Shown here: positions 1 through 64,000 of the stretch, piece after piece
How the letters are laid out: every line of letters starts with the position of its first letter
Position numbering within the stretch: the stretch's first letter is position 1
Assembly (NCBI RefSeq): GCF_964204645.1
Contig: NC_134025.1
Location: 29,232,001-29,296,000, forward strand
DNA: 64,000 bases
Source of the DNA: Tubulanus polymorphus
Lineage: Eukaryota > Nemertea > Palaeonemertea > Tubulaniformes > Tubulanidae
Direction of reading: 5' to 3'
Position numbers and translations under genes: made by a program
The notes under the pieces: generated by a model
Told to the model about the DNA's origin: nothing
The model's input: only the letters and a program-made list of their open reading frames with translations
Database searches by the model: none

Positions 1-3000
1 ATTCGACCAATAACTGCGGGGATGGTGGAGTCTGCAGTAATACAGCGGGGTCGTATTATTGTACATGTAACGACGGTTATGAGTTGAGCAGTGATGGAAA
101 ACAATGCGATGGTAGGCACAGTTTTCATTGAATCATTCGTACACGAATGGAAAAGTTCTTTATGGGAAAATTGACGGTTACTTTCAGATATCGACGAATG
201 CAGCTCGGATTCGACCAATAACTGCGGGGATGGTGGAGTCTGCAGTAATACAGCGGGGTCGTATTATTGTACATGTAACGACGGTTATGAGTTGAGCAGT
301 GATGGAAAACAATGCGATGGTAGGCACAGTTTTCATTGAATCATTCGTACACGAATGGAAAAGTTCTTTATGGGAAAATTGACGGTTACTTTCAGATATC
401 GACGAATGCAGCTCGGATTCGACCAATAACTGCGGGGATGGTGGAGTCTGCAGTAATACAGCGGGGTCGTATTATTGTACATGTAACGACGGTTATGAGT
501 TGAGCAGTGATGGAAAACAATGCGATGGTAGGCACAGTTTTCATTGAATCATTCGTACACGAATGGAAAAGTTCTTTATGGGAAAATTGACGGTTACTTT
601 CAGATATCGACGAATGCAGCTCGGATTCGACCAATAACTGCGGGGATGGTGGAGTCTGCAGTAATACAGCGGGGTCGTATTATTGTACATGTAACGACGG
701 TTATGAGTTGAGCAGTGATGGAAAACAATGCGATGGTAGGCACAGTTTTCATTGAATCATTCGTACACGAATGGAAAAGTTCTTTATGGGAAAATTGACG
801 GTTACTTTCAGATATCGACGAATGCAGCTCGGATTCGACCAATAACTGCGGGGATGGTGGAGTCTGCAGTAATACAGCGGGGTCGTATTATTGTACATGT
901 AACGACGGTTATGAGTTGAGCAGTGATGGAAAACAATGCGATGGTAGGCACAGTTTTCATTGAATCATTCGTACACGAATGGAAAAGTTCTTTATGGGAA
1001 AATTGACGGTTACTTTCAGATATCGACGAATGCAGCTCGGATTCGACCAATAACTGCGGGGACGGTGGAGTCTGCAGTAATACAGCGGGGTCGTATTATT
1101 GTACATGTAACGACGGTTATGAGTTGAGCAGTGATGGAAAACAATGCGATGGTAGGCACAGTTTTCATTGAATCATTCGTACACGAATGGAAAAGTTCTT
1201 TATGGGAAAATTGACGGTTACTTTCAGATATCGACGAATGCAGCTCGGATTCGACCAATAACTGCGGGGACGGTGGAGTCTGCAGTAATACAGCGGGGTC
1301 GTATTATTGTACATGTAACGACGGTTATGAGTTGAGCAGTGATGGAAAACAATGCGATGGTAGGCACGGTTTTCATTGAATCATTCGTACACGAATGGAA
1401 AAGTTCTTTATGGGAAAATTGACGGTTACTTTCAGATATCGACGAATGCAGCTCGGATTCGACCAATAACTGCGGGGACGGTGGAGTCTGCAGTAATACA
1501 GCGGGGTCGTATTATTGTACATGTAACGACGGTTATGAGTTGAGCAGTGATGGAAAACAATGCGATGGTAGGCACAGTTTTCATTGAATCATTCGTACAC
1601 GAATGGAAAAGTTCTTTATGGGAAAATTGACGGTTACTTTCAGATATCGACGAATGCAGCTCGGATTCGACCAATAACTGCGGGGACGGTGGAGTCTGCA
1701 GTAATACAGCGGGGTCGTATTATTGTACATGTAACGACGGTTATGAGTTGAGCAGTGATGGAAAACAATGCGATGGTAGGCACAGTTTTCATTGAATCAT
1801 TCGTACACGAATGGAAAAGTTCTTTATGGGAAAATTGACGGTTACTTTCAGATATCGACGAATGCAGCTCGGATTCGACCAATAACTGCGGGGACGGTGG
1901 AGTCTGCAGTAATACAGCGGGGTCGTATTATTGTACATGTAACGACGGTTATGAGTTGAGCAGTGATGGAAAACAATGCGATGGTAGGCACGGTTTTCAT
2001 TGAATCATTCGTACACGAATGGAAAAGTTCTTTATGGGAAAATTGACGGTTACTTTCAGATATCGACGAATGCAGCTCGGATTCGACCAATAACTGCGGG
2101 GACGGTGGAGTCTGCAGTAATACAGCGGGGTCGTATTATTGTACATGTAACGACGGTTATGAGTTGAGCAGTGATGGAAAACAATGCGATGGTAGGCACA
2201 GTTTTCATTGAATCATTCGTACACGAATGGAAAAGTTCTTTATGGGAAAATTGACGGTTACTTTCAGATATCGACGAATGCAGCTCGGATTCGACCAATA
2301 ACTGCGGGGACGGTGGAGTCTGCAGTAATACAGCGGGGTCGTATTATTGTACATGTAACGACGGTTATGAGTTGAGCAGTGATGGAAAACAATGCGATGG
2401 TAGGCACAGTTTTCATTGAATCATTCGTACACGAATGGAAAAGTTCTTTATGGGAAAATTGACGGTTACTTTCAGATATCGACGAATGCAGCTCGGATTC
2501 GACCAATAACTGCGGGGATGGTGGAGTCTGCAGTAATACAGCGGGGTCGTATCATTGTACATGTAACGACGGTTATGAGTTGAGCAGTGATGGAAAACAA
2601 TGCGATGGTAGGCACAGTTTTCATTGAATCATTCGTACACGAATGGAAAAGTTCTTTATGGGAAAATTGACGGTTACTTTCAGATATCGACGAATGCAGC
2701 TCGGATTCGACCAATAACTGCGGGGATGGTGGAGTCTGCAGTAATACAGCGGGGTCGTATCATTGTACATGTAACGACGGTTATGAGTTGAGCAGTGATG
2801 GAAAACAATGCGATGGTAGGCACAGTTTTCATTGAATCATTCGTACACGAATGGAAAAGTTCTTTATGGGAAAATTGACGGTTACTTTCAGATATCGACG
2901 AATGCAGCTCGGATTCGACCAATAACTGCGGGGATGGTGGAGTCTGCAGTAATACAGCGGGGTCGTATTATTGTACATGTAACGACGGTTATGAGTTGAG

Positions 3001-6000
3001 CAGTGATGGAAAACAATGCGATGGTAGGCACAGTTTTCATTGAATCATTCGTACACGAATGGAAAAGTTCTTTATGGGAAAATTGACGGTTACTTTCAGA
3101 TATCGACGAATGCAGCTCGGATTCGACCAATAACTGCGGGGATGGTGGAGTCTGCAGTAATACAGCGGGGTCGTATTATTGTACATGTAACGACGGTTAT
3201 GAGTTGAGCAGTGATGGAAAACAATGCGATGGTAGGCACAGTTTTCATTGAATCATTCGTACACGAATGGAAAAGTTCTTTATGGGAAAATTGACGGTTA
3301 CTTTCAGATATCGACGAATGCAGCTCGGATTCGACCAATAACTGCGGGGATGGTGGAGTCTGCAGTAATACAGCGGGGTCGTATCATTGTACATGTAACG
3401 ACGGTTATGAGTTGAGCAGTGATGGAAAACAATGCGATGGTAGGCACAGTTTTCATTGAACCATTCGTACACGAATGGAAAAGTTCTTTATGGGAAAATT
3501 GACGGTTACTTTCAGATATCGACGAATGCAGCTCGGATTCGACCAATAACTGCGGGGATGGTGGAGTCTGCAGTAATACAGCGGGGTCGTATTATTGTAC
3601 ATGTAACGACGGTTATGAGTTGAGCAGTGATGGAAAACAATGCGATGGTAGGCACAGTTTTCATTGAATCATTCGTACACGAATGGAAAAGTTCTTTATG
3701 GGAAAATTGACGGTTACTTTCAGATATCGACGAATGCAGCTCGGATTCGACCAATAACTGCGGGGATGGTGGAGTCTGCAGTAATACAGCGGGGTCGTAT
3801 TATTGTACATGTAACGACGGTTATGAGTTGAGCAGTGATGGAAAACAATGCGATGGTAGGCACAGTTTTCATTGAATCATTCGTACACGAATGGAAAAGT
3901 TCTTTATGGGAAAATTGACGGTTACTTTCAGATATCGACGAATGCAGCTCGGATTCGACCAATAACTGCGGGGATGGTGGAGTCTGCAGTAATACAGCGG
4001 GGTCGTATTATTGTACATGTAACGACGGTTATGAGTTGAGCAGTGATGGAAAACAATGCGATGGTAGGCACAGTTTTCATTGAATCATTCGTACACGAAT
4101 GGAAAAGTTCTTTATGGGAAAATTGACGGTTACTTTCAGATATCGACGAATGCAGCTCGGATTCGACCAATAACTGCGGGGACGGTGGAGTCTGCAGTAA
4201 TACAGCGGGGTCGTATTATTGTACATGTAACGACGGTTATGAGTTGAGCAGTGATGGAAAACAATGCGATGGTAGGCACAGTTTTCATTGAATCATTCGT
4301 ACACGAATGGAAAAGTTCTTTATGGGAAAATTGACGGTTACTTTCAGATATCGACGAATGCAGCTCGGATTCGACCAATAACTGCGGGGACGGTGGAGTC
4401 TGCAGTAATACAGCGGGGTCGTATTATTGTACATGTAACGACGGTTATGAGTTGAGCAGTGATGGAAAACAATGCGATGGTAGGCACAGTTTTCATTGAA
4501 TCATTCGTACACGAATGGAAAAGTTCTTTATGGGAAAATTGACGGTTACTTTCAGATATCGACGAATGCAGCTCGGATTCGACCAATAACTGCGGGGACG
4601 GTGGAGTCTGCAGTAATACAGCGGGGTCGTATTATTGTACATGTAACGACGGTTATGAGTTGAGCAGTGATGGAAAACAATGCGATGGTAGGCACGGTTT
4701 TCATTGAATCATTCGTACACGAATGGAAAAGTTCTTTATGGGAAAATTGACGGTTACTTTCAGATATCGACGAATGCAGCTCGGATTCGACCAATAACTG
4801 CGGGGACGGTGGAGTCTGCAGTAATACAGCGGGGTCGTATTATTGTACATGTAACGACGGTTATGAGTTGAGCAGTGATGGAAAACAATGCGATGGTAGG
4901 CACGGTTTTCATTGAATCATTCGTACACGAATGGAAAAGTTCTTTATGGGAAAATTGACGGTTACTTTCAGATATCGACGAATGCAGCTCGGATTCGACC
5001 AATAACTGCGGGGACGGTGGAGTCTGCAGTAATACAGCGGGGTCGTATTATTGTACATGTAACGACGGTTATGAGTTGAGCAGTGATGGAAAACAATGCG
5101 ATGGTAGGCACGGTTTTCATTGAATCATTCGTACACGAATGGAAAAGTTCTTTATGGGAAAATTGACGGTTACTTTCAGATATCGACGAATGCAGCTCGG
5201 ATTCGACCAATAACTGCGGGGACGGTGGAGTCTGCAGTAATACAGCTGGGTCGTATTATTGTACATGTAACGACGGTTATGAGTTGAGCAGTGATGGAAA
5301 ACAATGCGATGGTAGGCACAGTTTTCATTGAATCATTCGTACACGAATGGAAAAGTTCTTTATGGGAAAATTGACGGTTACTTTCAGATATCGACGAATG
5401 CAGCTCGGATTCGACCAATAACTGCGGGGACGGTGGAGTCTGCAGTAATACAGCGGGGTCGTATTATTGTACATGTAACGACGGTTATGAGTTGAGCAGT
5501 GATGGAAAACAATGCGATGGTAGGCACAGTTTTCATTGAATCATTCGTACACGAATGGAAAAGTTCTTTATGGGAAAATTGACGGTTACTTTCAGATATC
5601 GACGAATGCAGCTCGGATTCGACCAATAACTGCGGGGATGGTGGAGTCTGCAGTAATACAGCGGGGTCGTATCATTGTACATGTAACGACGGTTATGAGT
5701 TGAGCAGTGATGGAAAACAATGCGATGGTAGGCACAGTTCTCATTGAATCATTCGTACACGAATGGAAAAGTTCTTTATGGGAAAATTGACGGTTACTTT
5801 CAGATATCGACGAATGCAGCTCGGATTCGACCAATAACTGCGGGGATGGTGGAGTCTGCAGTAATACAGCGGGGTCGTATCATTGTACATGTAACGACGG
5901 TTATGAGTTGAGCAGTGATGGAAAACAATGCGATGGTAGGCACAGTTCTCATTGAATCATTCGTACACGAATGGAAAAGTTCTTTATGGGAAAATTGACG

Positions 6001-9000
6001 GTTACTTTCAGATATCGACGAATGCAGCTCGGATTCGACCAATAACTGCGGGGATGGTGGAGTCTGCAGTAATACAGCGGGGTCGTATCATTGTACATGT
6101 AACGACGGTTATGAGTTGAGCAGTGATGGAAAACAATGCGATGGTAGGCACAGTTTTCATTGAATCATTCGTACACGAATGGAAAAGTTCTTTATGGGAA
6201 AATTGACGGTTACTTTCAGATATCGACGAATGCAGCTCGGATTCGACCAATAACTGCGGGGATGGTGGAGTCTGCAGTAATACAGCGGGGTCGTATCATT
6301 GTACATGTAACGACGGTTATGAGTTGAGCAGTGATGGAAAACAATGCGATGGTAGGCACAGTTTTCATTGAATCATTCGTACACGAATGGAAAAGTTCTT
6401 TATGGGAAAATTGACGGTTACTTTCAGATATCGACGAATGCAGCTCGGATTCGACCAATAACTGCGGGGATGGTGGAGTATGCAGTAATACAGCGGGGTC
6501 GTATCATTGTACATGTAACGACGGTTATGAGTTGAGCAGTGATGGAAAACAATGCGATGGTAGGCACAGTTTTCATTGAATCATTCGTACACGAATGGAA
6601 AAGTTCTTTATGGGAAAATTGACGGTTACTTTCAGATATCGACGAATGCAGCTCGGATTCGACCAATAACTGCGGGGATGGTGGAGTCTGCAGTAATACA
6701 GCGGGGTCGTATTATTGTACATGTAACGACGGTTATGAGTTGAGCAGTGATGGAAAACAATGCGATGGTAGGCACAGTTTTCATTGAATCATTCGTACAC
6801 GAATGGAAAAGTTCTTTATGGGAAAATTGACGGTTACTTTCAGATATCGACGAATGCAGCTCGGATTCGACCAATAACTGCGGGGATGGTGGAGTCTGCA
6901 GTAATACAGCGGGGTCGTATTATTGTACATGTAACGACGGTTATGAGTTGAGCAGTGATGGAAAACAATGCGATGGTAGGCACAGTTTTCATTGAATCAT
7001 TCGTACACGAATGGAAAAGTTCTTTATGGGAAAATTGACGGTTACTTTCAGATATCGACGAATGCAGCTCGGATTCGACCAATAACTGCGGGGATGGTGG
7101 AGTCTGCAGTAATACAGCGGGGTCGTATTATTGTACATGTAACGACGGTTATGAGTTGAGCAGTGATGGAAAACAATGCGATGGTAGGCACAGTTTTCAT
7201 TGAATCATTCGTACACGAATGGAAAAGTTCTTTATGGGAAAATTGACGGTTACTTTCAGATATCGACGAATGCAGCTCGGATTCGACCAATAACTGCGGG
7301 GATGGTGGAGTCTGCAGTAATACAGCGGGGTCGTATTATTGTACATGTAACGACGGTTATGAGTTGAGCAGTGATGGAAAACAATGCGATGGTAGGCACA
7401 GTTTTCATTGAATCATTCGTACACGAATGGAAAAGTTCTTTATGGGAAAATTGACGGTTACTTTCAGATATCGACGAATGCAGCTCGGATTCGACCAATA
7501 ACTGCGGGGACGGTGGAGTCTGCAGTAATACAGCGGGGTCGTATTATTGTACATGTAACGACGGTTATGAGTTGAGCAGTGATGGAAAACAATGCGATGG
7601 TAGGCACAGTTTTCATTGAATCATTCGTACACGAATGGAAAAGTTCTTTATGGGAAAATTGACGGTTACTTTCAGATATCGACGAATGCAGCTCGGATTC
7701 GACCAATAACTGCGGGGACGGTGGAGTCTGCAGTAATACAGCGGGGTCGTATTATTGTACATGTAACGACGGTTATGAGTTGAGCAGTGATGGAAAACAA
7801 TGCGATGGTAGGCACAGTTTTCATTGAATCATTCGTACACGAATGGAAAAGTTCTTTATGGGAAAATTGACGGTTACTTTCAGATATCGACGAATGCAGC
7901 TCGGATTCGACCAATAACTGCGGGGACGGTGGAGTCTGCAGTAATACAGCGGGGTCGTATTATTGTACATGTAACGACGGTTATGAGTTGAGCAGTGATG
8001 GAAAACAATGCGATGGTAGGCACAGTTTTCATTGAATCATTCGTACACGAATGGAAACGTTCTTTATGGGAAAATTGACGGTTACTTTCAGATATCGACG
8101 AATGCAGCTCGGATTCGACCAATAACTGCGGGGACGGTGGAGTCTGCAGTAATACAGCGGGGTCGTATTATTGTACATGTAACGACGGTTATGAGTTGAG
8201 CAGTGATGGAAAACAATGCGATGGTAGGCACAGTTTTCATTGAATCATTCGTACACGAATGGAAACGTTCTTTATGGGAAAATTGACGGTTACTTTCAGA
8301 TATCGACGAATGCAGCTCGGATTCGACCAATAACTGCGGGGACGGTGGAGTCTGCAGTAATACAGCGGGGTCGTATTATTGTACATGTAACGACGGTTAT
8401 GAGTTGAGCAGTGATGGAAAACAATGCGATGGTAGGCACAGTTTTCATTGAATCATTCGTACACGAATGGAAAAGTTCTTTATGGGAAAATTGACGGTTA
8501 CTTTCAGATATCGACGAATGCAGCTCGGATTCGACCAATAACTGCGGGGATGGTGGAGTCTGCAGTAATACAGCGGGGTCGTATCATTGTACATGTAACG
8601 ACGGTTATGAGTTGAGCAGTGATGGAAAACAATGCGATGGTAGGCACAGTTCTCATTGAATCATTCGTACACGAATGGAAAAGTTCTTTATGGGAAAATT
8701 GACGGTTACTTTCAGATATCGACGAATGCAGCTCGGATTCGACCAATAACTGCGGGGATGGTGGAGTCTGCAGTAATACAGCGGGGTCGTATCATTGTAC
8801 ATGTAACGACGGTTATGAGTTGAGCAGTGATGGAAAACAATGCGATGGTAGGCACAGTTTTCATTGAATCATTCGTACACGAATGGAAAAGTTCTTTATG
8901 GGAAAATTGACGGTTACTTTCAGATATCGACGAATGCAGCTCGGATTCGACCAATAACTGCGGGGATGGTGGAGTCTGCAGTAATACAGCGGGGTCGTAT

Positions 9001-12000
9001 CATTGTACATGTAACGACGGTTATGAGTTGAGCAGTGATGGAAAACAATGCGATGGTAGGCACAGTTTTCATTGAATCATTCGTACACGAATGGAAAAGT
9101 TCTTTATGGGAAAATTGACGGTTACTTTCAGATATCGACGAATGCAGCTCGGATTCGACCAATAACTGCGGGGATGGTGGAGTCTGCAGTAATACAGCGG
9201 GGTCGTATTATTGTACATGTAACGACGGTTATGAGTTGAGCAGTGATGGAAAACAATGCGATGGTAGGCACAGTTTTCATTGAATCATTCGTACACGAAT
9301 GGAAAAGTTCTTTATGGGAAAATTGACGGTTACTTTCAGATATCGACGAATGCAGCTCGGATTCGACCAATAACTGCGGGGATGGTGGAGTCTGCAGTAA
9401 TACAGCGGGGTCGTATTATTGTACATGTAACGACGGTTATGAGTTGAGCAGTGATGGAAAACAATGCGATGGTAGGCACAGTTTTCATTGAATCATTCGT
9501 ACACGAATGGAAAAGTTCTTTATGGGAAAATTGACGGTTACTTTCAGATATCGACGAATGCAGCTCGGATTCGACCAATAACTGCGGGGATGGTGGAGTC
9601 TGCAGTAATACAGCGGGGTCGTATTATTGTACATGTAACGACGGTTATGAGTTGAGCAGTGATGGAAAACAATGCGATGGTAGGCACAGTTTTCATTGAA
9701 TCATTCGTACACGAATGGAAAAGTTCTTTATGGGAAAATTGACGGTTACTTTCAGATATCGACGAATGCAGCTCGGATTCGACCAATAACTGCGGGGACG
9801 GTGGAGTCTGCAGTAATACAGCGGGGTCGTATTATTGTACATGTAACGACGGTTATGAGTTGAGCAGTGATGGAAAACAATGCGATGGTAGGCACAGTTT
9901 TCATTGAACCATTCGTACACGAATGGAAAAGTTCTTTATGGGAAAATTGACGGTTACTTTCAGATATCGACGAATGCAGCTCGGATTCGACCAATAACTG
10001 CGGGGATGGTGGAGTCTGCAGTAATACAGCGGGGTCGTATTATTGTACATGTAACGACGGTTATGAGTTGAGCAGTGATGGAAAACAATGCGATGGTAGG
10101 CACAGTTTTCATTGAACCATTCGTACACGAATGGAAAAGTTCTTTATGGGAAAATTGACGGTTACTTTCAGATATCGACGAATGCAGCTCGGATTCGACC
10201 AATAACTGCGGGGATGGTGGAGTCTGCAGTAATACAGCGGGGTCGTATTATTGTACATGTAACGACGGTTATGAGTTGAGCAGTGATGGAAAACAATGCG
10301 ATGGTAGGCACAGTTTTCATTGAATCATTCGTACACGAATGGAAAAGTTCTTTATGGGAAAATTGACGGTTACTTTCAGATATCGACGAATGCAGCTCGG
10401 ATTCGACCAATAACTGCGGGGATGGTGGAGTCTGCAGTAATACAGCGGGGTCGTATTATTGTACATGTAACGACGGTTATGAGTTGAGCAGTGATGGAAA
10501 ACAATGCGATGGTAGGCACAGTTTTCATTGAATCATTCGTACACGAATGGAAAAGTTCTTTATGGGAAAATTGACGGTTACTTTCAGATATCGACGAATG
10601 CAGCTCGGATTCGACCAATAACTGCGGGGATGGTGGAGTCTGCAGTAATACAGCGGGGTCGTATTATTGTACATGTAACGACGGTTATGAGTTGAGCAGT
10701 GATGGAAAACAATGCGATGGTAGGCACAGTTTTCATTGAATCATTCGTACACGAATGGAAAAGTTCTTTATGGGAAAATTGACGGTTACTTTCAGATATC
10801 GACGAATGCAGCTCGGATTCGACCAATAACTGCGGGGATGGTGGAGTCTGCAGTAATACAGCGGGGTCGTATTATTGTACATGTAACGACGGTTATGAGT
10901 TGAGCAGTGATGGAAAACAATGCGATGGTAGGCACAGTTTTCATTGAATCATTCGTACACGAATGGAAAAGTTCTTTATGGGAAAATTGACGGTTACTTT
11001 CAGATATCGACGAATGCAGCTCGGATTCGACCAATAACTGCGGGGATGGTGGAGTCTGCAGTAATACAGCGGGGTCGTATTATTGTACATGTAACGACGG
11101 TTATGAGTTGAGCAGTGATGGAAAACAATGCGATGGTAGGCACAGTTTTCATTGAATCATTCGTACACGAATGGAAAAGTTCTTTATGGGAAAATTGACG
11201 GTTACTTTCAGATATCGACGAATGCAGCTCGGATTCGACCAATAACTGCGGGGATGGTGGAGTCTGCAGTAATACAGCGGGGTCGTATTATTGTACATGT
11301 AACGACGGTTATGAGTTGAGCAGTGATGGAAAACAATGCGATGGTAGGCACAGTTTTCATTGAATCATTCGTACACGAATGGAAAAGTTCTTTATGGGAA
11401 AATTGACGGTTACTTTCAGATATCGACGAATGCAGCTCGGATTCGACCAATAACTGCGGGGACGGTGGAGTCTGCAGTAATACAGCGGGGTCGTATTATT
11501 GTACATGTAACGACGGTTATGAGTTGAGCAGTGATGGAAAACAATGCGATGGTAGGCACAGTTTTCATTGAACCATTCGTACACGAATGGAAAAGTTCTT
11601 TATGGGAAAATTGACGGTTACTTTCAGATATCGACGAATGCAGCTCGGATTCGACCAATAACTGCGGGGATGGTGGAGTCTGCAGTAATACAGCGGGGTC
11701 GTATTATTGTACATGTAACGACGGTTATGAGTTGAGCAGTGATGGAAAACAATGCGATGGTAGGCACAGTTTTCATTGAACCAATTGTACACGAATGGAA
11801 AAGTTCTTTATGGGAAAATTGACGGTTACTTTCAGATATCGACGAATGCAGCTCGGATTCGACCAATAACTGCGGGGATGGTGGAGTCTGCAGTAATACA
11901 GCGGGGTCGTATTATTGTACATGTAACGACGGTTATGAGTTGAGCAGTGATGGAAAACAATGCGATGGTAGGCACAGTTTTCATTGAATCATTCGTACAC

Positions 12001-15000
12001 GAATGGAAAAGTTCTTTATGGGAAAATTGACGGTTACTTTCAGATATCGACGAATGCAGCTCGGATTCGACCAATAACTGCGGGGATGGTGGAGTCTGCA
12101 GTAATACAGCGGGGTCGTATTATTGTACATGTAACGACGGTTATGAGTTGAGCAGTGATGGAAAACAATGCGATGGTAGGCACAGTTTTCATTGAATCAT
12201 TCGTACACGAATGGAAAAGTTCTTTATGGGAAAATTGACGGTTACTTTCAGATATCGACGAATGCAGCTCGGATTCGACCAATAACTGCGGGGATGGTGG
12301 AGTCTGCAGTAATACAGCGGGGTCGTATTATTGTACATGTAACGACGGTTATGAGTTGAGCAGTGATGGAAAACAATGCGATGGTAGGCACAGTTTTCAT
12401 TGAATCATTCGTACACGAATGGAAAAGTTCTTTATGGGAAAATTGACGGTTACTTTCAGATATCGACGAATGCAGCTCGGATTCGACCAATAACTGCGGG
12501 GATGGTGGAGTCTGCAGTAATACAGCGGGGTCGTATTATTGTACATGTAACGACGGTTATGAGTTGAGCAGTGATGGAAAACAATGCGATGGTAGGCACA
12601 GTTTTCATTGAATCATTCGTACACGAATGGAAAAGTTCTTTATGGGAAAATTGACGGTTACTTTCAGATATCGACGAATGCAGCTCGGATTCGACCAATA
12701 ACTGCGGGGATGGTGGAGTCTGCAGTAATACAGCGGGGTCGTATTATTGTACATGTAACGACGGTTATGAGTTGAGCAGTGATGGAAAACAATGCGATGG
12801 TAGGCACAGTTTTCATTGAATCATTCGTACACGAATGGAAAAGTTCTTTATGGGAAAATTGACGGTTACTTTCAGATATCGACGAATGCAGCTCGGATTC
12901 GACCAATAACTGCGGGGATGGTGGAGTCTGCAGTAATACAGCGGGGTCGTATTATTGTACATGTAACGACGGTTATGAGTTGAGCAGGGATGGAAAACAA
13001 TGCGATGGTAGGCACAGTTTTCATTGAATCATTCGTACACGAATGGAAAAGTTCTTTATGGGAAAATTGACGGTTACTTTCAGATATCGACGAATGCAGC
13101 TCGGATTCGACCAATAACTGCGGGGATGGTGGAGTCTGCAGTAATACAGCGGGGTCGTATTATTGTACATGTAACGACGGTTATGAGTTGAGCAGTGATG
13201 GAAAACAATGCGATGGTAGGCACAGTTTTCATTGAATCATTCGTACACGAATGGAAAAGTTCTTTATGGGAAAATTGACGGTTACTTTCAGATATCAACG
13301 AATGCAGCTCGGATTCGACCAATAACTGCGGGGATGGTGGAGTCTGCAGTAATACAGCGGGGTCGTATTATTGTACATGTAACGACGGTTATGAGTTGAG
13401 CAGTGATGGAAAACAATGCGATGGTAGGCACAGTTTTCATTGAATCATTCGTACACGAATGGAAAAGTTCTTTATGAGAAAATTGACGGTTACTTTCAGA
13501 TATCGACGAATGCAGCTCGGATTCGACCAATAACTGCGGGGATGGTGGAGTCTGCAGTAATACAGCGGGGTCGTATTATTGTACATGTAACGACGGTTAT
13601 GAGTTGAGCAGTGATGGAAAACAATGCGATGGTAGGCACAGTTTTCATTGAATAATTCGTACACGAATGGAAAAGTTCTTTATGGGAAAATTGACGGTTA
13701 CTTTCAGATATCGACGAATGCAGCTCGGATTCGACCAATAACTGCGGGGATGGTGGAGTCTGCAGTAATACAGCGGGGTCGTATTATTGTACATGTAACG
13801 ACGGTTATGAGTTGAGCAGTGATGGAAAACAATGCGATGGTAGGCACAGTTTTCATTGAATCATTCGTACACGAATGGAAAAGTTCTTTATGGGAAAATT
13901 GACGGTTACTTTCAGATATCGACGAATGCAGCTCGGATTCGACCAATAACTGCGGGGATGGTGGAGTCTGCAGTAATACAGCGGGGTCGTATTATTGTAC
14001 ATGTAACGACGGTTATGAGTTGAACAGTGATGGAAAACAATGCGATGGTAGGCACAGTTTTCATTGAATCATTCGTACACGAATGGAAAAGTTCTTTATG
14101 GGAAAATTGACGGTTACTTTCAGATATCGACGAATGCAGCTCGGATTCGACCAATAACTGCGGGGATGGTGGAGTCTGCAGTAATACAGCGGGGTCGTAT
14201 TATTGTACATGTAACGACGGTTATGAGTTGAGCAGTGATGGAAAACAATGCGATGGTAGGCACAGTTTTCATTGAATCATTCGTACACGAATGGAAAAGT
14301 TCTTTATGGGAAAATTGACGGTTACTTTCAGATATCGACGAATGCAGCTCGGATTCGACCAATAACTGCGGGGATGGTGGAGTCTGCAGTAATACAGCGG
14401 GGTCGTATTATTGTACATGCAACGACGGTTATGGGTTGAGCAGTGATGGAAAACAATGCGATGGTAGGCAGAGTTTTCATTGAATCAGTCGTACACGAAT
14501 GGAAAAGTTCTTTATGGGAAAATTGACGGTTACTTTCAGATATCGACGAATGCAGCTCGGATTCGACCAATAACTGCGGGAATGGTGGAGTCTGCAGTAA
14601 TACAGCGGGGTCGTATTATTGTACATGTAACGACGGTTATGAGTTGAGCAGTGATGGAAAACAATGCGATGGTAGGCACAGTTTTCATTGAATCATTCGT
14701 ACACGAATGGAAAAGTTCTTTATGGGAAAATTGACGGTTACTTTCAGATATCGACGAATGCAGCTCGGATTCGACCAATAACTGCGGGGATGGTGGAGTC
14801 TGCAGTAATACAGCGGGGTCGTATTATTGTACATGTAACGACGGTTATGAGTTGAGCAGTGATGGAAAACAATGCGATGGTAGGCACAGTTTTCATTGAA
14901 TCATTCGTACACGAATGGAAAAGTTCTTTATGGGAAAATTGACGGTTACTTTCAGATATCGACGAATGCAGCTCGGATTCGACCAATAACTGCGGGGATG

Positions 15001-18000
15001 GTGGAGTCTGCAGTAATACAGCGGGGTCGTATTATTGTACATGTAACGACGGTTATGAGTTGAGCAGTGATGGAAAACAATGTGATGGTAGGCACAGTTT
15101 TCATTGAATCATTCGTACACGAATGGAAAAGTTCTTTATGGGAAAATTGACGGTTACTTTCAGATATCGACGAATGCAGCTCGGATTCGACCAATAACTG
15201 CGGGGATGGTGGAGTCTGCAGTAATACAGCGGGGTCGTATTATTGTACATGTAACGACGGTTATGAGTTGAGCGGTGATGGAAAACAATGCGATGGTAGG
15301 CACAGTTTTCATTGAATCATTCGTACACGAATGGAAAAGTTCTTTATGGGAAAATTGACGGTTACTTTCAGATATCGACGAATGCAGCTCGGATTCGACC
15401 AATAACTGCGGGGATGGTGGAGTCTGCAGTAATACAGCGGGGTCGTATTATTGTACATGTAACGACGGTTATGAGTTGAGCGGTGATGGAAAACAATGCG
15501 ATGGTAGGCACAGTTTTCATTGAATCATTCGTACACGAATGGAAAAGTTCTTTATGGGAAAATTGACGGTTACTTTCAGATATCGACGAATGCAGCTCGG
15601 ATTCGACCAATAACTGCGGGGATGGTGGAGTCTGCAGTAATACAGCGGGGTCGTATCATTGTACATGTAACGACGGTTATGAGTTGAGCAGTGATGGAAA
15701 ACAATGCGATGGTAGGCACAGTTTTCATTGAATCATTCGTACACGAATGGAAAAGTTCTTAATGGGAAAATTGACGGTTACTTTCAGATATCGACGAATG
15801 CAGCTCGGATTCGACCAATAACTGCGGGGATGGTGGAGTCTGCAGTAATACAGCGGGGTCGTATCATTGTACATGTAACGACGGTTATGAGTTGAGCAGT
15901 GATGGAAAACAATGCGATGGTAGGCACAGTTTTCATTGAATCATTCGTACACGAATGGAAAAGTTCTTTATGGGAAAATTGACGGTTACTTTCAGATATC
16001 GACGAATGCAGCTCGGATTCGACCAATAACTGCGGGGATGGTGGAGTCTGCAGTAATACAGCGGGGTCGTATTATTGTACATGTAACGACGGTTATGAGT
16101 TGAGCAGTGATGGAAAACAATGCGATGGTAGGCACAGTTTTCATTGAATCATTCGTACACGAATGGAAAAGTTCTTTATGGGAAAATTGACGGTTACTTT
16201 CAGATATCGACGAATGCAGCTCGGATTCGACCAATAACTGCGGGGATGGTGGAGTCTGCAGTAATACAGCGGGGTCGTATTATTGTACATGTAACGACGG
16301 TTATGAGTTGAGCAGTGATGGAAAACAATGCGATGGTAGGCACAGTTTTCATTGAATCATTCGTACACGAATGGAAAAGTTCTTTATGGGAAAATTGACG
16401 GTTACTTTCAGATATCGACGAATGCAGCTCGGATTCGACCAATAACTGCGGGGATGGTGGAGTCTGCAGTAATACAGCGGGGTCGTATTATTGTACATGT
16501 AACGACGGTTATGAGTTGAGCAGTGATGGAAAACAATGCGATGGTAGGCACAGTTTTCATTGAATCATTCGTACACGAATGGAAAAGTTCTTTATGGGAA
16601 AATTGACGGTTACTTTCAGATATCGACGAATGCAGCTCGGATTCGACCAATAACTGCGGGGATGGTGGAGTCTGCAGTAATACAGCGGGGTCGTATTATT
16701 GTACATGTAACGACGGTTATGAGTTGAGCAGTGATGGAAAACAATGCGATGGTAGGCACAGTTTTCATTGAATCATTCGTACACGAATGGAAAAGTTCTT
16801 TATGGGAAAATTGACGGTTACTTTCAGATATCGACGAATGCAGCTCGGATTCGACCAATAACTGCGGGGATGGTGGAGTCTGCAGTAATACAGCGGGGTC
16901 GTATTATTGTACATGTAACGACGGTTATGAGTTGAGCAGTGATGGAAAACAATGCGATGGTAGGCACAGTTTTCATTGAATCATTCGTACACGAATGGAA
17001 AAGTTCTTTATGGGAAAATTGACGGTTACTTTCAGATATCGACGAATGCAGCTCGGATTCGACCAATAACTGCGGGGATGGTGGAGTCTGCAGTAACACA
17101 GCGGGGTCGTATTATTGTACATGTAACGACGGTTATGAGTTGAGCAGTGATGGAAAACAATGCGATGGTAGGCACAGTTTTCATTGAATCATTCGTACAC
17201 GAATGGAAAAGTTCTTTATGGGAAAATTGACGGTTACTTTCAGATATCGACGAATGCAGCTCGGATTCGACCAATAACTGCGGGGATGGTGGAGTCTGCA
17301 GTAATATAGCGGGGTCGTATTATTGTACATGTAACGACGGTTATGAGTTGAGCAGTGATGGAAAACAATGCGATGGTAGGCACAGTTTTCATTGAATCAT
17401 TCGTACACGAATGGAAAAGTTCTTTATGGGAAAATTGACGGTTACTTTCAGATATCGACGAATGCAGCTCGGATTCGACCAATAACTGCGGGGATGGTGG
17501 AGTCTGCAGTAATACAGCGGGGTCGTATTATTGTACATGTAACGACGGTTATGAGTTGAGCAGTGATGGAAAACAATGCGATGGTAGGCACAGTTTTCAT
17601 TGAATCATTCGTACACGAATGGAAAAGTTCTTTATGGGAAAATTGACGGTTACTTTCAGATATCGACGAATGCAGCTCGGATTCGACCAATAACTGCGGG
17701 GATGGTGGAGTCTGCAGTAATACAGCGGGGTCGTATTATTGTACATGTAACGACGGTTATGAGTTGAGCAGTGATGGAAAACAATGCGATGGTAGGCACA
17801 GTTTTCATTGAATCATTCGTACACGAATGGAAAAGTTCTTTATGGGAAAATTGACGGTTACTTTCAGATATCGACGAATGCAGCTCGGATTCGACCAATA
17901 ACTGCGGGGATGGTGGAGTCTGCAGTAACACAGCGGGGTCGTATTATTGTACATGTAACGACGGTTATGAGTTGAGCAGTGATGGAAAACAATGCGATGG

Positions 18001-19042
18001 TAGGCACAGTTTTCATTGAATCATTCGTACACGAATGGAAAAGTTCTTTATGGGAAAATTGACGGTTACTTTCAGATATCGACGAATGCAGCTCGGATTC
18101 GACCAATAACTGCGGGGATGGTGGAGTCTGCAGTAATACAGCGGGGTCGTATTATTGTACATGTAACGACGGTTATGAGTTGAGCAGTGATGGAAAACAA
18201 TGCGATGGTAGGCACAGTTTTCATTGAATCATTCGTACACGAATGGAAAAGTTCTTTATGGGAAAATTGACGGTTACTTTCAGATATCGACGAATGCAGC
18301 TCGGATTCGACCAATAACTGCGGGGATGGTGGAGTCTGCAGTAATACAGCGGGGTCGTATTATTGTACATGTAACGACGGTTATGAGTTGAGCAGTGATG
18401 GAAAACAATGCGATGGTAGGCACAGTTTTCATTGAATCATTCGTACACGAATGGAAAAGTTCTTTATGGGAAAATTGACGGTTACTTTCAGATATCGACG
18501 AATGCAGCTCGGATTCGACCAATAACTGCGGGGATGGTGGAGTCTGCAGTAATACAGCGGGGTCGTATTATTGTACATGTAACGACGGTTATGAGTTGAG
18601 CAGTGATGGAAAACAATGCGATGGTAGGCACAGTTTTCATTGAATCATTCGTACACGAATGGAAAAGTTCTTTATGGGAAAATTGACGGTTATTTTCAGA
18701 TATCGACGAATGCAGCTCGGATTCGACCAATAACTGCGGGGATGGTGGAGTCTGCAGTAATACAGCGGGGTCGTATTATTGTACATGTAACGACGGTTAT
18801 GAGTTGAGCAGTGATGGAAAACAATGCGATGGTAGGCAGCACAGTTTTCATTGAATAATTCGTACACGAATGGAAAAGTTCTTTATGGGAATATTGACGG
18901 TTACTTTCAGATATCAACGAATGCAGCTCAGATTCGACCAATAACTGCGGGGATGGTGGAGTCTGCAGTAATACAGCGGGGTCGTATTATTGTACATGTA
19001 ACGACGGTTATGACTTGAGCAGTGATCGAAAACAATGCGATG
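1..19042 (+). repeat. Tandem array of 92 EGF exon-plus-intron units, 208 bp each
   Basis: The unit is a 132-nt exon (first complete copy 188..319) and a 76-nt intron (320..395), repeated with exact 208-bp spacing. One partial and 91 complete exons are present; the last is 18911..19042, offset by 3 nt because of a GCA insertion near 18837. The exon encodes one 44-residue calcium-binding EGF domain: it begins D-I-D-E-C, has six cysteines, and carries the N-T-A-G-S-Y-Y-C core typical of cbEGF, including the Asn and aromatic residues used in calcium binding. The acceptor is TTACTTTCAG and the donor is G|GTAGGC. Intron and exon are almost equally conserved between copies, which points to recent unequal exchange rather than selection on protein alone. 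The open frames on the opposite strand in every unit are an antisense by-product. Confidence 0.97.
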
Positions 19043-21665
19043 GTTAGTGAATTCTCCTTTTGAAATACATCGTTTTATCCTCTCCCCTACTGAACCGTAT
19101 TTATTTGAGTACAGTCGACCTCGCTTTAATCGTCACTTTAGGGACCGACTCAAAGATGACGATTCATCCGATTGACGAATTAAGCGCATATGACTTTCTG
19201 AGTTATATTACCAGTAGTTTATTTCTGGAACACACGCAATCATTGGATTTATCTGATGGGTGTTTTGTGAGGTGAAAATAAAAATTGGGGCATTTAGTTT
19301 TGATTGCGTTATGCGATACTTCGTTACTTCGGCCACGCGTTGAATTTAAAGCCACTCTGACGAAGGCTACTGTCAATAATTTTGTTATTCTCATGGACGG
19401 TTTAGTATAGTATAGTTAGTATAATATAGTTTCTTTTTAATGAATTTCAAAATTTTTCGCTTTTATTTGCAAGTTCTTAAAAAACTTTTTGGCGCCATTT
19501 TGTTGACCACTCTACTGAGGCTCCAGTACTATGAACGGGCACGTGCAATGAGGAAAGTATATTATGTATGTTGCAATTCTTTGTGTATCGTTGCGTGCTA
19601 CGAACCTAATCGGGACTGTGTCGAGACAGTTTAATAAACAGTGCAACTTACGTTTTATATTCATTTGCGCATCGACGGTTTGACCCATGTTATTTTACGT
19701 ATAAGCAACACTAACGGAACGGCAAAATAGTGACGACTAAAGCAAATAACGACTTGCGAATGACGAATTAGCCACAGAAACATCAACGAAATAACGAACT
19801 GTTTATCCGTACTCTGATTAAGCCAGAATGATAAATTACACGCTGACGATTAAAGCGTGGTCAACTGTATTATAGTTCATCGACCCAGTCTTGCGTAGTT
19901 TTATTTCATACCTTTCTGCCATATTGGGATTTTACCTGCATCTTGTTAAAATAAGAAACATCGTATTGCTTTTATATATTCAGTTTGCACTAATCTTACA
20001 TCTTGAAATCACTATAATTACCCAATGATGGAATGATTCATAAACCTTTCATAAATATAGGATTGTTCTCCTTAGGTAGCACGTTCAATGAATCATAATT
20101 ATATTTTTGAAAATAGACTTTGACGAATGCTCTGTGGAAAATGTCAGTAAATATTGTGTCAATGGAAATTGCATTAATACGGATGGAGGTTATACTTGTG
20201 AATGTGATTCTGGTTGGGAAGGCGATTCTTGCGATATGGAAAATGCAATTCCTACTACAACGGCGGATCTAGCAGCCACATTGAAATACGAAGGTAATAT
20301 TGGCTAGAATGCTGCTACTCCATATTGTCTTAATTTTGATACGCAATGTATTTCTCTTGACCTTCGGTTTTTTATATTGAGTAGATTTAGATGTATTTGA
20401 TGCTTGTAAGAATGCTGACTGTGGGTTTGGAACCTGCCAACCTTTAATTGGAGAGGGATACACGTGTCATTGTCAGACTGGATACACAGGCGATAACTGT
20501 ACCACCCCAGGTAGCATTGTTTTATGTTCACAGTTCGCAGTGACTGGATTATGTTTTTTCATGCGATAATGATATCAACTTTTAATCTATCGTCAGACAC
20601 TTGCAGTCTTAGTGAGTGTAATGGTGGGAAATGTGCTATTAGCAATGATGGGGAAACATACTGTTTGACTTGCCCTGATGGTTTTCTTGGAGCTAGCTGT
20701 GATGAAATAGATGGTACTATGTTATCCAATCATATATATTATTGATTTTTAAGGATTGTGCATGCATTTTTCTTGATATTTTTTCCTTCATCCGTGTCCA
20801 TTTTAAGGTGAGGTAGGTTTTTGGTATGAGTGGTCCAATTGGTCCGCTTGTGACACACCGTGCGGAGTTGTAGGAAGCAGATCCCGCCATAGAAAGTGTA
20901 AGAAAAGGAAATCTAAGTGTAAATTATCAGCAAGAGAAGAAAGGCCATGCAATGTTGAAGAATGTGAAGCTTGTAAGTACATTCAAAACTGGTTTGATGT
21001 CAATTCATTTGATTTTGTCACCCGGATTTGTGATATTTGATAATCGTAATTGAAATATAAATCTAAAATGATAAATATGATGTTTTGATTATAATGCTCG
21101 TTTCGTTTCTTAAAGCGGATGGCCAAACTAATCCAAAACCATTCGACCAATACGGTGAGTTAAATATTTATTTTCATTATGTTCTTTCCTTTCTAAGGTA
21201 AATTCAATAAATCATCATATGTAGAGATATGAATGCATAGTAAAGTATTTGAATTGTTGTACGTTTTCAGATGACTTCGAAGGTACCATTGGTTGGTGGC
21301 ATCCTGATATTATAAAAAATGGTTTGAAAATGAGATCATCAATTACGTTGCGAATAAAAACTGCTGTTGTATTACCTAATAAGCAGTCACCATGTAACGG
21401 TAAGGTAGTTGGTATTAATTATAATGCCAAGAAGAGTAAATTTTCATTTTACTTCGCTGTCTGGAGATCATTCGAACAAGGTGAAAGCTATGCACTGGCC
21501 GCTGCCCGATCTATTACGTCATCTGGACGAGGGGCGCAAACTCAGATGTTCACCGACCCGATCGCTGTTTCAAAAGGAGATTCACTTGGATTTCTGCCGG
21601 CTAAAAAGGCGTCCAAACTTGAGGTTGAGGCAATAGCGTGGTACGCTTTTTGTTGCAATGCGTAA
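1..21665 (+). CDS. Giant multi-EGF / TSP1 extracellular protein, 5' partial
   Basis: This is the 3' part of a fibrillin- or fibropellin-like extracellular gene; the window starts inside an exon. There are 92 near-identical calcium-binding EGF exons (next entry), then exons 20117..20293, 20385..20510 and 20597..20713, each a diverged six-cysteine EGF domain, then 20808..20972, a thrombospondin type 1 repeat (WSNWSACDTPCG), 21116..21154, a short linker, and 21271..21665, a terminal domain ending in FCCNA and a TAA stop. Every exon junction is phase 1, so exons can be gained or lost in frame, and the reading frame is open through all of them. The visible part would encode about 4,250 residues. 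No membrane segment is seen near the C-terminus, so I infer a secreted matrix or adhesion protein. The signal peptide and 5' exons lie outside the window. The EGF and TSP1 assignments are firm; the terminal domain is not recognised with certainty. Confidence 0.9.
19043..20116 (+). other. Long intron between the EGF array and the diverged 3' EGF exons
   Basis: The donor GTTAGT follows the last array exon and the acceptor AAATAG precedes the next EGF exon. At 1,074 nt it is about 14 times longer than the 76-nt introns of the array. I see no gene, tRNA or clear repeat in it. Confidence 0.75.
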
Positions 21666-21944
21666 AAATGTAATTGAAATTCAATTACTCAAGTTGTAAT
21701 GCAGTGTCGAATGATGCAATTCGTTTCTATTTATTTTCTAGTCGTCGACCAGAGCATTGTTTGACGCAATGTGAATTTGCTTTGGAATTATACAACCGAA
21801 TCGTGAATTACGAAAACATCAAATCAGCGAAAGTATATAAAGTCCACCAGCCGACGTCCCATCTATTGCATTGCCAAGTATACGCATTTAACGCTGTTAT
21901 TAAATGTAACGAGGAATAATAATAATTGTAGCAATGATCTCACG

Positions 21945-21950
21945 AATAAA
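21945..21950 (+). terminator. Poly(A) signal of the EGF/TSP1 gene
   Basis: Canonical AATAAA 280 nt after the TAA stop at 21663..21665, on the coding strand. Confidence 0.6.
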
Positions 21951-23242
21951 TGATATGTGAATGATCATAAAACGATATTCTCTTGTGAGATTTCCGATCC
22001 AGTTTTGGGCACAGTTATTTTCGCCCCTTTCCAATTCAGTGCTCTCATTTTTGAATATTCAGAGTTTCACGTGGTTTACTGAGAAACTGAAAAGGTTTTG
22101 GCTAAATAATGACTAAAACCTATGGGTAAATCCTCGACTTGATGTCTATATGTTAAATCAATAGGCCTAGAACTGAATATTGTCGCGTGACTTAAGGTGA
22201 ATATGTGGCGACACCATTGTCGACACGGACGGGAATAAAGGTAGCAAAATCGGGACAATATAGGAGACCACCCTCGAGGCTCGATGAGAGGACAAGATCT
22301 CCGGAGAAGCAACCAGCAACGCTTTTCACGATTCTCTGTGTTTTTTTCAAAATGCTCCAGCGCAAACGGCCGGCACTGTTTGAATTTAAAGAATTTCTTG
22401 TTTTTTAAAAGTACTGTAAATTTCGGTTCCGGTTGATCTACAACAATCGTCCAACCAGCCCGAACCGGCAAGCGACGGATTTGGGTTAATTTTGTAGTGA
22501 TAGATCCATGGTCCCAGGACAACAAGGGAATGCGTTCTCCCCAAGATGATTTCTTAAAATCAACCCCACTATATGCATCGTGTAGAGACACGTCAAAATT
22601 GCACAACCACGATCCACATTTATGCAAATAACAGGAGATCGAGATATAGTGTGGAATCGATTTACATTTGCATCCAGAGAAAATTAAACAGCTACTCTTA
22701 TACAACCATCCACTTTCATAACAAAAACCGCAAACAGAAGATCGATTTTTTGAATCTCGCGAAAGTAACTCGGAACTCTATATAGTAACTCGGAACTTTT
22801 ATACTTAAACAACATTTATTTACATTTTGCACACATCGAGAAAAAACCCCAGCTAAAACTAGACATGGGCATGAAATTCCTCCCGCGAAAACGACTATGA
22901 TACGATACAAACGCCGATACGTTATCCCGTACCGAGACGTGTCGATTCCCCTGGCGGGGCGCGTGGTTTGGACAGTTCGAAGTTTTTTCAATTTGACTCT
23001 GGATTCAAAATTTTGACAAAACAGTGATTTGAAATCAGTGAACTGATTCAAAGAAAGCGATTTTAACTCAGAACTGTGGAACCGGGCTAGGGGATGGGAT
23101 TGATTGCCTGAAACCACGAATACGCGGTCGCTCCGCCCGTCATTTGTCACGCACTCCAAGTAAATTGGCCGGTGCGATGTCCGAGATATCAACCGCGTTT
23201 TATACCTTGTTTATCCAATTCAATCAATTTTATTTATATTTC

Positions 23243-23252
23243 TGAGAGAGAC

Positions 23253-23293
<41 letters not shown>

Positions 23294-23306
23294 CAGAGAA
23301 AGACTG
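23243..23306. repeat. (GA)n microsatellite
   Basis: About 60 nt of almost pure GA dinucleotides with a few interrupting ACAGAG and AAAGAG units, in the spacer between the EGF gene and AMPK beta. Confidence 0.9.
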
Positions 23307-23602
23307 AACTGAGTACTTCTTATTTCGATTTACACCATTTATTCATACTGAGCGTTAAGTATGTTAATCCGATTAATGAACTTAATGATTTTCTTTACTC
23401 TCGAGCTTTTGACTACTGAAACAGACTATGTATCACTGGCAAAAGTGGCTCATGCACAGGTAGCATAAAAAACGGATAGGCCTAATCGTAATCCTGTGTA
23501 GTGTAAATAATGTCTATCCAATCCAGTGTCTTTAAAATCTACGAGCAATCATCATCGTTGCTATAATGTATGTAAAATCTTCACCCAGTCCTGAGAATGG
23601 CC

Positions 23603-23651
23603 GGTTCACGGAGCTCCGTATACTGCCTATACTAAAGAGCTCGCGTGAACC
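23603..23651. repeat. Inverted repeat with 20-nt loop
   Basis: GGTTCACG-GAGCTC at 23603..23616 pairs with GAGCTC-GCGTGAACC at 23637..23651, about 14 bp with one bulge, around a 20-nt loop. A second perfect 8-bp hairpin (GCCGACTG / CAGTCGGC, 5-nt loop) lies at 23691..23712. Function unknown; mobile-element remnants are the simplest explanation. Confidence 0.6.
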
Positions 23652-24340
23652 ACCCACCCAGTCATGTAGTCGTTATTTTACGTCGAAATTGCCGACTGGC
23701 GCTCAGTCGGCACTTTAACCACTCAGTACTCGGCAACTACTCATCCGATTTCAATAAATAAACTACCTACACTGACCTTATGTTGTTATCTTTTCATTGT
23801 TTACACTCCAAAGAATATATTTGAAGTTCAAGTGGCTGGAAATTGCCTCTAGAAATATTTTAGTACCGCTTTTGTTTTACTAAAAAACGGTTCCTCGTGA
23901 GACTCACCCGCATGAAAAAATCAATATCTTAGCAACACAACAATAGATACCACTCTGCGCGACTCGTGGATATTTGACAAGTCATGAAAAATCGTTTCAT
24001 ACACAAATACGATGACTAAATAAACACAACAGTAAGAACAAGAAAGATCAGAGGTTTGCAATGATGGTTTATTTTTTTAAATCGGATGAATGAGAGCTGA
24101 GTAGTGATGATATAATTAGAGTTGAATTTACGATATACCACTGACACTAAGGTTCTCAGTGAAGTAAAATCACATTATTATATATACATCAATCTTTATA
24201 GACACTGGATTAACAGATTGGAAGTGGATATTTTGCCGATGCGGCATTTTATTTTAGCAAACGCTATTTTGCCAATAATGGCTATATATATAATAAGATA
24301 TAATTAGTAATAAAATATGACAATTAAATCATTATATTGG

Positions 24341-24373
24341 GTTTAGGGTTAGGGTTTCGATAGGGTTAGGGTC
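24341..24373 (+). repeat. Short interstitial telomere-like repeat
   Basis: Two blocks of tandem TTAGGG-type sequence, GTTTAGGGTTAGGGTTT and ATAGGGTTAGGGT, separated by a few bases. This is the metazoan telomere motif, but only about four units, so it may be a repaired break or chance. Confidence 0.55.
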
Positions 24374-24538
24374 TAGAGGGTCCAGAGCATCTATCAAACA
24401 ATTCGTCTGGTGTTCAGACTAAATCTTATCAAGCGTCAACCAAATGAATGAATACCGTTGTTGGTAGTCTAGTACCTAGCCATTGTTTGGAACCGTAACA
24501 ACGACTGGTATTCAGACTACGTTGATGGTTGTCTGGTT

Positions 24539-24577
24539 TGGGAGAGAGGGAGAGGGAGGGGGAGGGGGAGAGGAGCA
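24539..24577 (+). repeat. G-rich purine tract
   Basis: Nearly 40 nt of only G and A (GGGAGAGGGAGAGGGAGG and GGGGGAGGGGGAG stretches), about 140 nt upstream of the AMPK beta start codon. Four or more G runs could form a quadruplex. It may lie in the promoter or 5' UTR; otherwise it is a simple repeat. Confidence 0.5.
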
Positions 24578-24716
24578 CAATAATTTCAGTCCTTTTCAAT
24601 GAAATTGCAGTGACTATCAAATCTGGCCATAAAATAGTATGTGATATCTATTTCTTAGTTAACGGACTAAACTTGGAAAGTTTGTTTCGTAACGACTGAT
24701 CACTACATGAACGACA

Positions 24717-27700
24717 ATGGGTAATACTGGAACACGTAGACGTAATTCTGGTGAGGATTCTCATGGACAGATGTCTCCGGTTAAAGATGATGGTTTCGAG
24801 TTTTCACGGCGAACCGATAAGATTATTTATCAGCCATCGGGAGATGAAGATTTTTTGAGCTCATCTTACAAGGTATTGAATCTCATGCAGATGGATTTAA
24901 GCTCATGTTTTGCTTATCGCTATTAATTTCATGCGTGTTCTTCAGGCTGGTCTTCAAGACTCACTAATTGAGCCCATTTCAATGCGAAAGATATCGCAAA
25001 CTCAAGTACGACCATCGGTTCTTCCTACTGTGTTTAAATGGGAAGGCGGAGGAAAGGAGGCATATCTTTGTGGTTCATTTAGTAACTGGAAGACTAAGAT
25101 TCCGATGGTTAAAAGGTTTGTTTCTTATCAGTTTCATATGATTTCTGTATTTTTTTAAAACAATTTGTGTACACAATTCGGCTGTGTCAAGCTAGTATCC
25201 ACCAGGAAGCAACAGTGTGCTTTAGGACGACAATGATTCCGGATTACTTCTAAGATATTAATTTCTTTAATTCTATGAATGATGAAATATCTTTGAAGAT
25301 CAGTCTATGTTTATCAAGATCCATGATTTGTCAAACTGTTTATTTGGGATCTAGATGAAAGTTAATTGAAGACCAAATTAATCTTGATAAGAGTTGTCAT
25401 ATTCAGGGTCCGATCTAAGAGGAATATTAAAAGCCTTTTGCCCGAATGGGCGAGCTCATCTAGAATTTCACTGCCCCCCTGAATTTCACTGCTTATAAAC
25501 ATAAAAATGTACTAGCCTGGTGGACAACAAGTGATTGATAATCTAATCGCCCTAATGAGAATATACTTGTCACGGCATCAAATGCCATGGGGCTCAAAGC
25601 TGTAACTGATTTTCATGTAACTATTTGACAGTGGAACGACAATATTCAACTGATAAAGATAAATTTTTATTTTCACGATTCAGTGCTTTTTGATTTCTCA
25701 AAATTTAGTGGGCTTCCCCCAGAAATGCAGAAGTTGCGTGTAACACTGACCAACACCAGTTTTAGTCCGGTGTTGTTTCTGTTTTAGGTGGATGAGATTA
25801 TCTTTTTTATTCTCATTTTTGTCTAGCTGAATAGGATTTCATTGAAAGGGGAATCGGAATTTCTCACAAAAGTATAAGATGATAGATATGTTTCATTGTT
25901 GTTCTAAAGAAAAAGTCCTGGCATTGTCCTGTACAGAAGTCATTCATTTATCTACAGACATAAGTTGTAATGCATAGAGATGATTTGGCCCCGATCAAAC
26001 TGGCCCGTATCCGACCTTCCGAGTCAGAATTTACATGGAATAATTTGACCCGTGCTAAAATTTAGCACAGACCTGGTTGTTCGTCTTGGTTGGGCCAAAT
26101 TTGCCCATGGCACCAATGTGAAAGGTCTAAGCTGGGCACAGGTTTATTTCTCGCGTGATCACGCCTATCTGCATATGATGCGAGGAGGGAGGGCCGGGGA
26201 TGTTGAAAAATATGACTGTTTTAATAAACGCTTGAAGGGGCAAATAATGTGTAAATGCAGGAAGTGTATGACACTGTGTGGTGAGGTGATTACTGTTATT
26301 TTCACATTCATGTCTTATTGATAGTCACACAATTTATTTCAGCGATGAATTCCTCAATGATAAAGATAGACGTCGACGTACAGATAGAGATAATGGGTAA
26401 TGATAATACTGTATCCATCCGCAGGCGTCCTGAGCTTTTGTCTTCTTCCATTCATTTCCATTCTGATTCTCTGGACACCAGTATATCATACATACACATA
26501 TAACATGCATGTTCAGCGTAGCCGCGTTTGACAACACTAGTGGTGCAGAAAATATCCGAATATTTTCTGTACTGAATTAAAAGTGTTAGGTCTATATATT
26601 GGAAGCTTTATGGACTCTATGTAGAATGTCAGTGCTGCTTATACGTTGGAAACCATCCATGACTGTTTATATGAAAACTGAATTTGAAATTTAAAATAGC
26701 GAAGGATTTGCATTCAGTAATCTAGCTCTTATCTTAGTCTACGTGCTTTTGTAGATTTTGTAGTTAAGTCTATCTATGAGTAATCATCTCAAGATGAGAT
26801 GATTGCTCGAAGAGTCCATAGACTTTTAAGAAGCTTCACTGTATATGCAAGTAACTATCTGTATGAATTGTTAGAAAGGGCTGGATCCAGGGCTGTTTAT
26901 CCAATTAAACCTTACCCTTAAATCTACACCCGCGCAAAGTTTCATTCCATTTTCCTGTATACCTGGTACCTGTTCTACAACATGTACATCAAGCATATTT
27001 TCTCTAAAATCCCTTCCATTGTGGGTGATCTTTTACTATGGTTATCGTCATGTTTATATTGTGTAATTCTGTTGATCTTAGTATTGGATGAACTCTGATT
27101 TGCCATTGATGAATTCTGGATTTACCTCTGGTGAATTGCGCTGAATATAGATACATTCTTACTAATAGTTGACTCTGCAGGTTTTACTCGGCAAAAAATG
27201 TTCACTTGAGTTGACCATTAGACGCTGAGTTGTGGTTCCCGGGGTCTATTTTGGCTTGATCCCAGGGGTTACGATTGACAATAGAGTTATCCCTGTGTTA
27301 GTTTAATTATACTGGTTATATAGGACTTACCCGCGGAGCCTGAAAATTTTTTCAAACATTTTGTGACCAATAGCAAGAGTATGGAGGTACTCGACCATTA
27401 TTTAATAAGCTTTGGAGTGTGGAATACTGGTCCATACACAGCATGAACCTTGTAGTAATCATTGAATCATTCAATGATTACTCCAAGCATGAACGTACTC
27501 CGCTGATTTATAACTTTACTTACCGCTAATATTCGCTTCTCGTATCATTTCAGTAAAAGTAATTTCTATACAATTGTCGACCTGCCAGAAGGAGAACATC
27601 AATATAAATTCTGCGTTGATGGTGAATGGGTACACGATCCCAATGAGGTAAAAATCGATGCATTGAATGTGTACGGGACGGTCTAGAAAAAAAATCAAAT

Positions 27701-29168
27701 GCTCCGATGCATTCAGTGTTTCTGTTGGGTCAGTGATTTCCCCCTGTAGTCAAAATCACTGAAATCACTATCGCACAAGTCTTCACATCACTTAAAGTTA
27801 TCTCTATTTTTGAGTCCTAATTTGTATTTACAATTCAGTGTGCTAGTGTAAGAAGTCATTTTGATACGCAAAAAATATGAGGAATTAAGCGAGTTGAACT
27901 GTATTTGCTACCGAATTCCAATATCATTTGTAGTTGTCAATAAAATACAGTTTGTTATATTGAATTCACTTCAGAAAACGAAGAATAATGATGTGGGTAC
28001 TCAAAATAATATCATTGAAGTAAAACAAAGTGATTTTGAGGTGTTCGAAGCTTTAGCTGCCGACAGTATTGCTAGTAAAGGTATAAGTGATAAAAGTAAG
28101 CGTTTTGACAGCAACCTCCAAGAAACCATTTATTGCGACTGCTTTCATTTTTGCTTATCAACGAATCCGTTTTTTTTGTAGCGTCATTGTCTGGTTCACC
28201 TCCCGGAGACTATTCACAAGAAGTGCCGACGCGTAAACCTGAACAAAGAGGCGGTGGACCACCTCTTTTACCTCCACATTTACTGCAAGTCATACTTAAT
28301 AAAGATATTCCAATATCTGTGAGTATTCACAAAATCTTCTTCAGTCCTATGTATTGTATCCTCTCTAGCATATACTTGCCTGAAAATTTGTTGATAATAA
28401 TGGCTATATCACTCATAGTGGGTTTTTTATTCGTTAACTCTACACTGAGATTTATATCAGTTCACTGCAGTCATGGCTATATCGCCTTTATCTATATATT
28501 AATACGAAAGCTATGTACCAAATAGTGTCACCGTGGAGAAGAATTGGGCCTTGAAATATTGTGCGGTAGTCAATCATTGTAAAAACTAATGCAACGGGTA
28601 TAAACGGGTGTGAAAATTTTTACAGGGGGGCGAAACGGAGACAGACAAAATTTCAGTCAATCAGTAATCAGGAATTCTAATTATAGACTCTCACTGCATC
28701 AAAACAATTTTACAGTTCAGTACAATAGCTCAGTGTACCTGATGGGTCAGGAGTTCGAGTTCCCGCGTAGCTCCATACATATTTTGTTCGAACCTCCAAT
28801 AGTTCCCGGTCTCCACGTGTACAGGTCATCAAAGCTCATATGGTCTCCACGGGCATGGACACATAGATTTTAAATGAGCAACTAGCAACTAGCATCACCC
28901 TCCAGGCCTTCCATCTAACATTGAGGTTTCATTATCCTTCATTTCAGTGTGAACCAACATTACTGCCGGAACCAAATCACGTGATGTTAAATCACTTATA
29001 TGCTTTGTCCATTAAGGTGAGGAAATTATCAGATAGTTTTAACTCAACTTCGACTTTGCGAAGTTCAATTTTATGTTCTTTTATTTCTAGGATGGTGTTA
29101 TGGTACTCAGCGCTACTCACCGCTATCGAAAAAAATACGTGACCACGTTATTGTATAAACCTATTTAA
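24717..29168 (+). CDS. PRKAB: AMP-activated protein kinase beta subunit
   Basis: Regulatory and scaffold subunit of AMPK, the cytosolic energy-sensing kinase. Exons 24717..24872, 24946..25115, 27554..27647, 27975..28095, 28182..28318, 28948..29016 and 29091..29168 join in phase to give 274 residues, close to the roughly 270 of vertebrate beta subunits. The N-terminus MGNTGTRRR keeps Gly2 for myristoylation. Exons 2 and 3 encode the glycogen-binding CBM (PTVFKWEGGGKEAYLCGSF, then LPEGEHQYKFCVDGEW). Exons 5 to 7 give the alpha/gamma-binding C-terminal domain (LPPHLLQVILNKD, then HRYRKKYVTTLLYKPI and stop). A candidate optional exon lies in intron 2 (separate entry). Exon 4 has two usable donors, 28080 and 28095, both phase 1, differing by five residues. 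Identity is secure; vertebrate PRKAB1 versus PRKAB2 cannot be assigned. Confidence 0.96.
26343..26396 (+). other. Candidate optional 54-nt exon of AMPK beta
   Basis: Within the 2.4-kb intron 2, TTTATTTCAG precedes a 54-nt open stretch followed by the donor GTAATGAT. Its phase is 2-2, the same as the flanking exons, so it can be included or skipped without shifting frame. It would add 18 charged residues, including DKDRRRRTDRDNG, inside the carbohydrate-binding module just before KSNFYTIVDLPEG. Skipping it aligns without a gap to vertebrate AMPK beta, so the skipped form is taken as the main one. It could be a chance open stretch between splice-like signals. Confidence 0.4.
26766..26825. repeat. 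Palindromic microelement in AMPK beta intron 2
   Basis: Inner arms GAGTAATCATCTC (26778..26790) and GAGATGATTGCTC (26796..26808) pair with one mismatch; outer arms AAGTCTAT and ATAGACTT pair at 26766 and 26818. It shares the AGTAATCA arm with elements at 27454, 35608 and 63064. Confidence 0.55.
27454..27482. repeat. Perfect 14-bp-arm palindrome
   Basis: AGTAATCATTGAAT and ATTCAATGATTACT are exact reverse complements around one base, in AMPK beta intron 2. The 3' side continues CCAAG, as in the related element at 63064. Confidence 0.7.
28721..28774 (+). repeat. Possible tRNA-derived SINE fragment
   Basis: In AMPK beta intron 5, TAGCTCAGTG resembles a pol III A box and GAGTTCGAGTTCC a B box. 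The spacing is shorter than in a tRNA, so this is at best a degenerate SINE head. Confidence 0.3.
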
Positions 29169-29679
29169 AAATGAAAAACTCCATTCAATGGAATCCGATT
29201 CTTAGGATCATATCATTCAAAGAAAAATATTTCAAATTCAAGAAATTTTTTGAGATAAGAAAGTTCCTAATGTTTCCCGCAATACTTACTTGAGACGCAA
29301 ACATTTTTTGGACGAAAAAAAGTTTACTGATGAAATGTTGTGATATAGGATGGAGATGTAAATATAGAAACTATAATGTGCAGTAAATCTTGACTAACCC
29401 AGACAGGTAAAATAGTCCGAGTTGGGCCATGTCCGAGTTAAGCGAGGTTTATCAGTTTATCATGTGCTCTCAGATTATGAATTGTAGTTGTAAATATTGT
29501 ATATTAGAACAGTAGGGATTGGATTTAATTTGTCTCTTTGAACTGATTATCTTTGTTTTTCTGTAAATTAATGTATCATTTTGTTGTTTATCTATTGCAG
29601 AAATGTATGATCTATCATTCTAACGCTGTGTACGTTAAACGATACTTCTAATCGTCATTCTGTGCATACAGTTTGTGTA

Positions 29680-29685
29680 AATAAA
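29680..29685 (+). terminator. Poly(A) signal of AMPK beta
   Basis: AATAAA about 510 nt after the TAA stop at 29166..29168. Confidence 0.55.
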
Positions 29686-30179
29686 ACATCGGCTGGCTTC
29701 CTGTCTAAGATCATCTCTATGCATTCATTTCTGCTTCGTTTTACTTTCAATCTTCTTATGCAAATGTAATGATTTTATTAAAAACCATATTTGACTCAAA
29801 CCAACGAAGTAAACCAAAGTAAATGCACAGTAAACTTGTCCTTACTGGTTAAACCATTCAAAATGGCGTATTTCTAATGAACATTTTTTGGCAGAACATG
29901 CTATTACCTCAATTCTCTATTTGTGAAATATTTTGTCAGAATACTACCAAAAATGGTGAACGTTGTATTTGTGCAAAAAATTTAGGCTTTGGCTCAATAT
30001 TTATCTTGTATAGATGTAAATAAATATGATTAAAGAATAAGGGAAATAAAGAACTAATCCTGAAGGTTTGCCTTGTATCATTCCCTGGTTTAAGAGAAAA
30101 ACTGTCACATCGATCCTGAACAAGGTTAAAATTCCAAATTCACGAATAACGAAACAAAAATCTAAATCACCTCGCATAT
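29686..30179. other. Convergent intergenic spacer
   Basis: About 500 AT-rich bases between the 3' ends of AMPK beta (+) and TAMM41 (-). I see no gene or repeat in it. Confidence 0.6.
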
Positions 30180-30185
30180 TTTATT
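30180..30185 (-). terminator. Poly(A) signal of the SDHAF1/TAMM41 unit
   Basis: AATAAA on the minus strand 35 nt beyond the TAMM41 stop codon; it would serve the last cistron of the pair. Confidence 0.55.
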
Positions 30186-30220
30186 CACTGCAAATTTTGC
30201 CGCACAATTTGTGTGAATTG

Positions 30221-31237
30221 TCACAGCTTAACAAATTGACTTTTGAGCATCTTTTTAAGTTTATCTTTACTGTATTTAATAGATTTGACGAAGCCGGCTG
30301 TGAAGATTCCCTTAAAACTTTGAGAAATACTTGAACTTTTAACTATATCAACCACGCATCTATGAACTATAACATCGCAATCGGGATCATTACAAACGCT
30401 TCTGATAACCTCCTCCATATCTCTGTGGCGACCGTCTCTATTTCTGTAATCGACGATATTTTCAATTAGATTTTTCGGTAATAAATTTAGATGATGATAT
30501 CGCGTTGTATTCGTCAGACACTGATCGAGCGTTCCCGATCGTTTGTTCCACGATACGTGGCTCTCTTTATCGATGATATGACCGTAAAGCTTACGAAACC
30601 GCTCGATGTTCGGCGTGACGATGTTTCGCACTTTGTTTTTGTCTTCGCCGATCGTCATGCGAAAATCACCGGCATAAGACAAACCGCTGATACATAAATA
30701 CAGCTGCAACTCGGTGAATTGCTCGGGTAATATCAACAGAGCTGCGTGTAGTGCGTTCTGAAGGTTCGTCCCTAAAGCCGCTTGCAACGTATCGGTTTTA
30801 TCGTATTCGAGTATCAGAACTGGTTTATGCATTCGACCGCTGACGTAAAGCGTGTCCCAATCCAGTAGATCAGTAATCAGTCGTCTCGTGCTAATTACTC
30901 CGTATTTTATCAGTCGTTCCTCGCACGGAACTAAAGTATTGAAATAGATACCGGCGCCGTAACGATCCTGCAGAGCGGCGATATTCGCACCGCCGAGACG
31001 AGTCATCAACGACGAGTAATGACTCGCGTTCGCCGTCATATTTTTCTTATGCCATAAAACTGGGTCATCGACCACGAATATAAAATCTAGCATATTCGTA
31101 CGCGGATCTTTATGGCCCTGCTGTTGAAAGACACCGGAGCCGTAAGCGAACGCGAGTCTGCATCGCTGCTTCGGAAAGTGACTCAACACTTTGCTATAAA
31201 CGCTACTATTTACCAACGCTTTAGTAACGGCAGCCAT
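30221..31237 (-). CDS. TAMM41: TAMM41, mitochondrial phosphatidate cytidylyltransferase
   Basis: TAMM41 (yeast Tam41) makes CDP-diacylglycerol from phosphatidic acid and CTP at the matrix face of the inner mitochondrial membrane, the first step of cardiolipin synthesis. The 338-residue product is near the usual family length. The start MAAVTKALVNSS is the only ATG in the leading part of the frame. It contains the nucleotidyltransferase signature (AFAYGSGVFQQ, then MLDFIFVVDDP with its acidic residue), the WHKKN...HYS segment and AGIYFNTLVPCE. The whole gene is a single exon, unlike the split vertebrate gene. It starts 13 nt after the SDHAF1 stop on the same strand, with no room for a promoter or intron, so the two are probably on one transcript. 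Confidence 0.93.
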   Translation of the reverse strand: MAAVTKALVNSSVYSKVLSHFPKQRCRLAFAYGSGVFQQQGHKDPRTNMLDFIFVVDDPVLWHKKNMTANASHYSSLMTRLGGANIAALQDRYGAGIYFNTLVPCEERLIKYGVISTRRLITDLLDWDTLYVSGRMHKPVLILEYDKTDTLQAALGTNLQNALHAALLILPEQFTELQLYLCISGLSYAGDFRMTIGEDKNKVRNIVTPNIERFRKLYGHIIDKESHVSWNKRSGTLDQCLTNTTRYHHLNLLPKNLIENIVDYRNRDGRHRDMEEVIRSVCNDPDCDVIVHRCVVDIVKSSSISQSFKGIFTAGFVKSIKYSKDKLKKMLKSQFVKL

Positions 31238-31250
31238 TATGAAACGGTTG

Positions 31251-31502
31251 TTATCGTGTGTTGTTATCTTTCTCGAACACCCCGACACGTTCGATGTTAC
31301 TCGCTTTAATCGTCTTCAGTTGATTTTGTCCGCGTCGTATGAGATATTCGATGCGCATGATATCCTTCCTCGGAATGACGGCATTTCTACGGAACTCGGC
31401 CGACACGTGCTCTCGCAGACCCGGTTTATCGCGTCCTATTCGTAGAAATTGACGATATAAACTCAGTACTGTTAGCTGTAATTTACTGTGTCTTACCGCC
31501 AT
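31251..31502 (-). CDS. SDHAF1: SDHAF1, succinate dehydrogenase assembly factor 1
   Basis: Small LYR-motif protein of the mitochondrial matrix that helps deliver iron-sulfur clusters to the SdhB subunit of complex II. The 83-residue frame begins MAVRHSKLQLTVLSLYRQFL and contains the L-Y-R tripeptide, an AEFRRNA segment and the IEYLIRRGQNQL helix typical of SDHAF1. The chosen ATG (31502..31500) is the first in the frame; residues further upstream would need a non-ATG start. No intron is seen. The C-terminus is shorter than the human protein but includes the conserved LYR core. It is the upstream cistron of the TAMM41 pair. Confidence 0.92.
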   Translation of the reverse strand: MAVRHSKLQLTVLSLYRQFLRIGRDKPGLREHVSAEFRRNAVIPRKDIMRIEYLIRRGQNQLKTIKASNIERVGVFEKDNNTR

Positions 31503-32248
31503 CGATTGTGCGAGCGCTACGTGCTGAAGCACAGTCCGATTACTACTGCTTTACCTGTTGGTTTTCTTCATTACCTTTTATTAAAATACTTTGAGCCGCG
31601 ATGACATCCAGTTTAAAGCTACACACAACCCTGTCAGACACTGGACTGACGACACCGACCGAGCTGATCTGAGTGAGTGAATATACCTGAATTTTGACTG
31701 AGAAAATAAAAAAAAATGTATTCAAATTGAAATGCAAAATTCATTTCTAAATCATTAAGAATTAAAATTTTGTTCTAGACTTGTTACATAAGATGGGCAC
31801 CTTTTATTACTTTGTAAGCAGCTAGGAAGGGAAGTGATGCATGAACATGCAATACTTTTCTACGAAGAAACTCGCCCAACGACCTTCAGAATTGGACAGG
31901 CGACCAGTCTAAAGTATTACGGAATAGATCTTTAGACGTTGAACCGGACATGGAATATTGGAACTAGTGTGTAGTGTGACGGGTAATTTTACACAAATGC
32001 AATGCATAACATTTTCACAAGGTAAGGGTGCATACGAATACAATTCACCATGCGGTAATATTAAGGTAAGACTTCTCGTACACAACGGTGGCAGTGAACT
32101 AAACGGATCTTTGCGTTCAAAAGTCCAGGTCCGCATTTTACCGTACATTTGCGTGTGATAGGTGGCGCTTTGCTCGATTAGACTTCCTGGTTTTATATTT
32201 TTCTGTCAATAGTTTATAATATCATCAGTAGATGCAGCTGGATTCCAG
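31503..32248. other. Divergent spacer between SDHAF1 (-) and the GPR180-like gene (+)
   Basis: About 750 nt that should contain both 5' UTRs and promoters. No TATA-like or other firm element could be assigned; short open frames here have no recognisable content. Confidence 0.5.
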
Positions 32249-35022
32249 ATGTGTGGGTTTTATATTTTCAGCGCACTGCTGTTATTGACAGCTGACGATG
32301 GTTTATCACTGCATCTATCAGGAACCTGGCATAGTTCCAACTTCTTTCTATTTCTGGCTAAATTCGGATTTCAAAAAACTGACCTCAACAATAAAGTCAA
32401 CACTCAAGGCTATATTTACGGAAATATAACATTGAATTCCGCTTCTGAGAAAAATATTCCAGCAGATTTAACTCTAGTTGTTGTGGATAGTGAATATTTT
32501 ATCGAGTTTTTTAGTAATAGCACGGCGACCCCTCGAACGAAAGCGTGCGCTTCCATGTTTAAAAAAATAGATCTCATCGCGTGGGACGTTTACTGTAAAC
32601 CGAATAATCCGGAGGATTTTCTAAGGCGGATACCGTGTCCGAAAGGAGAACTCTGTATCGATGAAGACTCTCCGAGTCGAGTGGTCGGTGGCTATCAGTT
32701 CACGTACAGCGTACAAGACACCAATCAACCCAGGTAGGAATTACTGTCAGTGCTTTTCAATGGAAATTCTACTTTGAAGTGTAAAGTAGAACTCACTGGA
32801 TATGGATCGCCTGCGACCGGAAAATTGTGCTGAATTAAACGACGAAATACAAATTATGTGTGCTTTCAGTTGAATAACCTAGAGTGGAGTGGAATTTTAG
32901 TCTGAAATAAGTGAATATCCGAATTTAGCGAGTTATACTGTATTTTGCTGTTTCCCTCAAGTATCCTATAGTACCTAGCCTCTAGAATAGTAGGATACTA
33001 AGGCTGTTGATTGAGTAACAAAGGAGTCATTCATATGCATATATTCTAGTATCTAACATGTCCCTTATACAAAGTTTTAAGGGCATAACATCTTCTATTC
33101 AGGTTAGCATCAGAAAGGCTTTATACCAATGTGGTTTGTAAAAATATCCCATGATGAAACTAAATCTAGGCGACGGAGACTAAAGAATAAGAATTCGTCA
33201 CTTCTCTCTACATTTATAGCCTACATGGATGGATTAGAATTAACCACTTCAAGACAAATGTCACTTTATGACCTGAAGCTCTGCATGCATGTACTGGTTA
33301 AAAATGCATACATGAATATCAGCCATATTGCGTGCATGATACTTAATGTTTGATTTATTTCTGAAGAAATCAATGCGAACTTGTTTTAATGAATTGAATT
33401 TTTATCGTTTGTAGATTTTGGTATATCAGTATCGTGTCATGTTATAGAAATACAAGTTGTAATTGGACGACGGACGTCAAAAATCACGTTTCGATAAACT
33501 ACGATATTTGGTTAGTGAACGGCAATCCGTACACGAAGCACTTCAATCCGTTTGAACATCAGTTTTCGTTCGATCACCACAATATCGTCGAGATTTACGC
33601 CGTGTTCGGTATCGTTTATACGGTGCTTGTACCGGTTCAGTATTACGCGTTGAAGAAGCTGAAGCACGCGTTAACGCGGTTATTAACGATCAGCGTCGTA
33701 ATGGAATACGCGGGAATCCTGCTAAATTTCATTCACTATTTCGTGTTCGCGTTCAACGGCGTCGGTTTCGAAGTCGGGAAGATTTTAGGAAACTTTATCG
33801 ACACATGCGCGCAGTGTTTACTGACGATGCTGCTGCTATTGATCGCTAAAGGATGGATGATCACTAAAATCGAATTCGAAAGAAAGAAATTGTTTTTCTG
33901 TTTATGGGGATTATTTCTGGCGCTGAATATAGCCTTCTTCATTTGGAATATGGTAAGTGTTGTCATTTGCGGTGTAACAGAACCCCACCCATACTTTATG
34001 AAAGAACATTTATACTCTGTGTATCTAAACAGTTCTATGATAAAAAAGCTCTCATAAAATTCTGCATTTCAGATTGAAGTTGATATCATTTCGACGACTG
34101 GTAAATGGGAAACGTGGCCTGGTTTGTGTATATTAGTCGCGAGGTTCACTGTCATAGTTTGGTTCTTACACGAATTACGCACGAGTTTCAGTTGTGAAGT
34201 CAATAAAGATAAGATCGATTTTTACCTGCATTTCGGAGCTGGTTTCCTAGTCTGGTTTATTTACCTGCCGATAATAGCTATCATCGGTATGAAGATTTCA
34301 CCGCTTTGGAGAATTAAAACGGTTCTTAGTAAGTAGAATCAAACAGCATTTAGGCCGTTTTTGCTCGGAGTAGGGTTTTTTTGCAAGAACGAAATATTTG
34401 GGTGAAGGGGGAAAATAAAAAGTGAAATCACAGGTTTTTTAAGATGGTAGGGAACAGGAGAAGATAGAAATACAGTTTTTTAGAGTACGATATAATGCAC
34501 ATAAAATCTTTGAAGGACTACGAAAAAAAATCAGAATTGAATTCAAATCTACAACAATTAGCGCAAGATCAAATATTGTCGTATGATTGAGTAGAATTCG
34601 AGACACCCCAAGTGATAAAAAACACCTCTAAACTATCATGTCATTCTGGAGAATCGTTTTTCTGGGATTGGTTTTTTATCGATCTGATATTTTGCAGGTG
34701 TCACGTATGCAGCTGATTTTCTCGCCTTTCTGGTGCTCGTCCATATATTCTGGCCGTCAAGAACGACTTCATATTTCAAATTCAATATGAATGGTACGAC
34801 TGTTCCGAAAACGACAGTTCAACTCACCGATTTAGGTCCCAATCGGTTTAAACGTAAGCAACGAAAAATCCTAATCGGTTTTAGCTGAGCTTTTTACAAC
34901 CATGAATTCCGTATAGATTCGATTTCGTTCATTTTGTAGAACTGTTAGCCGAGGAATCGAGTGAATCTGGTGAAAGTGAAATAGATTTTCAGCTAACAAG
35001 TGCTGCTGTAAAACCGAGCTGA
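32249..35022 (+). CDS. GPR180-like seven-transmembrane receptor
   Basis: Member of the GPR180/TMEM145 (intimal thickness-related receptor) family, predicted membrane protein. Exons 32249..32733, 33415..33952, 34073..34328, 34698..34853 and 34940..35022 join in phase to 505 residues ending TGA. A hydrophobic leader (FYIFSALLLL) is followed by a beta-rich lumenal domain of about 170 residues starting LHLSGTW. Exon 2 begins FWYISIVSCYR and carries the first four helices; it includes LNFIHYFVF, a NGVGFEVGKILGNFIDT segment and LLLLIAKGWMIT, matching the family core. The remaining helices lie in exons 3 and 4, with an acidic cytoplasmic tail (LLAEESSESGESE). GPR180 resembles it more than TMEM145 at NPFEHQF and the GWMIT helix. 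The ligand is not known from sequence. A short upstream 5' exon cannot be excluded because a TTTTCAG acceptor lies just inside the first exon. Confidence 0.85.
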
Positions 35023-35118
35023 TGAAAGTTGTTTTAGTTTGGTTCATTCAGCTGTCTCATTAGAATTGTGTGCCTTAGGTCAAAATTATTTACTGTTCTC
35101 GTTAAACCTGATATTATT

Positions 35119-35124
35119 AATAAA
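35119..35124 (+). terminator. Poly(A) signal of the GPR180-like gene
   Basis: AATAAA about 97 nt after the TGA stop at 35020..35022. Confidence 0.6.
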
Positions 35125-35607
35125 ATGATCGAAGCTATACTGCTATATGTTGATTTCAATCCAGGGTCTAAACTTGATTGAATATAACTACGAGACCACT
35201 TGGCTCTGCTCTCGGAACCAATAAATTCTATCTGAAGTACATGTATTGTACGCGAATTCCGGGCAGTCGGGAAGGGATGGGTACATGTATCTTGAAGGAA
35301 CATGGACTCTCGATAATCGTTGCAAGTCCATTGGGATAAAAATCTGTTCGGCCCCTATATTTTGTCCAGGGCATGTGATAATCTGGGACAATCAACTCTG
35401 GGTAAATGGAGTCTACAGTAGGCAGTGATGAAGAGTTTATATACAGTTAGTACATTTGGTGTTACTTTATTTCGAGTGACAAATGCGGCACCCGATGACA
35501 ATATGTGATTTGTATATAATTGAAATTACATCTGTGCATGATTATAAGAATTGATTGAATTTTCTCGTGGTTTCTATATGTCTAGCGTCATTCTACCCTG
35601 TTGGTGG

Positions 35608-35640
35608 AGTAATCATTATCAATTCGCTGATTACTTCAAG
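35608..35640. repeat. Palindromic microelement, AGTAATCA family
   Basis: AGTAATCA (35608..35615) and TGATTACT (35628..35635) are reverse complements, followed by TCAAG as in sister copies. Longer flanking similarity is unclear. Confidence 0.45.
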
Positions 35641-36330
35641 ATTCTCGTGAAGGTCTCTATGAAAGTAATTTCTGATTTTCACTCGTGCTCAGAATTTATC
35701 AAGATTTATTGATTCCGTGAAGTCTCGTGAGTGATTACTTTCTCTGTCGCTGAAGCAGAGAATAATCTATCGCTTGATTATCGTACGAATTATGTATATA
35801 TTAAATGACGCTATTTATTTATGAATTATATGTATTTTATATGTTCAACCTGCTGCGCGCAGATGTATATATTCTGATAAAACCCGTTACAGAGATTACT
35901 ATTCAAAAAACGGTGACGGCAGAGGATATACGTAGCATTCCCAGCTAATAAACAATGATATAAGTGGTGAATAGTTTAGCCGGTAATAGATTTTTTCTTG
36001 AACTGTTTTACTTCGTTCATTGATATTTTGTCCATTCCTGGTATGAAATAGAGCATTTTACAAAGTGGAAATAGATGAATTATATGTTGTCATAGAAATC
36101 TATGTTGTTTCGTCGTTTTTGCCTTTGAATTGATGTGAGGATCGATTACAGTCATGCACGTTATTTAGAGTACATGGATTAACCAAGGGCCAGGAAACCC
36201 CAAAAACGTGTCGGTGTACTGATAAATCCCAAAATCACAGTCGATGGCACCAACTCGAATCAAATTTTGATCTGAGTTCTATGATGGGAGTTCGATTGTA
36301 TCGGGATTATTACGTGATACGTGACATAAA

Positions 36331-36430
36331 CCATCCTCCCCCGGCAGGGATTCGAACCTGATGGCATCGAGATTGCCACGGCACGAAACCCTGCCATAAT
36401 CGACCGTGTGCGCAGATACATGCGCAGTTC
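36331..36430 (-). repeat. tRNA-derived SINE, minus orientation
   Basis: On the minus strand the copy reads TTCGTGCCGTGG, CGATGCCATCAG, then a B box GGTTCGAATCC (36358..36348) and GGGGGAGGATGG. It matches the plus-strand copy at 36572..36680 over about 100 nt with scattered differences. Confidence 0.75.
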
Positions 36431-36571
36431 AGATGATGTGATTTTTAGCCAATCAGAAATCCCGTTTTATTTTAACCCGGGTTTTCCCATTTATAGTTCT
36501 TCCTTGAAATTTGCCTCAACGATTATACAACGAGCAATCTGATTGGTGCCGCCAGTTTTCGTTCGGAAAGT

Positions 36572-36680
36572 TGCGCATGTACCTGCGCACCCGGTCTACG
36601 GATGCAGGGGTTCGTGCCGTGGCTGAGTGTAGCGATGCCATCAGGTTCGAGTCCCTGCAGAGGGAGGATGGACATAAACA
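36572..36680 (+). repeat. tRNA-derived SINE, plus orientation
   Basis: A box-like TGGCTGAGTG followed by the B box GGTTCGAGTCC (36644..36654), flanked by TTCGTGCCG and GAGGGAGGATGGAC. It is the inverted partner of the copy at 36331..36430, with about 140 nt between them. The tRNA type was not determined. Confidence 0.75.
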
Positions 36681-36752
36681 GTCAACACAAAAACAGGCAC
36701 ATTGTACATGTAGCAGGCAGTGAACAGCAAAACTGAATGGAAAACAAATCGC

Positions 36753-36758
36753 TTTATT
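36753..36758 (-). terminator. Possible poly(A) signal of the minus-strand cadherin
   Basis: AATAAA on the minus strand, about 260 nt beyond the stop of the 41146..37020 gene and just after the SINE pair. Confidence 0.4.
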
Positions 36759-37019
36759 ATCTACGAAAAGCTGTTTATCAATACAGGGAGGAACTGAAAT
36801 TGGTGTACGTATGCGCATACACCGACTAGGTTAGATATAAGAAAACAATCTTTCTAGATACGTAGGTCTGCGATCTTCATTGTAAAGAAACAATTATTAT
36901 GAAATAAATTATGATTTGAGTAAAACCTTCGCAAAACACGTTTTGCTACGGTTCTCTTGAATCTTACAGTATGAGTAATTATTGTAAACTTTTTAAGGTA
37001 TAATTGTTAATACAATGAT

Positions 37020-40000
37020 TTATGCCGTAGTTGGTTTAAGTATTGTAGGTGGCACTAGCGGTGCATCTTTATACCGGAAGTCCATCACTCTCACTTCGCC
37101 GTCAGGATGTTCAATTTTCTTCGCCGGTGAAGGCGGTGGTGGTCTAAAGAAAATAATATTACATGAATTGTATTAGATCAGGAATTTCTAGAATTTCGTG
37201 CTAAATTCGTTATCAATTTTCGTTCGCGAACTTACTCCTTTTTGTTGAAACAATCGCAGTCAATTTTAGGAATATCACATTTGGCGCAGTTTGCGCATTC
37301 GAGTTTCTTCAATAAAGGTATCAGCCATTTGAGAAGATAAACCAAACCTGTCAGGAATAGTGCTATAGCCAACATGCTCAACAGAGCGATGATAAACTTT
37401 CCACCCGGTGTTGTGAGAAGCCACTCGCTGGCCGTTAAATAAATCGTCGTTTCGTGAGCTTTAACCTGTGGATTTAGATACGAACATTTCAATGGTGTTT
37501 TTTTTTTCACTTGACGTCACCAGTGCGTTAGTAACAGTATCGGTTGACTGTGTGTGACGTTTGTGAATAAAGTCTCTTAAATCTGATTGAAAATCAATTT
37601 GATAATATCTGATTATTTACCGAAACAACTGGGAATTTATGAAATGTCGTTAAAGCAACTGCCGTCGACGGCTGACCCTCGGAATTTGAACTGAATATCT
37701 CTAACATCTCGGCTAAGCTCACGAAGTATTTCGGTTGGTCGACGTTTGCGTACGATTCAGTTGTCGCATCTTTCAACGCATAAACCGTCAACGTTGTACT
37801 GATAAAATAATACCAATTTTAGATTTAAGAAATGTATAAAAATATATACTAGATGTATATTCCTTTTCGTGGTATTTTTGGGTGTTACTCACGAATCCGG
37901 TGAATTCGGGGTTGACTTCATACTACTAACGCGTCCTACACACGGAGGACACGCTGAACTGATCGCCGCTTCAAACTCTTCGACGATCGCTTCTGTGAAG
38001 TAACTCAGCGGCTGCGCAACTTCGAAATCAACCAAATACGGCTCGGGGTTAAACGTATCGATACGTACACTTATATGCCTTCAAATTTCATCAAAATTGA
38101 CATTTGCATTACTTTGAACATGCGGTTGAATGAATAATGGGTATTGATGACTAAAACCCGGTTGCGCAGTCAGCTCATCACATCTAAGCAATTAGACCCC
38201 GTTCGAAAATCTGTTGTAAGCTAATTCCTTGCTTGCGTAATGATGACTGTGCTACTGGGTCCAAGCTATGAGCATTTAGCTCAACAATTGCTCGTCGGCC
38301 CGAGATACTTACTCCGAGAACTTCGGTGGGACATCGTTATCTTTAGCGTGGGCGTGGTATACATATGTTTTAGCATTTTCCAACGTCTTCAATGTAGATA
38401 TTATTCCGGCGTGAGCGGTTAATTTGAATAAGGTATTAGTTGACACCCAATGGTAACTGAGCAATGCTGTCGTACCTGAATACGAATATGAATAGAACAG
38501 TAATTATCAAATGATGGATGTTTAGAGGATCGATTGAGGTGGTTTGTCTTACCTGTATCCTTGTCGGTTGCTGAAACTCTACCGACTGCTGTCCCGATCG
38601 GTGCATCATAACGAATTTCTAGATTATAGAACGGTTTTTTGAATACGGGTATGTGGTCATTTTCTGGTATTATATGAATCAGTACAGTTACATTAGCTGA
38701 AGTACGGTTCGGATATAGTCCCTGATAGGCGTACACATAAAATTGAACTGACGTCGTAGTCTCAATATCCGCGGGTCCTTTAGTTTTCAATACCCCCTCT
38801 GGACTTTGGGTCTCGACCCAAAAATAATTTGAAGCCAAAGCGCTGCCGTTAACGGTGTAGGCTATCTTTTTGTCATAGTCTTCGTCCGTACACGAGATGG
38901 TCAGTATACTTGTATCAACTGGTGTATTTTCTCGAATGGTTGCTGTATAGAATGTCGGATTACATTCTGGTAAATGATCATTGATATCGTAAACTTGGAC
39001 CTTTACGATGAACCAACTCGCTTTTCCAACAGTTTCAGAGTTATGCCCCGCTGTTTTAGGTAGATCTGTATCCAACGTCCTTAACAGTTCCTTATCGTAA
39101 GCGGACACATCTAAAATGTTAAAGTTTAGCAAAGCCTCATATTTTCTCTAATAGAAGGAAATAAGTAATGTTTCTCGTGTCTAAGATGATTGGGAGATTG
39201 ATACGTACATAACGTTATCGTGAATGATGAAGTCTGGAAGAATCTATCCTGATTCTTGTATAGATATGGGGCCCGTTGTTCAGGCTCCATTTGTTCAAAG
39301 TCAATACGTTTTTTCACGTATATAGAAGCGCTTCCGTTGATAGATTTGATCTCGAAATAAACATGGTCTCTTCCTTCGAGTTGATAAATAAGCGTGTCGT
39401 TTACATCTTCGTCGTAAGCCGTTATCGCTGGAATCGGCAATTGCATACCAATAGGCTAAAATTCAGAAATATATCTTCATCTATATTCCATATGTATTAT
39501 TGCGAAACACAGTTGAAAATATGTGTATAAGGCTGCTTACAGATTCTTCGTAAATCTCACAAGAATAAGTTTCTGCTCCATGGTACATAGCGTAATACGG
39601 TGGACTGGATACATTAAACCAGGGAGCTTCATTCACATTAGCTATATCCAGATTCAATATGTGATCGGTACTTTTAAGACCCGCGCCATCTTGGGTCCAA
39701 ATCCTGAACAAGTATTGGTCGTAGACTTCGTGATTCAAGGATATCTTCGCACGCAGTTCACCACCTTTTGAAAAAGAAAATATTCTAATTTGTGAAAGTG
39801 AAATCGTTATATACTGTGTTTGAGTAAGCCGCAATCTGTGCGGGATAGCAACTTAAAAGGTTCCTCGGATGCCCGAGAAAAATGAAAAACTACAATGAGG
39901 GAATCGACCTCATACAGGCGAGCAGGCGAGATTGACATGTAAGCCAGGCCAGTGACGGACCCACTCGGCCACGACACATAGACACAGTTTGCGCCCAGGT

Positions 40001-41146
40001 ATTGCTTATATTACTCTACTTGGGCACTGCGTATCGCATAAAATGTCGCACAAAATCCCGTAATGTTTTCTTTCTAATTTATACTATTTTTACTTGTTTG
40101 ATCCAATTCAAAGGCATCTGAATATGGAGGACTCCGACTTTTTGGGAAGACTGTGCCCATATGATATGTTAATGTTTTCCAGCTGGCTATGACCGCTGCC
40201 GTATCCGGATCTTCCCCTTTAACCTGTCAAAATAAACCCCACAATTATTACATAAACGTGGAGCAATTTCAAAAAGCGTAATTTGTAGATTTTTGTCGTA
40301 CGTAATAGAGAACCCTCCATGGTTTTGGAGGTGCATCTAGTGGGAAGTTTTCGTGGTAAAGCATAGTTGCCGGAACATTCAGCAGTTTCGGCGCTTCGTT
40401 CACGTCGTCTATATCGAGTGTTACCGTCACGGAACCAGTTTCAACTCCATCCGTAGCAGTTACAACTATCTGATACTGTTTTTGACGTTCGTAGTTGAAA
40501 TTGGCGTTGGCAATTGTCGAAAGAACTCCATCTAATAGTCAGAACAAGAACTGGTTAATCCGTTAACAGACGAACAGCAAACAGACGAATCTAATTTTTT
40601 ATTAGTATAGTAAAGCATTAGGAAAGATAATAATTAGAAATCGAACGCGATGAATGTAATAAGTTCTAACCTGTTGATGTAAATTGAAAGTTTCCATCGC
40701 TAGGTGTGACTTTAGCGTAATACATGATAGGATCGCCTGTTAGTAGAGATGTAGGCGCACTGAAGTTGAACAGCTGCGTCACTCCTTTACTGTTTTCATT
40801 TATGTTTGGAATAGTGATCGTCGCGCTGAACGTGATTTCTACGCAGTTGATTTGGTTAGAAATAGAAGAAAAAGAAATTCAGCTGATGAAAAGCTATTCT
40901 CGTTTAGAATTTGACACTTTATGAAGTTCCGCTAATTCCACAGAGTAGCATGATCTCAAATCGGATGCAAACAGCTAGACCTATGTATATCTATATTTCA
41001 TGATATCGAAGGTCGAAAAATGCGTAACGGTTTAACCTACTGAATGAAGAGTTTTACTTACTGGTTCTATTCAACTGTCCAGATGTTGATGTGATCAAAA
41101 TTAAAACAATAATCACCGCTTTTCCAATCATTTTTTCGATTTTCAT
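37020..41146 (-). CDS. Single-pass cadherin-like receptor (short paralog)
   Basis: Twelve exons on the minus strand: 41146..41062, 40838..40671, 40531..40302, 40223..40094, 39764..39541, 39455..39209, 39110..38553, 38475..38313, 38078..37893, 37798..37621, 37465..37236 and 37143..37020, all joining in phase to about 840 residues. A signal peptide (KAVIIVLILITSTSG) is followed by about five cadherin repeats marked by linkers DVNEAP, NVNEAP, DINDHLP and PENDHIP and by VSATDKDTG. Next comes a membrane-proximal module with a CPPC motif, one membrane helix (FIIALLSMLAIALFLTGLVY) and a short tail with a cysteine cluster (CANCAKCDIPKIDCDC) and a proline run. No catenin-binding tail is recognisable, so it is not a classical cadherin. 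The exon 3 donor is uncertain (40302 or 40314, same phase). It lies head to head with its paralog at 42206. Confidence 0.85.
39895..39985 (-). repeat. tRNA-derived SINE head in cadherin intron 4
   Basis: On the minus strand TGGCCGAGTGG (39971..39961) is an exact pol III A box and GGTCGATTCCC near 39908..39898 a B box, about 52 nt apart. The A-box region resembles tRNA-Ser/Leu, but no cloverleaf is evident, so a SINE is more likely than a tRNA gene. Confidence 0.55.
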
Positions 41147-42205
41147 TATGATTAATTTTCCAAGTTCATATACGTTTTTTTTCCTGTAGATATAACGTCG
41201 TTTAACTCCCTACTGCGGAGGCGCTCAAACAAACATTCTAATGACACGCATTTGACCCTAAAGCGATCGAGTTTATTTTATTACTTTCAAAAGAATATAT
41301 CTACGTCAATTCATGTAATTTACTTTCTCGCAGCAGTAGCTGATCATTGTATCTTTTATTCGACTGCGAATAATTCAGCTCATTATACGCGCTTTTGTCG
41401 TCAACTCGTAGAAGTCATTTCTTTGCTCTAACGGGGAATTCCTTTGTGCCCGTTCTTTAGTAGACGGTTGAGCTGGTTTTATTTGCCTTTTTCAATAACG
41501 AACGGCTACGAAAAGTGGTAAACACGAGATACAGGTTCTATTACTTCGAGAATGATAGAAATTATTTTTAGAAAATGATTCGACGAATATAATCTGTGTT
41601 TTGACAGCGGACCTGACAAATAATGAATACATTCAATATATTTTTTACTGTTTACTGCTGATATACCTTATTATATAATTTGTCTATTTCATATGTGCAT
41701 AATTTTTATTGTGCTGGATAGTCATAATGGTCATAGAGCATTTTCCTAGAATTTCAGGTATCTGATGTAACCGTTTTTCGATGAAAATATTGATGAAGTC
41801 CACAATGTTTTTTATTCAGTTAGTCGAATGACTGATTTAGTAGGTTAGTGAGTCTCTCGATTGCAAGCGCAAATCGCAAAAATATAACAAACTGGTGACC
41901 ATAGACATGTTACATGTTTCCCACCAATAATTAATGATTTACTCAATTCTTGGGAATAGAGCGTTCTGTGTTCATTGTCGTATTCGACATGTAAACTAAT
42001 GGAAATCAATTAATTCTCAATTTCTCTATACGTTATTCTATGTTTTCAAAACCCTTACGTCGAATTCAGTGATTAATGCATTTTTTACTCGATTTTAATC
42101 ATCAATTAATAATTTCGTGTTGATATTTTACGTAAATCTTAACGTCGCTTTCATCGTCCGGTCATAATAGTTTAAGAGTTGCGAACTGCAAGGATTAAAA
42201 CAACA
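41147..42205. other. Divergent promoter region of the two cadherin paralogs
   Basis: About 1.06 kb of AT-rich sequence between the start codons of the minus- and plus-strand cadherins. It must hold both promoters. No gene, and no core promoter element I would defend, is visible. Confidence 0.55.
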
Positions 42206-45200
42206 ATGATTTTGATACGTTTCTTATATGTTTTTGTATTTATAGGAATCTTCTTCAAATTTGCATCATTTCAAGGTACAGATATCAAAACAATTTTCGA
42301 AAATTCTATTTAAGACTAATTTCATGATAGTCAACATCTTCTGAATTATCGACTTCTCTTTATAGATATCGCAGTAGATACGTTTATAGTGAATTATCCA
42401 AAAGCTATGTTCGCTGGTCTAAAATATCCGATTACATTTACAATTACTGTCTTTAATAATGGCCCCCAAAACCTTGCACCAAAAGGTCAGTTTACTGTGC
42501 ATGTAATTATGATGAGAATTGTGGAATATTTCGAGAAATTGTCAGAATTTTATGACGAATTTTGCCGTAATTATTTTCTGTTATTCTCTAGCGGACAATT
42601 TCAAAACCTGGTTGATGATGTCTGAATTTAACCTGGCTGTAGTTGGCGGACCTGCCACACCCCCGGCCGGTTCAATTCTCGTAAAATTCGACCAGGCCGA
42701 CAGCATCAATCAAGGCTTACTTGACGGTCAACAATTTCCGATGAAAGGTTCATCGGAGATAGAGATTCCTTCCGATCGAATGAAATGTGAAGCGACGTAT
42801 TTCGTATGTATTTATGTGAATAAACTTGCTAACGATTCAGATGTAGATAATAATTGGAGTTGTGATTTCATAGATCCATTACCATCGTGTAGTACAGGTT
42901 TGTAAACGATGCATTGTTCATTTATCATACTTCTCCTCTTTTTATCATATTTCTCCTCATACTTCTCCTCTTTTAATTGAGTCTGTTTATATTTCACTCG
43001 TGCTCACAGATGTTGATGTATTTGACATGAATACACCACCGAAACTATTGGACTGGCAAAGCGTAACTGCATCATTGGACCTTACAATTCAATCAGACAC
43101 TGATATCAGCAAGGTTTGTATGCAAATTTACAAATTTTCGGTCAAAATGCACTTTTGTATATACGTCTTACATCATGAAAATATTGCCTATTTTTCAGGC
43201 AACTGGAAATAGTATGAATTTCAATGTTTCGGCTGCATTCACGTCTTCAGATTGCTCGTTAGCGTTATCACAGTGTCAGTTCTTGACGCCTGCCCCGCGA
43301 ATAACCGCGACCGTTGATAACGTGGCCGCGAAACAGGGTTTACAGGAATATACCTCCACCGATCTTAAATGTTCGATATCGTATCCGGCACTAGGGGGCG
43401 TTGTAGATTTCTGTAAAAACGACCCGTTGTTCGTGTGCGTGACAGTAAGCGCGGGCACTGGTGCCCGATTCGTTGATTCTGATACAGAAAACAACGTCAT
43501 TTGTCAGCAAATTCTCGACCGACAATGTTACTCGGGTAAATTCTTTTTAATCTGAAAGCATTTTCAACATACGAAAAATAATAAAGAAAAACAAATTCAA
43601 TGTGATTTTTCATGTATAGCGCCGTACTCATTAAATCGAGGCGTTTTATACAAAATAGAAAACCATGAAAATCATTAATATGCTAAGTAGATAAAAAAAG
43701 ATAAATATATGTTCTTCTGAAAAGGTCAAAATGTTCTTCTAAAAAGGTAATTGTTAGGAGTTAGGTAAAATTCTACACTAAAACATTTTCAAGATAACTG
43801 CAGAGGAATTTAGAGAGATGACAAAAGGCGACTATCGGGTAGAATCATCAGAAATCATACTTATTCCACTATCTATTTTCTAGATCCGATTATACCAGCA
43901 GCGCCAGTTATCACAACAAACCCGCTGTGTTTAATCCGAGATGTACACGTACCGGTTACATTCACGTTTGATATAAAAAACGACCGACCGTTGAATTCAT
44001 TCAGTGATATTCAACCCGCTTCAGGAGCGAATTTTCAAGTAGAGATGCTGCTATCTAGCGTCGATTTGACGACGCTATCCGCAACGACGTCTGCGATTAC
44101 GTCGAAAAACTACACGGTCACAACATCCCCGAAACCGCTAAACGATAGATTGGATGCGAGTCAAACATACGGTAAAAATAAGAAAGAATCATTAAAAAAA
44201 TTCAGCCCGGATTCGACCTAGGAACCACTGGCGAGCTGAATCATAAACCAATGGTTTAAAGCATATAAGCCCACAGCCCATCTATTAGATGTTTATAGGA
44301 TTGATTTTCTATTTCTGGAATGTTTTCATCTGGTTATACGTGTGATATTTCAGGGTCTATTACTGGTTATGTAAATGATGTAACGTTGTCCAACGCTTTT
44401 TGTTCAGTCGCCAACTTTCTCTGTCTTAATCTCAAACGGGGAAATGGTGCGACGTACATGGACCTTAAACCAAATAACAATATGCGATGCGTTGATATAA
44501 CTGGCATCAAGAAATCCTGTTTTCCCGGTGAGTGATCATAATCGTGGGAATTTCATGTATCTGCTTGCGTCGACTCGAATCTTAGTTGAAGAAGACTTCG
44601 TTCATTTTTAGATTTGGCCTTAACGCTCAGCGGGTTATCGATATTACCGACAGGGGGCACTGGTAGCGCTGTTGTTAATAATGATTCCCCCGTCAACTTG
44701 AGGTTTAATATGAACGTTCAAAATGTGGCCGCAACTGGGAAAAATAATGACGTCATCAAACCGTGCGGAAACTATGACAATTATTATTTCAAGGCGGTCG
44801 TTACGACATCCGACTTAGACAAATCTCCAAATGGACAGATTCTCAAAGATCTTGGAAAGGTTTTATCATCGTCGAAAAATATTGCAATATTTTCCAGATT
44901 TTCGCTTATGTTTAGTTTATACACACACAGTGCACCACTTCGTTTCAGATATCAATACCGGTCGGTGATGCGGGTAAACTATCTCAAGCTCTACCGGCAG
45001 GTGAAACAGCTTCGTTCAGTAATATCGACGGTGTTTCTGGTTTCATGATGACAAGAGACGATTGTCGCCGGTTGAAATATATCTGTATCTATGTCGTAGT
45101 GGAACCAGTGGCAAAATATACGGATGCCAATACTACGAACAACGTCCGGTGTCTACCGTTAACTCGCAATTGTAGCCCGAGTAAGTGTTCGATAATAGAT

Positions 45201-48200
45201 TCTCCTTCCAACTCAATCTCTAAAGTCTTCTTCATTATTTCGCCTTTAATTCTGATTTTCAGAATTCATCAATCTCGATAACAGAACTTGTGTCCACGAA
45301 AATGCAACAGGTTCAAATACAGTGTTTCAGATCGAAGCCGAAGATGCTGATAATGATAGAATTAAATTTTACCTGTTTGCTTCTCCCATGGATGACAGTT
45401 TTTACCTCGATCCCCCGAATGGTCAGTTTTTGTTATAGTTTTTAAATTTATTGATCCTATATAATCATTGCGATACAATTTTGATAGACATGACGATTGA
45501 TTGAACACTTTACGTTCGACTTTTTTTTGCACAAACAGGAAAAGTGATCAAACACGTGTCTAATCATCAATTCAACCATGAGAAATTCTCTGAATATGAA
45601 TTAACAGTATTAGCAACTGATAGCAGTGTTACCGGCGTAGTGGGAACATTAACCGTGTGCGTAATCGATGCGAACGAACCGCCCGAATTCATCAACCTGC
45701 CCGGCACGACTAACGTACCAGAAAACAATATACACGAAGCAATTATATATCAGGTAATAACTTATAGATTATTAATGCCATATCTTCTATCACTCTTTCA
45801 GTTGCATGCTCAAAGTCAGTTCTATAGCCAATTAACAACTTGGGTCGCGTTCTTTCGGTTCGATAACCAATCGAGCAACTTTCTCTCTGTCCGTGTTTTA
45901 ACGATGATGTAGAATTCCACACAGTACAGGAATAGATATATTCCTGGACCCAGTTCCACAGTTGTGAGTTAGAGTTAACTCTGAGTTTAAATTAGTTCAT
46001 TTTCGATGAGTTAACTCAGGGTCAAATTTTAACTCCGAACTGTGGAACTGGACTCTGAAGGTGACGAATAAGGATATAGTCGAAAAATTGAAATCGATAA
46101 CCAACACGAGGAAACATTTTTGACTCATTTTTCTTTATAAGAATGGGATTTTATATTATTTACTTTCCGACCCAAGTTTCGACTGTGCAACTTCTGACCC
46201 GAGACACCGTTCTCAATCACTGCATCTCGTTTTCGGTTGTTTCAACAGTTGTTTATGATCGTTCTGTTCTTCTATGATCGCTCTCATACACTTTTTAACC
46301 TTACATATTTATTTCCAGGTATCCGCTACTGACGTCGATGGTGATATCGTTCGTTACAATATTACTAATATTGACCCGAAAAATGGAAAAGGCAAATTCA
46401 ACATTGATTCCAGTGAGTTATCAGAGTTTCGTTTTATCGCAGTTTCATAGGAGTATCAAATTCACTTGTTCTGGTATTTTTCTCAGAATCTGGTAAGGTG
46501 TACGTCACATCGAATGCTGGGATCGATTACGAATATCTATGGAATTACAGCATCCACGACCCGTGGTTCAATGTATCTATAGTAGCGTGTGATTCTCGTG
46601 GTCTTTGTTCGACGAGTTACCTTAAGATTGATGTCGTTAACGTTAACGAATCGCCAGTATTTCAACCCGATCACTCGACGTATTTCGAGCTGAATGAAAT
46701 GGCCACGACTTACGTAAGAAAATGAAATCAGATCACCGAATATTTCCGAATATGAAATATAGTAATTTCTCAATTCAGTATCTAATGTTGCCTGTAGCTC
46801 GTGTACTGCAAGATAATAGATATTACTAATCATTCAGACAATCGAAGTCAAAGTGGAACCGCATGAATATCATGAACTATGTTATTTTTCAGAAAGCCAA
46901 TGTAGCGGGTCCTCAGATTTATCGAATTCCAATCGCGTTCGATGTGGATCGCGAAGACAATCACACAAACTCGCTTTATAACAAACTCTACGAGAACAAA
47001 TATTTCTATCAGAATCCGAAAGATGATCGAGACATCAGACTTAAACTCGCTATTGATTATGAAAGTAATGAATTACCAAGGATATTCTATCTAGGTAACA
47101 ACACGAAGTCTAAAGAAAAAATTTAATCATTTTCAATTTATTCTAATTAATGAAATCAGCCAATTTTCACATCAGATTTTCAGGTATTCGATTCAGGTTT
47201 CAATAATTACGGCGATAAAAAGGCAATAGTTCGATTGAATGATGTTTATCAGTTGAAGGTGTATGTGAAGAATATCTGTGACGAAAAACCATCTTTCGTT
47301 CCGAACAAATACAGCGCTACCGTACAAGAAAATGTACCGATCGGGACAACTGTTCTCATCGTGACAGCTGACGACCGCGATTTATGGATTTACGGAGAAT
47401 TTTGGTTCCACGTCGACTCGGCAAATGTTGCGTCTGATTATTTCGAAACGAGAAGGTTAACGCGTGAAACTGCGGCATTAGTCGTTAAATCACCACTGGA
47501 TGCGGAACGGTTTTCCATCATGAATTTCTACGTTAAAGCGATCGATTACTGCGCCATACAACAGACCGCTAACCTCAATATAACGTTGACTAATATTAAC
47601 GATAATATCCCGAAATTCGAACGCGATTTTTACGATTTCGAAATATCAACCAACGCGCGTATTGGTACACACTTCGGTGACGTCAGAGCCACGGATGATG
47701 ACGTAGGTAAATATCGCCGCCTGAGGATGCGATACCGCTTAATATTTATTTCATTAATGAATGATTAAGATGTTATCTGAAAATTTACAGAAGGAAATGG
47801 AATAAAGTATGATATGCTCTATCAAATGAATGGTTTTGAAATCGACTCGGCTGGGAAATTAACAACAACGGAAACGCCTTATTTACCATATCATAAATAT
47901 GTCAGATATGTCACAGCCAAAGATAACGACTCGATCGCTCCAATGACGTCATTGTAAGTATAAAGATACAGTTGAAGTGATATGTTAATTGTCTGCATGT
48001 GCAAACTAATCTAAATAGATTCCGAACTTTTTTTTCTTTTAGAATCAGCACCTTGCGAATTGATACTTATGTAGAATGTGATGTACTGACAAGATGGCGA
48101 ACGAATGTGACTCGTGATTTCTTTACCGAATATGAAATTAAGCAATTTATCAATTCAGTATCTAATCTTTGTAGTCCGTGTACTGCGAGGTTACACAATG

Positions 48201-49143
48201 TGACCGCCGAGACCAGGTAAGTAGATTAATACACAATTCCTGTGCAAGATGAGCAAGAGAAAAGATCGGAAGATATATCCAGAAAAAAAACCAGCAGAAA
48301 TATACTCTTATATAATATCCGAAAAGTTGCAAAAATATATTCAAATCAAAATGAACATTGCGGTTTCATCCTTGATTTATTTTGGGATTTTCGACTTACC
48401 GAGACAAGTTGATTTGAATAACTGTTCCAATACGTATTCTTCCAAGTTCTTTTCTTGTGCGTTATTCAAATAATCTTTTATTCGTTACAGCAGCTCCGGC
48501 CTAGCCTCTGTGAACTTATACATGCTGCGCGACAATACAACGAGATTTCACGGAAATCTTGGACGACCGAAAGATTTCCTTTCGGCAGAAACAATCATTA
48601 AAAGAATAAAGAACGTCACTTCCATTAACAACGTAGCACTTCGAGACGTCACTGAAAGCTGCTTGCCAGTGGTTGTTCCCTTTAATTGGTGGCTTCAGAC
48701 TGTATTAGGAAATGCGCTGATAGGAATATTTCTGTCAATTCTATTAACTCTTTGGTTGTCGACAATAATTGCTTTGGCGATCAAATTTTGTTCCGGAACA
48801 CGTACGGGGTTAGTTAATTCTCAGCCGCTTTTGATATTAAGAATTGATTAAATGTTTGAATGAATTTAGAGGTAAGATTTTAGAATGTATAATTTTTGCA
48901 TTATCTTTAATTTAACAGGAATCGAATTGAGACTCCATTTCTGAGAGATACAGACATACACAGTAAACCTGCCGAACGTGATTCACATAAGGCCACTACA
49001 ACCAGAGTCACGGGTAAGGCAACGCTTAGGATTTTATCATTTAACTTAACTTAACAAATCTTATAAATCCAATGAAATTTCTATTTGCAGAAGATCTGAA
49101 TATCCTAGATTTTCGTTATGGGAGACATACATATCTGGATTGA
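42206..49143 (+). CDS. Cadherin-like receptor with N-terminal CARDB/DUF11-like domains
   Basis: Twenty exons join in phase to about 1,362 residues: 42206..42275, 42366..42485, 42592..42897, 43010..43113, 43199..43535, 43884..44171, 44354..44527, 44612..44859, 44949..45180, 45263..45421, 45539..45753, 46319..46412, 46487..46713, 46893..47094, 47197..47706, 47791..47953, 48043..48216, 48491..48808, 48919..49013, 49091..49143. After a signal peptide come four repeats of about 140 to 155 residues, each from two exons. They share strands such as YPITFTITVFNNGP and endings such as DSDTENNVICQQI or DANTTNNVRCLPL with paired cysteines; I liken these to CARDB/DUF11-type Ig-like domains, by pattern only. 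About five cadherin repeats follow (VIDANEPPEF, VNVNESPVF, TNINDNIPKF linkers), then a CSPC module, one membrane helix (IGIFLSILLTLWLSTIIALA) and a short tail. The exon 18 donor (48808) was chosen to keep exon 19 open. Confidence 0.83.
45950..46051. repeat. MITE-like palindromic element in the plus-strand cadherin
   Basis: About 100 nt within intron 11 with terminal inverted repeats: CAGTTCCACAGTT at the left and AACTGTGGAACTG at the right, each followed by related GAGTTA sequence and an internal AGTTAACTC motif. A fragment with the right-end sequence occurs at 23061..23086, so the family is dispersed. Confidence 0.65.
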
Positions 49144-49225
49144 AGAAAGGTCACCATCGAAGTAGTTAGTTTCAAAATAACACAACGTTAACAGAATATA
49201 TTCTCTTTCTATCCGATCATGTAAA

Positions 49226-49231
49226 AATAAA
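49226..49231 (+). terminator. Poly(A) signal of the plus-strand cadherin
   Basis: AATAAA 82 nt after the TGA stop at 49141..49143. Confidence 0.6.
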
Positions 49232-49423
49232 CTTAAGTGTAGGAATAGTATTACCGTCGTTTCTTTCGATTCATACAAATCTATCTTCACCCAGTCCTGG
49301 ATCTACATTGTCTCTACAACGCTCTGCGATCTTGAGTACCTGTGGTACACTGACACAATGTTTCTTGATAAACTGTGTTCACGATGAGCTGTTGAAGTTG
49401 CCTGGATACAGATTTGAAAAAGA

Positions 49424-50602
49424 ATGTCGAGAATAAATCGACAATATATTCCAGGATATGGACCGATACACCGAGCAGTGTACAGTGGTCCGGCGCATCC
49501 GCCGTGGGTACAACCAGATAACGATGTTATCATACTAGAACGGGAGAATGGCGAAACGCACGAAGATTTCGTGCGGTTAAAGAATAAAATCAACACGTTA
49601 CTTACTGAGAATATCGAACTCAGAGAAGATGTTATACGCGGTATTGAAAAGTCAAACGCATTACAAGCAGAGATTATCGAGTTAAGGGAAGAGAAAATAA
49701 CGATTCTTGCAGATTTACAGAATCAGGTTCAATCATTGATGCAACAGCAGGCAGATCTGCCTGCTAATTCAAATGCCAACGACGAGGTAGGCTATGGACT
49801 AATAGATATTTTCAAAAAATCTGCTGTAGGAGGCCTTCTTATACCAAATCTGATCATTCTGAATATATTTAAAGGTTTCTTCCGTATCACCAGAATCGGA
49901 AAGCACCGCTGGTACAAATAATACGTGTAAACATATTTGCGAAAGCATTCTTAGTTCGCTCATCATGAGGGGAGAATCGTGCAATGAAACTGAGAATCTT
50001 GAGTCAGATGTTTGTGAAGATCGTGTTGATTTAACAACTGAAATGGATAGTAATACAGTCCGGGATAATGTGAATGCGACGGAACTAGCGGAAGACGATG
50101 CGGTAGAGGATGTTACAGATGAGGCCGGTGAGGCGTTGTTGACATGGGAACAATTTGTACAGGAAATGACTGATCAATACCCGGCGACTATGTTCGGAAA
50201 TCCGCCTGAATTTATAATGATGGTATGTAGTCCCTGTGAACAATTGAAAGTTGAATTTTTAAACGCCAAACTTTACTTTCTAAACCTTACTAAACGCTAG
50301 TGAAATTTGAAAAATTACAGAATTATGACGAAAATGGCGGGGAAGGGGGAGAGATTTGGGAGGACAGCGACGGTTCACAGTCGACTGACGCGAATCTGAA
50401 TATAGAAACGACAGAAACCCGTGAAATTGCATCTACAGCTAGTTCGATAGAAGACTGTAATGTCGTCGGCCGACGAGAATCCCGAATCGAAAGAGGTCGT
50501 AGATTGTTTTTCGCTGCTTTTCGCTGGATTGTGTGGATATTACTGACAAACAGAGACAGTCAGATGTTCATATCTTCATTGTTGGCTGATATAAATCAAT
50601 AA
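49424..50602 (+). CDS. Coiled-coil, acidic protein of unknown function
   Basis: Not recognised. The best model has three exons, 49424..49786, 49875..50222 and 50321..50602, all phase 0, giving 330 residues. Residues 1-30 are a proline/tyrosine-rich head (YIPGYGPIHRAVYSG). About residues 35-110 are a strong coiled coil rich in Glu, Lys and Leu (LLTENIELREDVIRG). A long acidic linker follows (VCEDRVDLTTEMD), then LLTWEQFVQEMTDQYPATMF, another acidic stretch, and a C-terminal basic then hydrophobic segment (RRLFFAAFRWIVWILL) that may be a tail anchor. The first intron (88 nt) is the weakest part: without it, exon 1 would run on to a stop at 49921 and the rest would be a separate gene from an ATG at 49965. 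AATAAA overlaps the stop codon. Membrane-anchored coiled-coil adaptor is an inference only. Confidence 0.55.
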
Positions 50603-50603
50603 A
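50598..50603 (+). terminator. Poly(A) signal overlapping the stop codon
   Basis: AATAAA shares the TAA stop of the coiled-coil gene (50600..50602), implying a 3' UTR of only a few tens of bases if used. Confidence 0.4.
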
Positions 50604-51331
50604 CAACTTCAACGATAATCTTCTGTTTGTTCTATCTATTCTGTTTTTAGTTCGATTCAAAACCCATTATACAATTTCAAAGGTTAAAAGCGAAATTTAT
50701 TCCGCAAGAATAAAGAAGTTTCCAGTTTCTAGGCGCCATTTTGTGGCGGTCCCTCGAGGTCCCCATTGTTGCGATAATTTGCGCTCATTTTTAAAACATA
50801 CGTTTAGATTGAATATCATATAGTTCTGCAGTCCCTTGCTCGACGAAATCAGTTTATACACCATTTTAAAGGAAATGAAATGCAGATATTTGCTGGCGAT
50901 TCTTGGAATTTTTGAACGCAACAATGATGAACAGTGACGATGTGAAACCAAGGACCGCATATCTTAACCGCGCGTAAAAGAAATCGCAATATTTATTAAT
51001 TTTAAAATATCTAAGTATCTCTTAAAGCTGTATTTCCAATTTTCACAGAGGTTAAAGAGGGTTATTTGCAGTTTAAGCCTGCGTTTAATTTTAAGTAAGA
51101 TATACTCTAGAGACCATCGTCAGGTGTGTGATATCGGTATTTACAGATCTATTCTCCACGAGTGTGGCTATTCTAATAAACTCATCGTGTCATGACTGCT
51201 GAATACTGCACTGTGTATATATGGATTATTAGATTCTATCAGTAAACTTCATTAAATAATTTAATTAAGACGAATGATTATTCAGTAAATATCCAATAAT
51301 TCATTATTCATTGTTAACTTGCTTACTTACC
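50604..51331. other. Convergent intergenic spacer
   Basis: About 730 AT-rich bases between the 3' ends of the coiled-coil gene (+) and the cysteine-rich secreted gene (-). I see no gene or defined repeat. Confidence 0.55.
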
Positions 51332-52727
51332 TTACTTCACGCGGCCGGAGTTTCTATGAATAATTATAATAACTGCAAACTTTACCATACCTGAATTCTT
51401 ACGTGTTCACACATTTCACGGGGAACTAAACTGAACAAGCTTATTATATACATTGTTGTTATCGAATTTGAGGTTATCGTTATGTACTTACTTTCTCCTC
51501 CAAGACCAGAGAATATGATATCCGCCAAATCTGAAAATACGATAATTACTAACAAAGACCACTTGGATAGATTTACTCAGATTCTCATTGTCATCGATGA
51601 CTTACATATTTCGTCTCTCGCATAAAGTTTATATCTTGCGGTTTTGCTTATGCTACATTTGCTTAAGTCTTTGATATATCTGCAGTCTCTGGTAGTGCTT
51701 CCCTTTTTGACTAAGAACATCATACACACGTTTGGTCTCGTGTTGTAAAATTGTTGATTCTGATTGTTACAAGCGTCTGCGCAATTGCGTGGTACCAACC
51801 AGCTTTGAGTGCTCATTCCACCAGAATTACATTCAATATCATCCCTCGTGTACGGGAAAGCTTCGAGAGCCTCTGTATTCAATCGGAAAAAAATATCTAT
51901 CTGTTGATATTTGTATCATAGATAAAACCTCTTTTTCTGATCTTCTCTTTATTTCTTGGAGATTTCATTCTATGATCGAATGTGTATCCAGATTTTGACA
52001 ATATTATTGTCAGAAGACTCTTTCTTACCTTCGGTATCTATATTTTCATATTGTACAGGATCGCTTCTCGGCGAATTGGCTATGGATTCGAATCCACCTA
52101 TATCTGTCACATCAATAAATACATTATAAGTTTCAAAGTCCTTTTACGTTACGATTATATAGAATAAATTAACTGATTGAAAAAAATGAAATGAAACTTA
52201 CTCAGTTTGAACTTCGAGTAAATAACGCTGACACTTGAACTCCTTCGCGTGCAAGAAAGTTCGTCAATCAACTTATAACAGCCTCCTCCAGCTAACGGTT
52301 TGTAGAAGAATTTGTTACAGTTTTGGCCGTGTGGCCATTGTGACTGTTGACACTTAGCGGCACATTCATCAACAAGTGAATTTGGCGGGTTTGAATCATC
52401 CGGTTTTGGGTAGGTGTCCGTGCAAGTAACTCCACTTATCACAAACGGAAAATCATCGTGCAATTCCGAATGATCTGCAAAAACATTCGAAAAAGACTCA
52501 TGATATTATTATTTCAAGATATTTCCCTCGATATTGAATCTTTCTAGGAGAAACGACTACGAAAATGAGCAACATTTCACTCTGAATCCGATTAACAAAT
52601 TAGATACGATCCTCTTTAGAAACGACTTGGAAAAGAGCGAAGTCTATGTTTACCTACCTATTTGTCCAATTGTTCCTTTTTGCATCATCGTATATAATGA
52701 GAAAAATATAAACAGAGTCCCTACCAT
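51332..52727 (-). CDS. Secreted two-domain cysteine-rich protein (PAN/apple-like)
   Basis: Minus-strand exons 52727..52658, 52474..52202, 51872..51606, 51530..51492 and 51390..51332 join at phase 1 throughout, giving about 235 residues. Exon 1 is a signal peptide (MVGTLFIFFSLYTMM). Exons 2 and 3 each encode one homologous domain of about 90 residues with six cysteines in the order C, C-x3-C, C-x-x-F or C-x-M-F, C and C (for example DECAAKCQQSQW, CNKFFYKP, GGGCYKLIDELSC, versus RNCADACNNQNQ, CMMFLVKK, RDCRYIKDLSKC). The spacing resembles PAN/apple domains, which bind proteins or sugars, but the match is by pattern. The last two short exons are less certain; the final one ends in a hydrophobic FAVIIII run. 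Likely extracellular. Confidence 0.65.
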
Positions 52728-53821
52728 TTCAACAACCGACTATGACCTTACGTCATCAAATACTAGATTGTAATAATAGTCCAAACGTTTTGATTACGTC
52801 CTATTTGATAAACCATACATGACCCGCTCAATTGTGCATAAGAATTGAGTCTGAGCGTATCTTAAACGCGTTTACATTTAATACGACTAACGTATTTGAC
52901 TTAGAATTCTGTTGACTCGAATTCCAAATTCAATACTTCATTATCTGATATTGATTCAATGCGTAGTCACCAGGATAAGATATAATTAATGCTATAGAAC
53001 CTTCAAGCATATTGAGTATCGCTAGAATTATTCCAGTTCACATCAGTCATTACATTCTGGCATTTACATATACTTTAAATGAAGATAGGCTTTAGACTAA
53101 GTTTACTTTTTTGGTATATTTTGTCGGAATGTCCATAGATTTGCAACCAAACCAATGTACATAGCTATATTTATCAGACTGTTTCAACACTAGATAATCG
53201 CAAGGAACTGTTTAATACACACAAAATAATATGAAACATTGCACTCATTTTTTTCATCATTGTTACTACAAAAAATTTTAAGGAAAAAGCAAGTCGTATA
53301 TAATTTTCAAAGTTCATCGTGGATAGAGATATGAAGCATTCCGTTCAAGACTTTTTTTTTACATTTATCGAATAATAGCCAACATTAACCGTAACAGTCC
53401 TCACGCTTATTATAGCATGATTATGGGTATTAAAGATGATCATAGCATTGAACGTGAAATTACCACAATTTTCTGATAAAAATCTTTATTTACCCCGATT
53501 AAGGCAGCACGAAATGTCGCAGAAAATGCCCATTACGTTCTGTCTCATTGAATACATTATTTCTTTTTTTTCTTTACGCTTCGCTAAGCTTGATCTGCGC
53601 TGATTTCCTGTGGGATTAAAACTAATATATCAATTAAATTGCAATATCCATACGTCTGTAGACCTGCAGTATATAAATCAAGATTTATATTGTTTGCGAA
53701 TCGGTCACGAAATTGCTATAAAATCTACATTCAGACGTGCATTCGATGATAGGTTACGCAGTGACACGGTCGTATTTCCAGCTAACCATTTTTACAGTAT
53801 TTTTTATTGTTTATTGTAACA
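52728..53821. other. Divergent spacer upstream of the LRRC74-like gene
   Basis: About 1.1 kb of AT-rich sequence between the secreted cysteine-rich gene (-) and the LRRC74-like gene (+). The promoters must lie here. No coding region or clear repeat is visible. Confidence 0.5.
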
Positions 53822-56800
53822 ATGGCCGCTTTCTCGAGGGACTGTTGCGCATGTCATTCCTCCGTGACGTCACCAACACGACCGGGCAAACGAATGATTT
53901 TACCTGCGCTTTCGAAGACAATCTCATGGCGCCGGGTAAACCCACCAGATTTTTTGGACATATTTCACGCCGAATTTCACGAAGCCGAATTGTATAAATA
54001 TCGAAAACATAATCGACGTAAAAATAATTATTTCATGGTTTCGAAAGATGAAAACGCGGATCGGGAAAATCTCGTTCCACGATGTCCCGGACGATTGAAC
54101 TGGAATTTAGAATATGGGATTAAAGAATTAGACATTGACGGAAGCGAATACGAAACTGACCTCGAGACCGAAGTCGAAGGTAAGAAAGTACATTTCAACT
54201 TGATCTTTAACACTATTTGACTTAATAAACTATTGTTTGATTTACTTTAAAAGAGTCTATTCTAAAGAAAACTAATGAAACGCCTCTAGAAGAGTATCGC
54301 TATAAGAAAGCATGTCAGAAATACGATGTTATACCGGCATCTTACTACATAAAACACCGCGAAAATAAGGAATTCAGTATGCGACATCGCAGTTTAGGAG
54401 CTGAGGGAACGAGGGCTCTTGCGAAAGGTCTTAAGGTTAGTAGAGATAATGCGCATGTAGAATTTTGTATAGAGAACTAAGGCGCTTTATATGTATTACG
54501 TTTGTTGATTTAAGTTGAACACAATGATGGAGAAAATAAGTTTACGAGATAACTGGATGCAAGGAGAAGGTTTAACGGGACTAGTCGACTCGCTTAAAGA
54601 CAACGTCTACATAACCGAATTGGTATGTCTACATTTATTGACGCATTGTCCAAATCTAGTAGAAAGTAATTAAAGTTTCCCACGGTCGTTCGGCATGGTC
54701 TTTATGTTTGTTGGACTCAATTTCAACGACTCGTAAGATAAATCTCTTATCAAACATTGAAATATTCATACATTTTATTGATGTCGACCTCGATGAGTTT
54801 CACATCATTGAACCTGATATCGTGTCAAACGTTAAGAATTAATAGTGTGTTACAGACTTGGTTCCAGTGTTTGGCTGCCTCCACGCACCGTCAGACTAAA
54901 TGTTAATAACAACTTCTTCCGATATTTTCTACGCGCGTTAAACCATTGTTTAGCTTCGATAAAGAAACTCAGTGAATTTATAGTTTGACTGGATTAATTA
55001 CATACAGAGTGTGAGAATTTATTACCTTAATTATCACACGATATTACACCGACTGTTGAGAATGACCTACGTTGTTATCGTATAAATTCGATAGTGCAAA
55101 AAGGTACAATATTTGCTGAATAAAAAAGTATGATTTTCAGGACCTTTCGGAGAATAACATTGCGAGTATGGGCGCTTACTCTTTATGTAAAATGATGGCC
55201 GAGAATAAGTCAGTGATCAGCCTCAATCTATCAGGTATTAGATAATACTAAAACCTTTTAAGATGTAACCGTTATTTCCTGTTCTTAATCGGTACACACG
55301 ACACGATACAATCTGTTTGCAGGCAACTGTTTTCGTGATGTGGACTCGCTATTTTTTAGAAATATGCTGATGGTAGGAAACTCTTGTACCTTGTGATTTT
55401 ACATGTTCATTGAGTCTATACATCATTCGTTAAATTGCACTTAAACTGCTACGAATTTTGATTTCGATGTGAACTGAACTCAGTCTTTGACTCGATAAAT
55501 TGCTATAAAACGCACTACCCACTTAACGATTAGGTGTGATATCGTCTGGAGATTCTTGCATTTTAATATCCGTATTCTTGGCAATGAGGAGTTAGCATTG
55601 ATGTTCATTCATTCATATCGAAATGGAAATTGTTTTTGGCGGGATTATTCTAGCAAGAGTTTAAATAATCAATTTAGGAAAATTCAACGCTGCATCATTT
55701 AAACTTGTCACACAACGGATTCGAAGATTTTGCAGGCAAATATTTTGGAGAGGCTTTATCAGGAAATAAATGTCTAGTAACGTTAGATTTGAGCTGGAAT
55801 AGAATACGAAGACATAGCGCCGTTTTATTAGTCACAGGACTTAAGGTTCGTTTTATTATAGTTTTTGTCAGCTCTTCGAGAAATAGCCTTCGAACATTTA
55901 TGAAAGCGTATATTTACAGACTAACAAAAGTTTGCAGCGTCTGAACGTGAAAATGAACGGTTTTGGTTGTGATGGAACGGACGCATTATCTCAAGTTCTG
56001 ATGAATAATTCGACGCTTAAGAATTTAGATCTCAGCTGTAATCGTATATCATTCGTGGCTACGAGGAACTTAAGTAGAGCTCTGACGACTCAACGGTGTC
56101 AGATTCAGATCCTAAAGGTCTGTAACTCGGGAAACTTATGGACAGATATTTTCGTTTTATTTCAATCTAACTATGTATATTTCATACTATTGAGCTTTGA
56201 TATTGTAGTTGTGTAGGAATCCTATTTTACCAGATGGCGCTATGTTCTTATTAAATGCCGTAGATGAAAATAGCAGTTCGCGAATTCAGATTCTAGACTT
56301 ATCGGCAAGTATTCTCCCGCGCGACTGTTAGATTTCTTCATTTGAAATGTATATACCTAAGCGTGGCGATAACGTATCGTTTTCATTTTCGATCATTTAT
56401 CAGCATTGCTACGTTAACAAAGATTTCGTAGAGAAGAAAGAAAAATTGATGAAATCGCGCCAGATTTCGATACTCCACGGATATGTTATTCGAGGTAAAA
56501 TACCTGGATTACAGTCCCGGGTAACTGAGTTAGACTATCTAGACATGTATCGCAGACATCCTATGACTAAAATGAAGGAGTTTTCTGAGAAAGCCGGACT
56601 GCGCATGGTCGATATATTCCGACAATTCGATCGCGACCAAAACCTGAAATTGACTCGAAAAGAAATAGTCAGTGGAATTAAAGTAAGTTGATCTCGTATT
56701 TGTCCACAGCGATACGACGTGCTAAAATGGATAACTCGTGATTTTATTCGTGGTTATCTTCGTGTAACACTTTATTTGAATCATAATTTCCATAATTCGT

Positions 56801-59394
56801 ATCAGTATTTTTTCAGGTAAGAATATTTCAATTTTCACAATTAACAGCTTCACGATAAAGAATCAGATATGCACCTAACAGTCTCTTTGACGTTTGATAT
56901 CGCTACAAGAACTATAGCAATACACTTCTAATACCTTTACTTGCTTTAACGTTGTACAGGCACTTTTTATACCGAGTACCGTTTACACATTAGTCAAGTA
57001 ACAAATCCAGATATTTCTTTAAGCGGTTTGGTAAAGGTAGTTTGTAAATACCCCTCGGTAACTGGTGTTTGTCGTTTAGTTCATCACGAATCAAACAACG
57101 ACAAAGATGGCTTAAACTACACGGATGATGATAGCGATCTTGCGGAATAAGTGTTCTCCATTTCGGGTGTGACGGTTTATACAAATCCTCTTTCAGTCTG
57201 TTGTCAATTGCCTGAACGCAAATTCGACGCACGGCACGAACGAGATATTTCAAACACGTTTCGATGTCATCCAACTCTGTGGCTGTTCTTTTCACGAAAT
57301 ACATCGTCGTCAATAGAACTTCAACGGCGTCGTTATACTCATCGAGATAAACCGCCGAATTCACTACAGCTCCGTATCTCAATAACAACAGTACTATTTC
57401 AGGTTGACGATATCTACACGACAGCGCTAATGGCGTCTCGTTGCCTACCATCAGAGTATCAATGAATCGTGTACGGGTTCCATTTGAGGTGAAATTTAAG
57501 TCGCTTCCGAAGTGTAGAAAGTATTCGACTTTCTGTAGGAAACTGTGACGTTTTGAGTTGTGAAGAAATGAGTTTACGTGGATTTCATCGAATAAAACGT
57601 GAAAGCTTTCGGTGAAACGCCAGTATTCCAGCATCAATCCTTGTACATTACTTGTACAACGATGGTTGTACTTCCAGCATAGATAAAACAGCGCACATTT
57701 TAGGAATTTGTAGCAATATTTATGACTGGAATTTCTACCTGACGAATATTGCAATAAGTCACTACATAAACGCCCGATTGATGTTTGGCATTTGATTTGA
57801 GTTACCATGAATGATTGGATCACCATATCTTCTTGGAATGGATTCATACTTCTTGTCGGAAGACTCTCCATGTACCTCTGTAGGCAATCGAAATAATTAA
57901 AACGATGTTTTAGCCGCATGTTTGTGTGTGTTTTGCAATGTATAACCATTTTCAGATTCAAAATTTAGTTACTATGGATATGAAACTATTTTCTAGGAAC
58001 TGATGAACCTCGGGAAATCAATATCGTAGCAACGGTGTCCATGGAAAGATAATGGCGAACGTGGAGTGATAACAGGCTGTTTTCCCGTGCGAAATCAAGG
58101 GTAATGGCCCTAGGAACAATTGCAAACTGGCTCTGTAAGTCTAATCTAAACGAAAATGATGGAATCTCTGAATCGCTCTACCCATACCTCGTGGAAACAT
58201 TGTCAGAGGCAGTGATAGACGGTATTTTCAATCTCAATGAAACCATCCCCTGGACACCACTCCCCGCTTCTTGGGTGTTCGCCGCCGCAAGTGCTAACTT
58301 CGTATTTCCGACATTCTGGAATGATATCGCTGATCTGAGAGTCGGTACAATCGTGAAATGGCTGCTGAAATTTGCCGGATTGTTTGCCTTATTCAACTAT
58401 GTTTGGATTCCTTTGAATAAGCTCGTTAGATGCTACATACAAACCTCGCAACCGGATCTGTTACGATGTCTGCCGTTGATCGTTCTAGTCTTCGCTTTCT
58501 TCGTACTATTCATGTCTACCGTATACAATGGTATGATCAAGATACGTTCTTCATTTCGCCCAAAAACCGGCAGTCGAAATATCTCGAGAATCGTGACAAG
58601 CAAGACGACACCTGATCAGACCACTACCACACACACAGTGACTCGTGCAGATGAGCGCGAACCGACCGATCTATTAGACAGAAGACTTACTAGATCGGGC
58701 AGAACTTATGGACGATTTTCTAAATAAATCTTACTTCTGTAACGGAACGAACGGAAAATAAAATATTCATGTTATACATTTTGATACCAGGAAAATAATG
58801 ACGTCTTCCTCTTGTTTCCCCTCCAAACATAATGTATTAGGAAGTTTGAAAGAAAAGCGACACAAAATACCTGATTTCAACTCGAAAATTAACGCATTTC
58901 GACTTATCATTTAACATGTAATTTTCAAATATGTATATGATCTATTGAAACACAGAACAGATATCTAAATATTGTTCAAATTTGGTAACAATGCTTCTTT
59001 AAAGTGACTGTGTGTGATATGGCGCATTCAAAATGTGCATATATTGAATCTTACAGGTAAAAAAGATACCCATGAGTGAAGCCGATGTAGATGCATTACT
59101 TGATATTCTCGATATCAACAACGATGGCGTCGTCGACTTCGCGTAGGTTCTTGAATTATTCTTGATTTCTATTTGGCAACGGGTTCAGTCTATCTAGTCT
59201 AATCTATTCGTTTATTTCTTATTCACAGAGAACTGGTAAAAGGCGACAAAGACCACAGAGAACTAAAGCGTAAAGCGCAGGCAATTCAGCGTAAAATGGA
59301 AACAAAAAGACGCAGAGAAGCGAACAGAAAGAAACAGCATGATGAAGCAGCTCTAGCAGATACAAATGAAGAAGCAGTAACCCAACAACCGTAG
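53822..59394 (+). CDS. LRRC74-like leucine-rich repeat and EF-hand protein
   Basis: Homolog of vertebrate LRRC74A/B, intracellular proteins with ribonuclease-inhibitor-type leucine-rich repeats. Eleven exons, 53822..54179, 54254..54435, 54515..54622, 55141..55234, 55323..55372, 55678..55845, 55920..56117, 56209..56304, 56404..56682, 59057..59142 and 59229..59394, join to about 594 residues. After a basic/acidic head comes YRYKKACQKYDVIPASYYI, typical of the family, then about eight repeats (ITELDLSENNI, VISLNLSGNCF, LVTLDLSWNRI, LKNLDLSCNRI). Two EF-hand loops follow, FDRDQNLKLTRKE in exon 9 and DINNDGVVDFAE across exons 10 and 11, both with the expected acidic positions. The C-terminus is a basic helix. 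Exon 8 uses a GC donor (GCAAGT at 56305). Intron 9 (2.4 kb) contains two other genes. Confidence 0.88.
56990..57949 (-). CDS. ASB17-like ankyrin and SOCS-box protein, nested and intronless
   Basis: A single 960-nt frame, 319 residues, inside intron 9 of the LRRC74-like gene on the opposite strand. The start is the first ATG (57949..57947); residues upstream need a non-ATG start. The middle contains an ankyrin-type segment (ETPLALSCRYRQPEIVLLLL, then RYGAVVNSAVY), and the C-terminus a SOCS box (CSLSHLCRCLIRDEL, LPRGIYKLPLPNRLKKYL), the elongin B/C and cullin-5 binding module of ubiquitin ligases. Overall length and the DRYHHPCSLSHLCR junction resemble ASB17. The target is unknown. Head to head with the membrane protein at 58104, 154 nt apart. 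Confidence 0.82.
   Translation of the reverse strand: MVIHCKTHTNMRLKHRFNYFDCLQRYMESLPTRSMNPFQEDMVIQSFMVTQIKCQTSIGRLCSDLLQYSSGRNSSHKYCYKFLKCALFYLCWKYNHRCTSNVQGLMLEYWRFTESFHVLFDEIHVNSFLHNSKRHSFLQKVEYFLHFGSDLNFTSNGTRTRFIDTLMVGNETPLALSCRYRQPEIVLLLLRYGAVVNSAVYLDEYNDAVEVLLTTMYFVKRTATELDDIETCLKYLVRAVRRICVQAIDNRLKEDLYKPSHPKWRTLIPQDRYHHPCSLSHLCRCLIRDELNDKHQLPRGIYKLPLPNRLKKYLDLLLD
58104..58727 (+). CDS. Predicted two-helix membrane protein, unknown, nested
   Basis: Not recognised. A single 207-residue frame from an ATG at 58104, inside intron 9 of the LRRC74-like gene on the same strand. It has an N-terminal amphipathic part (MALGTIANWLCKS), a tryptophan-rich segment (NETIPWTPLPASWVFAAAS), two hydrophobic stretches likely to span a membrane (IVKWLLKFAGLFALFNYVW and LPLIVLVFAFFVLFMSTVY) and a basic, Thr-rich, presumably cytosolic tail ending GRTYGRFSK. 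Codon use is like that of neighbouring genes and AATAAA signals follow, which supports a real gene over chance. It is also possible that parts belong to an alternative LRRC74-like transcript. Confidence 0.6.
   Translation: MALGTIANWLCKSNLNENDGISESLYPYLVETLSEAVIDGIFNLNETIPWTPLPASWVFAAASANFVFPTFWNDIADLRVGTIVKWLLKFAGLFALFNYVWIPLNKLVRCYIQTSQPDLLRCLPLIVLVFAFFVLFMSTVYNGMIKIRSSFRPKTGSRNISRIVTSKTTPDQTTTTHTVTRADEREPTDLLDRRLTRSGRTYGRFSK
58757..58762 (+). terminator. Poly(A) signal of the nested membrane-protein gene
   Basis: AATAAA 30 nt after the stop; another AATAAA overlaps the stop codon at 58723..58728. Confidence 0.5.
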
Positions 59395-59496
59395 ATTCGA
59401 AAAACAAGTTAAAACATAGCTGCAAAGCAGCGATAACGGGTTTTCTGGATGCATGTGATCGAAAGGAAAAATTAATTACCGGGTATTCGATGGAAA

Positions 59497-59502
59497 AATA
59501 AA
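59497..59502 (+). terminator. Poly(A) signal of the LRRC74-like gene
   Basis: AATAAA about 100 nt after the TAG stop at 59392..59394. Confidence 0.6.
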
Positions 59503-60681
59503 ATGAGATGATTTGGATATTATCGGAGCAATCCTCTTTTTGGTTGAATGGTCTAACCCCAGTATAGTCCCCGTGATTTGGAAATTCTCGGAGCCCTCCT
59601 TTATTTACTTACTAAATGACGTCACAAACTGTTATTTCGCCGTTGCTTGTTGTCTAACAATTCAATTCAATTCTTTATTTACAGTAACCTAATACGTAAT
59701 TTTAAGTTTCAAATAGGATGGAAAGTACATTCAGACAATCTGTTGGTTCAGAGAGACCGTTATTACAGTATCAATTTATACATTTCGTTTCGAAGCTGTC
59801 AGTTGCCGAATCTGAATGAAGATGAATTTTATTTGACGAAATCGGCGGAAAATAAATGATAATAATAATAATCAACAGAATTTCAAGAGGGTTTTCGACG
59901 AAAGTCAGAAAACCCTAATGAAAGATTAAATGAAATAATGCAATAAATACGTATCTATACATATCATGATATCTTCTTAATTAATATCATTTCTTTGCAA
60001 AGATCGATTCATAGTGGAATTCTAGACCTCTCAATGTATCATGTATTATTTGCTCTATGGAAGTAAGTGGATATTTGTAACGTTCAATAATTATCAAGTC
60101 GTCTAATTGATAATCGTTTTGCGCGTGTTCGTGGCGCAAAGGTCTAATTTCACCTACGCGTAAAAATGATAGAAAACGGTTCCCATGACATTGGCTGCCA
60201 TGGCTACTGGTATAATATTCATTGGTGATGTATGATTGTCAGAGAGTGATCTCGCTTATAGTTTTTTGTTTAAGATAAGATAATAGTGGCTGCACTGAGG
60301 GACGACGTGTACACGGAAGTTTATTCATTATCACACACACACCCGAGGTTCAGCCCAAGTGAAAAAGTGCTAAAATCACGAGGAACAACGCGTATATATA
60401 TATACAACCAACGAATGATTTATTGTTCATACTTTTTGATGTTCAAGAAAATCCTTTCACTAAATATAACAAATAACATTATTCCTGAAGATGACTATAA
60501 GAATGGTCGAAACGTAGAAAATAAATCATTAACTATTGGAAACCTTTTCTTTCTGATATGTGAGATTTTCTACATTACTAAATATATATAACACTGCAAA
60601 ATTCAATCACATCTAATCAATAATCGTTACGTATATAAACTCATACGAATGCCTGGATTTGACCATAAACAGGACCCGACT
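59503..60681. other. Convergent intergenic spacer
   Basis: About 1.2 kb of AT-rich sequence between the LRRC74-like gene (+) and the ankyrin gene (-). Near 60485 a short segment (CTGAAGATGACTATAAGAAT then GGTCGAAACGT) resembles the conserved tails of some invertebrate retroelements, which is a weak lead. A minus-strand AATAAA at 60424..60419 could serve the ankyrin gene. Confidence 0.45.
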
Positions 60682-62155
60682 TTAAGCTGAAGTTGAATGA
60701 CATCTTAGTTCGCGACGTTGCAAATCCTTAACTCCACTATCACCGCCGTAAGTTTGTATCAATTCCTCATCGGTGTCACCGGAATCGCTGAAATCTGGTA
60801 AGTTCAAATGATCTGTTTTCGAACTAGCTGCTAATTGATCATGATCATCGATGGCATCTCGTGAATTATCATCAACAATGTTTAACTCTGACGAATTATC
60901 TATATCCGCGTCACTCAGTTCTGTTGTAACTGTCGCATTTGACGTCACGTCCTTTCCTACTTTCACAACTGATTTTTGCTTTTTCGACGCGCCTTTCTTT
61001 TTCGGAGAGGTTTTTGTTTTCGAATGTATCGATCGTTTACCGGGCGATGCTGGAAACGCTTTCACGGGACTGATATGTCTTTGTTTTGAGGATGGTTTCG
61101 ACGGGGATGACGACTGATTCGGGAAAAACGAAGCTTTCTGTATCGACAACTGCGGCATCGAGGCTTTATCGATAGCGTCGAAATGACAACCGATTAATGT
61201 CATTTTTGAGATTCTTTCCGTTTGATTAATATCGTGTTTAGAGCAGCTGCCGATTTTTGAGATTGGTTGCGGTAATGGCGACGCGCCGAGACGTAAATCG
61301 GTCAACGTTTCTGTCATGGCGTCGACCGTCATTGAAGTGGCTCTAGATATCTTCGTATTACCGACAGCCTGTTCACGTGACATCGTAAAACCGGATACTT
61401 TACGCTTCGATCCCTCGACAGTCACATCTTTCAAACTAGTTTTAGATTTGTTCGTGGTATTGAGAGGATACGTTTCGAAGTGCGCGCGGTTTCCTCGACG
61501 ACGATATTTCAACGCGCTGCTACAAGCGAACGCTAAAACCTCCGGCGTGGAGCAGCCCTGTTCTCGAGCCCACTCCTCCGCCGTTAAACCGCGCTCTTTG
61601 TCTCTGATAGTCAGACAAGCTCGACCGTCTAAAGCTAATATCGACGCGCACGATAAGTTACCTAATTTTGCCGCTACGATGAGGGCGGTGCAACCGGCTT
61701 TGTTCTGCTTATCGATACCGAGTCCCAGTCGTCGGAAAGATTTGATGAGTATGTCAATACATTTATCGTTGCCTACTTTAGCGCAATACATGAGCGGAGT
61801 TTCACCTGTAATTCATAACCAGAAACAATGATGAATTAATACTTGACAGCTCTATACCGACATTGTATAATCGGTATAAATGGTTATTACAGACTTTACG
61901 CAAATCGCTACAACTATCACTTATGCGGTCAATGATTTTACCCATTCAAGCTATTCACAACGAATTCATTCTTTCCGTACCTTGATGATCTGCAATATCG
62001 GGGTCGACGTTATTTTTCACTAAAATCTGAACCATATCATTACACCTCAATTCACACGCGTAACTCAGAGCTGTTCTGCCGACGTCGTCCTGGTCATTTA
62101 CGTTAGCTTTCTTAGACAATAACAGCTGTACTGCTTTACATCTGGTTCTTTCCTC
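60682..62155 (-). CDS. Ankyrin-repeat protein, ANKRD33-like, 3' exons only
   Basis: Two minus-strand exons, 62155..61981 and 61805..60682, join at phase 1 and end in TAA; upstream exons were not found in the window. The first encodes ankyrin repeats (KAVQLLLSKKANVNDQDDVG, RTALSYACELRCNDMVQIL). The second continues with GETPLMYCAKVGNDKCIDIL, GCTALIVAAKLGNLSCASIL and RDKERGLTAEEWAREQGC; the last segment is like the EWA motif in ANKRD33/33B. About 260 residues of low-complexity, basic then acidic tail follow (KTKTSPKKKGASKKQKS, FSDSGDTDEELIQTYGGDSG), probably disordered and nuclear or scaffold-like. The tail is not recognisable. Family name is tentative. Confidence 0.75.
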
Positions 62156-64000
62156 CTAATTTCAGAAATGTAAAAAGTTTTTAGATTCAAACATTGTATA
62201 TAAATTCATCTAATTCATTTTTCACGACAGGGGATAAGCTGATAACCGGTGTATATACATATAATGTAAATTCGGTGCAAAGGATGCAACAGCCTTTCAA
62301 GCTCCTGAACCCTCTAGCTCTCCTGAAATTTACGAAAATTATCAACTCTCATTTCCTTTCCCTTTTTTTCTTCATTTTCCTTTCGTTTTTTCCCTGGTTG
62401 CCTGCGACAGCGGCTTCAAGGCTTTGCTTGGCCCGCAGGGTATCTCACTTTAAGTTTCATATATTCTCGATAACAAGATACTAATGAGGCTTTAATGAAG
62501 TGTCTAGTCATTCAATGAAGTGTCTAGTCATTCTGTGACCCCCTCCTGGCACCCCGTTCTGGATGTCTGGATTAGTCGCGCCTTCCACCATTCTACGTTA
62601 TAAAATAGTCTATGCAACCAAGATGGACTTAGACTTGTGTCAGATCTAAGCCTTGACTGAATAACTTTGCGAATCATTATGAGAGAGATAACGATTACGT
62701 ATCGATACCTGATTTATCAATACTGCAATTAAGATGACACCATGAGCGCCCGCGATATTAATTATCTATAAGTCATAATAAAACATCCTGTACCAATGAT
62801 GGTATGAAATGGTATCACGTTGCGTTCAAGAAGTGCTGCCAATAATAAATCAATACGGTTGCCTGGTATCGTGCTGAAAATGTAAATCCGACTTCAAATA
62901 GCGATCTGTTTTCATTTGTTCTCATCCATCCTCCGCTGCATTCAGTTCAGTTACGGGCGCTAATTAGCACGACTACCGACTGTGGGGTATGATTACATGT
63001 AATTAATGTAATCTTTGTTATGCGCAGCCACGATGGAGACAAATTGGTTTGATTACACCTCGAAGTAATCAAACGGATTACTCCAAGATTGCACGTTTAA
63101 ACTTTTAGCAATTCTCTCTGCAAAATGAATTTTATACTTTTGAGAATAAATACAATTGAGACTACGGCTGAAATCTGAACATACACGTCCAAAATCAACT
63201 GTATTACAAGGTCGAGTAATTTCAGGTGATTGATGGTGTAAAAAGCTCATTAATTCATTAGATATTTCTGAATGTAAATGTCAATTTTAAGTGGTTAATT
63301 TCAATAGGAATTCATCACGTAATGCGGTTATAAAATGCAGTGTATTTGATGTGTATTTTACACGGGATACACCATGTTCTACGGATCTTCTCCTCCCAAC
63401 AAATTATTGTTCGCTATATTTGGAGGTTTTAGATTCAGGTTTATTTCGAGGCGGTTAGTTTAAGAATATATCCACTCGTCGAACAGGCGTCGTATTTATG
63501 AGACGTTATGAATTGGTGTATATATATAAAAGTCGTAAATGTCACATTAATCGATTTATATAGACTACTTTTTCATATTTCTATATTGAACAACTTCAGC
63601 AATGATCGATCAAATCTAATGGTTATAGAGGCGACGTAAAGTATGACTTCAGCTCATCGCTTGCTCTTGTCGTCCAATATGACGTGCGGTGACGTCAGAC
63701 CAAATCAATCATATCAAAATGTTGATATAGGCTCTATCAATTCAAGTGTTTACGGTTAAAAATAAGAATATATACTTTTAAATCAATGTATTCAATGTTT
63801 TATTGAAGAAGATATTGATTAATTATATATCTTTTGAATTCAACAATTTATCGAAATGCCATTGGTCATATCATTTATGTAATATGTCAATCTATGCCTG
63901 GAGAAAAGCATCTCATAAACCAGAACACAAGATACCTTTTCGATATTTTACCATTTTCATTGCCATTGATAAGACAATCCGTGGTATGACGATAATCTAT
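62156..64000. other. No gene found; presumed 5' intron or upstream region
   Basis: About 1.8 kb with no supported exon on either strand. It should be the intron upstream of the ankyrin exons. It contains an AGTAATC/GATTACT inverted repeat at 63064..63082 followed by CCAAG, and a tandem 21-nt duplication near 62503 (TGAAGTGTCTAGTCATTC occurs twice). Confidence 0.5.
63064..63087. repeat. Palindromic microelement, AGTAATCA family
   Basis: AGTAATC and GATTACT are reverse complements 5 nt apart, followed by CCAAG, as in the copies at 27454 and 35608. Confidence 0.45.

Follow-up and report, generated by a model that had tools for sequence, protein, structure and literature searches.

Closely spaced SDHAF1 and TAMM41 reading frames as a probable compact two-gene transcription unit in Tubulanus polymorphus

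The window analysed here, a stretch of 64,000 nucleotides (C1:29232001-29296000) of the T. polymorphus genome, carries on its minus strand two intact conserved open reading frames (ORFs), SDHAF1 and TAMM41, separated by a 13-nt spacer, which is the layout of a bicistronic gene. The two ORFs probably form a compact two-gene transcription unit, for which the promoter, the shared mRNA and the mode of TAMM41 translation are predicted from the sequence. A bicistronic unit, as proposed in the original prediction, is the best reading of this region because of the spacing, the one terminal poly(A) signal and the presence in the same genome of two known gene pairs with the same layout. SDHAF1–TAMM41 is probably a new pair in an established architecture known for a few other animal gene pairs.

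The two genes and their surroundings

The order on the minus strand is SDHAF1 (31502 to 31251), the spacer (31250 to 31238) and TAMM41 (31237 to 30221), and the ORFs are in different frames, with an offset of 31502−31237 = 265, which is 1 modulo 3. The strand, the 13-nt gap, the SDHAF1 stop, the TAMM41 ATG and the difference in frames all proved to be exactly as originally described, and so did the lack of a further upstream ATG for TAMM41, the frame of which is open back to 31315 without another ATG. Each gene has a single place in the assembly (268 Mb, 77 contigs). The 13-nt gap between two conserved single-copy genes on one strand is unusual locally, because the other recognisable genes of the window have introns and the nearest recognised neighbour begins about 0.75 kb away. 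The origin of the two intronless genes as a retrocopy of a spliced mRNA was considered and rejected, as no second, intron-bearing copy was found in the assembly and no poly(A) tract was seen behind TAMM41; an old retroposition, the parent of which has since been lost, is a possible origin.

The identification of ORF 2 as TAMM41 was upheld. In the profile search it matched PF09139 (Tam41_Mmp37) with 369.9 bits over ORF residues 15-329, covering profile positions 2-322 of 322, as expected for a near full-length member of the family, and the solved structure of mitochondrial phosphatidate cytidylyltransferase (6ig2) matched it with an E-value of 2.2e-51. A scan of prokaryote and viral contig collections revealed no relatives of TAMM41. 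For ORF 1, the part of the original claim that stands on a profile match is the LYR family assignment, which is a Pfam result (PF05347, Complex1_LYR, 43.6 bits, above the cut-off). The protein read from 31502 to 31251 on the minus strand (MAVRHSKLQLTVLSLYRQFLR…RIEYLIRRG…) contains the LYR motif in SLYRQFLR and, in IEYLIRRG, the RRG segment that corresponds to human R55–G57, as expected for SDHAF1. In comparison with the sequence that we take to be human SDHAF1, 39 of 73 residues of the 83-aa ORF are identical (53%), and the residues aligned with R55 and G57 of this presumed reference are kept. The specific assignment of ORF 1 to SDHAF1, which rests on the same assumed reference, is a strong lead. 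R55 and G57 of human SDHAF1 are positions mutated in disease (PMC7700678). No tight same-strand partner was found beside other LYR genes at the two assembly loci examined (L012 and L014).

Several other features were recorded in the window. Positions 1-19044 are occupied by 91.5 tandem copies (99% identity) of a 208-bp unit, and this array continues past the left edge. The unit can be read as an EGF-like exon (NNCGDGGVCSNTAGSYYCTCNDGYELSSDGKQCD) with a GT donor behind it, and the array may have arisen by amplification of an exon plus intron or may be a feature of the assembly. Cadherin exons are located at 38-48 kb, and an open frame of 324 aa at 56990-57964 on the minus strand has a SOCS box at its C-terminus and matches ankyrin weakly. 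Elsewhere in the genome, 5S rRNA genes form tandem arrays on contigs 3 and 11, and in one array (L003) the spacers are roughly 430 nt long and contain a repeated GATCGCCACCTCAGCGAGGCATCC element. A troponin match in the assembly indicates a bilaterian animal; neither COX1 nor, with a DNA probe, 18S was found there.

Table 1. Coordinates of the features discussed in the text (window positions, unless an assembly locus is given; a slash precedes the start codon)
Feature	Location	Strand	Basis
GPR180/TMEM145-like gene, exons; PF10192 in second long ORF	32249-34057	+	profile match
Putative SDHAF1 5' leader; acceptor-like site 31698, donor-like sites 31574 and 31554, short uORFs from 31607 and 31571	31503..31697	-	sequence
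SDHAF1 start, context CAATCG/ATGG (TCGATGG), T at -3, weak	31500..31505	-	sequence
SDHAF1 ORF (ORF 1), 83 aa, intronless, stop TAA; LYR-family complex II assembly factor	31251..31502	-	PF05347, comparison with presumed human SDHAF1
Out-of-frame 22-codon ORF within SDHAF1, ATG at 31384, context GTAGAA/ATGC	31316..31384	-	sequence
In-frame internal SDHAF1 ATG at 31358, context GATATC/ATGC, 35 codons to SDHAF1 stop	31251..31358	-	sequence
13-nt spacer CAACCGTTTCATA, no AG	31238..31250	-	sequence
TAMM41 start, context TTCATA/ATGG (ATAATGG), A at -3 and G at +4, strong	31235..31240	-	sequence
TAMM41 ORF (ORF 2), 338 aa, intronless; mitochondrial phosphatidate cytidylyltransferase	30221..31237	-	PF09139, PDB 6ig2
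AATAAA poly(A) signal, beginning 36 nt past TAMM41 stop	30180..30185	-	sequence
SMIM4–C12orf73 (sloth1–sloth2) tandem	L015, G000:C11:12722595-12725735	-	PF15114, PF14990
MOCS2A then MOCS2B, classical bicistronic order	L016, G000:C5:17628093-17631254	-	PF02597, MoaE

A shared transcript and its alternatives

The single poly(A) signal after TAMM41 that had been claimed originally is present (AATAAA at 30185), but ATTAAA was also found at 30280, within the final part of the TAMM41 ORF, and at 31310, inside SDHAF1. The latter is too far upstream of the SDHAF1 stop to serve this gene, because cleavage, taken to occur at the usual 10-30 nt downstream of the hexamer, would precede the stop codon. From 31250 to 30281, i.e. 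from the SDHAF1 stop to the last 60 nt of TAMM41, there is no AATAAA or ATTAAA; the rare variants ACTAAA (31225) and CATAAA (31114) occur in this interval, and either may act as a signal serving SDHAF1 alone. With no common hexamer before 30281, the SDHAF1 mRNA should continue through TAMM41 and be at least structurally bicistronic, unless a rare hexamer such as ACTAAA is used, and co-transcription of the two genes is likely.

The GPR180/TMEM145-like gene is arranged head-to-head with SDHAF1, with about 0.75 kb between the start codons. One promoter located in this interval, upstream of SDHAF1, would drive the unit, and possibly it is a divergent promoter common to both directions. The single mRNA would carry both ORFs and end at the AATAAA after TAMM41. 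A very strong acceptor-like site at 31698 on the minus strand (ATTTTTTTTTATTTTCTCAG, 99.9th percentile), which precedes the SDHAF1 start codon by about 195 nt, together with strong donor-like sites at 31574, 31554 and 31496 (98-99th percentile), suggests a 5' UTR intron upstream of SDHAF1, so that the leader itself may be spliced. Splice scores were obtained with a generic animal matrix, not trained on this genome, and acceptors are expressed as percentiles among all AGs in the window; as a check, the likely GPR180/TMEM145 donor at 32734 reaches the 99.5th percentile and candidate acceptors near the next exon the 90th-93rd.

Separate overlapping transcripts, although unlikely on the whole, are the main alternative. 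Under this explanation TAMM41 mRNAs would start within the SDHAF1 ORF or slightly ahead of it and have a short leader with few upstream AUGs, and SDHAF1 mRNAs would run to the common poly(A) site, with SDHAF1 alone being translated from them. The original statement that there is no room for a promoter holds for the 13-nt spacer, but not for the 252-nt SDHAF1 ORF, which is ample for a core promoter and contains one initiator match (31378) and one CACGTG (31409). Both are single, weak matches, and one Inr-like hexamer per 250 nt, where arithmetic gives an expectation of about 0.25, is nothing unusual; the ORF has no TATA box, and the CpG ratio of 1.7-1.9 marks no promoter, because it is raised over the whole coding stretch and over other exons. 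Since 114 of the 159 dicistronic pairs described in Drosophila (PMC4528330) yield monocistronic transcripts of one gene or both as well, a mixture of bicistronic and monocistronic forms would be a realistic outcome.

Processing of a longer precursor into separate mRNAs is hard to reconcile with the splice sites. An operon resolved by a spliced leader, in which one pre-mRNA would be cut and the leader joined to TAMM41, is very improbable: in tunicate operons of this type the genes can indeed be very closely spaced (median gap 1 bp in Ciona; PMC7986045), but no usable 3' splice acceptor was found directly upstream of TAMM41. Besides the lack of AG in the spacer, acceptor scores range from the 3rd to the 45th percentile for the AGs at 31314, 31304, 31300, 31272 and 31268, and the nearest two, 31272 (32nd) and 31268 (45th), are located in the last SDHAF1 codons without a pyrimidine tract, so that their use would remove the SDHAF1 stop. 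Inspection of one 5S array by eye revealed no unit resembling a spliced leader, which is weak evidence in the same direction. Alternative cis-splicing, which would join a common 5' exon to an acceptor close to the TAMM41 start and so drop SDHAF1 from the TAMM41 mRNAs, could make use of the three strong donor-like sites, but it has a slimmer chance still, as the interval from 31365 to 31237 contains no good acceptor and the best two in the SDHAF1 ORF, 31436 (91st percentile) and 31387 (84th), open into short ORFs that stop ahead of TAMM41. An assembly artefact joining the two genes is almost certainly not the explanation, because the sequence is continuous on a 32-Mb contig, without a gap, and both genes are intact and single-copy.

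Access to the TAMM41 start codon

On a bicistronic mRNA, SDHAF1 would be translated from the first main AUG. The start contexts, weak for ORF 1 (TCG/ATGG) and strong for ORF 2 (ATA/ATGG), are those expected for leaky scanning, and some ribosomes might bypass the weak SDHAF1 AUG and scan directly to TAMM41. An alternative route could be reinitiation after the 22-codon out-of-frame ORF; this is feasible, since that ORF terminates at 31316, 78 nt ahead of the TAMM41 ATG. The in-frame AUG at 31358 would divert some scanning ribosomes and compete with the TAMM41 start. It is counted against the shared mRNA, beside the finding stated in the title of Wall et al. 2005 (cited in PMC4528330) that second-cistron translation in two Drosophila dicistrons depends on there being no in-frame AUGs in the first cistron.

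Depletion of AUGs before TAMM41, a possible signature of leaky scanning, was rejected: SDHAF1 contains one out-of-frame AUG versus 1.34 expected from synonymous resampling (P ~0.55), plus one in-frame AUG. There was also no sign of a structured IRES, as the RNA across ORF 1 folds no more than its shuffles (z −0.35). Among the translation routes named in the original prediction, leaky scanning and reinitiation fit the start contexts, but the locus shows none of the AUG depletion that dedicated leaky scanning would lead one to expect; trans-splicing is disfavoured, since no usable acceptor was found.

Should both proteins come from one mRNA, translation would be the level at which complex II assembly and cardiolipin synthesis are jointly set. 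A further-reaching version is doubtful, namely that SDHAF1–TAMM41 is an obligate and conserved bicistronic mRNA in some animal lineage, which keeps a complex II assembly factor and the mitochondrial CDP-diacylglycerol synthase of the cardiolipin route in a fixed ratio, with SDHAF1 serving as a coding upstream ORF that throttles TAMM41.

Comparison with known bicistronic genes

Two animal gene pairs known as bicistronic were searched for in the same assembly as controls. SMIM4 (PF15114, contig 11) ends 19 nt before the ATG of C12orf73 (PF14990, 57.9 bits) after removal of a 288-nt intron, which was inferred from GT/AG and frame. The first AUG of SMIM4 (context TGCAGA/ATGG) is not in a weak context, so a weak ORF 1 context is no rule in this genome. 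MOCS2A was recognised by the C-terminus of PF02597 (…PPISGG-stop), and candidate start codons of MOCS2B are located 97 or 127 nt further on; behind the second of these, the MoaE stretch scores 20.5 bits, just below the cut-off, but further MoaE exons pass. By this comparison, the layout of SDHAF1–TAMM41 is one already used in this genome, so that the bicistronic reading gains credibility and is at the same time less of a surprise. With both SMIM4–C12orf73 and MOCS2A–MOCS2B in tandem, this genome lends itself to studying the persistence of bicistrons in animals and access to ORF 2.

No description of the SDHAF1–TAMM41 pair was found in open-licence PMC literature, and TAMM41 together with the term bicistronic returned nothing there. 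In the same collection, the one paper naming both genes appears to deal with a protist mitochondrial proteome, and SDHAF1 occurs with bicistronic in articles on Drosophila, which appear to treat iron–sulfur and molybdenum cofactor enzymes and models of mitochondrial neurodegeneration.

The dicistrons of Drosophila are processed mRNAs with two neighbouring ORFs, often unrelated in sequence, as proposed for SDHAF1–TAMM41; they are backed by cDNA and RNA-Seq, whereas SDHAF1–TAMM41 is predicted from sequence. The symbols which we take to be those of the fly TAMM41 and SDHAF1 genes are absent from the main text of the Drosophila dicistron paper.

In green algae, bicistrons are translated by leaky scanning and typically have a weak start context at ORF 1, which is short and precedes a long ORF 2; in A. 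protothecoides the median ORF 1 is 291 nt and the median spacer 40 nt (PMC11892635). SDHAF1–TAMM41 resembles them in its short ORF 1, short spacer and weak ORF 1 start context, but differs in that the algal bicistrons are depleted of AUGs before ORF 2. MOCS2A–MOCS2B is similar in having a short ORF 1, a longer ORF 2 and one functional theme; however, its products are two subunits of one enzyme, and in this genome MOCS2 has introns and a gap of about 97-127 nt, unlike SDHAF1–TAMM41.

Drosophila sloth1–sloth2 has a 5-nt spacer and is reported to be translated by leaky scanning, with a weak and then a strong start context (PMC9681215). Like SDHAF1–TAMM41, it encodes two mitochondrial proteins in different frames, with a spacer of a few nucleotides and no obvious IRES, and the weak-then-strong Kozak pattern of the Drosophila pair is also found at SDHAF1–TAMM41. 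If the bicistronic reading is true, the small set of known animal mitochondrial bicistrons would gain a pair of unrelated proteins: the sloth proteins are distant paralogues acting in one complex (III), whereas SDHAF1 and TAMM41 are unrelated and ORF 2 encodes a full-size enzyme.
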